Source: Halogranum gelatinilyticum (GTDB lineage Archaea; Halobacteriota; Halobacteria; Halobacteriales; Haloferacaceae). Taken from it: a stretch of 64,000 nt of DNA. Of this stretch, positions 1 to 64,000 are shown in pieces. The position numbers and the translations under genes are program-made. Position 1 is the stretch's first letter; each line of letters starts with the position of its first letter. The notes below the pieces were generated by a model. That model worked only from the letters and a program-made list of their open reading frames with translations. It was not told the origin of the DNA and ran no database searches. The stretch lies in NCBI RefSeq assembly GCF_900103715.1, contig NZ_FNHL01000001.1:1-64000 (forward strand), given 5' to 3'.

Positions 1-40
1 CCGAGTTGAACGGCCCACAGTCGCGGTGTGTCTGTATTAC

Positions 41-78
41 GTCCGAGTGCCCTGTTCCACTTAAGGGCGTCGGAACGA
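41..78 (-). promoter_or_regulatory. rRNA-type promoter, window-proximal copy
   Basis: Read on the minus strand, this has TTCCGACG, then a CTTAAGTGGAACAGGG core, then CTCGGA. It matches from memory the repeated promoters in front of haloarchaeal 16S rRNA genes, where TTAAGT serves as the TATA element. The TCCGA/TCGGA arms lie 23 bases apart, as in the second copy. Transcription would run left, out of the window. The assignment rests on recognition, not alignment. Confidence 0.7.
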
Positions 79-120
79 AGTCGGCGTCGTCTTCCGATTT
101 CGCCGACTTCTGCGTACTTC

Positions 121-160
121 AATCCGAGTGTCGTTTCCCACTTAAGGGATTCGGATTGAG
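121..160 (-). promoter_or_regulatory. rRNA-type promoter, upstream tandem copy
   Basis: This is the second copy of the element at 41-78, displaced by 81 bases. It shares the CTTAAGTGG core, the CACTCGGA 3' part and the same 23-base arm spacing. Here the outer arms extend to a 7-bp inverted pair, AATCCGA/TCGGATT. Tandem promoters about 80 bases apart are typical of haloarchaeal rRNA operons. Confidence 0.68.
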
Positions 161-509
161 ACTGCCGCCGCCCGGCGCGGCGCGCCGGGAGGGCAGCCGT
201 GGACGGCCGGGGTGACCCGGACGCCCTTCGCATTGCATTCCAATGGCAGTGTAGTATAAAACGCCACCGAAGAAAACCGCCTTCGCCATGCGGTTTCATG
301 ACGCGTGTGGTGTGTTGACGAAGGTCTGGTCAGCCAGAGAAGAGTCGAGGAGTCGTGACTCTCGGAAAGTAATATCGCGCGGCTGGAGGCCGGTCGGTCA
401 TCCCACGCGTCTCGCGTCAGGTCTGATCGGGTGTCGGCCGCGCGTGTACACGTCGTGGGAGACGGTGCAAAACGTTGTCGGGACGGCGTCGCACGCGTGT
501 GCGAGCGAG

Positions 510-818
510 TTACTCTTCGAGGTGCTCGATTCCTTTCTTCGAGACGTTGGCCTCGGTGATCGTCTCGGGCATCCAGTCGGGCTTGTTGTCCGGTGCCGAC
601 GAACGCCAGGCCCAGCCGTCGTAGATGTGGACCTTGTCGGTTCCTTTCTCACGCAGCCGTAGCTCGATCCGATCCGCGTCGTCCTCGGAGCTCGCGGGCT
701 CGAGTCGGCGCGCCGCTTTGAGTGCTGCCTGCCGGGGAGTGTTTCCCGAATACTCGTGTTCTTCGTCGCCGTTCTCGTCTCGCAGTGCGAAGTTTCGCTT
801 ACCGTCTTCTCGTACCAT
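510..818 (-). CDS. Non-histone chromosomal protein MC1
   Basis: This 102-residue protein matches the MC1 family of small archaeal architectural DNA-binding proteins, which bend DNA as monomers. Family hallmarks are the start MVREDGKRNFALRD, the segment NTPRQAALKAARR and a Trp-rich DNA-binding arm near residues 70-85 (YDGWAWRSSAPDNKPDWMP). I chose the ATG at 818 because the family starts there. GAGG lies about 8 bases upstream of it, and a minus-strand TATA (854-862) predicts a leader of about 15 bases. A frame continuing to 848 adds only unrelated residues. The gene sits directly upstream of the presumed rRNA promoters and points toward them. Confidence 0.93.
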   Translation of the reverse strand: MVREDGKRNFALRDENGDEEHEYSGNTPRQAALKAARRLEPASSEDDADRIELRLREKGTDKVHIYDGWAWRSSAPDNKPDWMPETITEANVSKKGIEHLEE

Positions 819-850
819 GGTTTGGTCCTCTATGGCATGTGAACACACAG

Positions 851-866
851 TAGAGTATAAATATAT
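851..866 (-). promoter_or_regulatory. TATA box of the MC1 gene
   Basis: On the minus strand, TATATTTATACTC lies about 40 bases before the MC1 start codon. That predicts initiation near 833 and a short leader containing GAGGA. The surrounding 840-905 segment is strikingly AT-rich for this genome and carries a second TATA-like TTTTATACT at 897-905. Confidence 0.55.
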
Positions 867-1036
867 CGGCGAAATGATGACAATCCGGCGATACTGTTTT
901 ATACTGCAGTGGTCTCTTCGTTCGGTTTGTGACGCAAGTCGGAACCCCGGACAATCGGGAGAACGGAGAGACGAGGCGCACGGAGGTAAACAACACTTAT
1001 GTATATCCTACGGCGAACTTCCGGTAGACAACCCCG

Positions 1037-1234
1037 ATGGTTCGGAAAAAGAAGCTCAGTCCGAGTGGCGCGAAAGACGAGAACGGTGAATACCACAACG
1101 TTCACCTCAACCTCCACGAGGACGAACTCGCTGTCGCCGGTATGGAGATCGGTGACGAGGTGTTCGTTCGCGTCCGCGACGGCAAGATCATCATCCAGAA
1201 GGCCGACCCGGACGACGTCGAACACGACTTCTGA
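1037..1234 (+). CDS. Small AbrB/SpoVT-like domain protein
   Basis: This 65-residue protein has a basic start (MVRKKKLSP) and a swapped-hairpin-like stretch with the pattern ELAVAGMEIGDEVFVRVRDGKIIIQKA. That pattern is typical of AbrB/MazE/SpoVT DNA-binding folds, in which a GD turn is followed by V.V...DGKI.I. Its length fits stand-alone haloarchaeal members. The domain assignment is inferred from the pattern, and the target is unknown. A TATA-like CTTATGTAT at 996-1004 fits a short leader. No toxin gene is adjacent, so an antitoxin role is unsupported. Confidence 0.72.
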   Translation: MVRKKKLSPSGAKDENGEYHNVHLNLHEDELAVAGMEIGDEVFVRVRDGKIIIQKADPDDVEHDF

Positions 1235-1317
1235 GCTCACTCCCTTGTGCGGCACAGCCGATGGCTGGAGCGGCCGCTCCGTCGGGTTAATAGCGGTCGA
1301 GTGATTCTGCCCGCCTA

Positions 1318-2373
1318 ATGAGCCTCTACGACCTCGCGAAGCCAGCGCTTTTCGCGTTGCCACCGGAAACCGCACATCTCGCGGTCCACCGGTTACTCCG
1401 AGCCGCCCAACACACACCAGCCGAGGGCGCAGTCCGCCGCCGCTACAGCGTTGACGACGAGCGGCTCGCCGTCGACCGCTTCGGGCTCTCCTTCGACAAC
1501 CCCGTCGGCGTCGCCGCCGGCTTCGACAAGAACGCCGAGATACCCTCGGTGCTCACCGCGCTCGGCTTCGGTCACGTCGAGATCGGTGCCGTCACCGCGG
1601 AGCGACAGTCCGGTAACCCCCGGCCACGGATGTTCCGGCTCCGCGACGACGAGGCACTCATCAACCGGATGGGCTTCAACAACGAGGGTGCCGACCGAAT
1701 CGGTGACCGGCTCGACAGCGAACCGCTCCCCGATGCCCCGCTCGGCATCAACATCGGGAAGTCGAAGGTCACCCCACTGGAGGAGGCCGCAGACGACTAT
1801 CTCTACACCTACGAACGCGTCGCCGACGCGGGCGACTACTTCGTCGTCAACGTCTCCAGTCCGAACACGCCCGGTCTCCGCTCACTCCAGAACCGCGAGT
1901 CGTTGGAGGAGATCTTCGGAACACTGCAGGACGCCGGTGCCTCGCCACTGCTCGTCAAACTCTCGCCGGACCTGTCGGGGGGAGCCATCGAGGACGCCTT
2001 GGCCGTCGTCGACGACCTGGACCTCGACGGCGTCATCGCGACCAACACCACGACCGAACGGCCAGACTCCCTCCAGAGTCCCGAGAAGGCGGAGCGCGGC
2101 GGTCTCTCGGGCAAACCTATCGAGGAGCGTGCGACCGGCATGGTGCGGTTCATCGCCGAACGGACGGACGTCCCTGTCATCGGTGTCGGCGGCATTACGG
2201 ACGCCGAAGGTGCCTACGCGAAGATTCGCGCCGGAGCAAGCGTCGTCCAACTCTACACCGGACTCGTCTACGAGGGGCCGGGTCTCGCCCGCGACATCAA
2301 CGAAGGACTCGTGGAACTCTTGGAGCGCGACGGCTTCGACAGCGTCGACGACGCAGTCGGAGCGGACCTGTAG
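1318..2373 (+). CDS. pyrD: Dihydroorotate dehydrogenase (quinone), class 2
   Basis: This enzyme oxidises dihydroorotate to orotate in pyrimidine synthesis, passing electrons to membrane quinone. The 351-residue length matches class 2 enzymes. Visible motifs are AAGFDKN near residue 67 (FMN site), NRMGFNN near 115 and NVSSPNTPGLR near 178. The last holds the catalytic Ser that distinguishes class 2 from the cytosolic Cys type. GVGGI and GASVVQLYTGLVYEGP near the end bind the FMN phosphate. The first 40 residues form the amphipathic membrane-docking helices of this class. TTAATA about 30 bases before the ATG suggests a leaderless transcript. The gene converges with valS. Confidence 0.96.
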   Translation: MSLYDLAKPALFALPPETAHLAVHRLLRAAQHTPAEGAVRRRYSVDDERLAVDRFGLSFDNPVGVAAGFDKNAEIPSVLTALGFGHVEIGAVTAERQSGNPRPRMFRLRDDEALINRMGFNNEGADRIGDRLDSEPLPDAPLGINIGKSKVTPLEEAADDYLYTYERVADAGDYFVVNVSSPNTPGLRSLQNRESLEEIFGTLQDAGASPLLVKLSPDLSGGAIEDALAVVDDLDLDGVIATNTTTERPDSLQSPEKAERGGLSGKPIEERATGMVRFIAERTDVPVIGVGGITDAEGAYAKIRAGASVVQLYTGLVYEGPGLARDINEGLVELLERDGFDSVDDAVGADL

Positions 2374-2411
2374 CTGCTGAAGATAGAGAACGGCGGAGAG
2401 AGGAGAGCCGT

Positions 2412-5015
2412 TTAGTTCTGAACGACGACGAGCGCGCCGTCGACTTCGAGCATCTCGCCCTCGCCCATGAACTTGCGTTCACGGTTGACCTCGAAGAGGT
2501 CCGCGTCGAGTTCGACGTCGGCGACGTGGAGGACGCCGTCCTCGATGGTGTAGTCGCCCGCCTCGATACCGGCTTCGATGTCCGGCACCTGACTGCCGAA
2601 CTTCGGGCCGACCTGTGCGTAGTCGAGGTCGATGCCCGTGACGACGGACTCGATTTCCGGCTCCTCGTCGAGCGATTCGAGGCTCTCGACGTGCATCACG
2701 CGGCTGATATCGTCTTCGAGCCCCGTGATGTTGCCGTAGACCTGCACCGTGTCGACGGCGGCGTTCATCGACAGCTGGTTGTCGCTCTTGTACTTCCGGA
2801 GCGCGCCGACGACGGCCATCGCCGTCTCGCCGGCTTCGAGGTCGGCCTCCATACCGCGCGGTTCGGGCCAGTCGGCGCGGTGGACGCTCGTCTCGGCGTC
2901 GTGCATGTCCCGCCAGAGTTCCTCGGTGATGTGTGCGAGGAACGGCGCGAACAGCTTCAGGAAGGTCGCGTGGGCCGTCCGGAGCGTGTAGGCCGCCGAG
3001 TCGTCCTCGCCCTCCTGGAGTCGCTGTTTGGCAATCTCGAGATAGTCGTCACAGAACGTGTGCCAGAAGAAACTGCGGAGGCTGTCGCGGGCCTTCGAGA
3101 ACTCGCGGTTCTCCAGTTTCTCCGTGACGAACTCGACTTCGGCATCGAGCTCTGCAAGCAGCCACTTGTCGATAGCCTTCAGGTCGGGCTGCTCGGGCGT
3201 CTGGTCTGCGAGGCCTTCGACGAGCTTCGAGGCGTTCCAGAGCTTCCGCATGAGCTTCTCGCCAGCGACGAGGCCTTTCTCCTGGTACGGGAGGTCGTCG
3301 CCGATGGCACTGCCGGCGGCCCAGTACCGGGCGGCGTCGACGGGGAACTTCTCCATGACCTCGTCGGGCGAGACGATGTTGCCCAGCGACTTCGACATCT
3401 TCACGCGGTTCTCGTCGAGGACCATCCCGTTGATCATCACGGAGTCGAACGGGACCTCGCCGGTGTGCTCGTAGCACTTGACGACCGTGTGGAACAGCCA
3501 GAAGCTGATGATGTCGTGGCCCTGCGGCCGGACGTCGAACGGGTAGATCTCGGGACGCTCCATCTGGAGCTCTCCAGATTCCTCGTTCCAGTCCCAGCCG
3601 GCGTTGATGAGCGGCGTCAGCGACGACGTCGCCCAGGTGTCGAAGACGTCGTCTTCGGCGACGAACTCGCCGTGGCCACACTCGGGACACGCGTCCACTG
3701 GTGGGTCGTCCGAGAGCGGGTCGACCGGCAGCGACTCGCGGTCGGCCATGACCGGCTCGTCACACTCGGCGCAGTACCAGACGGGGAACGGGATGCCCGA
3801 GGAGCGCTGGCGGGAGATGGCCCAGTCCCACTGGAGTCCCTCGATCCAGTTCTTGTACCGCGTGAACATCTTCTCCGGGAACCAGTCCATCTGGCGGCCG
3901 GCTTCGAGATACTCCTCGCGCTTGTCGAGGAGCTTGATGTACCACTGGTCCTTGACGAGGAACTCGACGCCCGTCCCACAGCGCTCGTGGACGTTGACCG
4001 TGTGGGTGATGGCGCGCTTGTCGAGCAGGACGCCCGCGTCGTCGAGGTCCGAGACGATGGCCTCGCGGGCCTCCGTCGAGGCGTGCAGGCCGTCGTACTC
4101 GCCTGCGACCTCGGTCATCGTGCCGGACTCGTCGATGGCGATACGCAGCGGCAGGTCGTGGGCCTGATACCACTCGATGTCGGTCTGGTCGCCGAATGTA
4201 CAGCACATGACGAGGCCCGTTCCCGTCTCCAGGTCGACGCGCTCGTCTTCGAGGATGGGGACGGTCTGGCCGAACAGCGGCACCTCGGCCTCCTGTCCCA
4301 CGAGGTCCTGATTCTCGTCGTCGTCGGGGTGGACGAAGACGGCGACACAGGCGGGCAGCAGTTCGGGGCGGGTCGTCGAGATGACGAAGGAGTCGTCGCT
4401 GTCGGCAATCCCGAACTCGATGTCGTGGAAGTGCGAGGCCTGCTCGTCGTCCTCTGTCTCGACCTGCGAGATGGCCGTCTCACACTCGGGACACCAGATG
4501 GCCGGAGCGCGCTGGCGGTATTCGCGGCCCTGGTCGTAGAGTTCGAGGAACGAGAGTTGCGAGATGCGTTGGACGCGCGGCTCGATGGTCTGGTAGGTCT
4601 GGTCCCAGTCGATGGAGACGCCGATGCCCTGCATCTTCTCGTTGAAGTCGGCCTCGTACTCGGCGGTGACCTCGCGGCACATCTCCTGGAACTCCCGCCG
4701 GCCGTAGTCCTGGTGGCGGACGTCGAGTTCGTCCTCGGTCAGCCGTTCGGAGGCGATGCCGTTGTCGTCGTAGCCGAACGGGAAGAAGACGTCCTTGCCC
4801 TGCATCCGGTTGTAGCGGGCGACGACGTCCTGGAGGATGGAGCCGTAGACGTGGCCCCAGTGGAGGCTCCCCGATACCGTCGGCGGCGGCGTGTCGATAG
4901 AGAAGGCGGTGTTGGGGTCGACGGCGTCGCCGTGGTAGGCGTAGGTGTCGTCTTCCACCCACTGGTCTTGCCACTTGGGTTCGACGGTCTCGGGGTCGTA
5001 TTCTCCACTCGGCAT
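2412..5015 (-). CDS. valS: Valine--tRNA ligase
   Basis: This 867-residue class I aminoacyl-tRNA synthetase charges tRNA-Val and edits Thr. The HIGH-type motif is HWGH at residues 52-55 and the KMSKS motif lies near 538. Between them is the editing domain. Cys pairs (CPEC near 180 and CAEC...CPECG near 430) suggest the zinc-binding inserts of archaeal ValRS. The start at 5015 (MPSGEYDPETVEPKWQ) fits the family. The frame is open 23 codons further, but a TTTAAC box about 30 bases upstream of 5015 argues for a leaderless transcript from that ATG. The C-terminal anticodon-binding domain is complete. Confidence 0.97.
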   Translation of the reverse strand: MPSGEYDPETVEPKWQDQWVEDDTYAYHGDAVDPNTAFSIDTPPPTVSGSLHWGHVYGSILQDVVARYNRMQGKDVFFPFGYDDNGIASERLTEDELDVRHQDYGRREFQEMCREVTAEYEADFNEKMQGIGVSIDWDQTYQTIEPRVQRISQLSFLELYDQGREYRQRAPAIWCPECETAISQVETEDDEQASHFHDIEFGIADSDDSFVISTTRPELLPACVAVFVHPDDDENQDLVGQEAEVPLFGQTVPILEDERVDLETGTGLVMCCTFGDQTDIEWYQAHDLPLRIAIDESGTMTEVAGEYDGLHASTEAREAIVSDLDDAGVLLDKRAITHTVNVHERCGTGVEFLVKDQWYIKLLDKREEYLEAGRQMDWFPEKMFTRYKNWIEGLQWDWAISRQRSSGIPFPVWYCAECDEPVMADRESLPVDPLSDDPPVDACPECGHGEFVAEDDVFDTWATSSLTPLINAGWDWNEESGELQMERPEIYPFDVRPQGHDIISFWLFHTVVKCYEHTGEVPFDSVMINGMVLDENRVKMSKSLGNIVSPDEVMEKFPVDAARYWAAGSAIGDDLPYQEKGLVAGEKLMRKLWNASKLVEGLADQTPEQPDLKAIDKWLLAELDAEVEFVTEKLENREFSKARDSLRSFFWHTFCDDYLEIAKQRLQEGEDDSAAYTLRTAHATFLKLFAPFLAHITEELWRDMHDAETSVHRADWPEPRGMEADLEAGETAMAVVGALRKYKSDNQLSMNAAVDTVQVYGNITGLEDDISRVMHVESLESLDEEPEIESVVTGIDLDYAQVGPKFGSQVPDIEAGIEAGDYTIEDGVLHVADVELDADLFEVNRERKFMGEGEMLEVDGALVVVQN

Positions 5016-5129
5016 TCTTGGCTTGTGGTCCGCTTGCGTCGCTGTTAAAGAACTCGGTTGTCCGGGAGGCCGTAACAGGCTCACACGGCCGATGCACGGA
5101 GCGTCTCCCCTGTCGGCGGCCCCAGCCGC

Positions 5130-6371
5130 TCAGTCCGACGTGGCGGCAGTCTTCTCTTGCGCCGATTCGAGCGCGTCGAAGCCGCGTTCGAGGTCGGCGA
5201 GCAGGTCGGCGATGTGTTCGACACCGACTGACATCCGCACCAGCGAGTCGGTGATGCCGAGTTCGTCGCGGGCGGCCTGCGTGAGCGGCGAGTGCGTCAT
5301 CGTCGCCGGATGCTCGACGAGCGATTCGACACCGCCGAGACTCACGGCCAGCGGGAACTCCCGGAGTGCACCGAGGAACTGTTCGACACCGGCCAGCTCG
5401 GCGTCGAGTTCGAACGAGAGGACGCCGCCGTAGCCGCTCATCTGCCGCTTCGCGAGGTCGTGCTGGGGGTGACTCTCGAGGCCGGGATAGTGGACCGCGG
5501 TCACGAGGTCGTGCGATTCGAGGTAGTCGGCGACGGCCAGCGCGTTCTCCTGGTGGCGCTCCATCCGCAGCGGGAGCGTCTTCGTCCCACGGAGCACCAT
5601 GTAGGCGTCGAACGGCGAGAGCATGTTGCCCATGCCGACCTGCTGGAGGAAGCGGATCTCCCCCGCGAGCGTCTCGTCGTCCGTCACGACCGCGCCGCCG
5701 ACGGAGTCGCTGTGGCCGTTGAGATACTTGGTCGTGCTGTGGACGACGACGTCGGCCCCGAGCGCGAGCGGTTGCTGGAAGTACGGGCTGACGAAGGTGT
5801 TGTCGACGCCGAGGAGCGCGCCGGCGTCGTGGGCGACGTCCGCCAGCGCCGCGATGTCACAGAGCCGCATCAGCGGATTGGTCGGCGTCTCCATCCAGAG
5901 CAGTTCGGTCTCCGGGCGGACCGCGTCGGCGACGGCGTCGGGGTCGCGGGCGTCGACCAGCGTCACGTCGACCCCGAGACGCTCCTCGAACAGCCGCGAG
6001 AGCATCGTCTTCGTCCCACCGTAGAGGTCGTCGAAGGCGACGACGTGGTCGCCGGGCTGGACGGTCGCCATCACCGTCGAGACGATGGCCGCCGTCCCGG
6101 AGGCGAAGGCCATCCCGTACTCGCCCCCCTCCATCGCCGCCAACCGATGCTCCAACGCGTTCCGCGTCGGATTCGACAGCCGTGAGTAGAGATACTCGCC
6201 GGCGTCAGGGTTCAACGATTCGAGGTCCGCGTCCGGGTTGAGACCGCCGACGGCGTAGGTCGACGTCAGGTGGATGGGGACGACGACGTCCTCGGCGACG
6301 TCGCTCGTCGTCGACTCGTGCTCGCCGTGGGTCACGCTGAGCGTCTCGAACCGTTTGTTGTGAATGTCCAT
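5130..6371 (-). CDS. Trans-sulfuration enzyme (cystathionine gamma-synthase/lyase family)
   Basis: This 413-residue PLP enzyme belongs to the Cys/Met metabolism family. The PLP lysine lies in STTKYLNGHSD near residue 213. Other hallmarks are YSRLSNPTRNALE near 62, ASGTAA near 90 and the ETPTNP loop near 160. It acts on cysteine, homoserine esters or cystathionine, but sequence alone does not separate synthase from gamma-lyase or O-acylhomoserine sulfhydrylase. I therefore give no symbol. No other methionine gene is adjacent. The 127-base region upstream of the start is AT-rich (AAAAATTAGTATAGAG near 6421). Confidence 0.93.
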   Translation of the reverse strand: MDIHNKRFETLSVTHGEHESTTSDVAEDVVVPIHLTSTYAVGGLNPDADLESLNPDAGEYLYSRLSNPTRNALEHRLAAMEGGEYGMAFASGTAAIVSTVMATVQPGDHVVAFDDLYGGTKTMLSRLFEERLGVDVTLVDARDPDAVADAVRPETELLWMETPTNPLMRLCDIAALADVAHDAGALLGVDNTFVSPYFQQPLALGADVVVHSTTKYLNGHSDSVGGAVVTDDETLAGEIRFLQQVGMGNMLSPFDAYMVLRGTKTLPLRMERHQENALAVADYLESHDLVTAVHYPGLESHPQHDLAKRQMSGYGGVLSFELDAELAGVEQFLGALREFPLAVSLGGVESLVEHPATMTHSPLTQAARDELGITDSLVRMSVGVEHIADLLADLERGFDALESAQEKTAATSD

Positions 6372-6498
6372 TAAGAATAGAGATGGGAAGACAGGTTGTA
6401 ACGTTTTCGTAACTTCGGTGAAAAATTAGTATAGAGTATCGCCACACTGCGTAAAATTCTCGTGGGTTATGCGACGTCCGTCCCGTCCGCCGGCAGTG

Positions 6499-7104
6499 TC
6501 ACTCGGCGACAGGTTCGAGCACGAACTCGTACATCGAGGTGTCGCTGTGGAGTCCGTAGAGCCAGTAGCACGTGTTCTCCTTCCGGACGTACTCCTCGTT
6601 CCCGCCGCTGGGTTCGAGTTCGTCGGGGAACTCGTAGTCACGCGCTTCGTACGACCCGTCTTCGAGCGCGCTGTCGAAGGCGGCCTGCCCCTCGGCCGAG
6701 AGGTTCGCGTACGTCAGCGTCTCGTTCCCTTCGGCCTCCGCGCAGTCGACCTCGTCGGGGCGGATGCTGTACGTGACGATCCAGTCGAACTGTGGCTCGT
6801 ACTGGGTCCCCTCGTACAGAATCGCGTCGTATTCGCGGAGTTTCTTCATCGTCTCGTACTGAACGGCGGTCCGCTCGCGGAGCACCGCCTCTTCGACGAC
6901 GCGCTGGTGACGGTCAGAGAGCGAGTCGTAGGCGACGACACCGGGCGGGAGCGAGGTGGTCGTCGATGAATCGGTCGGTGACTCGGCCGTCGGCGACGAC
7001 CGGTCGGTCGGCGCGGCGGGACCGAGACAGCCCGCGAACCCGGCGGCGACGCTGCCGAGGAAGCCGACGACTGTCCGACGTGACGGGCGCGGTGGAGGGC
7101 GCAT
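6499..7104 (-). CDS. Secreted lipoprotein, Tat-type signal, function unknown
   Basis: I do not recognise a family for this 201-residue protein. The N-terminus has twin Arg (PSRRTVVGFLG) followed by a hydrophobic run and GFAGC. This is a haloarchaeal Tat signal with lipobox, so the protein is probably lipid-anchored on the outer face. A Ser/Thr/Pro linker follows (about residues 30-55), then a soluble acidic domain. That domain has two Cys besides the lipobox Cys (VDCAE and NTCYWLYG). I prefer the ATG at 7104 because it puts RR at the expected distance. A start at 7131 is also open. It ends 128 bases upstream of the preceding gene's start. Confidence 0.75.
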   Translation of the reverse strand: MRPPPRPSRRTVVGFLGSVAAGFAGCLGPAAPTDRSSPTAESPTDSSTTTSLPPGVVAYDSLSDRHQRVVEEAVLRERTAVQYETMKKLREYDAILYEGTQYEPQFDWIVTYSIRPDEVDCAEAEGNETLTYANLSAEGQAAFDSALEDGSYEARDYEFPDELEPSGGNEEYVRKENTCYWLYGLHSDTSMYEFVLEPVAE

Positions 7105-7177
7105 AGTCGAACGCCCATCCGCGAGAAACAAGTGTTTTCTGCCGAGTGAGTGAGTCGAGTTTCCCGAGTTTCCCGAG

Positions 7178-8929
7178 TTACTCGTCGGCCAGCGCGTCCA
7201 GTCGGAACTCGAAGGCCGCGACCGGCAGTTCGAGGTCGTGTTCGACGAGCACCTTCGGGTGGACTTCGCCGACGACGCCGACCTCCTCGCCGTCGATGAC
7301 CACGGCAGCGACGCGGCCGGGGATGAACGACGGATGCTCCGTCGCGGGCGTCTCCAACTCGACGTCGAAGTCGCGACAGAGTGCCTGCAGGCGACCCTTT
7401 GCGTCCTCGTAGGTCGCGTCGAAGCGGGCCAGCGCGCCGGCGACCGTCCGGTGTTCGGCGACGTTCGTGTTCTCCGAGTCGTCGCGTTCGGCCGCGAGGC
7501 CGATCTCCGCGAGGTCCTGCGGATACGGCCGGTGGGTGTTGTTCTCCAGCACCATCATGAGCGACGGGAGTGCCCACGACCGGAGTTGCGTGTAGTCCTC
7601 ACTGTAGGGTTCCGTGATCTCGACCGGCTCGCCGCCGCCGACGACGTCGCTGCCGGCGTCGACGTGCATCCGCTCGTAGTTCTCTTCTCCACTGATCATG
7701 TGGAAGTTGAGCAGGTCTTCGAAGCCCAGTCCCACGAGACTCCGACGGGCGGCGTCTTCGAGCGTCGAGTGCTCGTGGCGGCCGCCGACGGTGCCGATGT
7801 CGGGATATTTCGGGACGAGTTCGTTGAACCCGTACGCGCGGCCGACGTCGTCGACGAGGTCGATGGGGTGGAGCACGTCGACGCGGTACGGCGGAACCGA
7901 CACCTCGTAGGCGAGGTCCTCGGCTTCGTCGTCGAGTTCGGCGTCCACTTCGGCGGCGTCCGATGCCGCCTCAGCATCCAGCCCAGAACGCTCGAACAGG
8001 TCGATGGTCTCCTGCTCGTCGAGTTCGAGACCGAGCATCGTCTCGATGCGGTCGTGGGTGACAGTCTTCGTCCGGACCTCGAAGTCCGGCTTGACGGCCG
8101 TTCCGCTGGGATAGTTGACCTCCACCTGCTCGATTGTCGCCCCGCGTGCGGCGAGGGCGTAGCAGATGATGTTGCACATATGGTCGATGGTCCACTGGTC
8201 GGTCCCGGTGAGTTCGACGAACAGGTCACGCGAGTCCGTCGACACCTCGGTCCGACGGCCGTTGATGACCGGCGGGAACGAGAACAGCCCGAGTTCGTCG
8301 TAGATGGCGGGCACGCGGTCGTACTCGGCCACGATGTCCGCGTACTTCTGGCCAGTGGGGTGGTCGTCGAGCACCTGCGCCGGTGAGAGTTCACGGTCGG
8401 AGTCAAGCGCGACGAAGGTGTCGCCCTCCGGGTCGATGCCTTTGTAGGTGATGGAGTTGCCACCCTCCTCGCCGAGCATCTCGCCTTTCAGCATCGTCAG
8501 GTCGTGGATACCGATGGCACCCTTGACGCGCTTGCGACCCATCGTCGCGTGCAGTTTCTCCTGCAGTTGGATGATGGAGTCCAAGCCAGCTTCCGAGAGG
8601 TTCGCACCGCGAATCACCGCGCCGGTGACGTACGGCCGCTCGTCGGGGACGGACTCGTCGACCTCGATGGTCCAGTCCGGGTCGTTCGTCTTGGGCACGT
8701 AGACACCGCGGTCGTCTCCGTACTGGTAGCGAAGCGACCGGGCGACGCCCTCGACGGAGAGTCGGTCCAGCCGGTCGGGACCGAACTCCAGTTGCATCAG
8801 GCCGTCCTCGGTGTCGCCCTCGTATTCGAGACCGAGCGCGAAGAGGTCGTCTTTCAGTTCGTCGTCGCTCTTGTCTTCTTTTCCAGTGAGTCGGCGGAGT
8901 TCGTCCGGGTCGACGTCTACGACAGGCAT
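7178..8929 (-). CDS. pheT: Phenylalanine--tRNA ligase, beta subunit
   Basis: This is the large subunit of the heterotetrameric enzyme that charges tRNA-Phe. At 583 residues it matches the short archaeal/eukaryotic type, without the bacterial EMAP domain. B3/4-type editing-domain sequence lies around residues 80-270, with a B5-type domain after it. The catalytic-like fold at the C-terminus begins near VDVLHPIDLVDDVGRAYGF (about residue 350). Its ATG shares one base with the pheS stop codon, so the pair is surely co-transcribed and translationally coupled. A 9-bp tandem repeat (GAGTTTCCC twice, 7157-7174) sits right at the stop codon. Confidence 0.97.
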   Translation of the reverse strand: MPVVDVDPDELRRLTGKEDKSDDELKDDLFALGLEYEGDTEDGLMQLEFGPDRLDRLSVEGVARSLRYQYGDDRGVYVPKTNDPDWTIEVDESVPDERPYVTGAVIRGANLSEAGLDSIIQLQEKLHATMGRKRVKGAIGIHDLTMLKGEMLGEEGGNSITYKGIDPEGDTFVALDSDRELSPAQVLDDHPTGQKYADIVAEYDRVPAIYDELGLFSFPPVINGRRTEVSTDSRDLFVELTGTDQWTIDHMCNIICYALAARGATIEQVEVNYPSGTAVKPDFEVRTKTVTHDRIETMLGLELDEQETIDLFERSGLDAEAASDAAEVDAELDDEAEDLAYEVSVPPYRVDVLHPIDLVDDVGRAYGFNELVPKYPDIGTVGGRHEHSTLEDAARRSLVGLGFEDLLNFHMISGEENYERMHVDAGSDVVGGGEPVEITEPYSEDYTQLRSWALPSLMMVLENNTHRPYPQDLAEIGLAAERDDSENTNVAEHRTVAGALARFDATYEDAKGRLQALCRDFDVELETPATEHPSFIPGRVAAVVIDGEEVGVVGEVHPKVLVEHDLELPVAAFEFRLDALADE

Positions 8930-10437
8930 CAGTGAAGCACCTCCGTTTCCCGCAGCAGTTCGAGGTCACACAACGTCCCGTGGACGTCGCGGATGTCCTC
9001 GAAGCCGTACATCAGCATCAGCAGGCGTTCGAGCGCGAGGCCCCACGCCATCACGTCACACTCGATACCGAGCGGTTCGAGCACCTCCGGGCGGAACATC
9101 CCCGAGTTGCCGATCTCGATCAGCTCCCCCGTCTCGGGATGGCGGCCGAACAGCTCGAACGACGGCTCCGTGTAGGGGTTGTAGTGCGGCTTGAACTGGA
9201 TGTCCGTGATGCCGAACTGGCGGTAGAACTCCTCGAAGGTCCCCATCAGGTCCCGTACCGAGAGGTCCTCGCCCATGACCCAGCCCTCGATCTGGAAGAA
9301 CTCCAAGAGGTGCGTCGGGTCGAGCGTGTCGTTACGGTAGACCTTCTCGACACTGAAATACCGCTGCGGCGGTTCGAGGTCGCCCTGCGCGTAGCCCGAA
9401 AGGTAGCGCATCGACAGCGACGTGGTGTGACCACGGAGCGCGATGGCGCGGGCGAAGTCCTCGGACCACGGCGAGTGGTAGCCGTCGCCGTCCTCGCCGA
9501 CACCCTCGCGGTGAGCACTCTCGACTCTATCCACCAGGTCCGCCGGAATCTCCTGAATCGGCGGGACGTCCAGCGCGAAGCGGTCCCAGTGGGTTCGCGC
9601 GGGGTGGTCCTGCGGCATGAAGAGACAATCGTTGATCCAGAAGTCCGCGTCGGCGTGCGGCCCCTCCATCTCCTGAAAGCCCATCCCGACGAGCGTGTCC
9701 TTCACTCGGTCGGCGGTCTGTCGGAGGATGTGGGTCTTGCCACCCTGTGCGGTCGGGGCGTCGGCCTCGACGTTGTACTCGGTGAACTCGACGTCTTGCC
9801 ACTCACCCGAGGTCAGCATCTCGGGGGTCAGGCGGTCGACGGTCTGGGCGGCTTCGACGCCCTCCATCAGCGCGGTTACGCCGTCGTCGGTCAGTGTCAC
9901 GAGTCGGACGGTGCGCTCAGAGCGCTCCACGAGGCCACGGCTCTCCAGTTGGTCGAGCACGTCGTCAGCGACGTCGCCAGCCTCGTCGTCGGCGACAGCC
10001 GAGAGTGCGGCGGCTTCCTCGTCCGCATCCGGGTCGGCGTCGGCGTTCGCGTCGACTGCTCCGCCGTCGATGACGCCGTAGCCCTTCCGGGCGAAGTTCG
10101 AGAGGGCGATGTTGACCTGCGGACCGCCGAGGCCCGAGGCACCGATGAGCTGGCCCATCTCGACCGGTTCTGCGTCGGCACCGGCGTCGATGGCGGCGCG
10201 GTAGAGGCGGACCTCCGGCAGGCCGTCGTCGAGATACTCCTCGCCCTCCTCGGTGAGTGAGGCACTCGTCTCCAGTTCTTCGTCGACGGCGACGAGGCCG
10301 TCGTCGCGGAGGTCGAAGGCCGCACCCGTCACCGTCTCGGGTTTCAGGCCCGTCGCCTCCGCCAGTTGGTCGATTGTCTGTGCGTCCGTCGCGCTCGCGG
10401 CTTCTAACACCGCGACCTGTGTTTCCGGGAGTCGCAT
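8929..10437 (-). CDS. pheS: Phenylalanine--tRNA ligase, alpha subunit
   Basis: This 502-residue catalytic subunit is a class II synthetase. Residues 1-170 are winged-helix-like DNA/tRNA-binding repeats typical of archaeal PheS, with an acidic linker (NADADPDADEEAA) of halophilic character. The catalytic core follows. It includes GFQEMEGPHADADFWIND, ALRGHTTSLSMRYL (motif 2 region) and a C-terminal motif 3 (AWGLALERLLMLMYG). The stop overlaps the pheT start by one base. The upstream gap has no convincing TATA box. The best candidates are weak AT patches near 10470. Confidence 0.97.
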   Translation of the reverse strand: MRLPETQVAVLEAASATDAQTIDQLAEATGLKPETVTGAAFDLRDDGLVAVDEELETSASLTEEGEEYLDDGLPEVRLYRAAIDAGADAEPVEMGQLIGASGLGGPQVNIALSNFARKGYGVIDGGAVDANADADPDADEEAAALSAVADDEAGDVADDVLDQLESRGLVERSERTVRLVTLTDDGVTALMEGVEAAQTVDRLTPEMLTSGEWQDVEFTEYNVEADAPTAQGGKTHILRQTADRVKDTLVGMGFQEMEGPHADADFWINDCLFMPQDHPARTHWDRFALDVPPIQEIPADLVDRVESAHREGVGEDGDGYHSPWSEDFARAIALRGHTTSLSMRYLSGYAQGDLEPPQRYFSVEKVYRNDTLDPTHLLEFFQIEGWVMGEDLSVRDLMGTFEEFYRQFGITDIQFKPHYNPYTEPSFELFGRHPETGELIEIGNSGMFRPEVLEPLGIECDVMAWGLALERLLMLMYGFEDIRDVHGTLCDLELLRETEVLH

Positions 10438-10751
10438 ATCGTCGTTGCTTCGGATACCGTGTGGTCGTCAGTTAGCAGTTCCGGGACAGTCGTCTCCTGT
10501 CCCTACGCCGAATCGGAGCGGGTTCGTCCGCCGGGTCGGCGGTGTCGGGGTGAACCGAACACCGCGAGTCCGACGGAGTCCACCGCCCCGCTCAGGCGTC
10601 GAAAAAGAACCCGAACCCGCTGGTAGTCGCTCGGCGCACGGGCGTCACAACGTCGGATTCGGACGTCATACTCGGGAGAAGACCGCCACGAGACAAAAAC
10701 GTTCGGAAGGAGCGAGTCAGCGTCGTCAGAATCGGCGAGGCGATGACAGAC
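10438..10751. other. Intergenic region between pheS and trpS
   Basis: No gene is apparent in these 314 bases, and frames crossing it lack coding bias. A run of five A at 10695-10699 reads as T5 on the minus strand and could help terminate trpS transcription. The pheS promoter should lie at about 10455-10480, but only weak TATA-like patches are present. I see no repeat or strong palindrome. Confidence 0.5.
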
Positions 10752-12344
10752 TTACTCGCCGTTCGGCGCGATGCCGCGACGGTCGGACTCCAGCGAGAAG
10801 TCGAGGTCCTCCAGCAGTTCCTCGGCCTCCTCGCGCTTCTCCTGGTGCTCTTCGAGGAACTCGCGCATCAACTCCGCTGCTTGCTCTTTGCAGCCACCAC
10901 AGAGGCGTTCGCCGCCGACACATTCGTCGTAGACCTTCTTCGCGAACTCGTCGTCGTCGCCCGAGAGCAGGTAGGCGTAGAGTTCGTAGACGGGACATTT
11001 GTCGGCCTCGCCGCCGAGTTCGCGCTGTTCCTCGGCCGTCGAGCGGCCACCCGTCGTCGCCGACTTCACCTTGTCGTAGCCGTCTTCGGGGTCGTCGAGC
11101 AGGCTGATGTGGCTCGCCGGGATCGAGGAGGACATCTTCCCGCCCGTGAGGCCGGTCATGAACCGGTGGTAGACCGAGGAGGGGGGAATGAAGCCGTAGC
11201 CCTCGTTGTCGAGTTCGACCTCGCGGGCGAGTTCGTCGGCCTCGGTCCGCGAAAGGTCGAAGGCGTCGACGTGTTCGTCGTAGCGGCGTTTCTCGCCGTC
11301 GATAGCCTCGATGAGTGCCTCGAAGGCCTCGTCCGTGGCGTTCCTGTCGAGGAACCGCGTTCGCGGGCGCAGGGGTTCCTTGCCCGCGGCGCGGAGCTTC
11401 TTCACCGTACTGTCGCGGACGTCATCCGGCGTCAGTTCGGCTTCGAGCCAGTCGGCGGCGTCCTCACAGCGGACCATCTCGTCCTCGTCGACGTCGTCGC
11501 GGAGCGCGCCGTAGGCGGCCGCGAGCAGTTCGCGCTCGGCGTCGTCGGCCTCGAAGCTCGCGTACGCCTCGGTCACCTTGAAGAACCGCATCCGGGTCGA
11601 GAGGTCGCGGGCGAAGCGGACGTGGGGGTCCTGGTCAGGTCCGACGGGAATGACCGTCGGCTTCGGCTCGTCCATCTGCGGGTAGAGGATGTCCGCCATC
11701 TGCGTGACGACCGACTGCATATGCGAGACGTTGGTCTCGCCGTCGAAGCCGTAGATGGCCTGGAACTCCGAGAAGTTGGCCTTGCCGCCGAGTTCGAACG
11801 CGAGGTCCTGGAGGTCGCGGTTCTGGCTCTGGCGGTAGAGCGTGCCGTCCTCGGCGTCGAAGCCGAGCGCGATGAGCGAGAGGAGATAGTCCCGAGCGTG
11901 TTCGTCGATCTCGTCCCACGTCAGCCCGCGGGCAGAGTGGGCTTCGAGGTCCGCGATGAGACCGTAGGCGTCGCCGCCCTGCTGTTGGTGCCAGATGATT
12001 TCATCGAATACCAGCTTGTGGCCGATGTGGGGGTCGCCCGTCGGCATGAAGCCCGAAAGTACGGCAAAGTCGTCGCCCTCGCGCATGGCCTTCGCGACGG
12101 GGCGGTAGTCGCGGTGGCCGAAGATGACGCCGCGACGCATCAGGTAGTGCGGCCGCGGAATCTCGTCGAGTACCTCGTCGAACTCCTCGATGCCGAACTC
12201 CTCGAACAGTTTGCGGTAGTCCGAGACCGTGGACGAACCCCACGGGTCGAGCTGGACGTCGTCGGCACCGGCGGTGTCGACGTCGCCGCCGTCGGTCCGC
12301 ATCTCTTCCTCTACGTTCGTCTCGGGGTCCGTGTCTCGGGTCAT
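10752..12344 (-). CDS. trpS: Tryptophan--tRNA ligase
   Basis: This class I synthetase for tRNA-Trp has 530 residues, long as in other haloarchaea. It carries the HIGH-type signature GDPHIGH near residue 106 and the KMSKS variant GGKMSSSIPASHI near 400. The first 40 residues form an acidic extension. The C-terminus has CGGCKEQAAELM followed by an acidic coiled-coil-like helix (EEHQEKREEAEELLEDL). Its first four bases overlap the end of endA (ATGA), so it is downstream in an endA-trpS operon. The amino-acid specificity (Trp rather than Tyr) comes from overall similarity to archaeal TrpRS as I remember it. Confidence 0.95.
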   Translation of the reverse strand: MTRDTDPETNVEEEMRTDGGDVDTAGADDVQLDPWGSSTVSDYRKLFEEFGIEEFDEVLDEIPRPHYLMRRGVIFGHRDYRPVAKAMREGDDFAVLSGFMPTGDPHIGHKLVFDEIIWHQQQGGDAYGLIADLEAHSARGLTWDEIDEHARDYLLSLIALGFDAEDGTLYRQSQNRDLQDLAFELGGKANFSEFQAIYGFDGETNVSHMQSVVTQMADILYPQMDEPKPTVIPVGPDQDPHVRFARDLSTRMRFFKVTEAYASFEADDAERELLAAAYGALRDDVDEDEMVRCEDAADWLEAELTPDDVRDSTVKKLRAAGKEPLRPRTRFLDRNATDEAFEALIEAIDGEKRRYDEHVDAFDLSRTEADELAREVELDNEGYGFIPPSSVYHRFMTGLTGGKMSSSIPASHISLLDDPEDGYDKVKSATTGGRSTAEEQRELGGEADKCPVYELYAYLLSGDDDEFAKKVYDECVGGERLCGGCKEQAAELMREFLEEHQEKREEAEELLEDLDFSLESDRRGIAPNGE

Positions 12345-13417
12345 GGTGTGAGTCGGGCGACCGACAGCCAGTCTATCCGTTCGTTGGCGTCGGTCAGCGC
12401 AAAAACCATTCGTTTCCGTACCCCGCCAGCGAGGCGGACGTCCAGCGCTAAATCCCGCGGTGCGAAGACGTGCTCCGGGGGGAGCACCCGAATCAGATGC
12501 TCGGAGTGCGAGAGGTTCGAGACCGACTCGACCTCGGCGTAGGTCCGGAAGTCCGCGCCGAACTTGTAGCCCGTCTTGGGGACGACGCGGCGGTCACGAA
12601 GCTCCGCGTAGACCGCCAGCCGACGGTCGAACCGGTCACCCTCGACGTCGCGGCCGCGGGCGACGATGGCGGCGTAGTCGTCTTCGGAACCGTCGAGCGA
12701 CAACACGCCGTCCGCCGCGAGCGACGCCGCCTCGACGAGCGAGAGCTGAATCGCGCCCGTGATGTCGGCGTCGCGGCCCGTCAGCGGCTGGCCGTAGAAA
12801 CCGTACTCGTAGAGCGACTCGGGTGCGTCCCAGACGACGACACGGTCTTCGAGCAGGACGCCCGCGAGCGAGTTCGGCGGGGTGTACTCCGTCTTCCCGT
12901 CGAGCGTCGGCGTCGTCGCTTCGAGGTAGGTCAGTTCACTCTCCTCGTCGACCACGGCGAGCACGAGGTCCTCCGTCAGGAGTTCCTCGGCCGGGACCGG
13001 CTGGCGTTCGCCGACGACGCGGACGCGGTGTTCGACTGCGCCCTCCCCGGGACCAGTCCCGCGAGGGTGGACGACGAAGTCGTAGTCGTCGCGCGAGAGG
13101 TCGCTGTCGTCGTCCCGCGCGCCGGGCCAGCCCTCGCGCGTCGGTGAGAGGTAGAAGCCGCGCCCGCGGAGGTCGATGTAGACCAGAAAGCGGAGCGCGA
13201 AGCGGTCGCTGGCCTCGGTCGAGGCGACGAAGAACTCGCGGAAGTCCATGCCGTCTATGGACTCTACGTCGCCGCGGAAGAGGAGGTGGGCGGCCTCGAC
13301 ACGGGAGACGTCGATGTCGTTCCCCCCGGCGGGTCGGCCGTAGCCCCGCGAGTCGTGGAACCGTTGGCGTGCGTCGCCGCCGAGGCGCACGACGTCGCCC
13401 TGAAGATGTCCGTCCAT
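12341..13417 (-). CDS. endA: tRNA-intron endonuclease
   Basis: This enzyme cuts introns from precursor tRNAs at bulge-helix-bulge sites. The 358-residue length is the two-repeat form that works as a homodimer. The active half is C-terminal. It shows YAELRDRRVVPKTGYKFG and TYAEVES (catalytic Tyr region near 295-310), LSHSEHLIRV (catalytic His near 318) and GGVRKRMVFAL (catalytic Lys near 345). The N-terminal half begins with the family pattern DARQRFHDSRGYGRP and keeps the fold but not the triad. It overlaps trpS by 4 bases. GTCCAT/ATGGAC around the start codon (about 13414-13430) forms a small inverted repeat. Confidence 0.95.
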   Translation of the reverse strand: MDGHLQGDVVRLGGDARQRFHDSRGYGRPAGGNDIDVSRVEAAHLLFRGDVESIDGMDFREFFVASTEASDRFALRFLVYIDLRGRGFYLSPTREGWPGARDDDSDLSRDDYDFVVHPRGTGPGEGAVEHRVRVVGERQPVPAEELLTEDLVLAVVDEESELTYLEATTPTLDGKTEYTPPNSLAGVLLEDRVVVWDAPESLYEYGFYGQPLTGRDADITGAIQLSLVEAASLAADGVLSLDGSEDDYAAIVARGRDVEGDRFDRRLAVYAELRDRRVVPKTGYKFGADFRTYAEVESVSNLSHSEHLIRVLPPEHVFAPRDLALDVRLAGGVRKRMVFALTDANERIDWLSVARLTP

Positions 13418-13480
13418 GGGCTATGGACGTGCCGACGACGACAAAGGGGCGTCGGTGTGGGCGCGGGTCACGCCAATCAG

Positions 13481-14212
13481 TCAGGTTTGAAACCGCTCAC
13501 AGGTCCCGTCCAGACACCGCCGCCCCGCACCCGTCTCGAACACCGGCAGCCCACACTCACACTCGTCGACGACGACGCCCGCCGGCAGCGAGAACGCCGT
13601 CTCGCAGTCCGGATAGGCGTCGCAGCCAGCGACGAGATGGCCGCCCGCGCCGCGGACGATACGGAGGTCGGCGTGGCAGTCGGGACAGGTCCACTCGCGG
13701 TCGAACCGCTTGGTGACGCGGTCGGCCAGCGACTCACACCGCGGGTCGAGACACACCTCGAAGACCTCACCGCGTTCGACCCGAAGCAGGGGGAGCCCGC
13801 AGTCCCCGCAGGTCCGGTCGAGTACCGTCGCGGCGGCCGTGAGGCCGTACTCGTCCTCACAGCCGAGACAGCGGACGTCGCCGCCGGCCCGGACGAGCGC
13901 GCCGTCGCAGTCGGGGCACGTCCCGACCGGGACGCCCGCGGCGGAGACGGGGACGTCCCGGCGTGTCGTCGTCGCGTGTGAAACCACGCGGAGCAGTTGG
14001 TCGCCCGCCTGCGCGGTGACGCCGAAGCCGTCGTCGTCGGCTTCGACGGTCACGCTGTCGGCGCGGGTGAGCCACGCCACGGGCTGGTAGCCGTCGGCGT
14101 CGTGGACGAGCACCGTCTTGTCGGGTTTGACCACGACGACGACGTGGCCGCGCTGGGTCCGGTCGCGGGTCCCCTCGAAGGTCGTCGTACAGTCGCCAGC
14201 GAAGATGCGCAT
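13481..14212 (-). CDS. NucS-like N-terminal domain fused to four C4 zinc ribbons
   Basis: This 243-residue protein begins MRIFAGDCTTTFEG. It continues with VVVVKPDKTVLVHDADGYQPVAW, which resembles the N-terminal dimerisation domain of NucS/EndoMS mismatch endonuclease. The nuclease domain is absent. From about residue 105 four Cys-rich modules follow, each with two Cys pairs: CPDC...CLGC, CGDC...CLDPRC, CPDC...CDAYPDC and CECG...CLDGTC. They resemble the C-terminal zinc ribbons of topoisomerase I. A DNA-binding role in repair or topology is likely but inferred. The start at 14212 fits the NucS-type beginning. The gene is divergent from the HAD phosphatase. Confidence 0.82.
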   Translation of the reverse strand: MRIFAGDCTTTFEGTRDRTQRGHVVVVVKPDKTVLVHDADGYQPVAWLTRADSVTVEADDDGFGVTAQAGDQLLRVVSHATTTRRDVPVSAAGVPVGTCPDCDGALVRAGGDVRCLGCEDEYGLTAAATVLDRTCGDCGLPLLRVERGEVFEVCLDPRCESLADRVTKRFDREWTCPDCHADLRIVRGAGGHLVAGCDAYPDCETAFSLPAGVVVDECECGLPVFETGAGRRCLDGTCERFQT

Positions 14213-14314
14213 CGTGTCTGTCACGGGAGGTCTGGCCGCCTTCTCGGATTTGAACCTACGGAGCGGAGCCGGATGGACAGAACGCCTTTCTCCGTGGGGG
14301 CCGCCCTGTCGAGT

Positions 14315-14962
14315 ATGACCGACCAACCGCCCGTCCTCTTCGACATGGACGGCGTCATCGTCGACTCCGAGACCTACTGGCACGCCTTCGAGGAGGAGAC
14401 GCTGTTCCCCGAGACGCTCGCGGGCGACCATCCCGACCTCGACGAGGTGACGGGGATGAACTACCGCGAAATCTACGACTATCTCGAGACGAACTACGAG
14501 CCGACGATTACGAAAACCGAGTTCATCGAGCTGTACAACGAGACGGCGACGAAAATCTACGGCGAACAGGTCGCGCTGATGGACGGCTTCGACGCGCTGA
14601 CTGACACCCTCAGAGACCGCGGCGCGAAGCTCGCCATCGTCTCGTCGGCTCCCAAATCCTGGATCGAGACGACGGTCGACCGCTTCTCGCTCGGCCCGTT
14701 CGACCTCGTCTTGAGCGCCGAGGACATCGACGCGCCCGGCAAGCCCGAACCCCACATCTACGAGCACGCCGCGAGCGAGATCGACGCCGACCCCGCCGAC
14801 TGTATCGTCGTCGAAGACTCGGAGAACGGCGTAACGTCGGCGTCGCGGGCGGGTGCCTATGTCGTCGGCTACCGGACGGGCCCGAACGCCGAGACGGACC
14901 TGTCGCTGGCGGACGTCGTCGTCAACGGGCCCGAGGAACTGCGGGCCGAGCTGTTGGACTGA
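14315..14962 (+). CDS. HAD-superfamily phosphatase (beta-phosphoglucomutase-like)
   Basis: This 215-residue soluble hydrolase has all four HAD motifs. They are FDMDGVIVDSE (nucleophile Asp near residue 10), VSSAPKSW, KPEPHIYEHAASE and VVEDSENGV. The alpha-helical cap between motifs I and II places it with the phosphoglycolate phosphatase / beta-phosphoglucomutase group. The substrate cannot be read from sequence. The start at 14315 puts the nucleophile at the usual position; upstream residues in frame are not family-like. Its stop codon abuts the stop codon of the convergent helicase gene with no base between them. Confidence 0.88.
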   Translation: MTDQPPVLFDMDGVIVDSETYWHAFEEETLFPETLAGDHPDLDEVTGMNYREIYDYLETNYEPTITKTEFIELYNETATKIYGEQVALMDGFDALTDTLRDRGAKLAIVSSAPKSWIETTVDRFSLGPFDLVLSAEDIDAPGKPEPHIYEHAASEIDADPADCIVVEDSENGVTSASRAGAYVVGYRTGPNAETDLSLADVVVNGPEELRAELLD

Positions 14963-17296
14963 TTATTCGACGTCGACCGTCCGCGACTCCCGATACGGCA
15001 TCAGCGGCAAGTCGGGGAAGGTCACCTCGACCGTGAACTCCAACTCGTCTTTCGCGCCGAAGACACCGACCGGGACGGTCGTCACATCCGAGAGGTAGGT
15101 CGACGACTGGCTCATCTCGACGTCGTTGACGGTCACGCGAATCCCCGCCCGCGCCGCGCCGCCGACGTTCCGCACCGACACGTCGCACATCTCGTTGTCG
15201 CCGAGCGTGATGCTCGTCGGGAAGTCGCCCCACTCCACCTCGATGCGAGGCATCGACTTCGCGGCCTTCAGGACGCGTTCGGCGACGCCCTCGGACATCC
15301 CCGCGCGGGTGAGTTCCGAAACGCCAGCGTCGACGACGTCTGCAGGAGAGGTGAGACCACCCGTCGCCAGCGTCTCCGCGCGGCCCGACCCGACGCCGTC
15401 GATGGCGGTCAGGGCGACGGCGTCGCGGTCGACGCCGTTCTCGACGCGGGCCTCCACGCGGGCCGCGAGGTTGGCCGCGCGGGGGCCGGTGAAGCGGTCG
15501 AGGAACTCCTGCAGTGCCGCAAGAAGCCTGAGAGCGTTCTGCCGGATGACCCACGCGTCGCTGCGGAGGTCCGAGGGGACGGAGCCGGTCATGCTGGCTT
15601 CGAGGATGGCGAACACCTTCCGGTGGCCGTCTTCGAGGTCTGTCTCGCCGGAGATGACCGACTCCACCGCGTCGGACTCCGACTGGCGCGCGGAGACCGA
15701 GTCGAACTCGGCTGCGGCGGCGACGGTTTCGAGGACGGCGTCGACCGTGATGGTCTCGCGCTCACAGAGGTCGCGGAACCGACGAGCCGTCTCCAGGCGG
15801 AGGTAGTACTTCGAGGCGAGGTTACCCAACGGCGTGGGGTCCAGCCCGAGGTTCTCGTCGGTGGCGATGAACTCCCGCGAGACGAGCGTCTCCAAGGTGT
15901 CGCGCACGCGCTCGCGGAGGTCCTCGAAGTCGTAGTGTTCGGGCTTGTTGCGGGCGCGGACGTAGTAGAACGTCGTCTCCAGCCACGACATCACGTCGTC
16001 GAGGTCGCCGATGGTACCCATCGCGATCTCGGCGTTGAGATGCGAGTCGAGGTCTTCTGCCAACCGGGACTCGATCTCTTTGCCCTCTTTCAGGAGGCGG
16101 CGGTACTTGTCGGCCTCCGAGCGGTCGCAGACGACCCAGCCGTAGCCGACGTCGTCGTAGCCCGGCCGGCCGGCGCGGCCGAGCATCTGGAGCACGTCCA
16201 GCGGGCTGATGTCGACGTCGCCCTCCAGCGGGTCGTGGTGTTTCGTGTCGCGGATGACGACACAACGGGCGGGGAGGTTGACCCCCCACGCGAGCGTCGA
16301 GGTGGAGAACAGCAGCTGGATCTTCCCCTCCTTGAACCACTGTTCGACCAGGTCGCGGTCGTTCTTCCCGAGGCCGGCGTGGTGGAAGGCGACCCCGTCC
16401 AGCACGGACTTCCGAAGGGTGTCGTTCGACAGCTGTTTCGCGTCGTTGTGGAAGTCGTAGTCGCCGCGCGCACCGATAGGAATGTCGCGTTCGGCGATTT
16501 CGTCGCGGGCTTTCCGGGCGGCCATCACCGAGTCCTGTCTGGAGGCGACGAAGACGAGCGACTGGCCGCCGTCACGGATGTGTGGTTCCGCGAGGTCGAG
16601 CGCGCGGTAGAGCCTGCGGTACTTGTCGGCGAAGGAGTTCTCGCCGTGCGTGTAGGTCTTGACGCCCGCGTGGAGGTCGACCGGGCGGTACTCGTCGCCG
16701 AACTCGAAGGTCGACTCGGGCGGAGCGTCCAGCCACTCGGCGACGTCCTCGACGTTGGGCATCGTCGCCGACAGTGCCACGATGCGCGGGTCGCAGAGAC
16801 GTCGGAGCCGCGAGACGGTGACTTCCAGTACGCCGCCGCGCTTCTCGGAGTCGAGCAGATGGACCTCGTCGATGACGACGCAGTCGACCTGCGTGATGAA
16901 GGAGTAGCGCGGCGACTCGTGTTTCCGCGTCGCCGAGTCGGTCTTCTCCGGGGTCATCACGAGGATGTCCGCACGTTCGGCCCGACGGGGGTTGAGGTCG
17001 CGCTCGCCGGTGACGACGTAGACGGAGTAGCCGAGCGACTCGAAGCGTTCCCACTCCGACTCCTTCTCGTTCGTCAGTGCCCGCATGGGGGCGATGAAGA
17101 GTGCAGTGCCCCCCTTGCTGAGACAGCGGCAGATGGCCAACTCGGCCAGGGCGGTCTTGCCGCTGGCGGTCGGCGCGCTGGCGACGAAGTTGTCGCCGCC
17201 GTCGAGGATAGCCGGCAACGCCTCGCGCTGCATCCGGTTGAACTCGTCGAAGCCGAAGGCGTCGGCGAACTCCGGGACGGCCTCGGCGACCTTCAC
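14963..17296 (-). CDS. Ski2-like superfamily 2 DEVH-box helicase
   Basis: This 777-residue ATP-dependent helicase has motif I APTASGKTALAE near residue 40, Ia APMRAL, II DEVH near 142, III SATMPN, and IV-VI including HAGLGKNDRDLVEQWF and QMLGRAGRPGYD. A winged-helix and helical-bundle region follows. Next comes a helix-hairpin-helix segment (ALTAIDGVGSGRAETLATGG near 640) and a beta-rich C-terminal domain of about 95 residues with Ig/FN3 character. This order resembles Sec63-like units of Brr2/Ski2 helicases more than plain Hel308. A repair or RNA-processing role is inferred. It lies 94 bases downstream of the Na/Ca exchanger gene. Confidence 0.9.
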   Translation of the reverse strand: MKVAEAVPEFADAFGFDEFNRMQREALPAILDGGDNFVASAPTASGKTALAELAICRCLSKGGTALFIAPMRALTNEKESEWERFESLGYSVYVVTGERDLNPRRAERADILVMTPEKTDSATRKHESPRYSFITQVDCVVIDEVHLLDSEKRGGVLEVTVSRLRRLCDPRIVALSATMPNVEDVAEWLDAPPESTFEFGDEYRPVDLHAGVKTYTHGENSFADKYRRLYRALDLAEPHIRDGGQSLVFVASRQDSVMAARKARDEIAERDIPIGARGDYDFHNDAKQLSNDTLRKSVLDGVAFHHAGLGKNDRDLVEQWFKEGKIQLLFSTSTLAWGVNLPARCVVIRDTKHHDPLEGDVDISPLDVLQMLGRAGRPGYDDVGYGWVVCDRSEADKYRRLLKEGKEIESRLAEDLDSHLNAEIAMGTIGDLDDVMSWLETTFYYVRARNKPEHYDFEDLRERVRDTLETLVSREFIATDENLGLDPTPLGNLASKYYLRLETARRFRDLCERETITVDAVLETVAAAAEFDSVSARQSESDAVESVISGETDLEDGHRKVFAILEASMTGSVPSDLRSDAWVIRQNALRLLAALQEFLDRFTGPRAANLAARVEARVENGVDRDAVALTAIDGVGSGRAETLATGGLTSPADVVDAGVSELTRAGMSEGVAERVLKAAKSMPRIEVEWGDFPTSITLGDNEMCDVSVRNVGGAARAGIRVTVNDVEMSQSSTYLSDVTTVPVGVFGAKDELEFTVEVTFPDLPLMPYRESRTVDVE

Positions 17297-17390
17297 CGGC
17301 GACCACCCGCAGAAACTGGGGACACGCTCATCGGATGGAATCCGGCACTACGGGGGCAAAGGCGTTTCCGTCCGGGGTGGCGTCGGAGAG

Positions 17391-18383
17391 TCAGCCGAGC
17401 AGCCCGAGCGTCCACCGGACGAGTTCCGACCCCGCAAAGAGCGCTCCCTCGACGCGGGAGAGCACCCGGCCCGTCCACAGCGCGGCGACCATCACGGCCG
17501 ACACGACGAGCAGCCAGCCGAGCGTCTCCAATGCGGCCGGACTGACCGTCAGCGGCCGGAAAACGGCTCCGAGACCCATGACGGCGAGGACGTTGAACAC
17601 GTTGCTGCCGACAACGTTGCCGACGGAGACGCCGAGGCTGCCGCGACGGATGGCGACGAGCGAGACGGCGAACTCCGGTGTCGACGTCCCCGCCGCGACG
17701 ACGGTCCCGCCGATGACCCACTCGGAGACGCCCGCCCCGCGGGCCAGTGTCGACGCGGCCCCCACCAGGAGGTCGCCGCTCACGAGGACAATCGCCAGTC
17801 CGACGACCAGGAAGACGACGTCCCGGCCGGGGAACGCGACCCGTTCTGTCACCTTGCGCGTCACGGCCGAGACGGCGTCGTCGCGTTCGGTCTCACCCGT
17901 CGGCGACGTCTCCGCGGCCGTCGCCCGTTCGCTCGCGAGGAGATAGCCGGTGTACGCGAGAAACAGGCCGAGGAGGACGCCCCCTTCGAGGCGCGTCACG
18001 GTGAGGTCGAACAGGACCGCCCCGCCGACGAGCGTGCTCGCGAGGAGGACGACGCCGTCGCGCCGGACGAGCGTCTCGGCGATGGGGATGGCCCGGAACA
18101 ACGCGACGACACCGAGGATGAACGCCAGGTTGTAGACGTTCGAACCGAGGACGTTGGCGACCGCGATGTCGCCCAGCCCGTTGAGTGCGGCGTCGGCGGT
18201 GACCACCAGCTCGGGCGTGGACGTGCCAGCCGCGACGATGGTCAGCCCGATGGTCAGCTCCGAGAGCCCGGCACGCCGGGCGAGTCGGACGACCGAGTCG
18301 ACGAGGAGTCGTGCGCCGACCCAGAGCCCGAGCACCGTCGCGACGACGATGCCGAGTTGGACGGCAGTACTACCGGCGACCAT
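17391..18383 (-). CDS. Na+/Ca2+ exchanger family membrane protein
   Basis: This 330-residue cation/Ca2+ antiporter contains two homologous alpha repeats. These are GLTIVAAGTSTPELVV with NVLGSNVYN near residues 40-85, and GGTVVAAGTSTPEFAV with NVVGSNVFN near 235-280. The acidic residue in each GTSTPE loop is the ion-coordinating site of the family. Five hydrophobic segments per half are visible, joined by an acidic cytoplasmic loop (TSPTGETERDDAV). The start at 18383 (MVAGSTAVQ) precedes the first membrane helix directly; a longer frame adds hydrophilic, non-homologous sequence. It probably exports Ca2+ using the Na+ gradient. Confidence 0.92.
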   Translation of the reverse strand: MVAGSTAVQLGIVVATVLGLWVGARLLVDSVVRLARRAGLSELTIGLTIVAAGTSTPELVVTADAALNGLGDIAVANVLGSNVYNLAFILGVVALFRAIPIAETLVRRDGVVLLASTLVGGAVLFDLTVTRLEGGVLLGLFLAYTGYLLASERATAAETSPTGETERDDAVSAVTRKVTERVAFPGRDVVFLVVGLAIVLVSGDLLVGAASTLARGAGVSEWVIGGTVVAAGTSTPEFAVSLVAIRRGSLGVSVGNVVGSNVFNVLAVMGLGAVFRPLTVSPAALETLGWLLVVSAVMVAALWTGRVLSRVEGALFAGSELVRWTLGLLG

Positions 18384-18456
18384 CTTGTACGGAAAGACGA
18401 CTCGGGGGACGTGTATGAGCGTTGTGGACGGCCGGAGGACGGAACGGTGAGGCGAC

Positions 18457-19863
18457 TCAGTCGGCCGCCGGAGCACCGGACGCCTGTTCGGCCGCCCGCT
18501 CTAGCATCCCGGCACGCGTGGAGTACCAGTAGTAGACGCCGAGCCAGACCGCCGCCGCGACGTTCGAGAGCGTGACCGCCCAGAACGCCGCCTCGACGCC
18601 CCGCCCCAGCAGGAAGGCACCACCGGCCGCGATGGGCAGCCGAACCACCCAGTACTGCACCACCGTCGACCACATACTGACGTTCGTCCGACTCGCGCCG
18701 TTGAACCCGGCTTCGAGCGTCTTGATGCCGCCGAGCGCCCAGTAGCCGAAGACGAGAATCTGGAGATACAGCACCGTCGACTCCAGTGCCGCCCCGGAGA
18801 TGTCGGGAACGAACAGCTGGGCGATGGCCGCCGGGAAGAGATACTGGACGACGCCGATGGCCGAGAGACCGATGACGGCGAGACCGACACCGAACCACGT
18901 CGCGTGCTGTGCACGCTCGGGCTGGTCGGCTCCGAGGTTCTGTCCGATGACGCTCGTGGCGGCCTGGCCGATGCCGCTCGCGGGGACGAAGGCGATGGTC
19001 GCGACCCGCGCGCCGATGGTGTACGCGGCGAGACCGGCCGCGCCGCCAGCCAGCGAGACGACCGCGACCATGAGCAGGCGGGCGAACTGGCGGCCAGACT
19101 CCTGGACCGCGATTGGCGAGCCGACCTCGACGAGGTCCCGAAAGAGGTCCGGCTGGAGCGAGATGGACTCGCGCGTGAGCGTGAACTCGTTGCTGTCGCG
19201 AGTCATATACCAGAGGGCGACGAGCGCGCCGACAGCGTAGCCGATACCCGTCGCGAGGGCTGCTCCTTCGAGCCCCATCGCGGGGAACTCCCAGTAGCCG
19301 AGGATGAGGAAGGGGTCGAGGACGAGGTTGACGACGATGGCGACGAGGTTGATGACGAGCGCGGTCCGGGTGTCGCCCCAGGCGGTGAAGCCGCTCTCGA
19401 GCGTGTCACTGAGCGCGGAGGGGACGAGCGCGTAGACCGCGTGTGCGGTGAGATACGTGAGCGCCAGCGGCGCGACGGCCGCCGAGGGGTTCAGGAGACC
19501 GACGAGTTCCTCCCCGAAGACGACGACGACGCCGATGAGGACGAGTGCGATGGGGAGCGCGAGTGCGATGGCGTTGAACGGGACGCGCCTCGCGCCGACG
19601 ATGTCTTCGGCACCGACGCGTTGGGCGGTGAGTATCTGGCTCCCGACGAAGAGCATGATGAGCGGGACCATCAGCAGGGCCGTGTAGGGGATGACGAGTC
19701 CGACCGCGGCGACCGCCTCCTCGCCGAGGCGGCCGACCCAGAAGATGTCGACGACCTGCTGGGCGACCAACGCGAAGTTCTGCGCGACGAGTGGGGCCGC
19801 CAGAACGAGCAGCGCGCGCGGAATCGACCCCTCGGTGATCTCGTCTTTCGCGAGGTCGAACAT
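18457..19863 (-). CDS. MATE family efflux transporter
   Basis: This 468-residue, 12-helix transporter has two MATE domains related by an internal repeat. It begins MFDLAKDEITEGSIPRALLVLAAPLVAQNFA, the family N-terminus. It then shows VVDIFWVGRLGEEAVAAVGL near residue 40 and DTLESGFTAWGDTRTALVINL in the first half, with GQAATSVIGQNLGA in the second. It probably exports organic cations or drugs in exchange for Na+ or H+; the substrate is unknown. I chose 19863 because a TATA-like TTTATTC about 28 bases upstream predicts a leaderless transcript. The gene is divergent from lipA. Confidence 0.92.
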   Translation of the reverse strand: MFDLAKDEITEGSIPRALLVLAAPLVAQNFALVAQQVVDIFWVGRLGEEAVAAVGLVIPYTALLMVPLIMLFVGSQILTAQRVGAEDIVGARRVPFNAIALALPIALVLIGVVVVFGEELVGLLNPSAAVAPLALTYLTAHAVYALVPSALSDTLESGFTAWGDTRTALVINLVAIVVNLVLDPFLILGYWEFPAMGLEGAALATGIGYAVGALVALWYMTRDSNEFTLTRESISLQPDLFRDLVEVGSPIAVQESGRQFARLLMVAVVSLAGGAAGLAAYTIGARVATIAFVPASGIGQAATSVIGQNLGADQPERAQHATWFGVGLAVIGLSAIGVVQYLFPAAIAQLFVPDISGAALESTVLYLQILVFGYWALGGIKTLEAGFNGASRTNVSMWSTVVQYWVVRLPIAAGGAFLLGRGVEAAFWAVTLSNVAAAVWLGVYYWYSTRAGMLERAAEQASGAPAAD

Positions 19864-19991
19864 GATATGAATTTGTCGTTGGCGAGGTAGAATAAATGGT
19901 TGTCGGTGTTTGGCATGGGAGCCGCGGCCAGCGGCCACGCGGCCGCAGACGTAATGCTCACGTTTTTGGCTCCCGGCCCGAAGGGAGCATC

Positions 19992-20924
19992 ATGAGCAGC
20001 AGGCGCAAGCCGGACTGGCTGAAGATGCGACCACCGGCGGGCCAGCGCTTCACGGAAATCAAACAGAGCCTCCGCGACCGGAACCTCCACACGGTCTGCG
20101 AAGAGGCCAACTGCCCCAACCTCGGGGAGTGCTGGAGCGGCCGCGACGGGCCGGGCACGGCGACGTTCATGCTGATGGGCGACCGCTGTTCGCGCGGCTG
20201 TAACTTCTGTGACGTCCAAACAGGTGGAATGGAGCCGCTCGACCCCGACGAGCCCGCGAACGTCGCCGAGGCCGTCGCCGACATCGGCCTCGACTACGTC
20301 GTCCTCACCTCCGTCGACCGCGACGACTTGCCGGACCAGGGTGCGAGCCACTTCGCGCAGACGATTCGGGAGATCAAGGAACGGGACCCCTCGGTCCTCG
20401 TCGAGGTCCTCATCCCTGACTTCCAGGGCCGCCCGGACTGCGTCCGCCAGATCATCGAGGCCGGACCCGACGTCATCGCCCACAACATCGAGACGGTCGA
20501 GCGACTCCAGTGGCCGGTGCGCGACCGGAGAGCGAGATACGACCAGTCGCTGTCGGTGCTCGAACAGGTCGAGCGGGAGTCGGACATCTACACCAAGACG
20601 AGCATCATGCTCGGGCTCGGCGAGTACGACCACGAGATCTACCAGACGCTCTCGGACCTCCGGGAGGCCGACGTCGACATCGTGACGCTCGGGCAGTATC
20701 TCCAGCCCTCGCGCTCACATCTCGACGTGTTCGAGTACGTCCACCCCGACGCGTTCGAGACGTGGCAACAGGTGGCAGAGGACGAACTCGGCTTCCTCTA
20801 CTGCGCCTCGGGACCGATGGTCCGTTCGTCGTACAAGGCGGGCGAACTGTTCGTCGACGCCCTGCTCCGCGACGGCAAGAGCGTCGACCAGGCCCGTGCG
20901 GAGGCCCGCGCGGCGAGTCACTGA
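19992..20924 (+). CDS. lipA: Lipoyl synthase
   Basis: This 310-residue radical SAM enzyme inserts two sulfurs into protein-bound octanoyl groups to make lipoyl cofactor. It has both iron-sulfur motifs: [12 protein letters not shown] near residues 36-47 (auxiliary cluster) and CSRGCNFC near 65-72 (SAM cluster). A C-terminal RSSYKAGE supplies the Ser ligand of the auxiliary cluster. The ATG at 19992 gives the usual family N-terminus. The gene sits upstream of pdhA-pdhB-pdhC-lpdA, whose E2 carries a lipoyl domain, so it likely serves that complex. A separate 301-base intergenic region with its own promoter precedes pdhA. Confidence 0.96.
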
Positions 20925-21225
20925 GCAGTCAATTCGGCGTGAGTCGTCCGTTGCCGACGCCGTCAGCCGATTTCTGTCTGGACGACCTGCTTGCGACACG
21001 ACCACACACCACACGCCTGTCAGGAATTCTTCCCGTTCGTCCATTAACGACCCCCGAACGGTCGTTCCGTCTAACGATTCGTCCATATTCCGGACAAGCA
21101 CAGAAAATTCGTCCGTTTCTTGCGGCGGAATTGGACAGATACGACCGAGACTGGCAAGAATCCTAACTATAGTAAACTATTTACGAAAATCATTTAATGC
21201 GGGCGAGTGACCCTTCGCGTATGCA
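20925..21225. other. Regulatory intergenic region upstream of pdhA
   Basis: No gene fits in these 301 bases. It holds three direct copies of TTCGTCC at 21036-21042, 21078-21084 and 21108-21114. It also holds the inverted pairs GTCC/GGAC (21081-21095) and CGGAC/GTCCG (21091-21115), and an 8-bp palindrome ACTATAGT at 21166-21173. The last 60 bases are AT-rich and hold the promoter. The copies lie about 80-160 bases upstream of the TATA box, where transcription-factor sites would be expected. The regulator is unknown. Confidence 0.55.
21184..21198 (+). promoter_or_regulatory. Promoter of the pdhABC-lpdA operon
   Basis: CGAAAA (BRE-like) followed by TTTAAT at 21193-21198 lies about 30 bases before the ATG at 21226. 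That spacing predicts initiation at or next to the start codon, so the operon mRNA should be leaderless. Confidence 0.6.
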
Positions 21226-22344
21226 ATGGAGGGTGCGACCGTGAGTACGCTGCAACGGGACCCCGAGGAACAGGTACAGGTCCTCGACGAGAACGGCGGT
21301 GTCGTCGGTGAGGTACCGGATATCGCCGACGACGAACTCGTCGAGATGTACCGTGCGATGCGGCTGGCTCGACACTTCGACAAACGCGCCGTCAGCCTCC
21401 AGCGGCAGGGCCGGATGGGGACCTACCCCCCGCTCTCCGGGCAGGAAGGCGCCCAGATCGGGAGCGTCATGGCACTGGACGACGACGACTGGATGTTCCC
21501 GAGCTACCGTGAACACGGCGGCGCGGTCGTCCGCGGTGTCCCCCTGACCCAGACGCTGCTCTACTGGATGGGCCACGAGGACGGCAACAGGATGGCTGAG
21601 GGCGTCAACGTCTTCCCGGTCGCCGTCCCCATCTCGACGCAGATCCTCCACGCCACCGGCGCGGCGTGGGCGTCGAAGCTCAAGGGCAACGACGACGAGG
21701 CGTTCATCTGTTACTTCGGCGACGGCGGCACCAGCGAGGGCGACTTCCACGAGGGGCTCAACTTCGCGGGCGTCTTCGACACCCCGAACGTCTTCTTCTG
21801 CAACAACAACCAGTGGGCCATCTCGGTCCCCCGCGAGCGACAGACCGCCTCGAAGACCATCGCCCAGAAGGCCCACGCCTACGGTTTCGAGGGCGTGCAG
21901 GTCGACGGGATGGACCCGCTGGCCGTCTACAAGGTCACCCGCGAGGCCGTCGAGAAGGCGAAGAACCCCGGCGACCGCCGCCGACCGACGCTCATCGAGG
22001 CCGTCCAGTACCGCTTCGGTGCGCACACCACCGCCGACGACCCGACCGTCTACCGCGACAGCGACGAGGTCGAGAAGTGGAAGGCGAAGGACCCCATTCC
22101 ACGCCTCGAAACGTTCCTCCGCGAGACGGGACGGCTCGACGACGAGTCCGTCGACGCCGTCACCCAGTCCGTCGAGGACCAGGTGGCCGACGCCATCGCC
22201 GAGGCCGAGTCGGTCCCGCGTCCGGAGCCCTCGGAGATGTTCGAGCACGTCTACAGCGAGATGCCCGACCATCTCCGCGAGCAGATGGACGACCTCGAGT
22301 CCCTGCGCGACCAGTTCGGCGACGAAGCATTCCTGAGAGAGTAA
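21226..22344 (+). CDS. pdhA: 2-oxoacid dehydrogenase E1 alpha subunit
   Basis: This 372-residue subunit decarboxylates a 2-oxoacid with thiamin diphosphate and passes the acyl group to E2 lipoate. The ThDP/Mg motif runs GDGGTSEGDFHEGLNFAGVF and ends in NNNQWAIS, near residues 165-200. The phosphorylation-loop-like RFGAHTTADDPT lies near 265. Whether pyruvate or branched-chain 2-oxoacids are the substrate is not readable from sequence. Haloarchaea carry several such complexes and also use ferredoxin-dependent pyruvate oxidation. The ATG at 21226 fits a leaderless promoter; a GTG at 21241 is an alternative start. It is first in a tight four-gene operon, nine bases from pdhB. Confidence 0.94.
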   Translation: MEGATVSTLQRDPEEQVQVLDENGGVVGEVPDIADDELVEMYRAMRLARHFDKRAVSLQRQGRMGTYPPLSGQEGAQIGSVMALDDDDWMFPSYREHGGAVVRGVPLTQTLLYWMGHEDGNRMAEGVNVFPVAVPISTQILHATGAAWASKLKGNDDEAFICYFGDGGTSEGDFHEGLNFAGVFDTPNVFFCNNNQWAISVPRERQTASKTIAQKAHAYGFEGVQVDGMDPLAVYKVTREAVEKAKNPGDRRRPTLIEAVQYRFGAHTTADDPTVYRDSDEVEKWKAKDPIPRLETFLRETGRLDDESVDAVTQSVEDQVADAIAEAESVPRPEPSEMFEHVYSEMPDHLREQMDDLESLRDQFGDEAFLRE

Positions 22345-22353
22345 GCGAACCAC

Positions 22354-23337
22354 ATGAGCGCACAAAACCTCACCATAGTCCAAGCAGTACGGGACGGTCT
22401 CTACACCGAAATGAAGCAGGACGGCGACGTGGTCGTCCTCGGCGAAGACGTCGGCAAGAACGGCGGCGTCTTCCGCGCCACCGAAGGTCTCTACGACGAG
22501 TTCGGCGGGGACCGCGTCATCGACACGCCGCTCGCGGAGTCCGGCATCGTCGGGACCTCCATCGGCATGGCCGCCTACGGCCTGAAGCCGGTCCCCGAGA
22601 TGCAGTTCTCGGGGTTCATGTACCCCGCGTTCGACCAGATCGTCTCCCACGCCGCGCGCCTGCGCAACCGGAGCCGAGGGCGGTTCACCTGTCCGATGGT
22701 CGTCCGCGCGCCCTACGGCGGCGGCATCCGCGCGCCCGAACACCACTCCGAGTCCAAGGAGGCGTTCTACGCCCACGAAGCCGGCCTGAAGGTGGTCATC
22801 CCCTCGACGCCGTACGACACGAAGGGACTGCTCATCTCGGCCATCCGCGACCCCGACCCGGTCATCTTCCTCGAACCCAAACTCATCTACCGCGCGTTCC
22901 GCGGTGAGGTGCCCGAGGAGGACTACGAGGTCCCCATCGGCGAGGCCGCCGTCCGCCGCGAGGGCACGGACATCTCCGTGTTCACCTACGGCGCGATGAG
23001 CCGTCCCACGGTCGAGGCCGCCGAGAACCTCGAAGAGGAGGGCGTCAGCGTCGAGGTCGTCGACCTCCGGACGGTCTCCCCGCTCGACGAGGAGACCATC
23101 GTCGAATCGTTCAAGAAGACCGGCCGCGCGGCCGTCGTCCACGAGGCACCCAAGAAGGGCGGTCTCGCCGGCGAGATTACGGCCGTGATTCAGGAGGAGG
23201 CGCTTCTCTACCAGGAGGCACCGGTCGAGCGTATCACCGGGTTCGACGTCCCGTTCCCGCTGTACGCGCTGGAAGACTACTACCTGCCCTCGGTCGCCCG
23301 CATCGAGGAGGGAATCCGCAACGCAGTGGGGTTCTAA
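22354..23337 (+). CDS. pdhB: 2-oxoacid dehydrogenase E1 beta subunit
   Basis: This 327-residue partner of E1 alpha has a transketolase pyrimidine-binding domain (residues 1-180). Features there are LGEDVGKNGGVFRATEGL near 27 and DTPLAESGIVGTSIGMA near 55. A C-terminal transketolase domain follows, with VVDLRTVSPLDEETI near 235 and VVHEAPKKGGLAGEI near 260. Full family length. It follows pdhA by nine bases, and a single base separates its stop from the pdhC start. Together with E1 alpha it forms the alpha2beta2 decarboxylase. Confidence 0.95.
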   Translation: MSAQNLTIVQAVRDGLYTEMKQDGDVVVLGEDVGKNGGVFRATEGLYDEFGGDRVIDTPLAESGIVGTSIGMAAYGLKPVPEMQFSGFMYPAFDQIVSHAARLRNRSRGRFTCPMVVRAPYGGGIRAPEHHSESKEAFYAHEAGLKVVIPSTPYDTKGLLISAIRDPDPVIFLEPKLIYRAFRGEVPEEDYEVPIGEAAVRREGTDISVFTYGAMSRPTVEAAENLEEEGVSVEVVDLRTVSPLDEETIVESFKKTGRAAVVHEAPKKGGLAGEITAVIQEEALLYQEAPVERITGFDVPFPLYALEDYYLPSVARIEEGIRNAVGF

Positions 23338-23338
23338 C

Positions 23339-24943
23339 ATGGGAACGAAGGACTTCAAACTCCCCGACGTCGGCGAAGGTGTCGCGGAAGGCGAACTCGT
23401 CTCGTGGCTCGTCGGTCCCGGCGACACAGTCGAAGAGGACCAGCCCGTCGCCGAGGTCGAGACCGACAAGGCACTCGTCGAGGTGCCGTCGCCGTACAAT
23501 GGAACGGTCAAAGAGCTGCACGTCGAGGAAGGGACGATGGTCCCCGTCGGCGACGTCATCATCACCTACGAGGTCGCAGGCGAGGGCGACGAGCCTGCCG
23601 ATCCAGCGGCCGAAACCGAACCCGAGGAGACTTCGGAAGCGGAACCCGCGGAATCAGAGACCGAACCGGCCGAAGCAGCGACCGAGGACGCCGAACCGGC
23701 CGAGTCGTCGGCGAAGGGCGGCCGCGTCTTCGCGGCACCCAGCGCGCGACGGCTGGCCCGTGAACTCGGCGTCGACATCGCGACGGTCGAGGGAAGCGGC
23801 CCGAGCGGCCGCGTGACCGACGCCGACGTCCGGCAGGCCGCCGAGGCTGGCGAGGCTGGCGGAGAGACGGCAGAAGCGGACGAGGACGACGGTCCCCGCG
23901 ACGTCGACATCGACGACGGGGAATCCTCGGTGACGAAGCGCGAGGAGGCCGCCAACGGCGAGACGCCGTCGGATGCCCCCGACGCAGCGGGTCGCAACCG
24001 GACGCTGGCCGCACCGGCGACGCGCCGGCTGGCGAACGAGCAGGGCGTCGACCTGAACGACGTGCCCGCGACCGAACAGCGCGACGGCGAGGCGTTCGTC
24101 TCCGCCGCCGCGGTGACGGAGTACGCCGAGGCCCAGCGAGCGGCGCAAGAGGCCGACGCACAGGCCGTCTCGGAAGCGGGAGCGTCCGAGACCGAAACGG
24201 ACGCCGAGCCGTCGGCAGCCGCGCCCGCTGGTGGCGAGGGTGGCCTGTCGGGTGAGCGCATCCCCTACAGAGGAGTCCGCCGCACCATCGGCGAGGCGAT
24301 GCAGAACTCGAAGTTCACCGCGCCGCACGTCACCCACCACGACAGCACCGACGTGAGCGCGCTGGTCGAACTCCGTGCGGAGCTGAAGGAAGTGGCCGCA
24401 GAGCGCGACGTGAAGCTCAGCTACATGCCGTTCGTGATGAAGGCCATCGCGGCGGCGTTGAAGCAGTATCCCTACATGAACGCGACGCTCGACGAGGAGA
24501 ACGAGGAGATCGTCCTCCGCGACGAGTACCACATCGGCGTCGCCGTCGCGACGGACGCGGGGCTCATGGTTCCGGTCGTCGAGGACGTCGACAAGAAGGG
24601 ACTGCTCGAAATCGCCGAAGACATGAACGACAAGATCGAGCGGGCTCGGGACCGCTCCATCTCGCGGGACGAACTCCGCGGCAGTACGTTCACCATCACC
24701 AACTTCGGCGTCGTCGGCGGCGAGTACGCCACGCCCATCATCAACTATCCCGAGGTCGGTATCATGGGTCTCGGCGAGCTGACGGAGCGGCCGGTCGTGG
24801 AGGACGGCGAGGTCGTCGCCCGCCACACGCTGCCGCTGTCGCTGTCTATCGACCACCGCATCCTCGATGGTGCGGTGGCCGCGCAGTTCGCGAACAAGGT
24901 CATGGAGTACCTGCAACACCCCAAACTGCTGCTACTCGAATAA
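23339..24943 (+). CDS. pdhC: Dihydrolipoamide acyltransferase E2, with two binding domains
   Basis: This 534-residue core of the complex has an N-terminal lipoyl domain with the lipoylated Lys in ETDKALVEV near residue 43. A Glu/Ala/Pro-rich acidic linker follows. There are then two peripheral-subunit-binding domains: APSARRLARELGVDI near 132 and APATRRLANEQGVDL near 222. They are separated by another acidic linker. The C-terminal acyltransferase domain begins near 305 and carries the catalytic DHRILDG near 505. Most single-lipoyl E2 proteins have one binding domain, so the duplication is notable. The stop and the lpdA ATG are one base apart. Confidence 0.95.
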   Translation: MGTKDFKLPDVGEGVAEGELVSWLVGPGDTVEEDQPVAEVETDKALVEVPSPYNGTVKELHVEEGTMVPVGDVIITYEVAGEGDEPADPAAETEPEETSEAEPAESETEPAEAATEDAEPAESSAKGGRVFAAPSARRLARELGVDIATVEGSGPSGRVTDADVRQAAEAGEAGGETAEADEDDGPRDVDIDDGESSVTKREEAANGETPSDAPDAAGRNRTLAAPATRRLANEQGVDLNDVPATEQRDGEAFVSAAAVTEYAEAQRAAQEADAQAVSEAGASETETDAEPSAAAPAGGEGGLSGERIPYRGVRRTIGEAMQNSKFTAPHVTHHDSTDVSALVELRAELKEVAAERDVKLSYMPFVMKAIAAALKQYPYMNATLDEENEEIVLRDEYHIGVAVATDAGLMVPVVEDVDKKGLLEIAEDMNDKIERARDRSISRDELRGSTFTITNFGVVGGEYATPIINYPEVGIMGLGELTERPVVEDGEVVARHTLPLSLSIDHRILDGAVAAQFANKVMEYLQHPKLLLLE

Positions 24944-24944
24944 T

Positions 24945-26369
24945 ATGGTCGTCGGAGACATCTCAACCGGAACCGAAGTACTGGTCATCGGCGCGGGACC
25001 GGGCGGCTACGTGGCCGCCATCCGCGCCGCACAGAAGGGTCTCGACACGACGCTCGTCGAGAAAGACGCCTACGGAGGCACCTGCCTGAACCACGGCTGT
25101 ATCCCCTCGAAAGCCTACATCACGGGCGCGAACCTCGCCTACGACGCGGGCAACGCCGAGGAGATGGGCATCCACGCCGACCCCGCCGTCGACATGGCGG
25201 CCATGCGCGAGTGGAAGGACGGCGTCGTCGACCAGCTGACCGGCGGCGTCGAGAAGCTCTGTAAGGCCAACGGCGTCAACCTCGTCAAGGGGACGGCGTC
25301 GTTCAAGGACGAGTCGAGTGTCCGCGTCGCCCACGGCGGCGAGGGCCAAGGAAGCGAGACCATCGAGTTCGAGCACTGTATCATCGCGACCGGGAGCCGT
25401 CCGATGCAGATTCCCGGCTTCGAGTTCGCCGACGACGAGGTGCTGTCGTCGCGCGACGCGCTCGGACTGGAGTACGTCCCGAACCGCCTCGTCGTCGTCG
25501 GCGCGGGCTACATCGGGATGGAGCTGTCGACCGTCTTCGCCAAGCTCGGCGCGGACGTCACCGTCGTCGAGATGCTGGACGACGTCCTGCCCGGCTACGA
25601 GGACGACGTCGCTCGCGTCGTCAAGAAACGCGCGGAGTCGCTCGGTATCGACTTCCACTTCGGCGAGGGCGCGTCGGGCTGGGAGGACAACGGCGACGCT
25701 ATCACCGTCACCACCGAGACCGAAGACGGCGAGGAGTCGAGCTACGTCGCCGACGACGTCTTGGTTGCTGTCGGCCGCAGTCCCGTCACGGACACGCTCG
25801 GTCTCGAAAACGCCGGTCTCGAAACGGACGAGCGGGGCTTCATCGAGACGGACGAGCAGGCACGCACCGCCGTCGAGGGCATCTTCGCCGTCGGCGACGT
25901 CGCGGGCGAGCCGATGCTCGCGCACAAGGGAAGTACCGAGGGCATCGTCGCCGCGGAGGTCATCGCCGGCGAACCCGCCGCGCTCGATTATCAAGCGATT
26001 CCCGCCGCGGTCTTCACCGACCCCGAAATCGGGACGGTCGGCATGACCGAAGCCGAGGCCGAGGAGATGGGCTTTACGCCCGTCGTCGGCCAGTTCCCGT
26101 TCAACGCAAGCGGGCGGGCGATGACGACGGGCCACACCGACGGCTTCGTCCGCATCGTCGCCGACGAGGAGAGCGGCTTCGTCCTCGGCGGCCAGATCGT
26201 CGGTCCCGAGGCCTCGGAACTCGTCGCCGAGGTCGCGCTCGCCATCGAGATGGGCGCGACGCTCGAAGACCTCGCCGCGACGGTCCACACCCACCCCACG
26301 CTCGCCGAGTCGGTCATGGAGGCCGCCGAGAACGCGATGGGCCAGGCCATCCACACGCTGAACCGGTAG
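24945..26369 (+). CDS. lpdA: Dihydrolipoyl dehydrogenase (E3)
   Basis: This 474-residue FAD enzyme reoxidises dihydrolipoyl groups on E2 and reduces NAD+. It shows the FAD dinucleotide fold VIGAGPGGYVAA near residue 14 and the redox disulfide GGTCLNHGCIPSK near 45. It also has the NAD fold VVVGAGYIGMELS near 185, AVGDVAGEPMLAHK near 320 and a C-terminal HTHPTLAES with the catalytic His-Glu pair. It is last in pdhABC-lpdA and converges with a lipoprotein gene 20 bases away. The start at 24945 is the first ATG after the pdhC stop and gives the normal N-terminus. Confidence 0.97.
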   Translation: MVVGDISTGTEVLVIGAGPGGYVAAIRAAQKGLDTTLVEKDAYGGTCLNHGCIPSKAYITGANLAYDAGNAEEMGIHADPAVDMAAMREWKDGVVDQLTGGVEKLCKANGVNLVKGTASFKDESSVRVAHGGEGQGSETIEFEHCIIATGSRPMQIPGFEFADDEVLSSRDALGLEYVPNRLVVVGAGYIGMELSTVFAKLGADVTVVEMLDDVLPGYEDDVARVVKKRAESLGIDFHFGEGASGWEDNGDAITVTTETEDGEESSYVADDVLVAVGRSPVTDTLGLENAGLETDERGFIETDEQARTAVEGIFAVGDVAGEPMLAHKGSTEGIVAAEVIAGEPAALDYQAIPAAVFTDPEIGTVGMTEAEAEEMGFTPVVGQFPFNASGRAMTTGHTDGFVRIVADEESGFVLGGQIVGPEASELVAEVALAIEMGATLEDLAATVHTHPTLAESVMEAAENAMGQAIHTLNR

Positions 26370-26389
26370 GTCGGCCGACGTCCGACTTT

Positions 26390-26752
26390 TCAGTCTTCTT
26401 CAACTTCGTCGCAAGCGAGACCGTCCTGTCCCCGTTCGCGGAGGCACGCCTCCGCCGTCGGAGTCGGCGTCTGCGTCCCTGTCGACGGTGGCGGAGCTGT
26501 CACCGTCGCCGCCGGGGTCGTCGCGGCTGCCGTCGCCGTTGGGGTCGTCACAGTCACGACCTGCGAACCGTCGGCCGTCGCCGAGGCTGGGGCCACCGGC
26601 TCCGGGTCCGGAGTCTCGGCCGTGTCGGCCGTCGTCGTCCCGGCGACGCGGTCGACCATCGGGGCGGGCAGGGACGGTCCCGGCGAGCCGCTACAGCCAG
26701 CGAGGACGACGGTGGCGACGAGGAGTGTCGCCACCGCAGCGGCGTGCTGCAT
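26390..26752 (-). CDS. Small low-complexity lipoprotein, function unknown
   Basis: This 120-residue protein has a signal peptide (MQHAAAVATLLVATVVLAGC) ending in a lipobox Cys at residue 20. After that the chain is Thr/Pro/Ala/Val-rich and disordered-looking up to residue 105. It ends in a short acidic tail with two Cys (ACLRERGQDGLACDEVEED) that could form a disulfide. Such Thr-rich stretches are often glycosylated in haloarchaea, but that is inference. I know no family. The start at 26752 places the hydrophobic core correctly. It converges on lpdA and diverges from the phosphate-transporter gene. Confidence 0.65.
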   Translation of the reverse strand: MQHAAAVATLLVATVVLAGCSGSPGPSLPAPMVDRVAGTTTADTAETPDPEPVAPASATADGSQVVTVTTPTATAAATTPAATVTAPPPSTGTQTPTPTAEACLRERGQDGLACDEVEED

Positions 26753-26929
26753 AGACTGTAAGAATCGGCTGAAACGGCGATAAACCGCGTCGATCGTTCT
26801 CGCGACACAGTATCCGGCTACTCTCGGAGTGTCCGCGTAAACCGGACGTGGTGGCCGACTGTCTCGGCCGGCAGACCCCGGCACGTGGCGGACGCCAGAC
26901 GGTGCAACATAAGTGTCGGGACGTGCCAA

Positions 26930-28090
26930 GTGGTAGTCGTGCTCTCACCTCTCTTGGCAGTCGGTCTTCTCGTTGCGGTGTTCGTCGGCTTCAACATCGG
27001 CGGCTCGTCGACCGGCGTGGCGTTCGGTCCCGCAGTCGGTAGCAACGTGGTGGGCAAGCTGACCGCGGCCGCGTTGATGACGGTCTTCGCGCTCCTCGGC
27101 GGCTGGACGGTCGGCCGAGAGGTCATCGAGACGATGGGTGGACAGATCGTCCCCCAAAGCGAGTTCACGCTGGTCGCAAGCGTCGCCGTTCTCTTCTTCG
27201 TCGGCCTCGCGCTCCTCGTCTCGAACACCTTCGGCGTCCCCGCCTCCACGTCGATGACGGCCGTCGGTGCCATCGCCGGACTCGGCGTCGCGACGGGCAC
27301 GCTCGACGAGGGCGTGATGCTCGAAATCATCTCGTGGTGGATCGTCGCACCCATCCTCGCCTTCTGGGTCTGTGCGGTCATCGGCCGGTACGTCTACCCC
27401 TATCTCGACGCCCGCTTCGCCATCGACCGCTCGGACGGCCCGGTGTGGGAGATCCGGACCGACGGCGGACTGCCGCGGCCGCGACTGTCCGACTCGACGA
27501 CGACTCGCGAGGTCGTCGGGATGGTGCTCGTCGTCGTCATCGCGTGTTACATGGCGTTCTCCGCGGGCGCGTCGAACGCCGCCAACGCCGTCGCCCCGCT
27601 CGTCGGCAACGGTGCCATCGACATCGAAGTCGGCATCCTGCTCGCCGCCGGTGCCATCGGGCTGGGCGCGTTCACCATCGCCCGCCGGACGCTCGACACC
27701 GTCGGCAACGACCTGACCGACCTGCCGATTCTCGCGGCACTCATCGTCGAGGTCGTCAGCGCGAGCATCATCACATTCCTCTCGTATCTCGGCATCCCCG
27801 CGAGCCTCGCCGTGAGCGCGACGATGTGCATCGTCGGTCTCGGCTGGGGGCGAGCCACCCGGACGGTCAAACTCGGCGACGCCGTCCGCGGCAACGGGCC
27901 GGAGGTCTCGGTCAACGCGCTGGCGGCCGAGACCGACGAGGTCCGCCCGATGGGCGAACGCGAGGACGACCTGCTCGCAGAGGACCTGTTCAACCCCGGC
28001 ACGACCGGCCGCGTCATCTTCTTTTGGATTCTGACGCCGTCGCTGTCGGCGTTGGCGTCGTATCTGCTGTTCGCGTTCGTACCGCTGTAG
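26930..28090 (+). CDS. Pit-type inorganic phosphate transporter
   Basis: This membrane protein of about 386 residues belongs to the PiT (low-affinity phosphate/cation symporter) family. It has the two inverted family repeats: VGFNIGGSSTGVAFGPAVGSNVVG near residue 20, and FSAGASNAANAVAPLVGNG near 210. The SNTFGVPASTSMTAVGAIAGLGVA segment lies near 100. About ten membrane helices are visible with an acidic cytoplasmic loop. The start is uncertain: no ATG fits, and GTG codons at 26930 or 26939 are the candidates. AACATAAG near 26906 predicts leaderless initiation close to 26930. Sulfate transport has been reported for relatives, so the substrate is not certain. Confidence 0.88.
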   Translation: MVVVLSPLLAVGLLVAVFVGFNIGGSSTGVAFGPAVGSNVVGKLTAAALMTVFALLGGWTVGREVIETMGGQIVPQSEFTLVASVAVLFFVGLALLVSNTFGVPASTSMTAVGAIAGLGVATGTLDEGVMLEIISWWIVAPILAFWVCAVIGRYVYPYLDARFAIDRSDGPVWEIRTDGGLPRPRLSDSTTTREVVGMVLVVVIACYMAFSAGASNAANAVAPLVGNGAIDIEVGILLAAGAIGLGAFTIARRTLDTVGNDLTDLPILAALIVEVVSASIITFLSYLGIPASLAVSATMCIVGLGWGRATRTVKLGDAVRGNGPEVSVNALAAETDEVRPMGEREDDLLAEDLFNPGTTGRVIFFWILTPSLSALASYLLFAFVPL

Positions 28091-28213
28091 CGGCCCGGTA
28101 GCCTACGAGTCGAAATAGTCGGCCGAGAACCGCCCGACAGATAGCCGACGTGGCGGAACCTTTCCCTACACGAACAGCAAAGCCTAATGAGGAGGGAATC
28201 CAATCCTCGGCTG

Positions 28214-28603
28214 ATGCCCACGGTAGAATACCTCAACTACGAAGTGCTCGACGATCAGGGATGGGACATGGACGATGACGACCTCTTCGACAAGGCCGCA
28301 GACGCTGGCCTTGACGCAGAGGACTTCGGTTCCCTCGAGGTAAACGAGGGCGAGTACATCCTCGAAGCCGCAGAGGCCCAGGGCTACGACTGGCCCTTCT
28401 CGTGCCGCGCCGGTGCGTGTGCGAACTGCGCGTCCATCATCAAAGAAGGCGAAATCGAGATGGACATGCAGCAGATCCTCTCGGACGAGGAAGTCGACGA
28501 GAAAGGCGTCCGCCTGACCTGCATCGGTTCGCCGGCAGCGGAGAACGTCCGCATCGTCTACAACGCGAAGCATCTCGACTACCTCCAGAACCGCGTCATC
28601 TAA
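28214..28603 (+). CDS. fer: 2Fe-2S ferredoxin, halophilic plant type
   Basis: This 129-residue electron carrier matches the well-known haloarchaeal ferredoxin. It has an acidic N-terminal insert of about 30 residues ([21 protein letters not shown]) followed by the plant-type fold. The cluster ligands are in CRAGACANC near residues 63-71, with the fourth Cys in LTCIG near 102. It accepts electrons from pyruvate and 2-oxoglutarate:ferredoxin oxidoreductases. The ATG at 28214 gives the classical [10 protein letters not shown] start. A purine-rich GAGGAGGG lies about 20 bases upstream, too far for a normal ribosome-binding site. A T6 run follows the stop. Confidence 0.96.
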
Positions 28604-28609
28604 GTCGAG

Positions 28610-28627
28610 CCTATCCAGTATTTTTTC
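28610..28627 (+). terminator. Oligo-T terminator after the ferredoxin gene
   Basis: A run of six T (28621-28626) lies 18 bases after the stop codon on the coding strand, with no hairpin needed. This fits the U-tract terminators of archaea. Confidence 0.5.
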
Positions 28628-28695
28628 GCGCTCGCCCGACCAGCCGTGGCTCTCCGCATCCAAAGGTTGAATCCCTCCGCCGACGCCTCGTCTGT

Positions 28696-29712
28696 ATGCT
28701 CGGTACGACGCCCGATCTCCTCCGGCTCCTCGTCGTCCCCGTCTTCGCGTGGGCCGCCTACCGCGACATCGAGACCAGACGGCTCCCCAACCGCCTGTGG
28801 TATCCGCTCGTCGCGCTCGGCGTCTGTCTCCTCCTGTGGGACCTCGCGGGCCGGTGGCCGCTCGCCGGCTTCGAGGACCGGCTGTTTCTCATCCGCGTCG
28901 GCTTCAGCCTCTTCTTCGTCGTCCCGCTGAGCTACGGCTTCTGGTGGATCGGCGGCTTCGGCGGCGCGGACGCGAAGGCACTGATGACGCTCGCCGTCGT
29001 CTTTCCGACCTTCCCGACCTACACCGTCGGCAGTCTCGACCTCCCGATGGTCGAACCGCTGCTCGGCGTCTTCTCGATGACCATCCTGACCAACACGGTC
29101 GTCGTCGCGCTCGTCTATCCCCTCCTCCTTCTCGTCCGGAACCTCGCCGTCGGCGACGTCGCGCCCGTGATGTTTCTCGGGCGGCGGACGGCCGTCGACG
29201 ACCTCCGGACCGAACACGGCCGGCTGTTCGAGACGCGCGAGGGGTTCACCCGCAGCGGGCTGGACCTCGACGCCCTCCGGATGTATCTCCGCTGGCGCGG
29301 GAGCACGCTCGCCGACGTCCGAACGAACCCCGACGAGCACCGCGACCCCGCGAGCGTCGGCCAGACGTTCGAGCCGACGGACGGCGCGGTCGGCGACGAC
29401 CCCGTCGCGGACGGGGGTTCGGTGAGCGACAACGACGTCGTCGAACCCGCAGACGTCGCAGGCGACGACGCGTGGGCCGCCGAGCGGTTCCTCGACGAGA
29501 TCGAGGGGACGGCGTACGGCACCTCCGCCGAGTCGCTCCGCGAGGGGCTGGAACTCGTCGCCGCCCGCGACACGGTCTGGATCTCGCCCGGCCTCCCGTT
29601 CGTCGTCCCGATGTTCGGTGGTCTCCTCGTCGCACTCACCTACGGCGACCTCCTCTTCGGCGTGCTCGGTCTCGTCGGCGTCGCCGAGCTGGTGACGCTG
29701 CTCGGAGTCTAG
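28696..29712 (+). CDS. pibD: Prepilin/prearchaellin peptidase, A24 family (PibD-like)
   Basis: This 338-residue membrane aspartic protease would cleave class III signal peptides of pilins and archaellins. The two catalytic Asp are visible: one in YRDIETRRLPN near residue 23, and one in GGFGGADAKAL near 95 (the GxGD-type motif). Both sit at cytoplasmic ends of helices. After about five helices an acidic hydrophilic stretch of some 140 residues (about 160-300) interrupts the membrane part. Two hydrophobic segments close the protein. Placement between ferredoxin and hisI agrees with the pibD neighbourhood I recall from Haloferax. No pilin gene lies nearby. Confidence 0.87.
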   Translation: MLGTTPDLLRLLVVPVFAWAAYRDIETRRLPNRLWYPLVALGVCLLLWDLAGRWPLAGFEDRLFLIRVGFSLFFVVPLSYGFWWIGGFGGADAKALMTLAVVFPTFPTYTVGSLDLPMVEPLLGVFSMTILTNTVVVALVYPLLLLVRNLAVGDVAPVMFLGRRTAVDDLRTEHGRLFETREGFTRSGLDLDALRMYLRWRGSTLADVRTNPDEHRDPASVGQTFEPTDGAVGDDPVADGGSVSDNDVVEPADVAGDDAWAAERFLDEIEGTAYGTSAESLREGLELVAARDTVWISPGLPFVVPMFGGLLVALTYGDLLFGVLGLVGVAELVTLLGV

Positions 29713-29751
29713 GCACAAGACCTATCGGCCGAACGCGCTTCGGATTCGACA

Positions 29752-30114
29752 ATGACAGTCGACGTCGACTTCGGTGACGACGGGCTGGTGCCCGCCGTCG
29801 CACAGGACGCCGAGACGGGCGAGGTGCTGATGCTCGCCTACGTCTCCCCCGAGGCACTCGAACGGACGCGCGAGACGGGCTACGCCCACTACTACTCCCG
29901 GAGCCGCGACGAACTCTGGAAGAAGGGCGGGTCGAGCGGCCATCTCCAGTCGATTCAGGAGGTCCGCGTCGACTGCGACGCCGACACGCTACTCTATCTG
30001 GTCGACCAGGAAGGTGGGGCCTGCCACACCGGCCACCGCTCGTGTTTCTACCGCACCGTCGACGGCGACGAGGTGGGCGAGAAAGTCTTCGACCCCGAGA
30101 CCGTCTACGAGTGA
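29752..30114 (+). CDS. hisI: Phosphoribosyl-AMP cyclohydrolase
   Basis: This 120-residue enzyme catalyses the third step of histidine synthesis, opening the purine ring of phosphoribosyl-AMP. Metal ligands are visible in [14 protein letters not shown] near residue 80 and in [14 protein letters not shown] near 90-103. The [11 protein letters not shown] segment near 58 is also family-specific. It is the stand-alone cyclohydrolase without the HisE pyrophosphohydrolase domain. No other his gene is in the window, so the pathway genes are scattered. Only three bases separate it from the next gene, so the two are likely co-transcribed. Confidence 0.95.
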
Positions 30115-30117
30115 GCC

Positions 30118-31266
30118 ATGAGCGATTCCGCCCCCGCCGACGCCGACGCTGACGTTCCCGCCTCAGTCGCCGAGCTTCGGGCCGCCCACGACCGACTCGA
30201 AACCGTCGAGCGCGAGGTCGACGACCTCGGCGAGTCGACCGTCGAACGCGTCGCCGATGCCCACCGACAGGCGACGAAACTGCTGGATAACTACGCCGAC
30301 TCCGCGACCGGCAGCGGCGACTTCAAGGCCTACCTCCAGTTCCAAAACGAGTTCATCGGGCTCGTCGACGAGTTACCCGAAGACATCCCCCACTACGACG
30401 CCTTCGAGACCGCCAGCGACCGGATGGACAAACGCCGGCTGAGCGAGGGTGACTTCGCCTTCGCCCGCGAGACGCTGGAACCCGCCGCCGAGACCGCCGA
30501 GTTGCTCGCCGACCGCGAGGACGCCCGCGACGGCTACAGCCGCGCGCGCCGCGACGTCGAGAAGCGACTGGACGACGTCGAGACGCGCCTCGACGACCTC
30601 GAACGGCTCCAGCGGCTCGGTGACGCCGACCTCGACGCGCCCGTCGACGACCTCCGCGAGCCCATTGTGGCCTACAACGACGCGGTCCGGAGCGACTTTC
30701 AGACCTTCCGCCGCGAGGCCAGCGCGCGCGACTTCTTCGACTTCCTCGACGCGACGACCGCGTACCCCCTCGTCGACTTCGAGACGCCGCCGGACGACCT
30801 CCGGGGCTACGTCGACGACAACCCTGCAGGCGAGGAGTCCGTGGCACAGTTGCTCGACTACGCCGACTACTCGGCCTCGAAGCTCTCACATTACGTCGAG
30901 GACGCCAGCGCGCTCAAGACGAACGTCGCGGTCCACCGCACCTACCTCGAACGGCTGGACGCGACGCCGCTCACCGTCGAGTGGCCGCCCGCGCCCGCCG
31001 AGGAACTGCGCTACCGGGTGGACGAACTCGTCGCCGTCGTCGGCCGGTTCGCCTCCGAGGAGACGGTCGCACAGACCCGCGAGCTCCGCGACCTCACCAC
31101 CCGTGAGGACTACGAGCGGCTGCGGACGTCGGCCGAGGCTCGCGAGCAACTGACCGACGAGGAGCGCGAGCAGTTGGCCAGCGGCGCGGTAGAGGAGGAG
31201 CTGTCGACGTTGCGGACGGAACGCGAGCAGTTGCAGGAGGCACTGGAGACGTATCCGCGGCGGTAG
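30118..31266 (+). CDS. Acidic coiled-coil protein, function unknown
   Basis: This 382-residue soluble protein is almost all helical and very acidic. Heptad-like stretches run through residues 18-50 (ELRAAHDRLETVEREVDDLG), 110-180 (ARRDVEKRLDDVETRLDDLERLQR) and 330-380. There are no Cys, no signal peptide and no membrane segment. I recognise it only as a protein conserved in haloarchaea. The shape suggests a structural or scaffold partner, comparable to prefoldin or SMC-like arms, but there is no ATPase motif. It follows hisI by three bases, which may reflect only transcription coupling. Confidence 0.75.
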   Translation: MSDSAPADADADVPASVAELRAAHDRLETVEREVDDLGESTVERVADAHRQATKLLDNYADSATGSGDFKAYLQFQNEFIGLVDELPEDIPHYDAFETASDRMDKRRLSEGDFAFARETLEPAAETAELLADREDARDGYSRARRDVEKRLDDVETRLDDLERLQRLGDADLDAPVDDLREPIVAYNDAVRSDFQTFRREASARDFFDFLDATTAYPLVDFETPPDDLRGYVDDNPAGEESVAQLLDYADYSASKLSHYVEDASALKTNVAVHRTYLERLDATPLTVEWPPAPAEELRYRVDELVAVVGRFASEETVAQTRELRDLTTREDYERLRTSAEAREQLTDEEREQLASGAVEEELSTLRTEREQLQEALETYPRR

Positions 31267-31295
31267 GAGAGAGAAAACTGCTTTTCGCGGCGCGA

Positions 31296-32651
31296 CTACC
31301 GTGCGGCTTCGAGTGCCTCACGAACGCCGTCGGCGAGGTCCTGCGCGCGCGACTCGTCACGAGCCTCGGCGTAGATGCGGACTTTCGGCTCGGTGCCGCT
31401 CGGTCGGACGAGCACCCAGGCGTCACCGTAATCGAGGCGGTAGCCGTCCTTCGTGTTCGGTTCGGCGTCGGCCGAGCGCGCGTACTCCTCGGCCGCCCCG
31501 AGCATCGCGTCGAGTTCGGCTTCGGTCTCGTAGGTCAGGTTGACCCGGACGTTGTGGTAGTCGGTGTAGGGGGCGGCGACCTCGCTCGCGGGGCGGTCGG
31601 CGAGCAGTTCGAGGAACTTCGCGCCGATGAACGCGCCGTCGCGGACGAGCCGGTAGTCGGGGAAGAAGATGCCGCCGTTGCCCTCGCCGGCGACGGGGAC
31701 GGTCGCACCCTCGGCCCACAGCTCGCGGATGCGGGTGATGATGTTCGTCGAGCCGATGGGCGTCAGTTCCAGGGTCGCGCCGACGTCGTCGCAGACGTCG
31801 ACGAGCCGTTGGGAGACGTTGACGGCGGCGACCGTCGTGTCGCCCTCGTCGAGATGTGCCGCGGCGAGTGCGGCCAGCGAGGTGTCGCCCTGGATGTATT
31901 CGCCGTGTTCGTCGAAGAAGATGGCGCGGTCGGCGTCGCCGTCGTGGGCGATGCCGACGTCGGCGTCGGTCGCGCGGACGAGTCGGCCGAGGTCGCCGAG
32001 ATTCTTTCGCACGGGTTCGGGTTCGCGGCCCGGGAAGTGGCCGTCGGGCTGGGCGTTGAGGGTGACGACGTCACAGCCGAGTTCGCGGTAGAAGTCGGGG
32101 CTGGTCAGCGCGCCCGCGCCGTGGCCGGGGTCGAGTGCGACGGTGAGGTTCGCGTCGGCGATCTTCTCGCGGTCGACGGTGGCGAGCATCTCGTCGACGT
32201 AGTCGCGGTTGGCCGACTCGACGCGGCGGGTTTCTCCCACTTCGTCCCACTCGGCCACGTCGAACGTCTCGGCGAGGATGTGTTCTTCGACGCGCTCCAG
32301 ACGGGGGACGGGGAGTTCGACCCCGTCGGCACCGACGAGTTTGACGCCGTTGTACTCCGGCGGGTTGTGCGAGGCCGTGATGAGGACGGCGGGGACGTTC
32401 TCGACGTCGCAGTAGCGGACGACCGCGGGCGTCGGCGAGACGCCGAGGCGGTCGACGTCGACGCCGACGCTAGCGAGACCGCTGGCGGCGGCGTTCGTAA
32501 ACATCTCGCCGGTGGTCCGCGTGTCGCGGGCGACGACGACGCGGTCTTCGTCCCAGACGGTCCCGGCGGCCTTCGCGACGCGGAGAACGAACTCCGGGGT
32601 GAGCTGTTCACCCGCTACCCCGCGTGTCCCGCTCGACCCGAATAGCTTCAT
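31296..32651 (-). CDS. glmM: Phosphoglucosamine mutase (phosphohexomutase family)
   Basis: This 451-residue enzyme interconverts glucosamine 6- and 1-phosphate on the way to UDP-GlcNAc. All four phosphohexomutase loops are present: the phosphoserine loop TASHNPPEYNG near residue 93, the metal loop DGDADRA near 235, the sugar loop GEGNGGIFFPD near 320 and the phosphate-binding RPSGTEPKVR near 425. It starts MKLFGSSGTRGVAG as usual. Archaeal members can also act on glucose or mannose phosphates, so the preference is uncertain. The downstream neighbour is convergent. Confidence 0.92.
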   Translation of the reverse strand: MKLFGSSGTRGVAGEQLTPEFVLRVAKAAGTVWDEDRVVVARDTRTTGEMFTNAAASGLASVGVDVDRLGVSPTPAVVRYCDVENVPAVLITASHNPPEYNGVKLVGADGVELPVPRLERVEEHILAETFDVAEWDEVGETRRVESANRDYVDEMLATVDREKIADANLTVALDPGHGAGALTSPDFYRELGCDVVTLNAQPDGHFPGREPEPVRKNLGDLGRLVRATDADVGIAHDGDADRAIFFDEHGEYIQGDTSLAALAAAHLDEGDTTVAAVNVSQRLVDVCDDVGATLELTPIGSTNIITRIRELWAEGATVPVAGEGNGGIFFPDYRLVRDGAFIGAKFLELLADRPASEVAAPYTDYHNVRVNLTYETEAELDAMLGAAEEYARSADAEPNTKDGYRLDYGDAWVLVRPSGTEPKVRIYAEARDESRAQDLADGVREALEAAR

Positions 32652-32766
32652 TACCGGGTCATGGAGGGCGCGGCATCAAAGCCGTTCCGAACGTCGGAGG
32701 CTCCGTGGTGGAATCACACAGGCGAAAAAGGGGGATGGTCGTGGCAAGGTCGATACTCGCGAGGGG

Positions 32767-33417
32767 CTACTCGTCGTCCGCGCGGAGGATGTTCCGTTCT
32801 TCGAAGAGATCGGCCAGCGCGTGCATCGAGTGGACGACCGTGTCGCAGGCGGGTTCGACGGCGGGCTTCGGGCTGAAGCCGACCGAGAGTCCGGCGACCT
32901 CCAGCATCGGCAGGTCGTTCGCGCCGTCGCCGATGGCGACCGTGTGCGCCATCTCGACGTCGAGTTCGTCGGCGAGGGCTTCGAGTTCACGGTCTTTCGT
33001 CCCCTCGATGAGCGGCCCCTCGACGCCGCCGGTGAGTCGACCGCCCTTCACGGGCAGGCGGTTCGAGACGATGTGGTCGACGTCGACCCCCTCGGCTTCG
33101 AGTGCGCGCTCGACGCCGCGGTCGAAGCCGCCGGTGAGGATAGCGGTGTGGTGGCCGTAGTCGTTGAGCCGTTCGATGACGTCGGCCGCGCCGGGGCGAA
33201 GTTCGACTTCTCCGTACGCCTCTTCGGCCACCTCTTCTTCGAGTCCTTCCAGGAGCGAGGCGCGCTTGCGGAGGCTGTCGGCGTAGCTGATCTCGTCGTT
33301 CATGGCGCGCTCGGTGATGTCGGCCATCTCGTCGGCGACGTCCATGCGTTCGCCGAGCAGCACGGTCATCTCCGAGTCCGAGAGCGTCCCGTCGAAGTCG
33401 AAGGCGATGAGTTTCAC
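32767..33417 (-). CDS. serB: Phosphoserine phosphatase
   Basis: This 216-residue HAD hydrolase would release serine from phosphoserine. It begins MKLIAFDFDGTLSDSE, with the nucleophile Asp at residue 7. It has ILTGGFDRG near 95 (motif II) and the Lys region near 140. Motif IV is AIGDGANDLPMLEVAG near 165, the typical SerB GDGxND form. The serA gene for the first step of the pathway is about 4 kb away on the other strand. The region upstream carries short direct repeats (33477-33535) that may overlap its promoter. Confidence 0.9.
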   Translation of the reverse strand: MKLIAFDFDGTLSDSEMTVLLGERMDVADEMADITERAMNDEISYADSLRKRASLLEGLEEEVAEEAYGEVELRPGAADVIERLNDYGHHTAILTGGFDRGVERALEAEGVDVDHIVSNRLPVKGGRLTGGVEGPLIEGTKDRELEALADELDVEMAHTVAIGDGANDLPMLEVAGLSVGFSPKPAVEPACDTVVHSMHALADLFEERNILRADDE

Positions 33418-33476
33418 ATCTCAAACTCACTCTCGGCCGATTTGAAACCACCTGAAGCGGTCAGGTTTCACCGGTG

Positions 33477-33535
33477 GACCCACCGAGGAGTTCACTGACT
33501 GACCCCTGTGGGATTCACTGACTGACCCACCGAGG
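33477..33535. repeat. Nested short direct repeats upstream of serB
   Basis: TTCACTGACTGACCC occurs at 33491-33505 and 33514-33528 (period 23). The 12-mer GACCCACCGAGG occurs at 33477-33488 and 33524-33535 (period 47). They lie in the divergent gap between serB and the gene at 33608. They could be regulator sites or a local duplication. Confidence 0.7.
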
Positions 33536-33607
33536 GACCGCTTGGCATCCACTGACCGTGCCGACCGGTTCGGCCAGTTATTTATCGAAGCCCGATGTGG
33601 GACCTGT

Positions 33608-34030
33608 ATGGATTCCGAGGCACGGCGTGAGGTCGAAGACGCGCTCGACGAGGAAGTCGCCACCGCGACGAGCGAGACCCCGCTGTCGGCGTTCGTCGAG
33701 ACGCTGCGGACGCAGTCCGACGACAGCCTGCGGCTCGTGGTGCGGTACGATGGCGACGAACACACGGTGCTCTACACGCGTGACGACGTGGGCACGGACC
33801 TCGACGACGAGGCGTTCGAGGAGCAGGTGAAGACGCTCGTCATGAAGGGACTCAGCGACCCGCCCGAAGAGCAGGAGCTGTCGGATTTCGGCTCGTTGCA
33901 CGCGACGCTCCGGTGGTTCGACGACGTCGTCGTCGCCTGCTATCCGACCGGCGAGTGGACGGGCGTCGTGGCGACGTTCGACCGCGGCGACTCCCCGTTC
34001 GTCGGGGCGGCACTCGACGAGTTGGAGTAG
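33608..34030 (+). CDS. Small acidic haloarchaeal protein, function unknown
   Basis: This 140-residue acidic soluble protein has no Cys-rich motif, membrane segment or signal. An alpha-helical N-terminus (residues 1-45) precedes a beta-rich domain. That domain includes SLRLVVRYDGDEHTVLYTRDDV and LRWFDDVVVACYPTGEWTGVVATFD. I do not recognise the family beyond its haloarchaeal look. The ATG at 33608 follows a TATA-like TTATTTATC about 28 bases upstream, consistent with a leaderless message. The downstream ATPase gene is convergent. Confidence 0.75.
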   Translation: MDSEARREVEDALDEEVATATSETPLSAFVETLRTQSDDSLRLVVRYDGDEHTVLYTRDDVGTDLDDEAFEEQVKTLVMKGLSDPPEEQELSDFGSLHATLRWFDDVVVACYPTGEWTGVVATFDRGDSPFVGAALDELE

Positions 34031-34058
34031 CCAGTAGACGAGAGAGAGAAAGAGCGAC

Positions 34059-34727
34059 TCAGTAGTCGACCGGCGTCCAGTGCCGTGGTCCGATATCCGC
34101 GCCGCGGGTCCGTACTTCTCGTTGTCCCTCCGGTGTCTCCCGCACCTCGACCAGCGCGTCGAAGGGCTGTCGGAGGATGCTCACGTCGGCGTTGTCCGGC
34201 ACGGTATCGTCGAGCGTGAAGACGCCGACGAAGCCCGAAGAGCTGATGCGGCCGGTCATCACGTGGAGGAACTGGAAGACCCGCCGGAGGTCGGAGTACA
34301 TCAGCATCGTCGACAGCGAGTGGAGCCCGAGTCGGGCACCGGTCCCCTCGTCGTAGTACCGACGCATGAACTTCGTGACGCCGATTCCGATACCCGTGAG
34401 GTCGCCGGGGTCCGAGACGTGTTGGACGTTCGAGGTGGGTCGGCGACGGCCGAAGCCGCGGCTGTCGCCGACGCAGTCGACGATAGCGAGACGGTCGTCG
34501 TCGACGGTTCCGGCGACCCGTTCGAAGTCCCGAACCGTCCGCGTCGCGTCTTTCCGGGTCGTGACGACGATCGTTCCGCGTTCGTTCGGCGAGTCCTGCG
34601 CGAGCAGCGCGTGCATGAGGCGACGTTTCCCGGTCATCACCGGGCCGGTGACGAGCACGTTCGTCCCAGGGTCCAGTTCGTCGAACGGGAGTGTCTCAGC
34701 ACCACCGTCGACCCTCCGAGGCTGCAT
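34059..34727 (-). CDS. RecA/KaiC-superfamily-like ATPase, haloarchaeal
   Basis: This 222-residue protein has a P-loop-like GPVMTGKRRLMHALL near residue 28 in place of GxxxxGKT. It has a Walker B-like RLAIVDCVGD near 80 and a core pattern (GIGIGVTKFMRRY, LGLHSLSTMLMYSD, RRVFQFLHVMTGR) typical of small KaiC/RecA-like ATPases in haloarchaea. These often sit beside sensor regulators. The substitution of Lys-Arg-Arg after the P-loop Gly may alter nucleotide handling. The gene is divergent from a response-regulator/Bat protein, sharing a 237-base regulatory gap. A signalling partnership is inferred from that context only. Confidence 0.72.
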   Translation of the reverse strand: MQPRRVDGGAETLPFDELDPGTNVLVTGPVMTGKRRLMHALLAQDSPNERGTIVVTTRKDATRTVRDFERVAGTVDDDRLAIVDCVGDSRGFGRRRPTSNVQHVSDPGDLTGIGIGVTKFMRRYYDEGTGARLGLHSLSTMLMYSDLRRVFQFLHVMTGRISSSGFVGVFTLDDTVPDNADVSILRQPFDALVEVRETPEGQREVRTRGADIGPRHWTPVDY

Positions 34728-34964
34728 GAGTCGATTGTATGGTCCTCCCCTATTTCAACCCCCGCCACACGGTAGCGGAGACAGGGAAAGGATCGACGGA
34801 ACGGACGGGCGGAGACGCCGTCGTTCCCGGGAGAGAGAACAGTCGACTGAACGAGACAAACAGCTGTCATGGGCCGTGCTTCGCCCGATATCTTCAGATT
34901 CGAACACCCGACAGGCGTTGAATTTTTAGCCAGGCAGAACGACCGGAAAACGAGAACAACTGAC

Positions 34965-37004
34965 ATGGCAGAGAGAGTGGGGAGCCAACGTGGACAGACG
35001 GACACGAGTATCAGGGTGCTTCTCGTCGACGACGACAACGAGTGGGTAACCCTCGTGGCGCGGCTCCTCGAAGGGGTCGACGACGCGTTCAGCGTGACGA
35101 CGGCGAACAGCGTCGTCGACGCACGAGCGCTGTTCGCCCCCGAGTCGTTCGACTGCGTCGTCTGCGACTACCGGATGCCCGGCGGCGACGGGCTGTCCTT
35201 CCTGTCGACCGTCCGCGAGACCGACCCCGACCTGCCGTTCATCCTCGCGACCGCGACCGGCAGCGAGAGCGTCGCGAGCGAGGCGACCGCCGCGGGGGCG
35301 ACGGGCTACTTCGTGAAGGACCCGCGGACCGACCAGGGCGACGAGTTGGCGACGCGAATCACCCAGGCGGTCGAGCGCGTCGACGCACGGCAGGCGGCCG
35401 ACGAGGGCGACCACCGGTTCGAACGGCTGTTCGAGCGGGTCCCCGACCCCGTCGTCGTCGCCCACGGGCCTGATCTCGTCGTCCGGACGGTCAATCCTGC
35501 CTTCGAGGCCGTCTTCGGCCACGACGCCGACCAGATCGTCGGCGAACCGCTCGGTGACTATCTCAAGCCCGCCGGTGACGACGACGAGCTGTTCGGAGTG
35601 CCCGAGGACGTCGACCTGGACGGGACGCGCGACGCGGAGGTGACGCGGTGGACCGTCGACGGCCCCCGCGAGTACCACCTACGACTCTTCGTCGACGAGA
35701 CGGCGGACGGCACGAGAGAGGTCTACGGCCACTACACCGACATCACCGCGAGCAAGGAGCGCGAGCGGCTGCTCGAAGCCGAACGCGACGCCACACAGGA
35801 GGTCAGAGACATCCTCGTCAACGCCTCCTCGCGGACCGAAGTCGAGACGGCCTTCGTCGAGCGGCTCGTCGAGTCCGACGGCTACCGGTTCGTGTGGGTC
35901 GGCCGCCAGTCGCCCGACGACAGTGTCGCGGTCGGCGCGGCCGCCGGTGACGACGACGACTATCTGGACGGCCGCCGCGAAACGGGCGAGACCGTCGACG
36001 GACCGAGCGACACCGTCTTCCGGACGAACGAACCCCAGTTCGTCGCCGTGCCGGGGGTCGACGATGGCTCCGACGGCTCCGACGGCTCCGACGAATCTGA
36101 CGAGTCCGACGGCTCCGACGAGCGACAGGCGGGAGACGACGACGCGGCGTGGCTGGCCGAGGCGGCCGCCCGCGGCTTCACCGGCGTCGCAGCCCTGCCG
36201 GTCACCCACGGGACGATCCCATACGGGGTCCTCGTCGTCTACACCGACGACCCGGAGGGCTTCGACGAGACGGACCGGCGGCTCCTGACGGAGACGGCGG
36301 CGTCGCTCGGCAGCGCGGTCGACGTCATCGGTCGGCGCGCCTCGCTCTCGGCCAACCGTGTCGTCCAGGTCGTCCTCGCGAGTAACGACGCGACGACACC
36401 CTTGGCACAGCTGTCGGTCGCGAGCGGCTGTCGCATCGACGTCTCGGCGGTGGTTCCGGAGGCGGACGACCGGGTCGTCTACTTCGTCGAGTTGGACGGG
36501 ACGGACGCCGCGACGTTCGTCGAGCACGCCGAGGCGAACGACCGCGTCACGGAGTGGGCCGTCCTCGACGACGACGAGCGGACGCCCCGGCTCCGGCTGT
36601 CGGTCGAGGAGCCGTCGCTGGCGACGGTGCTGACGGAGTGCGGCGTCGTCGTCCGCTCCCAGCAGGTCGACCGCGGCTCGGTGCAGTTGGTCGTCGAGTT
36701 CCCACAGGTCGTCGACGCCAACGCCGTCACCGAGGAACTCCGGGCGTCGATGCCGGACCTGACCGTCCGGCGACACCACGAGGTCGACCGGCTGCGGGAG
36801 TGGCAGCTCCAGCCGACGCTGCCGGCGAACCTGACCGAACGGCAGCTGCAGGCACTGCGGACGGCGTACTACGGCGGCTACTTCGAGCGGCCGCGGCTCC
36901 AGTCGGCCGCCGAGGTGGCCGAGTCGCTGGGGATCTCGCGGTCGACGTTCCTCCAGCATCTCCGGGTCGCCGAGTCGAAGGTGTTCGGCGAACTGTTCGA
37001 GTGA
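34965..37004 (+). CDS. Response regulator-PAS-GAF-Bat-HTH10 regulator
   Basis: This 679-residue sensor-regulator has four clear parts. A receiver domain (about 15-135) has acidic-pocket residues in LLVDDDNEW and phospho-acceptor D68 in CDYRMPGGDG. A PAS domain (about 145-275) ends with a PAC-like YGHYTDITASKERE. A GAF domain (about 280-450) carries a Bat-associated region after it. A C-terminal HTH_10 (about 620-679) has LTERQLQALRTAYYGGYFE and LGISRSTFLQHLR. An Asp-Ser repeat of about 20 residues interrupts the GAF part. The output domain should bind DNA; the stimulus may be redox or light, as for Bat. The ATG at 34965 is chosen since the preceding residues are not family-like. Confidence 0.88.
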   Translation: MAERVGSQRGQTDTSIRVLLVDDDNEWVTLVARLLEGVDDAFSVTTANSVVDARALFAPESFDCVVCDYRMPGGDGLSFLSTVRETDPDLPFILATATGSESVASEATAAGATGYFVKDPRTDQGDELATRITQAVERVDARQAADEGDHRFERLFERVPDPVVVAHGPDLVVRTVNPAFEAVFGHDADQIVGEPLGDYLKPAGDDDELFGVPEDVDLDGTRDAEVTRWTVDGPREYHLRLFVDETADGTREVYGHYTDITASKERERLLEAERDATQEVRDILVNASSRTEVETAFVERLVESDGYRFVWVGRQSPDDSVAVGAAAGDDDDYLDGRRETGETVDGPSDTVFRTNEPQFVAVPGVDDGSDGSDGSDESDESDGSDERQAGDDDAAWLAEAAARGFTGVAALPVTHGTIPYGVLVVYTDDPEGFDETDRRLLTETAASLGSAVDVIGRRASLSANRVVQVVLASNDATTPLAQLSVASGCRIDVSAVVPEADDRVVYFVELDGTDAATFVEHAEANDRVTEWAVLDDDERTPRLRLSVEEPSLATVLTECGVVVRSQQVDRGSVQLVVEFPQVVDANAVTEELRASMPDLTVRRHHEVDRLREWQLQPTLPANLTERQLQALRTAYYGGYFERPRLQSAAEVAESLGISRSTFLQHLRVAESKVFGELFE

Positions 37005-37069
37005 GCGGCGAGCCGCGAACGGCCATCCACGATTCCGACTGTTTTCGCGCCACCGAGGCTGACACTACC

Positions 37070-37079
37070 CACATATGTG
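37070..37079. promoter_or_regulatory. Palindrome CACATATGTG upstream of serA
   Basis: A perfect 10-bp palindrome lies about 57 bases upstream of the serA TATA-like GTTAAC. It could be a regulator site, but it is short enough to occur by chance. Confidence 0.3.
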
Positions 37080-37135
37080 AATAGAACCCGTGGCACTGAC
37101 CGCGAAAGGCGGCATGTTCGGCACAGGAAGAAAGC

Positions 37136-37141
37136 GTTAAC
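37136..37141 (+). promoter_or_regulatory. TATA-like element of serA
   Basis: GTTAAC lies 25-30 bases before the serA ATG at 37166, predicting a leaderless transcript. Confidence 0.4.
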
Positions 37142-37165
37142 CACCGGGCATGGCTCACACGAATC

Positions 37166-38761
37166 ATGAAGGTACTCGTCACGGACCCCATCGCAGACGC
37201 CGGGCTCGAACGGCTGCGTGATGCGGGCTACGAGGTAGAGACAGCCTACGACGTCGAGGGCGACGCCCTGTTGGACGCCGTCGCCGACGCGAACGCACTC
37301 GTCGTCCGCTCCGGGACGGAAGTGACGGAGGAGGTCTTCGAGGCCGCGCCGAACCTCGTCATCGTCGGCCGCGCCGGTATCGGCGTCGACAACATCGACA
37401 TCGACGCCGCCACCGACCACGGCGTCATCGTCGCCAACGCCCCCGAGGGCAACGTCCGTGCAGCGGCAGAGCACACGGTCGCCATGGCCTTCGCCGCCGC
37501 CCGCTCCATCCCGCAGGCACACGCCCGCCTGAAGAACGGCGAATGGGCGAAGTCCGACTATCTGGGGACCGAGGTCAACGGCAAGACCCTCGGCGTCGTC
37601 GGCCTCGGCCGCGTCGGCCAGGAGGTCGCCAAGAAGCTCGGCAACCTCGGCATGGACCTCGTCGCGTTCGACCCCTACATCAGCGAGGAGCGCGCCGACC
37701 AGCTCGGCGCGGAACTCGTCGAGTTCGAGACTTGTCTCGAACGCGCGGACTTCCTCACCGTCCACACGCCGCTGACGCCCGAGACCGAGGGCATGATCTC
37801 GACCGACGAGCTGGAGACGATGGGTAGCGGCTACCTCGTCAACTGTGCCCGCGGCGGCGTCGTCGACGAGCCCGCCCTCGCACAGGCCGTCGACGACGGC
37901 GTCCTCGACGGCGCCGCAGTCGACGTCTTCGCCGACGAGCCGGTCGACGACGACAACCCGCTTCTCGCCGTCGACGACGTCGTCGTCACGCCCCACCTCG
38001 GTGCGTCGACCTCGGCGGCCCAGGAGAACGTCGCGACGAGCATCGCCGACCAGATCTCGGCCGCGTTCAAGGAAGAGCCCGTCATGAACGCACTCAACGC
38101 GCCCTCGGTCGACGAGAGCGCGTTCCCGCGTATCCGCCCCTACATCGGTCTCGCCGAGACCGCCGGCAAGGTCGCCGCGCAGGTCTTCGACGGCCGCATC
38201 TCGGAGGTCCAGGTCCGCTACGAGGGCGACATCGCTGCTGAAGATATTGAACTCGTCACCGCAAGCGCGCTGAAGGGTGTCTTCGAGCCGCTGGAGTGGC
38301 AGGTCAACTCGGTCAACGCCCCGCGCATCGCCGAGGAGCGCGGCATCGAGGTGACGGAGACGAAGACCCGCCAGACCGACGACTTCCAGAGTCTCATCAC
38401 GGTCACCGTCGGCAACGACGAGGACTCGCTGGGCGTCTGCGGGACGCTCTTCGCCGGTGACGACCCGCGTATCGTCCGCATCGACGGCTACCGCGTCGAC
38501 GCCATCCCGCACGGCCACATGCTCGTCGCCCGCAACTACGACAAGCCGGGCGTCATCGGCCTCATCGGGACCGTCCTCGGCGACCACGACATCAACATCG
38601 CCGGGATGTTCAACGCGCGCCGCTCGACCAACGAGACCAACGGCGAGGCACTGACCGTCTACAACCTCGACTCGGCCGTCTCCGACGAGGTCGTCGCGGA
38701 GCTGCTCGCCGACGAGCGTATCGCCGACGTCAAGCGCATCACGCTCAACGGCGACGAGTAA
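37166..38761 (+). CDS. serA: D-3-phosphoglycerate dehydrogenase
   Basis: This 531-residue NAD enzyme is the first step of serine synthesis. It has the NAD fold VGLGRVGQEVAKKLGNLG near residue 148, the catalytic Arg in NCARGGVVDE near 232 and the His in VTPHLGASTSAAQENV near 283. After the core (about 1-305) comes the intervening allosteric-substrate-binding domain (about 320-450). A C-terminal ACT domain (DKPGVIGLIGTVLGDHDINIAGM near 460) probably binds serine for feedback inhibition. This is the long, type I form. A T10 run follows the stop and should end transcription. Confidence 0.96.
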   Translation: MKVLVTDPIADAGLERLRDAGYEVETAYDVEGDALLDAVADANALVVRSGTEVTEEVFEAAPNLVIVGRAGIGVDNIDIDAATDHGVIVANAPEGNVRAAAEHTVAMAFAAARSIPQAHARLKNGEWAKSDYLGTEVNGKTLGVVGLGRVGQEVAKKLGNLGMDLVAFDPYISEERADQLGAELVEFETCLERADFLTVHTPLTPETEGMISTDELETMGSGYLVNCARGGVVDEPALAQAVDDGVLDGAAVDVFADEPVDDDNPLLAVDDVVVTPHLGASTSAAQENVATSIADQISAAFKEEPVMNALNAPSVDESAFPRIRPYIGLAETAGKVAAQVFDGRISEVQVRYEGDIAAEDIELVTASALKGVFEPLEWQVNSVNAPRIAEERGIEVTETKTRQTDDFQSLITVTVGNDEDSLGVCGTLFAGDDPRIVRIDGYRVDAIPHGHMLVARNYDKPGVIGLIGTVLGDHDINIAGMFNARRSTNETNGEALTVYNLDSAVSDEVVAELLADERIADVKRITLNGDE

Positions 38762-38785
38762 CCGCAAAACAGCCACAGCCGCAGA

Positions 38786-38801
38786 GGGAGTTTTTTTTTT
38801 A
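38786..38801 (+). terminator. T10 terminator after serA
   Basis: Ten consecutive T at 38791-38800 lie 30 bases after the serA stop, preceded by purine-rich GAGGGAG. This is the strongest oligo-T terminator in the window. Its last bases also form the stop codon of the convergent gene. Confidence 0.7.
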
Positions 38802-39161
38802 CCGAGATAGCAGACCGCGGAGCCGTCCGAGGAGCGACGCGACCGGGCCGGACGGGGTGTCTTGGCGTCGGCGGGGTGTAGACTGGTCCTCGACGTCGGC
38901 GACGACGCCCTCGTAGCGGTCGATGACGGCCTGTCGGTCCTCGCGTTCGGTGTCGAGCCGGGTTCGGAGCCGCTCGTTCTGTCGACGGAGTGCCTCGTTC
39001 TCGGCACGGAGTCCGTCGGCGTTCACGCCGCCCCCAGCAGTGGGGGGATGAGCCGTCCGGTCTACGTCGCTGGGTGGTCTGTCACGCTTCTCTCGTGGAT
39101 AGGTGCGCCCCTCCGTGTCGTCGCGGCGCACGGTCCCCGTCGGCAGTCGACTGGAGAGCAT
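38799..39161 (-). CDS. Small coiled-coil protein, function unknown
   Basis: This 120-residue hydrophilic protein has an Arg/Asp-rich N-terminus, then a central coiled coil (about residues 48-85, LRAENEALRRQNERLRTRLDTERE). It ends in a short amphipathic, basic helix (VASLLGRLRGLLSR) that could touch membrane or a partner. No family is recognised. The ATG at 39161 follows a TATA-like CCTTTTGC about 27 bases upstream; a start at 39188 is also open. The stop codon lies within the serA terminator T-run. Confidence 0.6.
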   Translation of the reverse strand: MLSSRLPTGTVRRDDTEGRTYPREKRDRPPSDVDRTAHPPTAGGGVNADGLRAENEALRRQNERLRTRLDTEREDRQAVIDRYEGVVADVEDQSTPRRRQDTPSGPVASLLGRLRGLLSR

Positions 39162-39265
39162 ATGTGCTACGATGTACCACAGCAGCAAAAGGATGTGTCA
39201 GACGAGCAACTGACGCCCGTCTGCCGGCGCGCGTCACGAGTCAAGCGAGTGTCGTGTGCGGCCGT

Positions 39266-40573
39266 CTACCGGCCGAGCAGGCCCTTCAGCTTCCCGAAGG
39301 CACCACTGCCGGATTTGCCTTCGAGATGCGCGAGCACTTTGTCGGTGTCGTTGGGCACCGGCTCGGGCTTGTTGCCGGCCTCGAACGCCGCGTCGGGGTC
39401 CTTCAGCAGGTGGCCGGTCGTGAGACAGACGACGTCCTCGTCCTCGCTCACGACACCCTTGTTGACGAGTTTCTGGAGACCCGCGACGGAGGCGGCGGAG
39501 GCGGGTTCGACGCCGATGCCCTCCTTCGCCAGCGCGCGCTGGGCGGAGGTGATGGCCTTGTCGGAGACGGCGACGGCCGTCCCGCCTGTCTCGCGAATTC
39601 CGGGCAGCGCCTTCGGCGCGTTGACCGGGTTGCCGATGCGGATGGCGGTCGCCTTCGTCTCGACCTCCTCCCAGCGGCGGACCTCGTCGGCGTCGTTCTC
39701 GATGGCCTCGACCATCGGGGCCGCGCCTTCGGCCTGCACGCCGGTCAGCTTCGGCACGTCGCGGGGGTGGAGCGCGCCGGACTGGACGAGTTCGCGGAAG
39801 GCCTTGTAGAGCGCGGAGGTGTTGCCCGCGTTGCCGACGGGCAGGACGATGCGGTCAGGGTAGCGGCCGTGGTCCGCGTGGAACTCTTCGAGGATCTCCA
39901 GGCCGATGGTCTTCTGGCCCTCCAGCCGGAAGGGGTTCAGCGAGTTGAGCAGGTAGGCCTCGCCGCGGGCGGCGAGGTCCTGCACGATGTCGAGACACTC
40001 GTCGAAGTTGCCCGCGACTTCCAGAATCCGTGCATCGTGGAGCGCGGCCTGTGCGATCTTTCCGGCGGCGACCTTGCCCTCGGGGAGGAGGACGAGCGTC
40101 TGCAGTCCGGCGCGGGAGCCGTAGGCGGCGAGCGCGGCGGAGGTGTTGCCCGTCGAGGCACACGCGAGGCGGTCGACACCGAGTTCGCGGGCGACGGTGA
40201 CGCCGACTGTCATGCCTCGGTCCTTGAACGACCCCGTCGGATTCATCCCCTCGTGTTTGATGCGCAGGCGGTTGACGCCGACGCCCTCCTCCAGTCGGGG
40301 GACGTAGTGCAGCGGCGTGTCACCCTCGGGGATGGTGACGGCGTCGTCGAACGGCAGCGCGGCGGAGTACCGCCAGACGCCCGTCCCCTCGAAGTCGTCC
40401 CACGTCGGCAGATTCGAATATCTGACTTCGAGCAGGCCGTCGCAGTCGTCGCAGGTGTAGCGGATGTCGTCGAACGGGGCGAACGTCTCGCCGCACTCGA
40501 TGCACTCCAGCCAGATGCCGTCGACGGCGTCGGCCGGTTCCGTCGGCGACTCCGTCGTCAGTTCGAGACTCAT
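39266..40573 (-). CDS. thrC: Threonine synthase
   Basis: This 435-residue PLP enzyme converts O-phosphohomoserine to threonine. The N-terminus has a zinc-ribbon-like pair (CIECGETF and CDDCDGLLEV near residues 24-46), common in archaeal ThrC. The PLP Lys is in NPTGSFKDRGMTVG near 122. ASTGNTSAALAAYGSRAG near 140 and LPVGNAGNTSALYKAFRE near 245 (PLP phosphate loop) are present. The acidic start MSLELTTESP at 40573 fits haloarchaeal homologues. In-frame upstream residues are Pro-rich and not conserved-looking. No other threonine gene is in the window. Confidence 0.94.
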   Translation of the reverse strand: MSLELTTESPTEPADAVDGIWLECIECGETFAPFDDIRYTCDDCDGLLEVRYSNLPTWDDFEGTGVWRYSAALPFDDAVTIPEGDTPLHYVPRLEEGVGVNRLRIKHEGMNPTGSFKDRGMTVGVTVARELGVDRLACASTGNTSAALAAYGSRAGLQTLVLLPEGKVAAGKIAQAALHDARILEVAGNFDECLDIVQDLAARGEAYLLNSLNPFRLEGQKTIGLEILEEFHADHGRYPDRIVLPVGNAGNTSALYKAFRELVQSGALHPRDVPKLTGVQAEGAAPMVEAIENDADEVRRWEEVETKATAIRIGNPVNAPKALPGIRETGGTAVAVSDKAITSAQRALAKEGIGVEPASAASVAGLQKLVNKGVVSEDEDVVCLTTGHLLKDPDAAFEAGNKPEPVPNDTDKVLAHLEGKSGSGAFGKLKGLLGR

Positions 40574-40696
40574 TGGTTCGGTCGTTGGCGGCGGCGACCA
40601 AAAGGGGGGCGGTTTCGGGGAAATTTGGCGAGGGACGTCCGGGACGGCTGCGCCGGTGCTCGTCACAGTCAGGGAGAGACAAGAGGGACGGGTCGG

Positions 40697-41071
40697 CTAC
40701 TCTTCGCCGCCGAACTCCTCGATACGGGCGTGGACCGTCTCGACCCACTCGTCGAGGGCGTCGTGAAGCAGTTCCTTCGCCTCGTCGAGCGGGGTCGCGG
40801 TGTACTGGTAGACGTAGCCGCCGGGGTCGAGCAGGCGACGGCGGCGTTCGACGAGCCCCTTTTCGAGCAGCGTCGTCAACGAGCGGTTGACGTTGCTGCG
40901 GTCGCGTTCGAGTTTCTCGGCCAACTCGGCGACAGTGCTGCCGGGGTTGTCGCGGAGGACGAGATACGTCCGACTCTCGTGGTCCTGAATGCCGAAGACG
41001 CAGGCGAGTACGTGTTGGAAACTGGGGTCCTCGGTCTGCAGGAGGTCCTCCATATCCGGCCGGTCGGTCAT
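40697..41071 (-). CDS. Winged-helix transcription regulator (TrmB/MarR-like)
   Basis: This 124-residue protein centres on a winged helix: SRTYLVLRDNPGSTVAELAEKLERDRSNVNRSLTTLLEKGLV is the classic helix-turn-helix register (about residues 30-75). A wing follows (RRRRLLDPGGYVYQYTATP). A C-terminal helix (about 90-120) probably dimerises. There is no sugar-binding TrmB domain, so it is the short form. The start at 41071 (MTDRPDMEDLL) is chosen over a longer frame with basic non-homologous sequence. The regulator's target is unknown, and its neighbours thrC and the 80-residue gene give no firm hint. Confidence 0.85.
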   Translation of the reverse strand: MTDRPDMEDLLQTEDPSFQHVLACVFGIQDHESRTYLVLRDNPGSTVAELAEKLERDRSNVNRSLTTLLEKGLVERRRRLLDPGGYVYQYTATPLDEAKELLHDALDEWVETVHARIEEFGGEE

Positions 41072-41194
41072 GGCTGGCTCTTCGCAGTGGCCGGGATTAA
41101 AACTCCCCGTTCCCCGCACGTCGTGCCGCCTCGCCGCCGGACGGCACCGCCGTCGGTTCGTCACCACTCCGTCGACGCGGCTCGCCTCCGTGTG

Positions 41195-41437
41195 TCACTC
41201 CTCGCGCTTGGCGTATCCCATCTTGTCGATACAGGCACGCATCCCGTCCTCGTCGGGGTGTTTGTGGAGCGTCGTCGGCGTGTCACAGTAGTAGAAGTTG
41301 TCGTCCATGCGGAGCGTCACCTCGTGGACCCCGCCGAGCATCTCGGCCTCGACGACGACGCGCCGTCCCTCTCTGAGTGCCGAGAGGATCTCCTCGGCGG
41401 ACAGTTCACCCGACTTCACACGTAGCGGTTCGGCCAT
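41195..41437 (-). CDS. Small conserved-looking protein, function unknown
   Basis: This 80-residue protein has a helical start (SAEEILSALREGRRVVVEAEML) and a beta-rich part (HEVTLRMDDNFYYCDTPTTLHKH). It ends in RACIDKMGYAKREE with a second Cys. No signal or membrane segment is present. The pattern looks like a conserved haloarchaeal small domain, but I cannot name it. It is preceded by 27 bases then the DUF58-operon end, on the same strand, so it might be read through from that operon. Confidence 0.7.
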   Translation of the reverse strand: MAEPLRVKSGELSAEEILSALREGRRVVVEAEMLGGVHEVTLRMDDNFYYCDTPTTLHKHPDEDGMRACIDKMGYAKREE

Positions 41438-41464
41438 CGGCAGAGCAATCGGCAGCCGAGACTA

Positions 41465-43009
41465 TTACTCCTGCCCTTCTGCGACCCCGTCGGCTCCCCT
41501 TCGACTGTCTTCGCCGTCATTCCCGTCGCCGCGCTCGATGGCGACGACGAAGGCGACGAGCGAGACGAGCGCGAGTGCCAGTGCGAGGGCGGCCCGGCCG
41601 CCCGACGGCACCGACAGCGGGCCGAGACCGTACATCGCGACGAGCGCGACGACGACACCGACGCCGACGGCGAGCAGGCTGCCGGTCGCGTGAACCACCT
41701 CACCGCGGCGCGTCTCGGCCTCGACGCCGAGTTGGTGGCCGAGACCGACGGCGTTCTCGCCGAGATCCCAGACGAGCAACGCGGCGGCGACGCCGACGAA
41801 CGTCAGGAACGCCGGAACGCCGCTGACGGTCCCGGCGAGCGCGGCCACGAACAGCAGGCCGCTGCCGATGGCGAAGCCGCCCGCGGTGGCCGGGACGTAC
41901 GACGTCTCCGACAGCCACAGCGCGGTCCCGACGGTCGTGAGGACGGCCACGAGCGCGGCGACGACGGTACCGAGCGTGGTCGCGCCGAGACCGAAGGCCG
42001 CGCTCAGCGTCGCCGCCGACGACTCGGGGTGGAAGCCCGAGACGACGAGTGCCACGAGCGGCGGAATCGCGGTGAGGAGACCGACGACGGCGCCGACGAC
42101 CAGCCCGCCGCCCGCGTTCGCGAGCGTCTCCGGCGGCTCGTCGCCCGCCCAGACGACGACCGCGTGACGGACGTAGTCGGCCAGAACCGTCCCGGCGAGC
42201 AGGGTGACGAGCAGTGCCAGCGGAATATGCAACACACCCGAACGCAGGAGGAACCGAATCGCCTCGCCGAAGACCGACAGCAGGCCGAGGAGTCGTTCGA
42301 CCAGCGGCGGTGCCCAGTCGGTGCCGACGAGGACGACCTGGCCGCCGAGTGCGAGCCAGACCCACCGCGGGACCTCCCAGAGTTCGGTCGCGAGCTGGTC
42401 GAGCACTGCCCGCTGCTCGGGCAGCCACGCGTCGGGCAGCCACTCGTCGTACCGGGGCAGTGCCCGCGCGAGCAGGAGGACGACGAGCAACACGCCGAGT
42501 TGCACCGACAGCAGAAGGACGAAGCTGTTCTGTGCGAGCAGCGTCTCGCCGGCGAACAGGACGCCCTGTGCGACCGCGGCGACGAGACCGGTCGCGACGG
42601 CGGCGGCGAGCGCGACGAAGCCCGCGAGCACCACGCCCGAGTCGAGAATCGCCCGGAACAGCTCGCGGCCCGTGTCCTCGTCGAGTCCGCCCGTCGCGTC
42701 GAGTGCCGTCGCCATCACGGCGAGTCCGGCGAGTGCGACGAGACCGGAGGCGGTGTCGGCGACGACGACGGCACCGACGAGCAACGCCGAGCCGACGACG
42801 ACGCCGACGCTGCCGATGGCGCGCCGTTGGTTCGACTCGCCGTCGAGCAGGTTCGCGCTCCGGCCGACGAGTACCGCACCCGCGACGCCGACGAGACCGC
42901 GGAGGAGCGAGCCGGTCCCGGCGACGAGTGCGACGGTCGCAACCGCCGCGACGCCGAGTGCCAGCGAGGCACCGAACCGGGTCGCGGCCGTCTCGAACTC
43001 GCGGGTCAC
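41465..43009 (-). CDS. Polytopic membrane protein of the DUF58/DUF4129 operon
   Basis: This 514-residue protein has about 12-13 hydrophobic segments. Several are long and Ala/Val/Leu-rich (for example LALGVAAVATVALVAGTG near residue 15). It has short hydrophilic loops and an acidic C-terminal tail. No transport motif is visible. I recall haloarchaeal proteins of this kind at the end of DUF58 operons. The GTG at 43009 overlaps the DUF58 stop as GTGA, which decides the start. It is last in a four-gene operon whose members all overlap by 4 bases. Confidence 0.8.
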   Translation of the reverse strand: MTREFETAATRFGASLALGVAAVATVALVAGTGSLLRGLVGVAGAVLVGRSANLLDGESNQRRAIGSVGVVVGSALLVGAVVVADTASGLVALAGLAVMATALDATGGLDEDTGRELFRAILDSGVVLAGFVALAAAVATGLVAAVAQGVLFAGETLLAQNSFVLLLSVQLGVLLVVLLLARALPRYDEWLPDAWLPEQRAVLDQLATELWEVPRWVWLALGGQVVLVGTDWAPPLVERLLGLLSVFGEAIRFLLRSGVLHIPLALLVTLLAGTVLADYVRHAVVVWAGDEPPETLANAGGGLVVGAVVGLLTAIPPLVALVVSGFHPESSAATLSAAFGLGATTLGTVVAALVAVLTTVGTALWLSETSYVPATAGGFAIGSGLLFVAALAGTVSGVPAFLTFVGVAAALLVWDLGENAVGLGHQLGVEAETRRGEVVHATGSLLAVGVGVVVALVAMYGLGPLSVPSGGRAALALALALVSLVAFVVAIERGDGNDGEDSRRGADGVAEGQE

Positions 43010-44292
43010 GGCGACCACCTCGCCGTGGCGCGGTCGACGGCAGTGTAGAGCGGTTCGTCCGGCGACCACTCGACGACGCGGATCTCGCGTCGCCGGAGGT
43101 CCGAGAACCGCCGGGCGCGCTCCAGTCGGGCGACGGTCCCGCCGAGCGTCTCACCCGAGAGGTTCGGCGTGACGACGGTGACGCTGTGACCGTGTGCCTG
43201 CAGCCGTCTGAGTGCCGTCGTCGGCTCGTCGTCGACGAGCGGCGAGAGGAAGACGACCTGCGCCGCGCTCGGCAGCCGCTTGAGCAGGCTGTCGAAGCCC
43301 CATTGGTCGTCGGCACCGAACATATCGGGCTCGTCGGCTGGCGGCTCGATGGTCTCGAACAGCTGGCCGACCCGGAGTGCCTGGTCGCGGCCGGTGCCGG
43401 GAGCGAGATACGCCTCCTCGGGACCGTAGAGTGCCGCACCGACCCGGTTGCTCGCGTCGAGCAGGGCCTCGGTGAGCCGTTCGCCCGCGTACGCCGAGAG
43501 CCAGACGGCGTCGGGTTCGCCCGCCTCGCGGACGACGTGGGCCGGCGGTCGGGTGTCGACGAGGAGGACGACCGTCGCGGCGCGTTCCTGGCGGAACTCG
43601 ACCGTCGTCAGCTCGCCCGTCCGGGCGTAGCGCTTCCAGTCGATCCGGCTCATCGGGTCCGAGGGATGGTGTTTCCGGGTCGCGTAGAACTCCAGGCCCT
43701 GGCCGCCGACGTCGGTCGAGACGCGGCCGCTGCTGGCGACGGTCTGGGCCGCCAGCGAGAGCCGTTCGACGCCCGCCTCGCAGGTGAGCGTCGTCGGCAC
43801 CTCGACCGCGAGTCGCTTCTCCGCGCCGCCGCTGACGTTGCGCGCGACGAGGACGGTCTCGTCGAACTGGTGGCTGCCGCGGGAGGCGCGGACGGTGTAG
43901 GTGAGCGTCTCGCGCTCGCCCGCGCGGAGGCTCGTACAGACCCGCGGACTGCCGTCCTCCACGGCGACCCTTTCGGGAACGCCGTCGACGACCCGGAGGT
44001 CCGCGACCGGTCCCTCGCCCTCGTTGGTGACGGTGAGCGTCACTTCGACGGTCGAGCCGGGCGCGGGTGACGTCTCGCTCAGCGTCCGGTCGACCGCGAG
44101 GTCGAGTTCCGGCGGCCGGGTGGCGTAGCGGTAGCCCGCGTACGTGAGACCGACGGCGGCCGAGAGGAACATCGCCGGATTGCCGACGACCAGCCCCGAG
44201 ACACCGGCGAGGAGTCCGACAGTGAGTCCGACGTCCCAGCGACCCGGGCCGCCGGTGAAGCGGACGGAGTCACGCTCGTTCTCGGTGCTCAC
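43006..44292 (-). CDS. DUF58 domain protein
   Basis: This 428-residue protein has two N-terminal membrane helices (about 20-60). A beta-sandwich domain follows (about 60-160, GSTVEVTLTVTNEGEGPVADLRV). The DUF58 signature DPMSRIDWKRYARTGEL sits near residue 218. A von Willebrand-A-like fold comes next, starting VVLLVDTRPP near 248. The metal-site pattern DxSxS expected there is DTRPP, so the MIDAS appears degenerate. DUF58 proteins usually work with MoxR AAA ATPases and transglutaminase or DUF4129 partners in cell-surface assembly. Here the partners are DUF4129 and two membrane proteins. It overlaps both neighbours by 4 bases. Confidence 0.88.
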   Translation of the reverse strand: MSTENERDSVRFTGGPGRWDVGLTVGLLAGVSGLVVGNPAMFLSAAVGLTYAGYRYATRPPELDLAVDRTLSETSPAPGSTVEVTLTVTNEGEGPVADLRVVDGVPERVAVEDGSPRVCTSLRAGERETLTYTVRASRGSHQFDETVLVARNVSGGAEKRLAVEVPTTLTCEAGVERLSLAAQTVASSGRVSTDVGGQGLEFYATRKHHPSDPMSRIDWKRYARTGELTTVEFRQERAATVVLLVDTRPPAHVVREAGEPDAVWLSAYAGERLTEALLDASNRVGAALYGPEEAYLAPGTGRDQALRVGQLFETIEPPADEPDMFGADDQWGFDSLLKRLPSAAQVVFLSPLVDDEPTTALRRLQAHGHSVTVVTPNLSGETLGGTVARLERARRFSDLRRREIRVVEWSPDEPLYTAVDRATARWSP

Positions 44293-45278
44293 GGCCGGTC
44301 ACCCCCCACGCCAGTGGCGACCTCGTGGTCGGTGATGCGGTCGGTGTCCCCGTCGCTCTCCTCGGCAGCACCGTCGGTGCTGTCGGTGGCGACGGTACCG
44401 TCGCGGTCGTCGGACTCGTCGTCCGTGTCGTCGGCATCGTCACCAGGTGCCCACCGACGGTCGTCGGCAGCGGCGGTGGCCGTCGACCGTTCGCGTACGG
44501 GCTGGGGGGCGCGCTCCTCGCGCGCTCGACGGTCGGTCGCGGCGTCGGCCGTCGTGTGGGTCACGTCCTCACCGACGTCGCGATACTCGGGGTCGATGGC
44601 GGTGATGGCCTCGACGGTGTCGCGGACGTGTCGCCGGTAGGATTCGCCGCTGGCCCAGTCGCGGATACGAACCGACAGGGGGAGTCGCGTCTCGCTCTGG
44701 TCGCCGAGGAACCGTGCTGCCCGCGGGGAGTCCGTCCACGTGCCCTCGGCAAGGCGGTTCCGGGCGAGCTGCGGCGCGCAGTTCTCGGCCTCGCTGATGG
44801 CGACGACGGCCGCTTCGTAGAGCGAGTCGTAGGTCTCACGGCGGAACTTGTTCGTCTCCCACTGTGCGAGCTCCTCGCCGCTCGTCGCGCGGTCGATGGC
44901 CTCGCCGACCGCCCGGCCCTCGGTGAAGTAGGCGAACTCGGGGTGGCGGTCGGGGATTGTGACGGCCGGGTCGTCGGCGGGCTCCGAACGCTCGGAGAGC
45001 CACCAGACGCCGGCGATACCCGTGATGACACCGACGACGAAGATAGCGCGACGGTTGGCGAGGAGCAGGTCGCCCGCGAGCGGGACAGCCGGTGGCAGCC
45101 ACGCCGCCGGGAGCGCGGCGACGAGGACCGCGAGGAGAAACGAGACCGAGCCGAGGGCGAGTGCCGCCTCGCGGGAGCCGAGGGCGTCGCTCGCGCGGTC
45201 GACGAGCCGCGTGAAGACGTTAGCGAGCGTGCCGGTGAGGCGGCCAGCACCGCGGCCGAGGAGTCTACCGAGAGTCAC
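44289..45278 (-). CDS. Two-TM protein of the DUF58 operon
   Basis: This 329-residue protein has two hydrophobic segments (about residues 38-60 and 75-95). A helical cytoplasmic domain of about 120 residues follows (VGEAIDRATSGEELAQWETNKF and VVAISEAENCAPQLARNRLAEGTW). The C-terminal tail is very acidic and Asp/Thr-rich (about 245-329). I know it only as a family linked to DUF58/DUF4129 operons in haloarchaea. Its gene shares 4 bases with each neighbour, so the stoichiometry is probably coupled by translation. Confidence 0.78.
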   Translation of the reverse strand: MTLGRLLGRGAGRLTGTLANVFTRLVDRASDALGSREAALALGSVSFLLAVLVAALPAAWLPPAVPLAGDLLLANRRAIFVVGVITGIAGVWWLSERSEPADDPAVTIPDRHPEFAYFTEGRAVGEAIDRATSGEELAQWETNKFRRETYDSLYEAAVVAISEAENCAPQLARNRLAEGTWTDSPRAARFLGDQSETRLPLSVRIRDWASGESYRRHVRDTVEAITAIDPEYRDVGEDVTHTTADAATDRRAREERAPQPVRERSTATAAADDRRWAPGDDADDTDDESDDRDGTVATDSTDGAAEESDGDTDRITDHEVATGVGGDRP

Positions 45279-46321
45279 TCGCCGTCACCTCCGTCGAGGA
45301 TACGGCGGAGCGCGGCGCGGGCGGCTCGCAGGCGGTCTGCCGTCGACGGCCGACCGCCGTACCGGACCTCCTCGAAAGTCGTCGTCAGCTGTTCGACCGC
45401 CGTAGAGGGGAAGCCGGCGTCGATGGCGGCCCGAGCGTAGTCGCGGGGGGTCGCACTCCGGCGGTTGGGGACCGGGACGACCTCGACCATCGCGGCCCAG
45501 ACCTCCTGGACCGTGCTCGGGGGCGCGTCGTCCCCGGGTTCTGGACTCGGGGTGTCGCGTCCGGCGGTCCCCTCGTCGGTGTCGCCGTCACCGCGAGGGC
45601 CGCGGCCGAAGGAGCCGCCGACCCGCGAGAGGCTGCCAGCCATCGAGAAGAGACCGCCGCCGAGCGCGCGGGGCAGCGAGACGAAGGCGGCCGCGAAGCC
45701 AGCGGTGAACAGTCGGACGGAGCCGAGTGCCGCGCGACCTGCACCGGCGGCGACGACGCCGAGGCTGCTCGCGACTTCGGTCGTGAGACTGCCGAGGCTG
45801 TCGAGCAGGCCGGGAACGGACGCCGAGAGACCGACGACGAACGTCATCGTCCGGCGGGGGACCGCGCCGACGACGCCACGGAGTCGGGCCTGAAGGGCTG
45901 GTAGTTCGACACCGGCGACAGTGAGTTCGTTGCCGAGCGGGACGAGCAAGAAGCCGACGCCGCCGACGACGAGCACGGTCCCCGCGAGGAGGACCGCGAC
46001 GAGGAAGTCACCGAGACCGTCGGTGCGAACCTGCGAGCCGGCCGCTGGCGTCGACTCGTCGGTCGTCGGTTCGGGCGTCGGCGTCGCGGTCGCCTCGTCG
46101 GACGTCGGCTCCGGTGTCGCTGTGGGGGTACTGGTAAACTGTGCGGGGTCCGACGGCGTGGACGCGCCGTCGAGCGGGGCGTCTGTGAGGCCGCCCCCAC
46201 CGTCCGCGCTGGTGGGATAGGTCCCGAAGCCCGTCGCGGGAAACAGCGACGCGGCGAAGGCGACGACCAGCACACAGAGGAGGGCGAGAGCGGCACGAGC
46301 GGGGTCGTAAGCCACGGTCAT
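45275..46321 (-). CDS. DUF4129 domain membrane protein
   Basis: This 348-residue protein starts with a signal-like helix (residues 6-30). A long Thr/Pro/Ser-rich, probably glycosylated exposed region (about 45-105) follows. Next is a membrane helix near 110-135, more hydrophobic stretches to about 230 and a cytoplasmic tail. The tail ends in a DUF4129 module (TPRDYARAAIDAGFPSTAVEQLTTTFEEVRYGG). DUF4129 sits at the C-terminus of many transglutaminase proteins; the transglutaminase core is absent here. First gene of the four-gene operon, with a TATA-like TTTTAAC at 46337-46345. The ATG at 46321 fits leaderless initiation. Confidence 0.83.
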   Translation of the reverse strand: MTVAYDPARAALALLCVLVVAFAASLFPATGFGTYPTSADGGGGLTDAPLDGASTPSDPAQFTSTPTATPEPTSDEATATPTPEPTTDESTPAAGSQVRTDGLGDFLVAVLLAGTVLVVGGVGFLLVPLGNELTVAGVELPALQARLRGVVGAVPRRTMTFVVGLSASVPGLLDSLGSLTTEVASSLGVVAAGAGRAALGSVRLFTAGFAAAFVSLPRALGGGLFSMAGSLSRVGGSFGRGPRGDGDTDEGTAGRDTPSPEPGDDAPPSTVQEVWAAMVEVVPVPNRRSATPRDYARAAIDAGFPSTAVEQLTTTFEEVRYGGRPSTADRLRAARAALRRILDGGDGE

Positions 46322-46396
46322 GCTGCGTCGCAATCGGTTAAAATCCTTGTCCCTCTGAGAAAACATTTAAGCGAGCGTTTCGACGTACCGACAGAG
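46322..46396. promoter_or_regulatory. Divergent promoter pair: DUF4129 operon and M48 protease
   Basis: In 75 bases two TATA-like elements face away from each other. Minus-strand GGATTTTAACC (46336-46346) lies about 20-27 bases before the ATG at 46321. Plus-strand ATTTAAG (46365-46371) lies about 28 bases before the ATG at 46397. Both transcripts should be leaderless. The shared gap suggests joint control. Confidence 0.5.
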
Positions 46397-47443
46397 ATGT
46401 CCTCGGACACCGCCCTGACCCTCCGGATGGCGGGGACGCTCGCGCTCGTCCTCGCCGTGAACCTCCTCTGTGTCCTCGCGTTCGCGTTCCTCCTCCGCCC
46501 GTGGCTGGTACCGCTGACGACGGGGCTGACCGCCTCGCTCCCACCGCTGGCGGCGCGGGTCGCCGAGTGGACGCTCCTCGTCGCCCCCCTGCTCGGACTG
46601 GCACTCTGGCTCCAACTGCGCTACGCCCGCCGGGAACTGCTCGCCGAGGTGGACGCGACCGAAGCGACTCGAGAAACGCATCCCGAACTCGTGACGCGAC
46701 TGACCCGCCTCGCCAGCCAGATGGACGTCCGGCCGCCGACCGCGGCCGTCGTCGACTCACCGGTCCCGAACAGCTTCACCGTCGGCGGGCCGCGTGACGC
46801 CACGGTCGTCGTCTCGACCGGCCTACTCGATGCACTCTCTGGCGACGAACTCGACGCCGTGCTCGCGCACGAACTCGCGCACGTCGGGAACAACGACGCC
46901 GCGATTCTGACGCTCGCCTCCTTTCTCCCCGCGCTCTCGAACGGCGACTACGCGGTCTTCGACCGCCTCGATGCTCGGCTGGGCGGCGCGTCGACGCTCC
47001 TCTTCGGCGTCGGTCTCGTCGTCGCCTACGGCCTGAGCCTGCCGCATCTGCCGGGCACGCCGTTCGGCATCACCTCGCTCGTCAGCTTCGCGCTGACGGC
47101 GACGCTGACGGTCCTGCTCGGCGGGGTCGCACTCGGCCTGCTCTCCTCGCCCGTGGTCTTCCTCTCGCGGCGGCTCTCGCGACGGCGCGAACTCGTCGCG
47201 GACCACGCTGGCGCGCAGGCGACGGGCAACCCCGCCGCGATGGTCAGTGCCCTGCGACGGCTGGACGGCGGCGACGAGCGACCCACGGGTGACCTCCGGG
47301 CGACCGAGACCGTTCGGGGACTGTGTTTCCTCCCGCACGGCTTCGACACGGAGCGCGACGACGAGTTCCGCGTCTCGACGCGCTCGCATCCGTCGCTGGC
47401 GGAGCGAATCGAGAATCTGCGGTCGTTGACGGCGTCGGTGTGA
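46397..47443 (+). CDS. M48 family membrane metalloprotease (HtpX-like)
   Basis: This 348-residue zinc protease has two N-terminal membrane helices (about 10-30 and 45-75). Its zinc motif HELAH is near residue 158, inside LDAVLAHELAHVGNND. Two more hydrophobic segments lie around 195-250. The third zinc ligand Glu is in RRRELVADHAGAQATGNP near 270. HtpX-type proteases degrade misfolded membrane proteins from the cytoplasmic side. The gene diverges from the DUF4129-DUF58 operon, which suggests quality control or processing of its products. That link is inference. A hairpin follows 42 bases after the stop. Confidence 0.92.
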   Translation: MSSDTALTLRMAGTLALVLAVNLLCVLAFAFLLRPWLVPLTTGLTASLPPLAARVAEWTLLVAPLLGLALWLQLRYARRELLAEVDATEATRETHPELVTRLTRLASQMDVRPPTAAVVDSPVPNSFTVGGPRDATVVVSTGLLDALSGDELDAVLAHELAHVGNNDAAILTLASFLPALSNGDYAVFDRLDARLGGASTLLFGVGLVVAYGLSLPHLPGTPFGITSLVSFALTATLTVLLGGVALGLLSSPVVFLSRRLSRRRELVADHAGAQATGNPAAMVSALRRLDGGDERPTGDLRATETVRGLCFLPHGFDTERDDEFRVSTRSHPSLAERIENLRSLTASV

Positions 47444-47484
47444 CGGTAGCTCGGGGACGCCAGTCTCACATTCCACCGTGGCGC

Positions 47485-47518
47485 GTGGCTTCGCGCTGTC
47501 TCGTCAGCGCGAAGCCAC
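47485..47518. repeat. Perfect 13-bp hairpin after the M48 protease gene
   Basis: The arms GTGGCTTCGCGCT (47485-47497) and AGCGCGAAGCCAC (47506-47518) are exact reverse complements, around an 8-base loop GTCTCGTC. No T-run follows, so it is not a simple terminator. It might be a repeat element, an RNA-stability element or a protein-binding site. Confidence 0.8.
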
Positions 47519-47603
47519 TCGCGCGAGGGATGAGTGAACGAACGGAGTGAGTGAGCGAATCGGCTGGGGAGGGTGTGGCTGTTGCGGGCGGGACTGAAAG
47601 GGG

Positions 47604-47698
47604 ACGCGCTGTCGGCGAAGCACGGGGACGTAAGCACCACAGGAGTGAGCGGAGCGAGTGACGAGGAGCGCGACGACCCGCGCGAGTCGACAGCGCGT
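47604..47698. repeat. 95-bp element bounded by 11-bp inverted repeats
   Basis: ACGCGCTGTCG at 47604-47614 is the exact reverse complement of CGACAGCGCGT at 47688-47698. The interior is non-coding. The flanks are GGGG and GGG. It could be a small non-autonomous mobile element or a long-range RNA stem. With one copy visible neither can be shown. Confidence 0.5.
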
Positions 47699-47773
47699 GG
47701 GCTTTCTGGAGATTCACTGGATTACCTGTGACAGCACTCACGAAACCACGAACAAGAACAAACGAAGCAGCAA

Positions 47774-48460
47774 CTAGTTCGTCGTCGAGTTCGGCGTCCC
47801 CCCCGACTCGGGGGTTTCGACACCTTCGACGGCTTCGACGTTCTCCGTCTCTTTCGGCGTGTCGACGTGCCAGCGGTCGATCTCGTCCTCGTACTCGCCG
47901 AGACGACGGCTGACCTCCTCTTTCATCGTGTCGTCGTTGACGTTGACCTCGAAGATGAACGTCGGCTCGCCCTCGCCGCGGGTGGACTTCTGGATGTTGG
48001 CACTGACGAGTTCGTTGTCGAAGTAGTAGGGCGCGAGCTGCGTCATGACCTTCCGGTAGACCGTCCCCTCGACGGCGCGGATGGCCTTGCGGCCCGCCGA
48101 GTCGGCGGCGCGGGCGACGTGGTCGATGGAGTCCTTCCACGAGTCGAGCGCGCCCTCGTTGTCACCCTCGCCGACCTTCTCGTAGGACTCCGAAATCTTC
48201 TCGCCCGCGGTCTGGAGGTCCTCGTCGGGGCCCTTGCCCGCTTTTTCACCCTCGCCCTCGCCGACGACGGCCTGTTCTGCGGTCTTCTCGTTGACGTCCT
48301 CGCTGAGACGTTCGTGTGCCTTCGGTCGCCACTCGTCCCAGTCGGTGAAGGGCGACCCGTCGGCACCTGCGTCACGGAGCGCGCGAGTGATCCGCTCGCC
48401 GTGTTCGACGACGTCGCCCCACGACCCACGCTGCTTGAAGCCGGAGATACTCTCTTCCAT
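47774..48460 (-). CDS. Acidic soluble protein, haloarchaeal, function unknown
   Basis: This 228-residue protein has a helical N-terminal half (about 1-130, including WGDVVEHGERITRALRDAG and DSWKDSIDHVARAADSAGRKAIRAVEG). An alpha-beta domain follows (about 130-195, VYRKVMTQLAPYYFDNELVSANIQ and FIFEVNVNDDTMKEEVSRRL), then a disordered acidic tail ending in Gly/Thr/Asn. No Cys, signal or membrane helix is present. I recall a family unique to haloarchaea but cannot name a role. A TATA-like CTTTATAGG at about 48491-48499 supports the ATG at 48460. Confidence 0.78.
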   Translation of the reverse strand: MEESISGFKQRGSWGDVVEHGERITRALRDAGADGSPFTDWDEWRPKAHERLSEDVNEKTAEQAVVGEGEGEKAGKGPDEDLQTAGEKISESYEKVGEGDNEGALDSWKDSIDHVARAADSAGRKAIRAVEGTVYRKVMTQLAPYYFDNELVSANIQKSTRGEGEPTFIFEVNVNDDTMKEEVSRRLGEYEDEIDRWHVDTPKETENVEAVEGVETPESGGTPNSTTN

Positions 48461-48567
48461 CGCGTTAGCTGTGACTACAGTGAGCCAACCTATAAAGCGT
48501 GACCGGCCGCGAGGCCGTGTGTGAGCGGCTATCGGTCATGTGAACATCTCTCGTGGTTTTGGATGGG

Positions 48568-48795
48568 TTACCGTCCGTAGGTGAGCTGCGTCGCGACATC
48601 GTCGAGACGACGCTTGACGCCGCCGAGCCACGCTCCCGGCGACAGCTTCCGGAGGTCGGCGTCGTCGACCTCGATACGCGCGGTCCCGAAAGGGTCGCGG
48701 TCGGTACTCGTCTCGTCGTCTCCGTCGCCGTCGCCCGTGACGCCGACGACCGACGACATCGCACACCGCCCGCAGTGTTCGGTCTGCTTTCCCAT
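48568..48795 (-). CDS. CxxC mini-protein, function unknown
   Basis: This 75-residue protein starts MGKQTEHCGRCAMSSVVGV, with one CxxC that could hold half a zinc site in a dimer. An Asp/Thr-rich acidic linker follows (GDGDGDDETSTDRD). The C-terminal part is compact and mixed (ARIEVDDADLRKLSPGAWLGGVKRRLDDV). The start at 48795 places the CxxC near the N-terminus. It is divergent from the cupin gene across 102 bases that contain a TATA for each side. Confidence 0.62.
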   Translation of the reverse strand: MGKQTEHCGRCAMSSVVGVTGDGDGDDETSTDRDPFGTARIEVDDADLRKLSPGAWLGGVKRRLDDVATQLTYGR

Positions 48796-48897
48796 GTGTC
48801 TGTCTCGCACGGACGTTGGGGCAGGAGCCAATTAAGCGTTATCGTCCGTGAAGGTTTCCCGACGGACTTTTGTGTGGGTACTGCTGTCTCACCACGT

Positions 48898-49275
48898 ATG
48901 GGTTATCGAGTCGTCGACACCGACGCAGTCGAGCCGGCGCCGGACCGCCCCTGCGAGCAGCGGGCACTCTCCGAAGCGGCTGGACTGACACAGATGGCTG
49001 TCAACCGCTTCGTCGCCGAACCGGGCGAGCAGATTCCGTTGGCCTACCACTACCACGACGAGCAGGAGGAGGTCTTCTACGTCCTCTCGGGGACGCTCCA
49101 CGTCGAGACGCCCGAGGAGACCTACACGGTCGAGGCCGACCAGCTCTTCGCCGTCGAGCCGGGCAGCCCCCAGCGGGCGTTCAATCCCGAGGAGGCCGAG
49201 GAGCCGGTCGCCGTCGTCGCCGTCGGCGCGCCACCGGCGGCGGACGACGCCCACGCCTACGATCCGGACGCATGA
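48898..49275 (+). CDS. Single-domain cupin protein
   Basis: This 125-residue protein has one cupin barrel. Metal ligands are visible in AYHYHDEQEEVFYVLSG (motif 1, His-His-Glu near residues 51-58) and in a weaker motif 2 (ADQLFAVEPGSPQRAFNPE near 82-100), where the expected His is replaced by Gln/Arg. It may bind metal with three ligands or only a small molecule. The function is unknown. The stop overlaps the next ATG as ATGA, so the pair is co-expressed. A TATA-like CTTTTGTG about 28 bases upstream fits leaderless initiation. Confidence 0.83.
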   Translation: MGYRVVDTDAVEPAPDRPCEQRALSEAAGLTQMAVNRFVAEPGEQIPLAYHYHDEQEEVFYVLSGTLHVETPEETYTVEADQLFAVEPGSPQRAFNPEEAEEPVAVVAVGAPPAADDAHAYDPDA

Positions 49276-50009
49276 GCGCGGAGAAGGGCGGAGACGGACG
49301 GGTCACCGACGCCGACGAGAGTCGTACCGACGGCGAGAGCGGACGGACCGCTGACGCCGACGACGCGCCAGCCACTGACACCGACGCCGAAGCCGACGGC
49401 CGACAGGTCGTCGAGGTCGACGGCCGCGAGTACGAGCTGCCCGAGGACGTCCCCGAGTGGGACGACGAGTATCTCGACCGCGTCGGCGCGAACCTGATGT
49501 TCAACTTCGATCTGGAGAGGGACTTCCGCGTCGACGGCGAGACCTTCGACCTCTACGGCGAACTCCGGATGGACAGCCACAAGCAGTTTCTCACCTCCGC
49601 ACTCTCCTACGGCCACCAGAAGGAACGGCACCATCTCTTCGCCCGCCGGATTGCTGGAAGCGTGACCGTCCGCGACCTCGAACGGCTGGCCGACCTCGGC
49701 CACGACGTCGCCGACGACTGGATCGACGCGAACGAGGAACACTACGGCACGGAGTTCACCTTCGTCGTCGTCGCCCCCGACATCCCCGACGAGGTCCGCT
49801 CGTTCGTCGCGGGGTTCCAAGACCGGAACCTCATCAAGTACGGCTACTACGGCCACTACGAACTCAACCTCGCCGTCGTCGCGCCCGACGTGGAGGACGT
49901 TGTCGCGAGCCGCAACGCCGACCCCGCCCGCGCGTTCGTCCTGTGGGACGAAGACCCGCTCGACCGACCGGGGTTGCTCGGACGGCTCCTCCGGCGACTG
50001 AAGCGCTGA
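49272..50009 (+). CDS. Acidic protein coupled to the cupin gene, function unknown
   Basis: This 245-residue protein has an acidic, disordered first 45 residues (Asp/Ala/Thr-rich). A folded domain rich in His and Tyr follows: DSHKQFLTSALSYGHQKERHHLFARR near residue 105 and KYGYYGHYELNLAVVAPD near 200. It ends in a short basic amphipathic helix (LLGRLLRRLKR). No catalytic motif is recognised. Four-base overlap with the cupin gene suggests a joint role. Confidence 0.75.
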   Translation: MSAEKGGDGRVTDADESRTDGESGRTADADDAPATDTDAEADGRQVVEVDGREYELPEDVPEWDDEYLDRVGANLMFNFDLERDFRVDGETFDLYGELRMDSHKQFLTSALSYGHQKERHHLFARRIAGSVTVRDLERLADLGHDVADDWIDANEEHYGTEFTFVVVAPDIPDEVRSFVAGFQDRNLIKYGYYGHYELNLAVVAPDVEDVVASRNADPARAFVLWDEDPLDRPGLLGRLLRRLKR

Positions 50010-50154
50010 CCGCTCGCTTCTCACCGACGCTACCGTCCACACTCGACACGAGAACGGTGTGCCGCGGGCAGGACGAGACTATCGCTCGCGGGCAAAGCAA
50101 CGCGCGCTCCGAGCGAGGCGGAAAACAGCGACGTTCGAGTGGAAACGGAGGGGT

Positions 50155-52005
50155 TCAGTCGTCGCGCGGTTCGCCGCCGTCGGTGGCGACGGCACCGAGA
50201 CTTCCGCGCACGTCGCGCAGGTTCTTGTACCCCATCCAGACGATAGAGGAGGCGAGATAGACCATCGCGAGTGCGATGAGCGACTGGATGGCGAAGGAGA
50301 CCGCTTCGAGGGTGGACCCTTCACCGAGTGCCGTTATCGCCGCCAGCGGTGTGCGGTACAGGCCGATCCAGAGCAACGCGGAGAGCGTCACCGCCAGCAT
50401 GATGGCCATCGGGACGCCCGTCGAGATGAGCTGCTTCGAGTCATTCCAGTTAGCCAGCCACAGCGTCGCCGACAGCAGGGCGAGCGCGGCGAGCGTCTGG
50501 TTCGCACCGCCGAAGAGCGGCCACAGGCTGCTCCAGGTGCCGGAGGCGACGAGCACGTAGCCGCCGAGACACTGGACACCGGCGTTGACGTAGCGGTTCG
50601 TCGCCGTCTCTTGGACGCTGGTCTCGGGCACGCCGACGATTTCGTCGAACATGTAGCGTCCCAGACGGACGGCGGTGTCCGTCGAAGTGAGCAGGAAGCT
50701 CACGAAGACGAGCCCGATGAAGGCCGCACCGGCCGCCGGTGGGATGGTGAAGCCGAGCGAACTGGAGCCCGCAGAGAGCATGATGGCACCGCCGGTCGGG
50801 AAGTTCGCGAGCGCGCCGACGACGCCGGAGGAGAACTCCGAGACGCCGACGAGCGCGAACGCACCGACCGCCGTCGTCGCGAGCAGCCCCTCACCGAGCA
50901 TCGCACCGTAGCCGATGGCACGGGCGTCGGTCTCGTTGTTGAGCTGCTTGGCCGTCGTCCCCGACGACACCAGCGAGTGGAAGCCACTGATGGTCCCACA
51001 GGCGATGGTGACGAACAGGAAGGGGAAGATGGGGCCGAGCGAGCTGGTGAAGCCCTTGAACGCCGCGGTGTTCGTCGTCAGTGCCGAGTAGCTCGTCCCG
51101 TCGACCGTGACCGAGCTGAAGCCGAGCACCGTGCCGACGATGACCGCGAGGAGCATCCCGCCGACGCCCGCGTAGAGCAGACTCGACGTGAGGAAGTCAC
51201 GCGGCTGGAGCAGGACCCAGACGGGGAGAACGCTGGCGATGAAGCCGTAGATGACGACGACCGGCACCCACGCGGCGACGTTCGCGCCGAACGCACCGGC
51301 GAGCGGGAGCCAGCTCCACGTCGCCGCGGCTCCGAGCAGTCCGCTCTCGCCGACGAGGACGATGGGATACTCCAGGCCAACCCAGACCCCGGCGAAGACC
51401 ATCGCCACGAAGGCGATGGCACCGGGCAGGAACGGCAGATTGAGCTGGTAGAGATAGATCCCGAACGCCAGGGCGAGCCCCATGTAGATGAGGCTCGCCG
51501 TCGCCGACGACGGGAAGGCGTTGAAGACGACCGCCACCACCAGTGCGAACACGGCGATGACGAGGATGATCGTCAGGAACGCGAACCACAACAGCATGTT
51601 CTTCCCGCGCTCGCCGACGTACTCGCCGATGATGTAGCCGATTGACTTCCCCTCGTGGCGGACCGACGCCGAGAGGGACATGAAGTCGTGAACCGCCCCA
51701 AAGAGGGGATTCCCGATGGCGATCCAGAGAATCGCCGGCAGCCAGCCGAAGGCCGCCGCGGCCGTGATGGGACCGACGATGGGTGCCCCGCCCGCGATAC
51801 TCGAATAGTGATGCCCCAGAAGAACGGACTTCTTGGCCGGAACGTACTCCTGCCCGTCTTCGTACTTGTGTGCCGGTGTCTCTGCGTCCTCGTCGAGTTC
51901 CACGAACTGTGCGAGGTAGCGCGAATACGCGACATACCCCACCGTGAACGTGACGAGTGACAGCACGACCAGCACGGCAACCTGTACCATGTGTGTGAAC
52001 CTCAT
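50155..52005 (-). CDS. cstA: Carbon starvation protein CstA family transporter
   Basis: This 616-residue membrane protein of about 15-16 helices belongs to the CstA family of pyruvate or peptide transporters. It shows the family N-terminus VAYSRYLAQFVELDED and then GHHYSSIAGGAPIVGPITAAAAFGWLPA near residue 65. NPLFGAVHDFMSLSASVRHEGKSIG is near 100 and FGGANQTLAALALLSATLWLAN near 510. The ATG at 52005 lies about 28-33 bases after a TATA-like GTTTAAG, so a leaderless message is likely; a second ATG at 51990 is possible. With no cra-type regulators nearby, induction is unclear. Confidence 0.93.
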   Translation of the reverse strand: MRFTHMVQVAVLVVLSLVTFTVGYVAYSRYLAQFVELDEDAETPAHKYEDGQEYVPAKKSVLLGHHYSSIAGGAPIVGPITAAAAFGWLPAILWIAIGNPLFGAVHDFMSLSASVRHEGKSIGYIIGEYVGERGKNMLLWFAFLTIILVIAVFALVVAVVFNAFPSSATASLIYMGLALAFGIYLYQLNLPFLPGAIAFVAMVFAGVWVGLEYPIVLVGESGLLGAAATWSWLPLAGAFGANVAAWVPVVVIYGFIASVLPVWVLLQPRDFLTSSLLYAGVGGMLLAVIVGTVLGFSSVTVDGTSYSALTTNTAAFKGFTSSLGPIFPFLFVTIACGTISGFHSLVSSGTTAKQLNNETDARAIGYGAMLGEGLLATTAVGAFALVGVSEFSSGVVGALANFPTGGAIMLSAGSSSLGFTIPPAAGAAFIGLVFVSFLLTSTDTAVRLGRYMFDEIVGVPETSVQETATNRYVNAGVQCLGGYVLVASGTWSSLWPLFGGANQTLAALALLSATLWLANWNDSKQLISTGVPMAIMLAVTLSALLWIGLYRTPLAAITALGEGSTLEAVSFAIQSLIALAMVYLASSIVWMGYKNLRDVRGSLGAVATDGGEPRDD

Positions 52006-52185
52006 TAACAGTCATGGAAAATGGCTCACTTAAACGTTAGGAAATACCTCGTTGATAATTAGTGAGAAATCAGCAATGAATTCCCGACAGAGCCCCGCTG
52101 TCGACGGATTACAGGATTCCGAATATTCATCTATAGAATATCCGTCACGAAACGTTCGGTGAATACTTTGTGGTGGCCGGGACGC

Positions 52186-53157
52186 TCAGACCGCGTCGGC
52201 TTCGACGACCACGTCGATACCGAGTTCCTCGGCCACGTCGGCGAGGAAGTCGCCCTTGACCTCGGCGACCCGGAGGCGAATCTCGGCGACGACGGGCGTC
52301 TCGAAGTCCTCGCGGAGTTCCCGCAGGCGTTCACGCTCCGTGGCGACACGCTGACGGAGGAACTGCGCGCCGACGCCCTCCTCGTCGGGACCGGGTTCCG
52401 GCGAGAGTTTGTTGACGACGAGTCCCCGCACGTCCAGCCCGTAGTCGTCGAGTCCGTCGACCGCCCGTCGCGTCTCGCGGAGCGACAGCTCGTCGGGGTT
52501 GACGACGAGGAAGAACGCCGCCTCGTTGCGCAGGACGTCGCCCGCGAACTCGAACTGCTCCTTTCGGGCCTCCAGGCGGGCGATGATGGGGTCGCCGTCC
52601 ATCATCCGCCGGGGTTCGTTGTTGCCGATGGCGGCGCGCTCGAACAGTTTGACGCTCTGTTTGCGCTTGGCGAGCAGGCGGTCGATCCAGCCTTCGAGGA
52701 ACTCCGGTAAGGAGAGCAGTCGCAGGGTCCCGCCCGTCGGCGACGTGTCGAAGACGACGCGGTCGTACTCCTCGGAATTCCGCATCACGTCGATAAACCG
52801 GTCGAACAGTGCGGCCTCGTACGCGCCGGGCGTCTGGTGGGCCATCTCGATCTGGCGGTCGACCTCGTTGACCATCGCCGCGCTCACCTGGTCGCCCATG
52901 GCGCGTTTGGTCTCCATCAGATGGCGTTCGACCTCGTCGTCGGGGTCGATCTCCATCGCCCAGAGCCCCTCGACGCCGTCGACGGCCTGGGGGGTGTCGG
53001 AGAACTGCTGGTCGAAGACGTCGGAGGTGCTGTGCGCCGGGTCGGTCGACACGACGAGCGTGTCGAGACCGGCGTTCGCGCACTTGAGCGCGTAGGCACT
53101 GGAGACGGTGGTCTTGCCGACCCCACCCTTGCCGCCGAAGAAGACGAACTTGCGCAT
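52186..53157 (-). CDS. ArsA/Get3-like ATPase
   Basis: This 323-residue P-loop ATPase of the SIMIBI class has the deviant Walker A GGKGGVGKTT near residue 9. It has the switch I-like STDPAHSTSDVFDQ near 41, FDTSPTGGTLRLLSLPEFLEGW near 140 and VVNPDELSLRETRRAVD near 230. It is single-domain, as in Get3, rather than the two-domain bacterial ArsA. It has no CxxC dimer-zinc motif that I can find. No arsB or ars regulator is near, so arsenic export is unlikely. Membrane-protein targeting is possible. It shares one base with the upstream 98-residue gene (TGATG). Confidence 0.88.
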   Translation of the reverse strand: MRKFVFFGGKGGVGKTTVSSAYALKCANAGLDTLVVSTDPAHSTSDVFDQQFSDTPQAVDGVEGLWAMEIDPDDEVERHLMETKRAMGDQVSAAMVNEVDRQIEMAHQTPGAYEAALFDRFIDVMRNSEEYDRVVFDTSPTGGTLRLLSLPEFLEGWIDRLLAKRKQSVKLFERAAIGNNEPRRMMDGDPIIARLEARKEQFEFAGDVLRNEAAFFLVVNPDELSLRETRRAVDGLDDYGLDVRGLVVNKLSPEPGPDEEGVGAQFLRQRVATERERLRELREDFETPVVAEIRLRVAEVKGDFLADVAEELGIDVVVEADAV

Positions 53158-53453
53158 CAGAAGTGGTACTGTTCGCCCTTGCGTTCGAGCAGCGACCCGC
53201 GGTCCCACATCCGCCGCTCCCACGCCTCGAACTCGTCTTCGAGGTAGGGGAGCAGTTCGGCGGTGTAGTAGGAGACGGGACTCGGGATACCGAAGGCGTC
53301 GGGGAAACACGCGAGCATGAAGGTGTCTTCGATGTCCTCGGCCTCCTGCTCGATCTTCTCGTAGGCCGGATGCGAGATCATCCCGTGGTAGAGTCCGCGG
53401 AGCCACTCGTCGAGGACGCGACGAAACTCCTCGATGCGGTCTGCGAGTGTCAT
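53157..53453 (-). CDS. 98-residue partner of the ArsA-like ATPase
   Basis: This small acidic protein has a helical N-terminus (LADRIEEFRRVLDEWLRGLYHGM). A middle section (EDIEDTFMLACFPDAFGIPSPVSYYTAELLPYLEDEFEAWERRMW) follows, with a single Cys, then a basic end. It has no membrane helix. The gene has the best Shine-Dalgarno in its region, AGGAGGT nine bases before the ATG at 53453. Its stop overlaps the ATPase start, so the two are probably made in equal amounts and may form a complex. I recognise no family. Confidence 0.72.
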   Translation of the reverse strand: MTLADRIEEFRRVLDEWLRGLYHGMISHPAYEKIEQEAEDIEDTFMLACFPDAFGIPSPVSYYTAELLPYLEDEFEAWERRMWDRGSLLERKGEQYHF

Positions 53454-53547
53454 ATGGTGACAACCTCCTAGTCTCGCGGGCAAAAGGGTATCGTTCAGTG
53501 TTCTTCGTGCACAATCGGCGGCGAAGTACTGTCGGCTGTACTGTCGC

Positions 53548-53581
53548 GGCACGATTCGGCACATTTCGTGCCGAACGTGCC
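53548..53581. promoter_or_regulatory. Large palindrome upstream of the CobW-family gene
   Basis: TTCGGCAC (53555-53562) and GTGCCGAA (53568-53575) are perfect arms around ATTTC. Outside them GGCACG (53548-53553) and CGTGCC (53576-53581) extend the symmetry, broken only by one extra A at 53554. It ends about 18 bases before the TATA box. Two direct TACTGTCG copies lie just upstream (53527-53534 and 53539-53546). A metal-sensing regulator would be a natural ligand, but none is identified. Confidence 0.65.
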
Positions 53582-53599
53582 AATAGCGCACATCCAACA

Positions 53600-53607
53600 G
53601 TATAATA
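53600..53607 (+). promoter_or_regulatory. TATA box of the CobW-family gene
   Basis: GTATAATA lies 25-32 bases before the ATG at 53632, which gives a leaderless transcript. Confidence 0.6.
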
Positions 53608-53631
53608 CCGAGTATCGACCACACACCGGAT

Positions 53632-54885
53632 ATGGCACGTGACGCGATTCCGGTGACGGTGCTGAGCGGGAGTCTCGGTGCTGGGAAGACGACGCTGCTC
53701 AACCATCTCCTGCACACCGCCGACCGCGACATCGCCGTCCTCGTCAACGACATGGGTGAGGTCAACATCGACGCCTCGCTCGTCAGCGAGGGGTCGGAAC
53801 TCGACGTCGACGACGGCGTCACGGAACTCTCGAACGGCTGCATCTGCTGTGAACTGCAGGACGACCTCAACACCGCCGTCGTCCGCCTCGCACAGAACCG
53901 CGACTTCGACCATCTCGTCGTCGAGTCCTCGGGCATCAGCGAACCCGAACCCGTCGCCAAACTGTTCACCACCGGGTCGCGAGCGGCCGCGATGTACGAG
54001 GTCGACTCGCTCATCACCGTCGTCGACGCACGGCTCTTCTACGACACCTTCGGCCGCGACGGGACGGTCGAGCGGCGGGGGACGGACGAGGACGACACTC
54101 GCCCGCTCTCGGACCTCCTCGTCGAACAGGTGGAGTTCTCGAACCTCGTCCTCCTGAACAAACGCGACCTGCTCTCCGAAGAGGAGTTGGAGACCGTCGA
54201 GGAGTTGGTCAAGACCCTGCGACCCGACGCCGTCGTCCTGCGCAGCGAGTTCGGCCGAGTCGCCCCCGCTGAGTTGCTGGGTCGGAAACTGTACGACCCG
54301 GCGACGGCCGCCGAAGCGGCGGGCTGGAGGCAGGCGTTGGCAGCAGACGAGGAGAGTGGAGAGAATCACCAACGCGGCCACGCTCACGGCGATGGCGATG
54401 GCAACAGCCACGCTCACGACGACCACGACCACGCCCATCCCGACGAGGTCTACGGCGTCACCCCCTTCGTCTACCGTCGCCGCCGACCCTTCCACCCTGG
54501 TCGCCTCGACGCCTTCCTCGCGGACCTCCCTGACTCCGTCATCCGCTCGAAGGGCACCTGCTGGGTCGCTGGCAACGAGTTCCAGCAGGTGATGGGACAG
54601 GCCGGCCCGTCGGTTCGCGTCGAGGCGACCGGGCCGTGGGTCGCGAGCCTCCCCGAACTCGACCAAGAGCTCTACCGCTCGAACCGGAAGAACCTGGAGT
54701 GGGACGAGGAGTGGGGCGACCGCCGGACGGAGCTGGTCTTCATCGGCCAGTCGATGGACGAGGAAGCGATTCGCGCCGCGCTCGACGACTGTCTCCTGAC
54801 GGACGCCGAGATGGACGACGAGTGGGACTTCGCGGACCCCTTTGCGGGCGAACAGGGCGAGGCCGTTGTCGTCGCCGAACCCTGA
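53632..54885 (+). CDS. CobW/COG0523 GTPase, probable metal chaperone
   Basis: This 417-residue G3E GTPase has Walker A SGSLGAGKTTLLNH near residue 12 and NGCICCELQDDL near 68. The latter is the Cys-x-Cys-Cys metal site that defines COG0523. VVESSGISEPEPVA near 98 and the base-recognition LNKRDLLS near 177 complete the nucleotide site. A His/Asp-rich loop (about 243-268, with HAHGDGDG and HAHDDHDHAH) probably buffers metal. The C-terminal CobW_C domain follows. Zinc or cobalt delivery is the likely role, zinc being favoured by the His loop. Promoter and palindrome lie directly upstream. Confidence 0.9.
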   Translation: MARDAIPVTVLSGSLGAGKTTLLNHLLHTADRDIAVLVNDMGEVNIDASLVSEGSELDVDDGVTELSNGCICCELQDDLNTAVVRLAQNRDFDHLVVESSGISEPEPVAKLFTTGSRAAAMYEVDSLITVVDARLFYDTFGRDGTVERRGTDEDDTRPLSDLLVEQVEFSNLVLLNKRDLLSEEELETVEELVKTLRPDAVVLRSEFGRVAPAELLGRKLYDPATAAEAAGWRQALAADEESGENHQRGHAHGDGDGNSHAHDDHDHAHPDEVYGVTPFVYRRRRPFHPGRLDAFLADLPDSVIRSKGTCWVAGNEFQQVMGQAGPSVRVEATGPWVASLPELDQELYRSNRKNLEWDEEWGDRRTELVFIGQSMDEEAIRAALDDCLLTDAEMDDEWDFADPFAGEQGEAVVVAEP

Positions 54886-54894
54886 GCGGTCGCT

Positions 54895-55305
54895 TCAGCC
54901 GAGGTCGGCCGAAAGCGACGACAGTGCCCGCTTCAGTTCGCCCTTTCGCTTCCAGGCAGCGAGGCGGTCGGTGAGATTCGGGAGCGGAAGGCCGAGGCTC
55001 ACGGCCGAGCGTATGGTGACGCGCGAGCCGTCGTCCTCGGCGCGGACGGTGACCCAGGTCTCCATCGCGTCGAACGGCCCGGCGTCGCCCCCCTGGGTGT
55101 AGTAGGTCGTTCCGTCGCGCTCCTCGAACCGGAGGGCGAGACCCAGTCCTCGGGAGCCGGCGGTGACGACGGTGGCGTCGTCTCGTTCCTCGACGTCGAC
55201 GACGGAGAAACTGCCCTCGTACTCGACGAGTGCGGTCGGCGTCAACGCCCGGCGGACTTCGGCGGGCGTGGCACGGACGAACCGCGAGACCTCGACTTCG
55301 CGCAT
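54895..55305 (-). CDS. SRPBCC (START-like) domain protein
   Basis: This 136-residue protein has the polyketide-cyclase/START-like pattern. It starts MREVEVSRFVRATPAEVRRAL, has a helical insertion (TPTALVEYEGSFSVVDVEE), a beta-sheet with alternating charged residues (TWVTVRAEDDGSRVTIRSAVSL) and a long C-terminal helix (DRLAAWKRKGELKRALSSLSADL). Such domains bind small hydrophobic ligands. The ligand is unknown. It converges with the CobW gene, nine bases apart, and its ATG at 55305 gives the correct N-terminus. Confidence 0.82.
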   Translation of the reverse strand: MREVEVSRFVRATPAEVRRALTPTALVEYEGSFSVVDVEERDDATVVTAGSRGLGLALRFEERDGTTYYTQGGDAGPFDAMETWVTVRAEDDGSRVTIRSAVSLGLPLPNLTDRLAAWKRKGELKRALSSLSADLG

Positions 55306-55343
55306 TGGTAGCGGTATCGAGTGGGGGCACAAAAACGGCGGGG

Positions 55344-55703
55344 TCAGAACCAGAGGGCGTCGCCCGCACCGTACTCCGGCGGCGGCGCGAGCAGGAAGGG
55401 CGAGGAGAGGACGAGGAGGAGCAGGGCGACCAGGAGCATGAGGTAGAACAGCCGCCGGAGGCGGGAGGCCGCGGGCACCTCGCCCTGGAGGTCGGGACGG
55501 GCGAGCCAGACCATCTGGTGGTAAGCGACGGCCGCGAGGGCGACGAAAACGACGCCGGAGACGACGAGTGCGCGAGGGAGCGACACGCCGAACGAGAGCA
55601 GATAGCCCGGGCCGAACGAGAAGCTCAGGAGGAAGGCAGCCGAGACCACGACGAGGTAGGGCACGGGGTCGACGGCGACGCCCTCGCGGTTCCGGAGACG
55701 CAT
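55344..55703 (-). CDS. Small four-TM membrane protein
   Basis: This 119-residue protein has four hydrophobic helices, at about residues 14-32, 36-60, 84-104 and a weak one near the end. Loops are short and include YHQMVWLARPDLQGEVPAASRLRR, which is positively charged and probably cytoplasmic. No functional motif. It lies 38 bases upstream of the SRPBCC gene on the same strand and may be its operon partner. Confidence 0.68.
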   Translation of the reverse strand: MRLRNREGVAVDPVPYLVVVSAAFLLSFSFGPGYLLSFGVSLPRALVVSGVVFVALAAVAYHQMVWLARPDLQGEVPAASRLRRLFYLMLLVALLLLVLSSPFLLAPPPEYGAGDALWF

Positions 55704-55761
55704 ACGGGAGAGAGTGGACGGACGACCAAGAAGCTAAGTCCCGGCCCTGACCAGAGGCCCC

Positions 55762-55941
55762 ATGGCCAACTCGCAGGGTGACCCCCGAGTGCTGTTCGTG
55801 ATGAACCTCGTGCTCTCCTCGGTCTTTGCGTGGGTCATCGTCTGGGGGCTGAACTTCATCGGTGTCCTGGCGTTCTCCGCGAGGAACGTCGCCGTCGCCG
55901 CCGCGCTGTTGATGGTTTTGACGCACTTCGTGACTCGGTAG
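55762..55941 (+). CDS. 59-residue membrane mini-protein
   Basis: ATG at 55762 opens 59 codons to a TAG at 55939-55941. The start is MANSQGDPRVLFVMNLVLSS. Two hydrophobic helices (about residues 10-36 and 43-56) are separated by a short loop, and the end is HFVTR. The codons use G/C third bases as real genes here do. The gene is divergent from the four-TM gene, 58 bases away. Its function is unknown. Confidence 0.7.
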   Translation: MANSQGDPRVLFVMNLVLSSVFAWVIVWGLNFIGVLAFSARNVAVAAALLMVLTHFVTR

Positions 55942-55999
55942 CGGAGCCACAGCGGCCGATGAGGCGATTTAAGTCACTCGGCGTACCGCGTTTCAGGTA

Positions 56000-56677
56000 A
56001 TGCCTATCGAAGACCGAGATGACGCGTATCTCATCACACACGCGCTGGCCAAGGACACGCTCTCGAAGCTCCGCGACGTCGAGACCGAGCAGGTCGCCTT
56101 CCGGAAGGGCCTGGTCAAACTCGGCCGCATCTGTGGCTACGAAATCATCGACGGCGCGATGGGGACCGAGTACGTCTCCATCCAGACGCCGCTGGAGGAG
56201 ACGACCGGCGAGCGCGTCAAGGGCCTCGACAACGTGGTCATCATCAACGTGCTGCGCGCCGCGACGCCGTTCGTCGAAGGACTGCTGAAGGCGTTCCCGC
56301 GCGCGAAGCAGGGTGTCATCAGTGCCGGTCGCAACGAGGAGGCGGGGATGAACGAGGACGGCGAGTTCCCCATCACCATCGACTACGTGAAGCTCCCCGA
56401 GATCTCGGAGAAGGACACCGTCATCGTCGCCGACCCGATGCTCGCGACGGGCAGTACGATGTGTACCGTCCTCGACCACGTGCTCGCGGAGGCACCGGAC
56501 TACGAGAACCTGTTCGTCCTCTCGGCGGTCAGCGCGCCCGACGGCCTGCTCCGCGTCGGCGAGCAGTTCCCGCAGGCCGACCTGCTGACGGTCGCCATCG
56601 ACGACTACCTCGACGACGACGGCTACATCATCCCCGGTCTCGGCGACGCTGGCGACCGCGCGTTCCGCACGAAGTAA
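56000..56677 (+). CDS. upp: Uracil phosphoribosyltransferase
   Basis: This 225-residue salvage enzyme makes UMP from uracil and PRPP. It shows [12 protein letters not shown] near residue 147 (PRPP-binding loop). [12 protein letters not shown] near 107, [23 protein letters not shown] near 85 and the C-terminal [25 protein letters not shown] complete the family pattern. Full family length. The start [21 protein letters not shown] is as expected. pyrD, for the de novo route, is far away in the window. Confidence 0.96.
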
Positions 56678-56826
56678 CTCGGTCTCTCGTCTTCTCCGCT
56701 CGCTCTGTTTGCTCGCTCTCGCCGGTCGCGTCCGGCACGCTCACTCTCACCAGTCGCACCCACACAAACCGTTATACCACAGTCGCACGCACGACCCCCT
56801 ATGTCAACGATTACGAGGTGGGGGGC

Positions 56827-57036
56827 GTGACCGACGACGCCTGCGACGCCTGTGGCGACGCCGTCCGCGACGCGCTCGCCCGGACTGTCCGACTCAGCGT
56901 CGACCGCTCGCAGATCGACTCCCAACGGCTCTGCCCGGACTGCTTCGCCGACTGGATCGCCCGCTACGAACGCGAGATGCAGCCCGACGACACGAGCCAA
57001 CCCGTCGACAGCGACGCCGACATCATCGTCGACTGA
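56827..57036 (+). CDS. Zinc-finger mini-protein with GTG start
   Basis: This protein of about 69 residues has CDACGDAV near residue 6 and CPDCFADW near residue 38, a four-Cys zinc site. Between them is ALARTVRLSVDRSQIDSQRL. The acidic end is PVDSDADIIVD. GTG at 56827 or 56818 is the start; no ATG is in frame nearby. A nine-codon frame, ATG at 56801 to TGA at 56828-56830, overlaps the GTG as GTGA. A TATA (GTTATA) about 30 bases before 56801 would put initiation at that ATG. Function unknown; similar small zinc proteins are abundant in haloarchaea. Confidence 0.7.
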   Translation: MTDDACDACGDAVRDALARTVRLSVDRSQIDSQRLCPDCFADWIARYEREMQPDDTSQPVDSDADIIVD

Positions 57037-57037
57037 G

Positions 57038-57214
57038 CTAGAGGTCGACGGAACAGGTCGTCCCGCGCGAGAGCCCCTCGCGCTCGATGTAGGCCGCGAG
57101 ACAGCCGTAGTTACAGAACTGTCCCTCCTGTTCGTCGCCCGTCGCGTCGGCGAACGTGTAGACGGGGTCGTGGGCCGTCACGTCACAGCCACAGTAGTCG
57201 CAGGCGTCGCTCAT
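57038..57214 (-). CDS. Zinc-binding mini-protein
   Basis: This 58-residue protein starts MSDACDYCGCDVTAHDPVYT and has a second half QFCNYGCLAAYIEREGLSRG with two more Cys, then TTCSVDL. The pattern CDYCGC...CNYGC fits a zinc-bound MYM/TRASH-like mini-domain. The ATG at 57214 is chosen because the Cys-rich region begins there, though the frame is open further upstream. It faces the zinc-finger gene with only one base between their stop codons. Confidence 0.72.
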   Translation of the reverse strand: MSDACDYCGCDVTAHDPVYTFADATGDEQEGQFCNYGCLAAYIEREGLSRGTTCSVDL

Positions 57215-57397
57215 AGGAGAGACGAGGCGGGGGAGGAAGTTAGCCGTTTGGCGGCTGTGCCGCGCGCGTACAACCCCCTCGCTTCGGGTCGAAAACCCGA
57301 AGAGAGCGGCCGGTTCGTCGCCGCAGGTGTTGCTCCCGAAACGCCCCCACGGAGACTCCGGAGCCGACAATAGCCGACCCCATATCTGGGAGTCGGC

Positions 57398-59515
57398 TTA
57401 CTCGTCGTCGCCAGCGTCGTCGCCGCCGTCCTCGCCGTCGTCCGCGTTGTCACTGTCCTCACCAGCATCCGCGTCGTCCTCGTTCCCTGTCTCCTCACCC
57501 GCCGACAGGCCGTCGTCGCCGCGGTCGAGCGCGCGGGGGACGTCGTGGTGGGCCGAGTAGCCGTCGAACCAGCGGACGATGCGCTCGATGCGGTCGACGA
57601 TATGGCCGGGTTCGCCCGAGCGCGATAGCTCGTGGCCCTCGCGCGGATAGCGGACGAGCCGGGTGTCGACGCCCGCCTTCTTCAGGAAGAGGTAGAACAT
57701 CTCGCCGTTGTTGACGGGGACCCGGAAGTCGTTGTCCGCGTGGATGACGAGCGTCGGCGTCGTCACCTCGTCGGCGCGGGCGACGGGCGACTGCTCCCAG
57801 AGGAAGGCGGGGTCGTCCCACGGCGTCGTCCCGAAGTCCCACTCGACGAGCTTGAACGCGTCCGTCGAGCCGTAGAACGACGAGAGGTCGTAGACGCCGC
57901 GCTGGGCGACAGCTCCGGTGAAAAAGTCGGTCTGGCCGACGATCCAGCCGGTCATGAAGCCGCCGAAGCTGCCGCCGGTGACGAAGGCGTCGTCGGCGTC
58001 GACGCCGTCGCGTTCGCAGACGAGGTCGACACCGGCCATCACGTCCGCCATCGTCACCGCCCCCCAGTCGCGCTCGATGGCCATCGAGTGGGCCTCGCCG
58101 TAGCCGGTCGACCCGCGCGGGTTCGACCAGAAGACGACGTAGCCGCGCGCCGCGAGCGTCTGGAACTCGTGCCACATCGTCCCCGCCGTCGACCACATGG
58201 CGTGCGGACCGCCGTGGATCTCGACCGCGAGCGGATACGTCTCGTCCGCCTCGCGCTCGTCGAAGCCCGGGGGCGTCAAGAGCCAGCCCTGAATCTCGTG
58301 GCCGTCAGAGTCGAAGCGGAGTTCCTCGGGTTTGCGCACTTCGTGGGCAGCGAGATAGTCGGCGTTGAGTTTGGTGAGTCGGGTCGGCTCGTGGTCACCG
58401 CTCCGACCAGCCACGAAGACGTCGCCGGGATGGTCCCACTCGGAGCGTGCGACCGCGACCGCGTCGTCGCCGACGCTGAATCCGCTCACGTGGCCCTCAC
58501 CGACGACGGTTTTCAACTCCGTGCCGTCGCTGGCGACGGTGCGGACGACGACGCGCCCCTCATCGGGCGTGACGAAGCCCAGTCGCTCCTCGCTCGGGTC
58601 CCACGCGATGCCGGCCGTGAGGTCGACCGTCCGGTCGAGGTCGGCGGTGAGGACCGTCGTCTCTCCCGTCGCGCGGTCGTAGACTTCGAGGTCGGTCCCC
58701 CGCATCGACAGCCCTTCCTCCGGGGTTCGAGGGTAGGCGACCCGGCCGTCTTCCGTCGCGGCGAGCACCGCCCCCCAGCCCGTCGTCTGCGTGACCAGTT
58801 CTTCGGTGCCCGCCTCGGTATCGGAGGCGAGCACGTCGACGACGACCGAGTCGTCGGTCGGGTCCGTCCGCTTGCTGGCGTAGTAGAGCGTCGTCGCGTC
58901 GCCCCACTCGACCCCGTTGTGGTCGTAGTCGCCGTCGGTGAGGCGTGTGAGTGTCTCCTCCTCACTGGCGAGGTCCAGCACGTAGACGTGGCTCCGCGTC
59001 CCGTCGATGTACTTGGCCCCTTGACGGTAGACCAGCCGGTCGACCACGCGCGGGTCGGGCGTCTCGCGTTCGTACTCCTCCTCCTCGCCGATGTCGAGGT
59101 CCAGTCCCTCCTCGCGTTCGGCTTCGGTCGCCGCCTGCGTGAAGGCGATGCGGGTGCCGTCGGGACTCCAGACCGGGCCGACGACGCCGCCCGGCACGTC
59201 CGTCACCTGTCGGGCCTCGCCGCCGTCGGTCGGCATGACCCAGAGTTGGGGTCGGTCGTCGTCGGCCCCGCGCGTGGAGACGAAGGCGAGGCGGTCGCCG
59301 CTCGGACTCCACCGTGGCTGGCTGTCGACGCCCTCCGCGACGGTGAACTGTCGGGAGTCACCCCCTTCGCTGTCGACGACGTAGACCGTCGACTCGTAGG
59401 TCTCGTCGTCCGTCGGGACGGAGCGAACGAACGCGACCCGCTCGCCGTCGGGCGAGAGCCGAGGGTCGCTCGGTTTGACGAGCCCGTGAAAATCGGCCGC
59501 GGTGATCGGGTTCAT
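57398..59515 (-). CDS. S9 family peptidase (acylaminoacyl-peptidase-like)
   Basis: This 705-residue serine peptidase has an N-terminal WD40-like beta-propeller (about 1-400, with repeats such as DSQPRWSPSGDRLAFVS and GPVWSPDGTRIAFTQ). A C-terminal alpha/beta hydrolase domain follows. The nucleophile lies in GGSFGGFMT near residue 515, the Asp in HADNDFRVP near 600 and the His in REGHELSRSG near 635. It would clip N-terminal residues or short peptides. The last 45 residues are almost all Asp/Glu/Gly and look disordered. No signal peptide is present, so it acts in the cytosol. Confidence 0.92.
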   Translation of the reverse strand: MNPITAADFHGLVKPSDPRLSPDGERVAFVRSVPTDDETYESTVYVVDSEGGDSRQFTVAEGVDSQPRWSPSGDRLAFVSTRGADDDRPQLWVMPTDGGEARQVTDVPGGVVGPVWSPDGTRIAFTQAATEAEREEGLDLDIGEEEEYERETPDPRVVDRLVYRQGAKYIDGTRSHVYVLDLASEEETLTRLTDGDYDHNGVEWGDATTLYYASKRTDPTDDSVVVDVLASDTEAGTEELVTQTTGWGAVLAATEDGRVAYPRTPEEGLSMRGTDLEVYDRATGETTVLTADLDRTVDLTAGIAWDPSEERLGFVTPDEGRVVVRTVASDGTELKTVVGEGHVSGFSVGDDAVAVARSEWDHPGDVFVAGRSGDHEPTRLTKLNADYLAAHEVRKPEELRFDSDGHEIQGWLLTPPGFDEREADETYPLAVEIHGGPHAMWSTAGTMWHEFQTLAARGYVVFWSNPRGSTGYGEAHSMAIERDWGAVTMADVMAGVDLVCERDGVDADDAFVTGGSFGGFMTGWIVGQTDFFTGAVAQRGVYDLSSFYGSTDAFKLVEWDFGTTPWDDPAFLWEQSPVARADEVTTPTLVIHADNDFRVPVNNGEMFYLFLKKAGVDTRLVRYPREGHELSRSGEPGHIVDRIERIVRWFDGYSAHHDVPRALDRGDDGLSAGEETGNEDDADAGEDSDNADDGEDGGDDAGDDE

Positions 59516-59717
59516 GCGACGGGGTCGGGCTTCGGTTAGATAGTCCTGCGGGAAGCGGAAGAGGCGTGTGACGGGGGCGAACCCCTTCGTTTCCGGTCGA
59601 GACCGTTGGCACCCGGTGAGTCGTGGGGCGGGGTCACCAGCATGGCGGCCGGTGACCGCTGGACGGGAGAACGCTGCCGGGGAACGACGCTACTTGAACA
59701 ACAATACCCATGGACAA

Positions 59718-59748
59718 ACATAAATAGTAACTGTAACTAGTAACTAGC
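59718..59748 (+). promoter_or_regulatory. Promoter and GTAACT repeats of the TAXI-TRAP operon
   Basis: ACATAAATAG (59718-59727) is TATA-like and about 25 bases before the ATG at 59749. Between it and the ATG, GTAACT occurs three times (59727-59732, 59733-59738 and 59740-59745). Repeats at the initiation site could bind a repressor. Confidence 0.55.
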
Positions 59749-60738
59749 ATGCGTACCGACATAAACCGCCGTGACTTTATCGCAGCGACAGGAGTTGCCG
59801 GCCTGGCCGGTCTGGCCGGCTGTACTAGTGGTGGAGACGGTGGAGATGGTGGAGACGGCGGCGACGGTGGCGACGGCGGCACCGACACGCGCCTCTCGTG
59901 GCACGCTGGCGGGACCGGTGGGACGTATTTCCCGCTGTCGAACGAGTTCAAGCGGGTCGTCGAGGCCAACACCGACTACCGGCTGCAGGTGCAGTCGACC
60001 GGTGCGTCCGTCGAGAACGCGGGCAACCTCGGCTCCGGCAACGCCGACTTCGCGCTCATCCAGAACGACGTCGCCTTCTTCGCGAAGAACGGGACCGGCA
60101 TCGACGCCTTCGACGGCAACGCCATCCCGAACCTCCGTGGTGTCGCGACGCTCTACCCCGAGACCATCCACATCGTCTCGCTGGCGAGCACGGGCATCGA
60201 GACGGTCTCGGACCTCGAAGGTGCGACCATCAACACCGGTGACCTCGGCTCCGGCACGCAGGTCAACGCGAACCAGATTCTCGACGCGGTCGGCATCTCC
60301 GACTACGACGAGCAGAACACCGGCTTCTCGCAGGCCGCAGACCAGCTCCGCAACGGCGACATTGACGCCGCGTTCGTCGTCGGCGGCTGGCCGGTCGGTG
60401 CCATCGAGGACCTCGCGACCTCGAACGACCTGACCATCGTCGAAGTCGACGGCGACGCCCGCGACGCCGTCAAGGAGTCCGGCTCCTACTTCGCCGACGA
60501 CGAGATTCCGGCCGGCACCTACAACGGTGTCGACGAGCCGCGACAGACGGTCGCCGTCCAGGCGATGATCGCGACGAGTTCCGAACAGCCCGACGAGGTC
60601 GTCGAGGCGGTCACCGCGGCCATCTTCGACAACGTCTCCGAGCTGACCATCAAGACGGACTTCATCAGCGCGGACTCCGCACAGGACGGGATGTCCATCG
60701 AACTCCACCCCGGTGCGGCAGCCTACTTCGAGGGATAA
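59749..60738 (+). CDS. TAXI-family TRAP transporter substrate-binding lipoprotein
   Basis: This 329-residue extracellular binding protein has a Tat-type signal (NRRDFIAATG) and a lipobox ending at Cys25 (GLAGC). A Gly-Asp repeat tether follows (about residues 27-45). The mature domain shows TGGTYFPLSNEFKRVVE near 58, the TAXI pattern of glycine-rich strand and helix. STGASVENAGNLGSGNADFALIQNDV and DLGSGTQVNANQILDAVGI follow. Substrates of TAXI systems include dicarboxylates and glutamate; none is evident here. It heads the cluster TAXI-DUF1850-permease. Confidence 0.9.
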   Translation: MRTDINRRDFIAATGVAGLAGLAGCTSGGDGGDGGDGGDGGDGGTDTRLSWHAGGTGGTYFPLSNEFKRVVEANTDYRLQVQSTGASVENAGNLGSGNADFALIQNDVAFFAKNGTGIDAFDGNAIPNLRGVATLYPETIHIVSLASTGIETVSDLEGATINTGDLGSGTQVNANQILDAVGISDYDEQNTGFSQAADQLRNGDIDAAFVVGGWPVGAIEDLATSNDLTIVEVDGDARDAVKESGSYFADDEIPAGTYNGVDEPRQTVAVQAMIATSSEQPDEVVEAVTAAIFDNVSELTIKTDFISADSAQDGMSIELHPGAAAYFEG

Positions 60739-60798
60739 CCCTCCTCGTCACGGCAGACGTACCGTCGTTCGACCACACCCACATCCACTTATTACGTC

Positions 60799-61302
60799 AT
60801 GACAGACTCCAAACCGGTTCGACTAGCGGCCGGACTGCTCGCCCTGCTCGTCGTCGTCAGCGGTGTCGCCGCCGCCGTTCCCGGCGGACAGGCACTCGTC
60901 GTCGAGGACGCCGAGACCGGCGAGACGCTGTTGACCGTGCCGGTCGAAGAGGAGACAGTCGTGGCGCTGGAGTACACCCACAGCGTCGAGAAGACGCCCG
61001 TCCTCGACGTCTACGCCGTTCGCGACGACGAACTCGTGATGACGCGGATGGAGTTCGAGTCGTTCGGCTGGGGGCTGCCCGCCCGGGCGAACGTCACCAA
61101 CGAGAACGGGACGTTCGTCTTTGACCCCGAGGGGTCGTTTAGCGAGCTGTACGTCACGCCCGGGACCGTCGCAGACCACCGGCTCCACGTCGGTGACCGG
61201 ACGTACGACCTCGTCACCGTCGCCGGGGGCGAACACTCCGTCCGACTCCACGTCGTCCAACGGTCGCTCTTGAGGACGGGAATCGAGAGGCTCACGCCAT
61301 GA
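60799..61302 (+). CDS. DUF1850 membrane-linked protein
   Basis: This 167-residue protein has an N-terminal signal-like helix (residues 8-28, LAAGLLALLVVVSGVAAAV). A DUF1850 domain follows: VALEYTHSVEKTPVLDVYAV near 55 and TRMEFESFGWGLPA near 76. DUF1850 proteins regularly accompany TAXI-TRAP permeases, and small helpers of the transporter are proposed. The stop shares four bases (ATGA) with the permease start, so they are translated together. It follows the binding protein by 60 bases. Confidence 0.85.
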   Translation: MTDSKPVRLAAGLLALLVVVSGVAAAVPGGQALVVEDAETGETLLTVPVEEETVVALEYTHSVEKTPVLDVYAVRDDELVMTRMEFESFGWGLPARANVTNENGTFVFDPEGSFSELYVTPGTVADHRLHVGDRTYDLVTVAGGEHSVRLHVVQRSLLRTGIERLTP

Positions 61303-63998
61303 CAACCAACACCGACACAGAGACAGAGGAACTGACCGAAGAAGAGAAACAGAAACTCCTGCAGGAGCTGGAGCGGAAACGGTCGCTCCGTGGTCCCGCC
61401 GCCGTCGTCGTCGCCGTCGTCGGCATCCTCTTTTCGGCCTATCAGATGTGGATCGCCGCTCGCGGCTTCGAGTTCGAGGTGATGCTTCCCGGACTCGGCG
61501 AGGTCGGCTTCGCACTCCAACAGCTCCAGATCAACGCCATCCACGTCGTCTTCGCGCTCGTGTTGACGTTCCTGCTGTTTCCGGCCTCGACCGGCGACGG
61601 CTTCGTCTCACGACGGCTGAAGGCGATTCCCCCGGCAGTCCGCGACCGGGCCGGCAAGGACAGCCCGGTGACCGGCGCGGTCGAGGGCCTCAGAGCGGCC
61701 GTCGCGTGGATCGCCGGCGACCCCGAACGCAACCGAGTGACGCCGCTCGACGTGGTGTTCATCCTCTTCTCGCTGGCAACGGGACAGTATATGCTCACCC
61801 AGTTCGACGAGATTCAGCGGATGCGGGCACTCGGCCTCGACGCGGGCCGGACGGTCGGTGAGATTCACTGGTATCTCGCCCCAATCGCGGACGCGATCTC
61901 GCTCGTCGGCATCCCGCTGAACGAGGTCTCGTGGGCCTTCGTCCTCGGCGTCGCCGGCGTGTTGCTCGTCCTCGAAGCGACGCGGCGGACGCTCGGGCTC
62001 TACTTGATGCTCATCGTCTCGTCGTTCATCGTCTACGCGCGCTACGGCTATCTCATCCCGCTGGACGCGCCGTTCGTCGGCGTCCTCTCGATTCAGCCGG
62101 GGCAGTGGTCGAGCATCATCACCGACCTCTGGTACAACACCAACAACGGGGTCTTCGGGATTCCCGTCACCGTCTCGGTGCAGTTCATCTACATCTTCAT
62201 CCTCTTCGGGGCGTTCCTGGAGATGTCCGGGGCGGGCCAGTGGTTCATCGACCTCGCCTACGGCGCGACCGGCTCGCGGAAGGGCGGCCCCGCGAAGGCG
62301 AGTATCCTCTCGTCGGGCTTCATGGGGACCATCTCCGGCTCCTCAATCGCCAACACCGTGACGACCGGCGCGTTCACCATTCCACTGATGAAACGCTCCG
62401 GCTACCGGGCGGAGTTCGCGGGGGCCGTCGAGGCGTCGGCGTCCTCCGGCGGGCAGATTCTCCCGCCGGTCATGGGCGCGGCTGCGTTCCTCATCGTCGA
62501 GTACACCGGGACGCCCTACAGCGACGTCATCACCGCCGCCGCCATCCCGGCTATCGTCTTCTTCTTCGGGGTCTGGGTCATGGTCCACCTCGAAGCCTCC
62601 CGGGTCGGCATCGGCGGCATCGACCCGAGTGAACTGGTCAATCTCGGGTCGCACCTCAAGCGTGGCTGGTTCTACCTCGTCCCGCTCGGGCTGCTGCTCT
62701 ACTACCTCATCGTCGCCCGCCTCTCCGTCGCGCGGTCGGCGTGGTTCACCATCGTCGCCATCATCGCACTCATCGCGCTCATGGCGGCGTACAACGAGCG
62801 GACCCGGCTGCCCCTCTTTGCGGCCATCAGCGGCCTGTTCGTCGCCGAGACCGCCGCGTTCCTCGTCACCGGTGTCGACCTCGTCAGTGCGGTGACGGGC
62901 ACTGGCGGTGCGGGGCTGGCACCGCTGGCCGCCGTCGAAGCGGCCGCGGGGACGCTCGGGACCATCATCCTCTTCGTCAGCTTCGCGACGCTCCTGTTCA
63001 GTCCGAAGAGCGGGTCGCCGCTGCTCGACTACGACGACCAGGTCGACGACACCGCCGAGTCGCTCATCCCGAATCTCGCCGACAACAAGGCCGCGAAGTT
63101 CACCACCTTCATCGTGAAGTCGATGGACTCCGGCGCGCGGACCGCGACGACCGTCGTCATCGCCGTCGCCGCCGCGGGGATCATCCCCGGCGTCATCTCC
63201 GTGACCGGTCTCGGCCCGAACCTCACCGCGCTGTTGCTCGACATCTCGGGCGGCTCGCTCGTCCTCCTGCTCGTGATTACGGCCATCTCCTCGATCATCC
63301 TCGGGATGGGGATGCCGACGACGGTGACGTACATCATCCTCGTCTCGATGCTCGCCGCCCCCATCTCGCAGGCGGCCGCGATTCCCATCCTCGCGGCCCA
63401 CCTGTTCATCCTTTACTTCGGCGTCATCGCCGACATCACGCCGCCCGTCGCCGTCGCGGCCTACGCCGCCTCCGGGGTCGCCAAGTCCGACCCCTTCGAG
63501 ACGGGCGTCGAGGCGTTCTCGCTCTCCCTGAACAAGGCCATCGTGCCCTTCGCGTTTGTCCTCTCGCCGGGTATCCTGCTCATCCGCGGAGTGGGAGACG
63601 GCGACGACGTGAACGTCCTGACGCTCGCGGACGTGGCTGACCTCGGCTTCTTCATCCCGGAGGTCCTCATCCCCATCGTCTGCGTCTTCGTCGGCGTTCT
63701 CGCGCTCGGGCCGACCATCATCGGCTACTTCTACACCCACGTGGGCCGGACCGAGCGCGTGCTCTTCGCCGTCTCGGCACTGCTGCTCATGGCACCCGCA
63801 CTCGTGTTCACGCCGGTGTTCACGCTCCTGTCGCTCAGCGGTGGCGGCATCGCCGACAACACGCTCGTCTACGACCTCGGCCTGCGCGCGGTCGGTGCCG
63901 TGCTGTTCGGCATCCTGACGCTGAAGAACCGCGACAGCAGCAAGCGGGGCGACCAGCCGAGTCCCGTCGGTGGGTCCGCAGAAGCGACTGCCGAGTAA
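61299..63998 (+). CDS. TRAP transporter fused permease (4TM plus 12TM)
   Basis: This 899-residue membrane protein fuses the small DctQ-like and large DctM-like TRAP subunits, as usual with TAXI systems. It has about 17 membrane helices. Typical segments are GSRKGGPAKASILSSGFMGTISGSSIANTVTTGAF near residue 325 and SASSGGQILPPVMGAAAFLI near 380. GMGMPTTVTYIILVSMLAAPISQ near 670 and YFGVIADITPPVAVAAYAASG near 710 follow. It probably imports with Na+. The first 45 residues are a charged cytoplasmic helix. Two bases from the window edge remain after its TAA. Confidence 0.94.
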   Translation: MTTNTDTETEELTEEEKQKLLQELERKRSLRGPAAVVVAVVGILFSAYQMWIAARGFEFEVMLPGLGEVGFALQQLQINAIHVVFALVLTFLLFPASTGDGFVSRRLKAIPPAVRDRAGKDSPVTGAVEGLRAAVAWIAGDPERNRVTPLDVVFILFSLATGQYMLTQFDEIQRMRALGLDAGRTVGEIHWYLAPIADAISLVGIPLNEVSWAFVLGVAGVLLVLEATRRTLGLYLMLIVSSFIVYARYGYLIPLDAPFVGVLSIQPGQWSSIITDLWYNTNNGVFGIPVTVSVQFIYIFILFGAFLEMSGAGQWFIDLAYGATGSRKGGPAKASILSSGFMGTISGSSIANTVTTGAFTIPLMKRSGYRAEFAGAVEASASSGGQILPPVMGAAAFLIVEYTGTPYSDVITAAAIPAIVFFFGVWVMVHLEASRVGIGGIDPSELVNLGSHLKRGWFYLVPLGLLLYYLIVARLSVARSAWFTIVAIIALIALMAAYNERTRLPLFAAISGLFVAETAAFLVTGVDLVSAVTGTGGAGLAPLAAVEAAAGTLGTIILFVSFATLLFSPKSGSPLLDYDDQVDDTAESLIPNLADNKAAKFTTFIVKSMDSGARTATTVVIAVAAAGIIPGVISVTGLGPNLTALLLDISGGSLVLLLVITAISSIILGMGMPTTVTYIILVSMLAAPISQAAAIPILAAHLFILYFGVIADITPPVAVAAYAASGVAKSDPFETGVEAFSLSLNKAIVPFAFVLSPGILLIRGVGDGDDVNVLTLADVADLGFFIPEVLIPIVCVFVGVLALGPTIIGYFYTHVGRTERVLFAVSALLLMAPALVFTPVFTLLSLSGGGIADNTLVYDLGLRAVGAVLFGILTLKNRDSSKRGDQPSPVGGSAEATAE

Positions 63999-64000
63999 GC

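Follow-up and report, generated by a model that had tools for sequence, protein, structure and literature searches.

An M48 protease gene is co-inherited with a DUF4129-DUF7269-DUF58-DUF7519 membrane cassette across haloarchaea

Membrane modules that combine MoxR with DUF58 occur widely among bacteria and archaea. Both the MoxR-vWA membrane module and the HtpX protease are known kinds, and in the locus described here a cassette of the first kind stands next to an HtpX-like protease. The locus lies in the first 64,000 nucleotides of contig C1 of Halogranum gelatinilyticum (genome of 3.77 Mb, 99.7% complete), a stretch that we call the window. It raises two questions: is the protease gene a partner of the membrane cassette or simply its neighbour, and does the cassette work without a MoxR ATPase?

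The cassette, its divergent neighbour and their predicted products

A previous reading of the window, made from the sequence alone, had described four overlapping genes for a membrane complex and an HtpX-like protease across a double promoter. In support of this, DUF4129, DUF7269, DUF58 and DUF7519 genes follow one another on the minus strand, each overlap being of 4 bases, and an M48 gene whose product matches PF01435 over the cut-off diverges from them on the plus strand (Table 1).

Table 1. Features of the cassette locus, with positions in the window
Feature	Position	Strand	Evidence
DUF7519 polytopic membrane protein, last cassette gene	41465..43009	-	PF24363 over cut-off, 7e-17
DUF58 (vWA-like) protein	43006..44292	-	PF01882, 3e-14; N-terminal DUF11 Ig-like domain, PF01345
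DUF7269 protein	44289..45278	-	PF23933, 1e-30
DUF4129 protein	45275..46315	-	PF13559, 1e-15
Divergent promoter region	46316..46396	.	sequence
M48, predicted HtpX-like membrane metalloprotease	46397..47443	+	PF01435, 3e-25

The DUF4129 protein is laid out as a helix, a Ser/Thr-rich linker, a second helix and then the C-terminal DUF4129 domain. Hydropathy predicts about 12 helices in DUF7519 and, together with a predicted model, two membrane helices plus a helical domain in DUF7269; note that the DUF7269 model (pLDDT 65) is too weak for a functional reading. The AlphaFold model of the DUF58 protein (53.1 bits, cut-off 23.4) has a mean pLDDT of 76 and contains an N-terminal two-helix hairpin, a confident beta-sandwich (residues 62-171) and a C-terminal vWA-like domain in which strands alternate with helices. 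BatB (3ibs) was among the Foldseek matches to this model, with a TM-score of 0.46 by target length. The N-terminal sandwich also resembled the TRAP subunits of the Sec61 translocon; since this is a common beta-sandwich, we set the likeness aside as evidence. MoxR must act at the cytosolic side. The hairpin topology of the model suggests that the soluble part of DUF58 is probably cytosolic, and the DUF58 and DUF4129 domains probably both lie on the cytosolic face, while the model of Makarova, Galperin and Koonin (2015) has the Ig-vWA protein outside (PMC5898192).

The DUF58 metal site had been read as DTRPP in place of DxSxS, and it was proposed that it may work without metal. The motif is indeed present (D246-x-R248 where DxSxS is expected), and both D246 and R248 are invariant throughout the DUF58 clade of the window. 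The argument built on it fails, because D-x-R occurs in 97 of the 101 cassette DUF58 proteins surveyed, regardless of their MoxR or M48 status, and DxSxS in none of the 101; the single DxSxS seen belongs to another locus of the same genome (L010). DTRPP is thus a trait of the whole subfamily and not the mark of a metal-free activity special to the window cassette, and the canonical metal motif may well have been lost in these proteins.

The M48 product (89.5 bits against PF01435, cut-off 20.3) is predicted from its intact HExxH...E site to be an HtpX-like membrane metalloprotease. Its zinc site comprises HELAH and a downstream glutamate (RELVAD), and H158, E159, H162 and E265 are invariant in 20 orthologues. 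The best solved relative is the catalytic domain of HtpX (3cqb), and the best score against the NCBIfam HtpX equivalogs was 147 bits, where the cut-off is 341. As is known for the family, the active sites of HtpX proteases face the cytosol (PMC9263693).

The divergent promoter region contains two TATA-like boxes: TTTTAACC on the minus strand at about 46336-46344, on the cassette side, and CATTTAAG on the plus strand at about 46364-46371, on the M48 side. Both are also present in Halogranum rubrum, and the cassette-side box is kept in further genera. As judged from the sequence, DUF4129 probably starts at the GTG at 46315. We prefer this codon to the ATG at 46321 and to the start of the open reading frame at 46366 because it is conserved, together with the TATA-like box, in 26/26 orthologues and lies about 24-30 bases past the box, which fits a leaderless archaeal transcript. 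The double promoter had been given a length of 75 bases; this is correct if the gene begins at the ATG, and with the likelier GTG the region measures 81 bases.

The M48 gene and the cassette are inherited as a unit

The sequence-only reading had considered that the M48 gene might not be conserved beside the cassette. This proved false, as M48 is its divergent neighbour in 22 genera. Among 391 haloarchaeal genomes from 84 genera, the M48 orthologue was found in 71 genomes, belonging to those 22 genera, and was single-copy each time. Orthologues are well set apart by score: in a set of 79 genomes they reached E values of 3e-65 or below, and the next paralogues 7e-43 and weaker. M48 lies directly beside the cassette, and divergent from it, in 67 of the 71 genomes, 65 of them established from coordinates alone and two (G002 and G173) from fetched loci. 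In the remaining four, the locus is split by contig ends (G161), was left unchecked (G123 and G339) or retains DUF4129 as the only cassette gene (G099). This last genome kept DUF4129 and M48 and lost DUF7269, DUF58 and DUF7519, a gene content that could point to an M48 acting with DUF4129 alone. Moreover, among the 48 loci fetched for this M48 clade (clade 1), M48 is divergent from DUF4129 in all 48 and the whole cassette is present in 47.

The reciprocal search gave the same picture. The best 60 DUF58 matches to the clade profile were all in M48-bearing genomes, with M48 adjacent and divergent in 59 and the one other locus split by contig ends. As a control, a DUF58/4129/7269 cassette was sought within 10 kb of about 38 paralogous M48 loci, and none was found. 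The sole clade-1 M48 found without a cassette, that of Haladaptatus litoreus (L206), is missing its N-terminal membrane part. These results show that the M48 orthologue hardly occurs apart from the cassette.

The genes flanking the window locus (ThrC, TrmB-like and DUF5828) recur only in Halogranum rubrum (G370), which is of the same genus and is the closest relative found, so the linkage does not reflect general synteny. Since the flanks differ elsewhere and one copy of the five-gene unit is on a plasmid (L197), the five genes move and persist together, and they are co-inherited as a unit across the 22 genera. The fetched loci, the reciprocal matches and the paralogue control thus rule out that M48 and the cassette are close by chance or synteny.

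For a survey of cassettes at large, 100 regions were fetched and their gene order was read with profiles from the window's own genes. In the resulting tree of 101 DUF58 genes, that of the window forms a clade with seven others (SH-aLRT 99), and in each of the eight loci the M48 gene diverges from DUF4129; a MoxR gene is adjacent in one of the eight (L061, at the operon end) and beside none of the other seven. A second cassette lineage (six of the surveyed rows, support 100) has a different M48 heading the operon, with MoxR also there, and this M48 subfamily (clade 2), found in nine genomes, adjoins a DUF7269 cassette in 9/9. In the M48 tree, clades 1 and 2 are separate and both are monophyletic (98 and 97). 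The coupling of M48 to cassettes therefore arose twice; one ancestral acquisition of both clades finds no support in the M48 tree or in the search, the deep order of the tree being uncertain. That the same kind of complex has recruited an M48 protease on two occasions argues for a functional link. No genome carries both M48 types, an absence that is not significant as evidence of mutual exclusion (P 0.16).

MoxR genes elsewhere in the genome

The cassette had been described as having no MoxR. Locally this holds, as no MoxR gene occurs in the window region and the nearest one on the contig is about 650 kb off; for the genome as a whole it does not. H. gelatinilyticum has five MoxR and six DUF58 genes, and every MoxR lies no more than a few kb from a DUF58, the window DUF58 being the sole one of the six without a nearby MoxR. 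Full DUF7269 cassettes are found at three of these DUF58 loci, and the two outside the window, at C1:694k and C4:224k, adjoin a convergent MoxR gene. The MoxRs that adjoin DUF7269 cassettes form one clade, type-A, apart from the other MoxRs of the genome, and H. gelatinilyticum has two type-A genes.

We followed the co-occurrence of MoxR and DUF7269 in the 79 genomes, which were drawn evenly from the class. DUF7269 was over the cut-off in 64 of them, and the type-A MoxR profile matched 64/64 genomes with DUF7269 and 0/15 without it (Fisher p ~2e-16, a value that overstates independence, the genomes being related). These counts lend no support to the proposal that the assembly works without MoxR and favour instead a partner MoxR encoded elsewhere in the genome, which the sequence-only reading had named as the alternative, since the cassette-type MoxR accompanies the cassette throughout and is often unlinked to it.

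The previous reading had also called for a survey of cassettes with and without MoxR. A MoxR gene lies within 7.5 kb of 66 of the 101 cassette DUF58 genes and is absent from that distance for the other 35, and 27/101 cassettes have neither M48 nor MoxR adjacent. In one genome the sole cassette and the MoxR are about 140 kb apart (G006), and in another the single type-A MoxR adjoins none of three cassettes (G047). A missing MoxR neighbour is thus not unusual, and a MoxR of this class is always present elsewhere in the genome. In genus g5, a mutS-mutL neighbourhood some 5 kb away from the cassette holds a MoxR-DUF58 pair; as this neighbourhood recurs at L011 of H. gelatinilyticum itself, the pair is probably incidental.

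In the 79-genome set, 11 genomes carry a window-type unit. All 11 have a type-A MoxR, and in all 11 the cassettes outnumber the type-A MoxRs by at least one (Mann-Whitney p 2e-4). Moreover, the MoxR beside the window-type cassette of G002 (L061) groups with the ordinary-cassette MoxRs of the same family. The simplest reading is that one ATPase serves several complexes, and MoxR probably acts in trans. Note that co-occurrence cannot prove that the window-type cassette needs MoxR, because all 11 genomes checked hold other cassettes.

Possible roles of the protease and comparison with known systems

On balance we lean, with modest confidence, to the view that the window carries an ancient and distinct lineage of the haloarchaeal MoxR-vWA module in which the four-gene complex has acquired a dedicated M48, with MoxR supplied in trans and M48 trimming or clearing the complex or its clients. 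A MoxR from another locus would assemble or remodel the DUF58 complex, and M48, with its active site on the cytosolic face, would trim one of the subunits, or else clear away clients of the complex or subunits that had been wrongly assembled. The back-to-back promoters would keep M48 and the complex in step.

The relation could also run the other way, the cassette controlling the protease. DUF58, DUF7269, DUF4129 and DUF7519 would then form an adaptor or sensor in the membrane, either bringing substrates to M48 or keeping it inactive, with the proteolysis of other proteins as the output. M48 has its own promoter region and a full catalytic site, G099 retains just DUF4129 and M48, and the cassette-free remnant in Haladaptatus litoreus is without the N-terminal membrane part, all of which is consistent with such a role. 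However, most DUF4129-DUF7269-DUF58-DUF7519 cassettes have no adjacent protease and the complex must therefore have a protease-free job, so we consider this rather unlikely. Doubtful, too, is a MoxR-independent module in which the dedicated M48 stands in for the AAA+ ATPase as an energy-free remodeller that controls the DUF58 complex. Within the clade only G002 has MoxR directly adjacent, and the excess of cassettes over type-A MoxR genes in 11/11 genomes points the same way, but those genomes all retain a type-A MoxR, cassettes with neither gene adjacent are common, the second M48-linked clade retains both M48 and MoxR, and the G002 MoxR groups with those of other cassettes, as if one ATPase could serve several.

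Conserved gene neighbours can reflect shared regulation without physical contact. M48 and the cassette are both membrane-related, and HtpX enzymes are general stress proteases, three of which were found in the Haloferax proteome (PMC9263693), so shared stress regulation or common transfer could in principle be all that joins them. We regard this as very improbable, since a single M48 subfamily shows near-total reciprocal linkage over 22 genera in changing surroundings, paralogous M48 genes are unlinked and the second recruitment was independent. The tying of a protease to such modules twice, with near-perfect co-inheritance, suggests that controlled proteolysis at the cytosolic face belongs to the working of the complex, and the M48 substrate would reveal the client. 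Cassette and MoxR class coincide exactly, so the partnership with the ATPase reaches further than adjacent genes would suggest, a point that should help in annotating such systems.

The locus had been put forward as an undescribed assembly. In a literature search that covered mainly open-access journal papers, we found no paper that couples DUF4129, DUF58 and MoxR, no DUF58-MoxR coupling in haloarchaea and no fixed coupling of M48 to such a module. The part of the claim that stands is thus the dedicated M48, a real and apparently undescribed partner of this cassette lineage; the MoxR-free working is not supported.

Several known systems resemble the locus. In the Bat operon of Bacteroidota and the MRP-type MoxR operons, as here, a vWA-like DUF58 protein of the membrane is encoded together with other membrane proteins; the window differs in having no adjacent MoxR, D-x-R for DxSxS, the haloarchaeal partners DUF7269 and DUF7519, and a dedicated M48. 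The predicted arCOG01314/DUF4350 secretion complex of Makarova, Galperin and Koonin (2015) likewise combines an Ig-DUF58 protein, a MoxR-type ATPase and accessory membrane proteins, and the main text of that paper mentions no protease (PMC5898192); the window cassette is without DUF4350, which the same genome has at L009. HtpX and other M48 peptidases share membrane helices and the HExxH...E site with the window M48, but the window M48 belongs to a separate clade bound to one operon instead of standing alone as a stress gene. The other haloarchaeal cassettes, such as those at C1:694k and C4:224k, carry these four genes in an identical order, often with a much longer DUF4129 (up to ~1,100 aa), and these two differ from the window in having an adjacent convergent MoxR and no M48.

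The M48 genes and their neighbours

At locus L176 of the haloarchaeal genome G099, DUF7269, DUF58 and DUF7519 are absent, while DUF4129 and M48 remain. A natural deletion accounts for this gene set, and the sparing of these two genes points to a DUF4129-M48 pairing. The Haladaptatus litoreus orthologue of the window M48 lacks its N-terminal membrane part, no cassette lies near it, and it is likely a remnant. At loci L071, L081, L083, L088, L102 and L108, a second M48 subfamily, independent of the first, is the first gene of a DUF4129-DUF7269-DUF58-DUF7519 operon, in which MoxR is also present.

Around the window unit, the position of the TrmB/Sta1-like gene is conserved only in Halogranum rubrum, and outside Halogranum the DUF5828 gene is not part of the cassette-M48 unit.

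Features of the window and of the loci compared
Feature	Locus	Coordinates	Remarks
TrmB/Sta1-like regulator gene	window	40697-41167	downstream of DUF7519
DUF58 gene	window	43006-44292	Ig-like domain, residues 62-171
DUF5828 gene	window	47774-48460	convergent with M48; PF19146, 3e-117
DUF4129 protein, ~1060 aa	L008, own genome (contig C4)	12480-15662	paralogous cassette, MoxR-linked
Entire DUF4129-DUF58-DUF7519 cassette, tandem duplication	L068 (G050)	3316-10397	single MoxR
DUF4129 and M48, both intact	L176 (G099)	14187-16569	
Truncated M48	L206, Haladaptatus litoreus	9785-10738	

MoxR arrangements

The tandem cassettes of genome G050, with their single MoxR, again suggest that one MoxR serves several complexes. 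Long DUF4129 proteins were associated with MoxR adjacency, exceeding 600 aa in 28 of 59 MoxR-adjacent cassettes. The mutS-mutL-MoxR-DUF58 neighbourhood, conserved in Haloferacaceae (L011, L167/L176), carries another MoxR type.

Structural matches of the DUF58 Ig-like domain

The top solved structural matches of this domain were the TRAP subunits of the Sec61 translocon, a resemblance that possibly reflects just a common sandwich fold.
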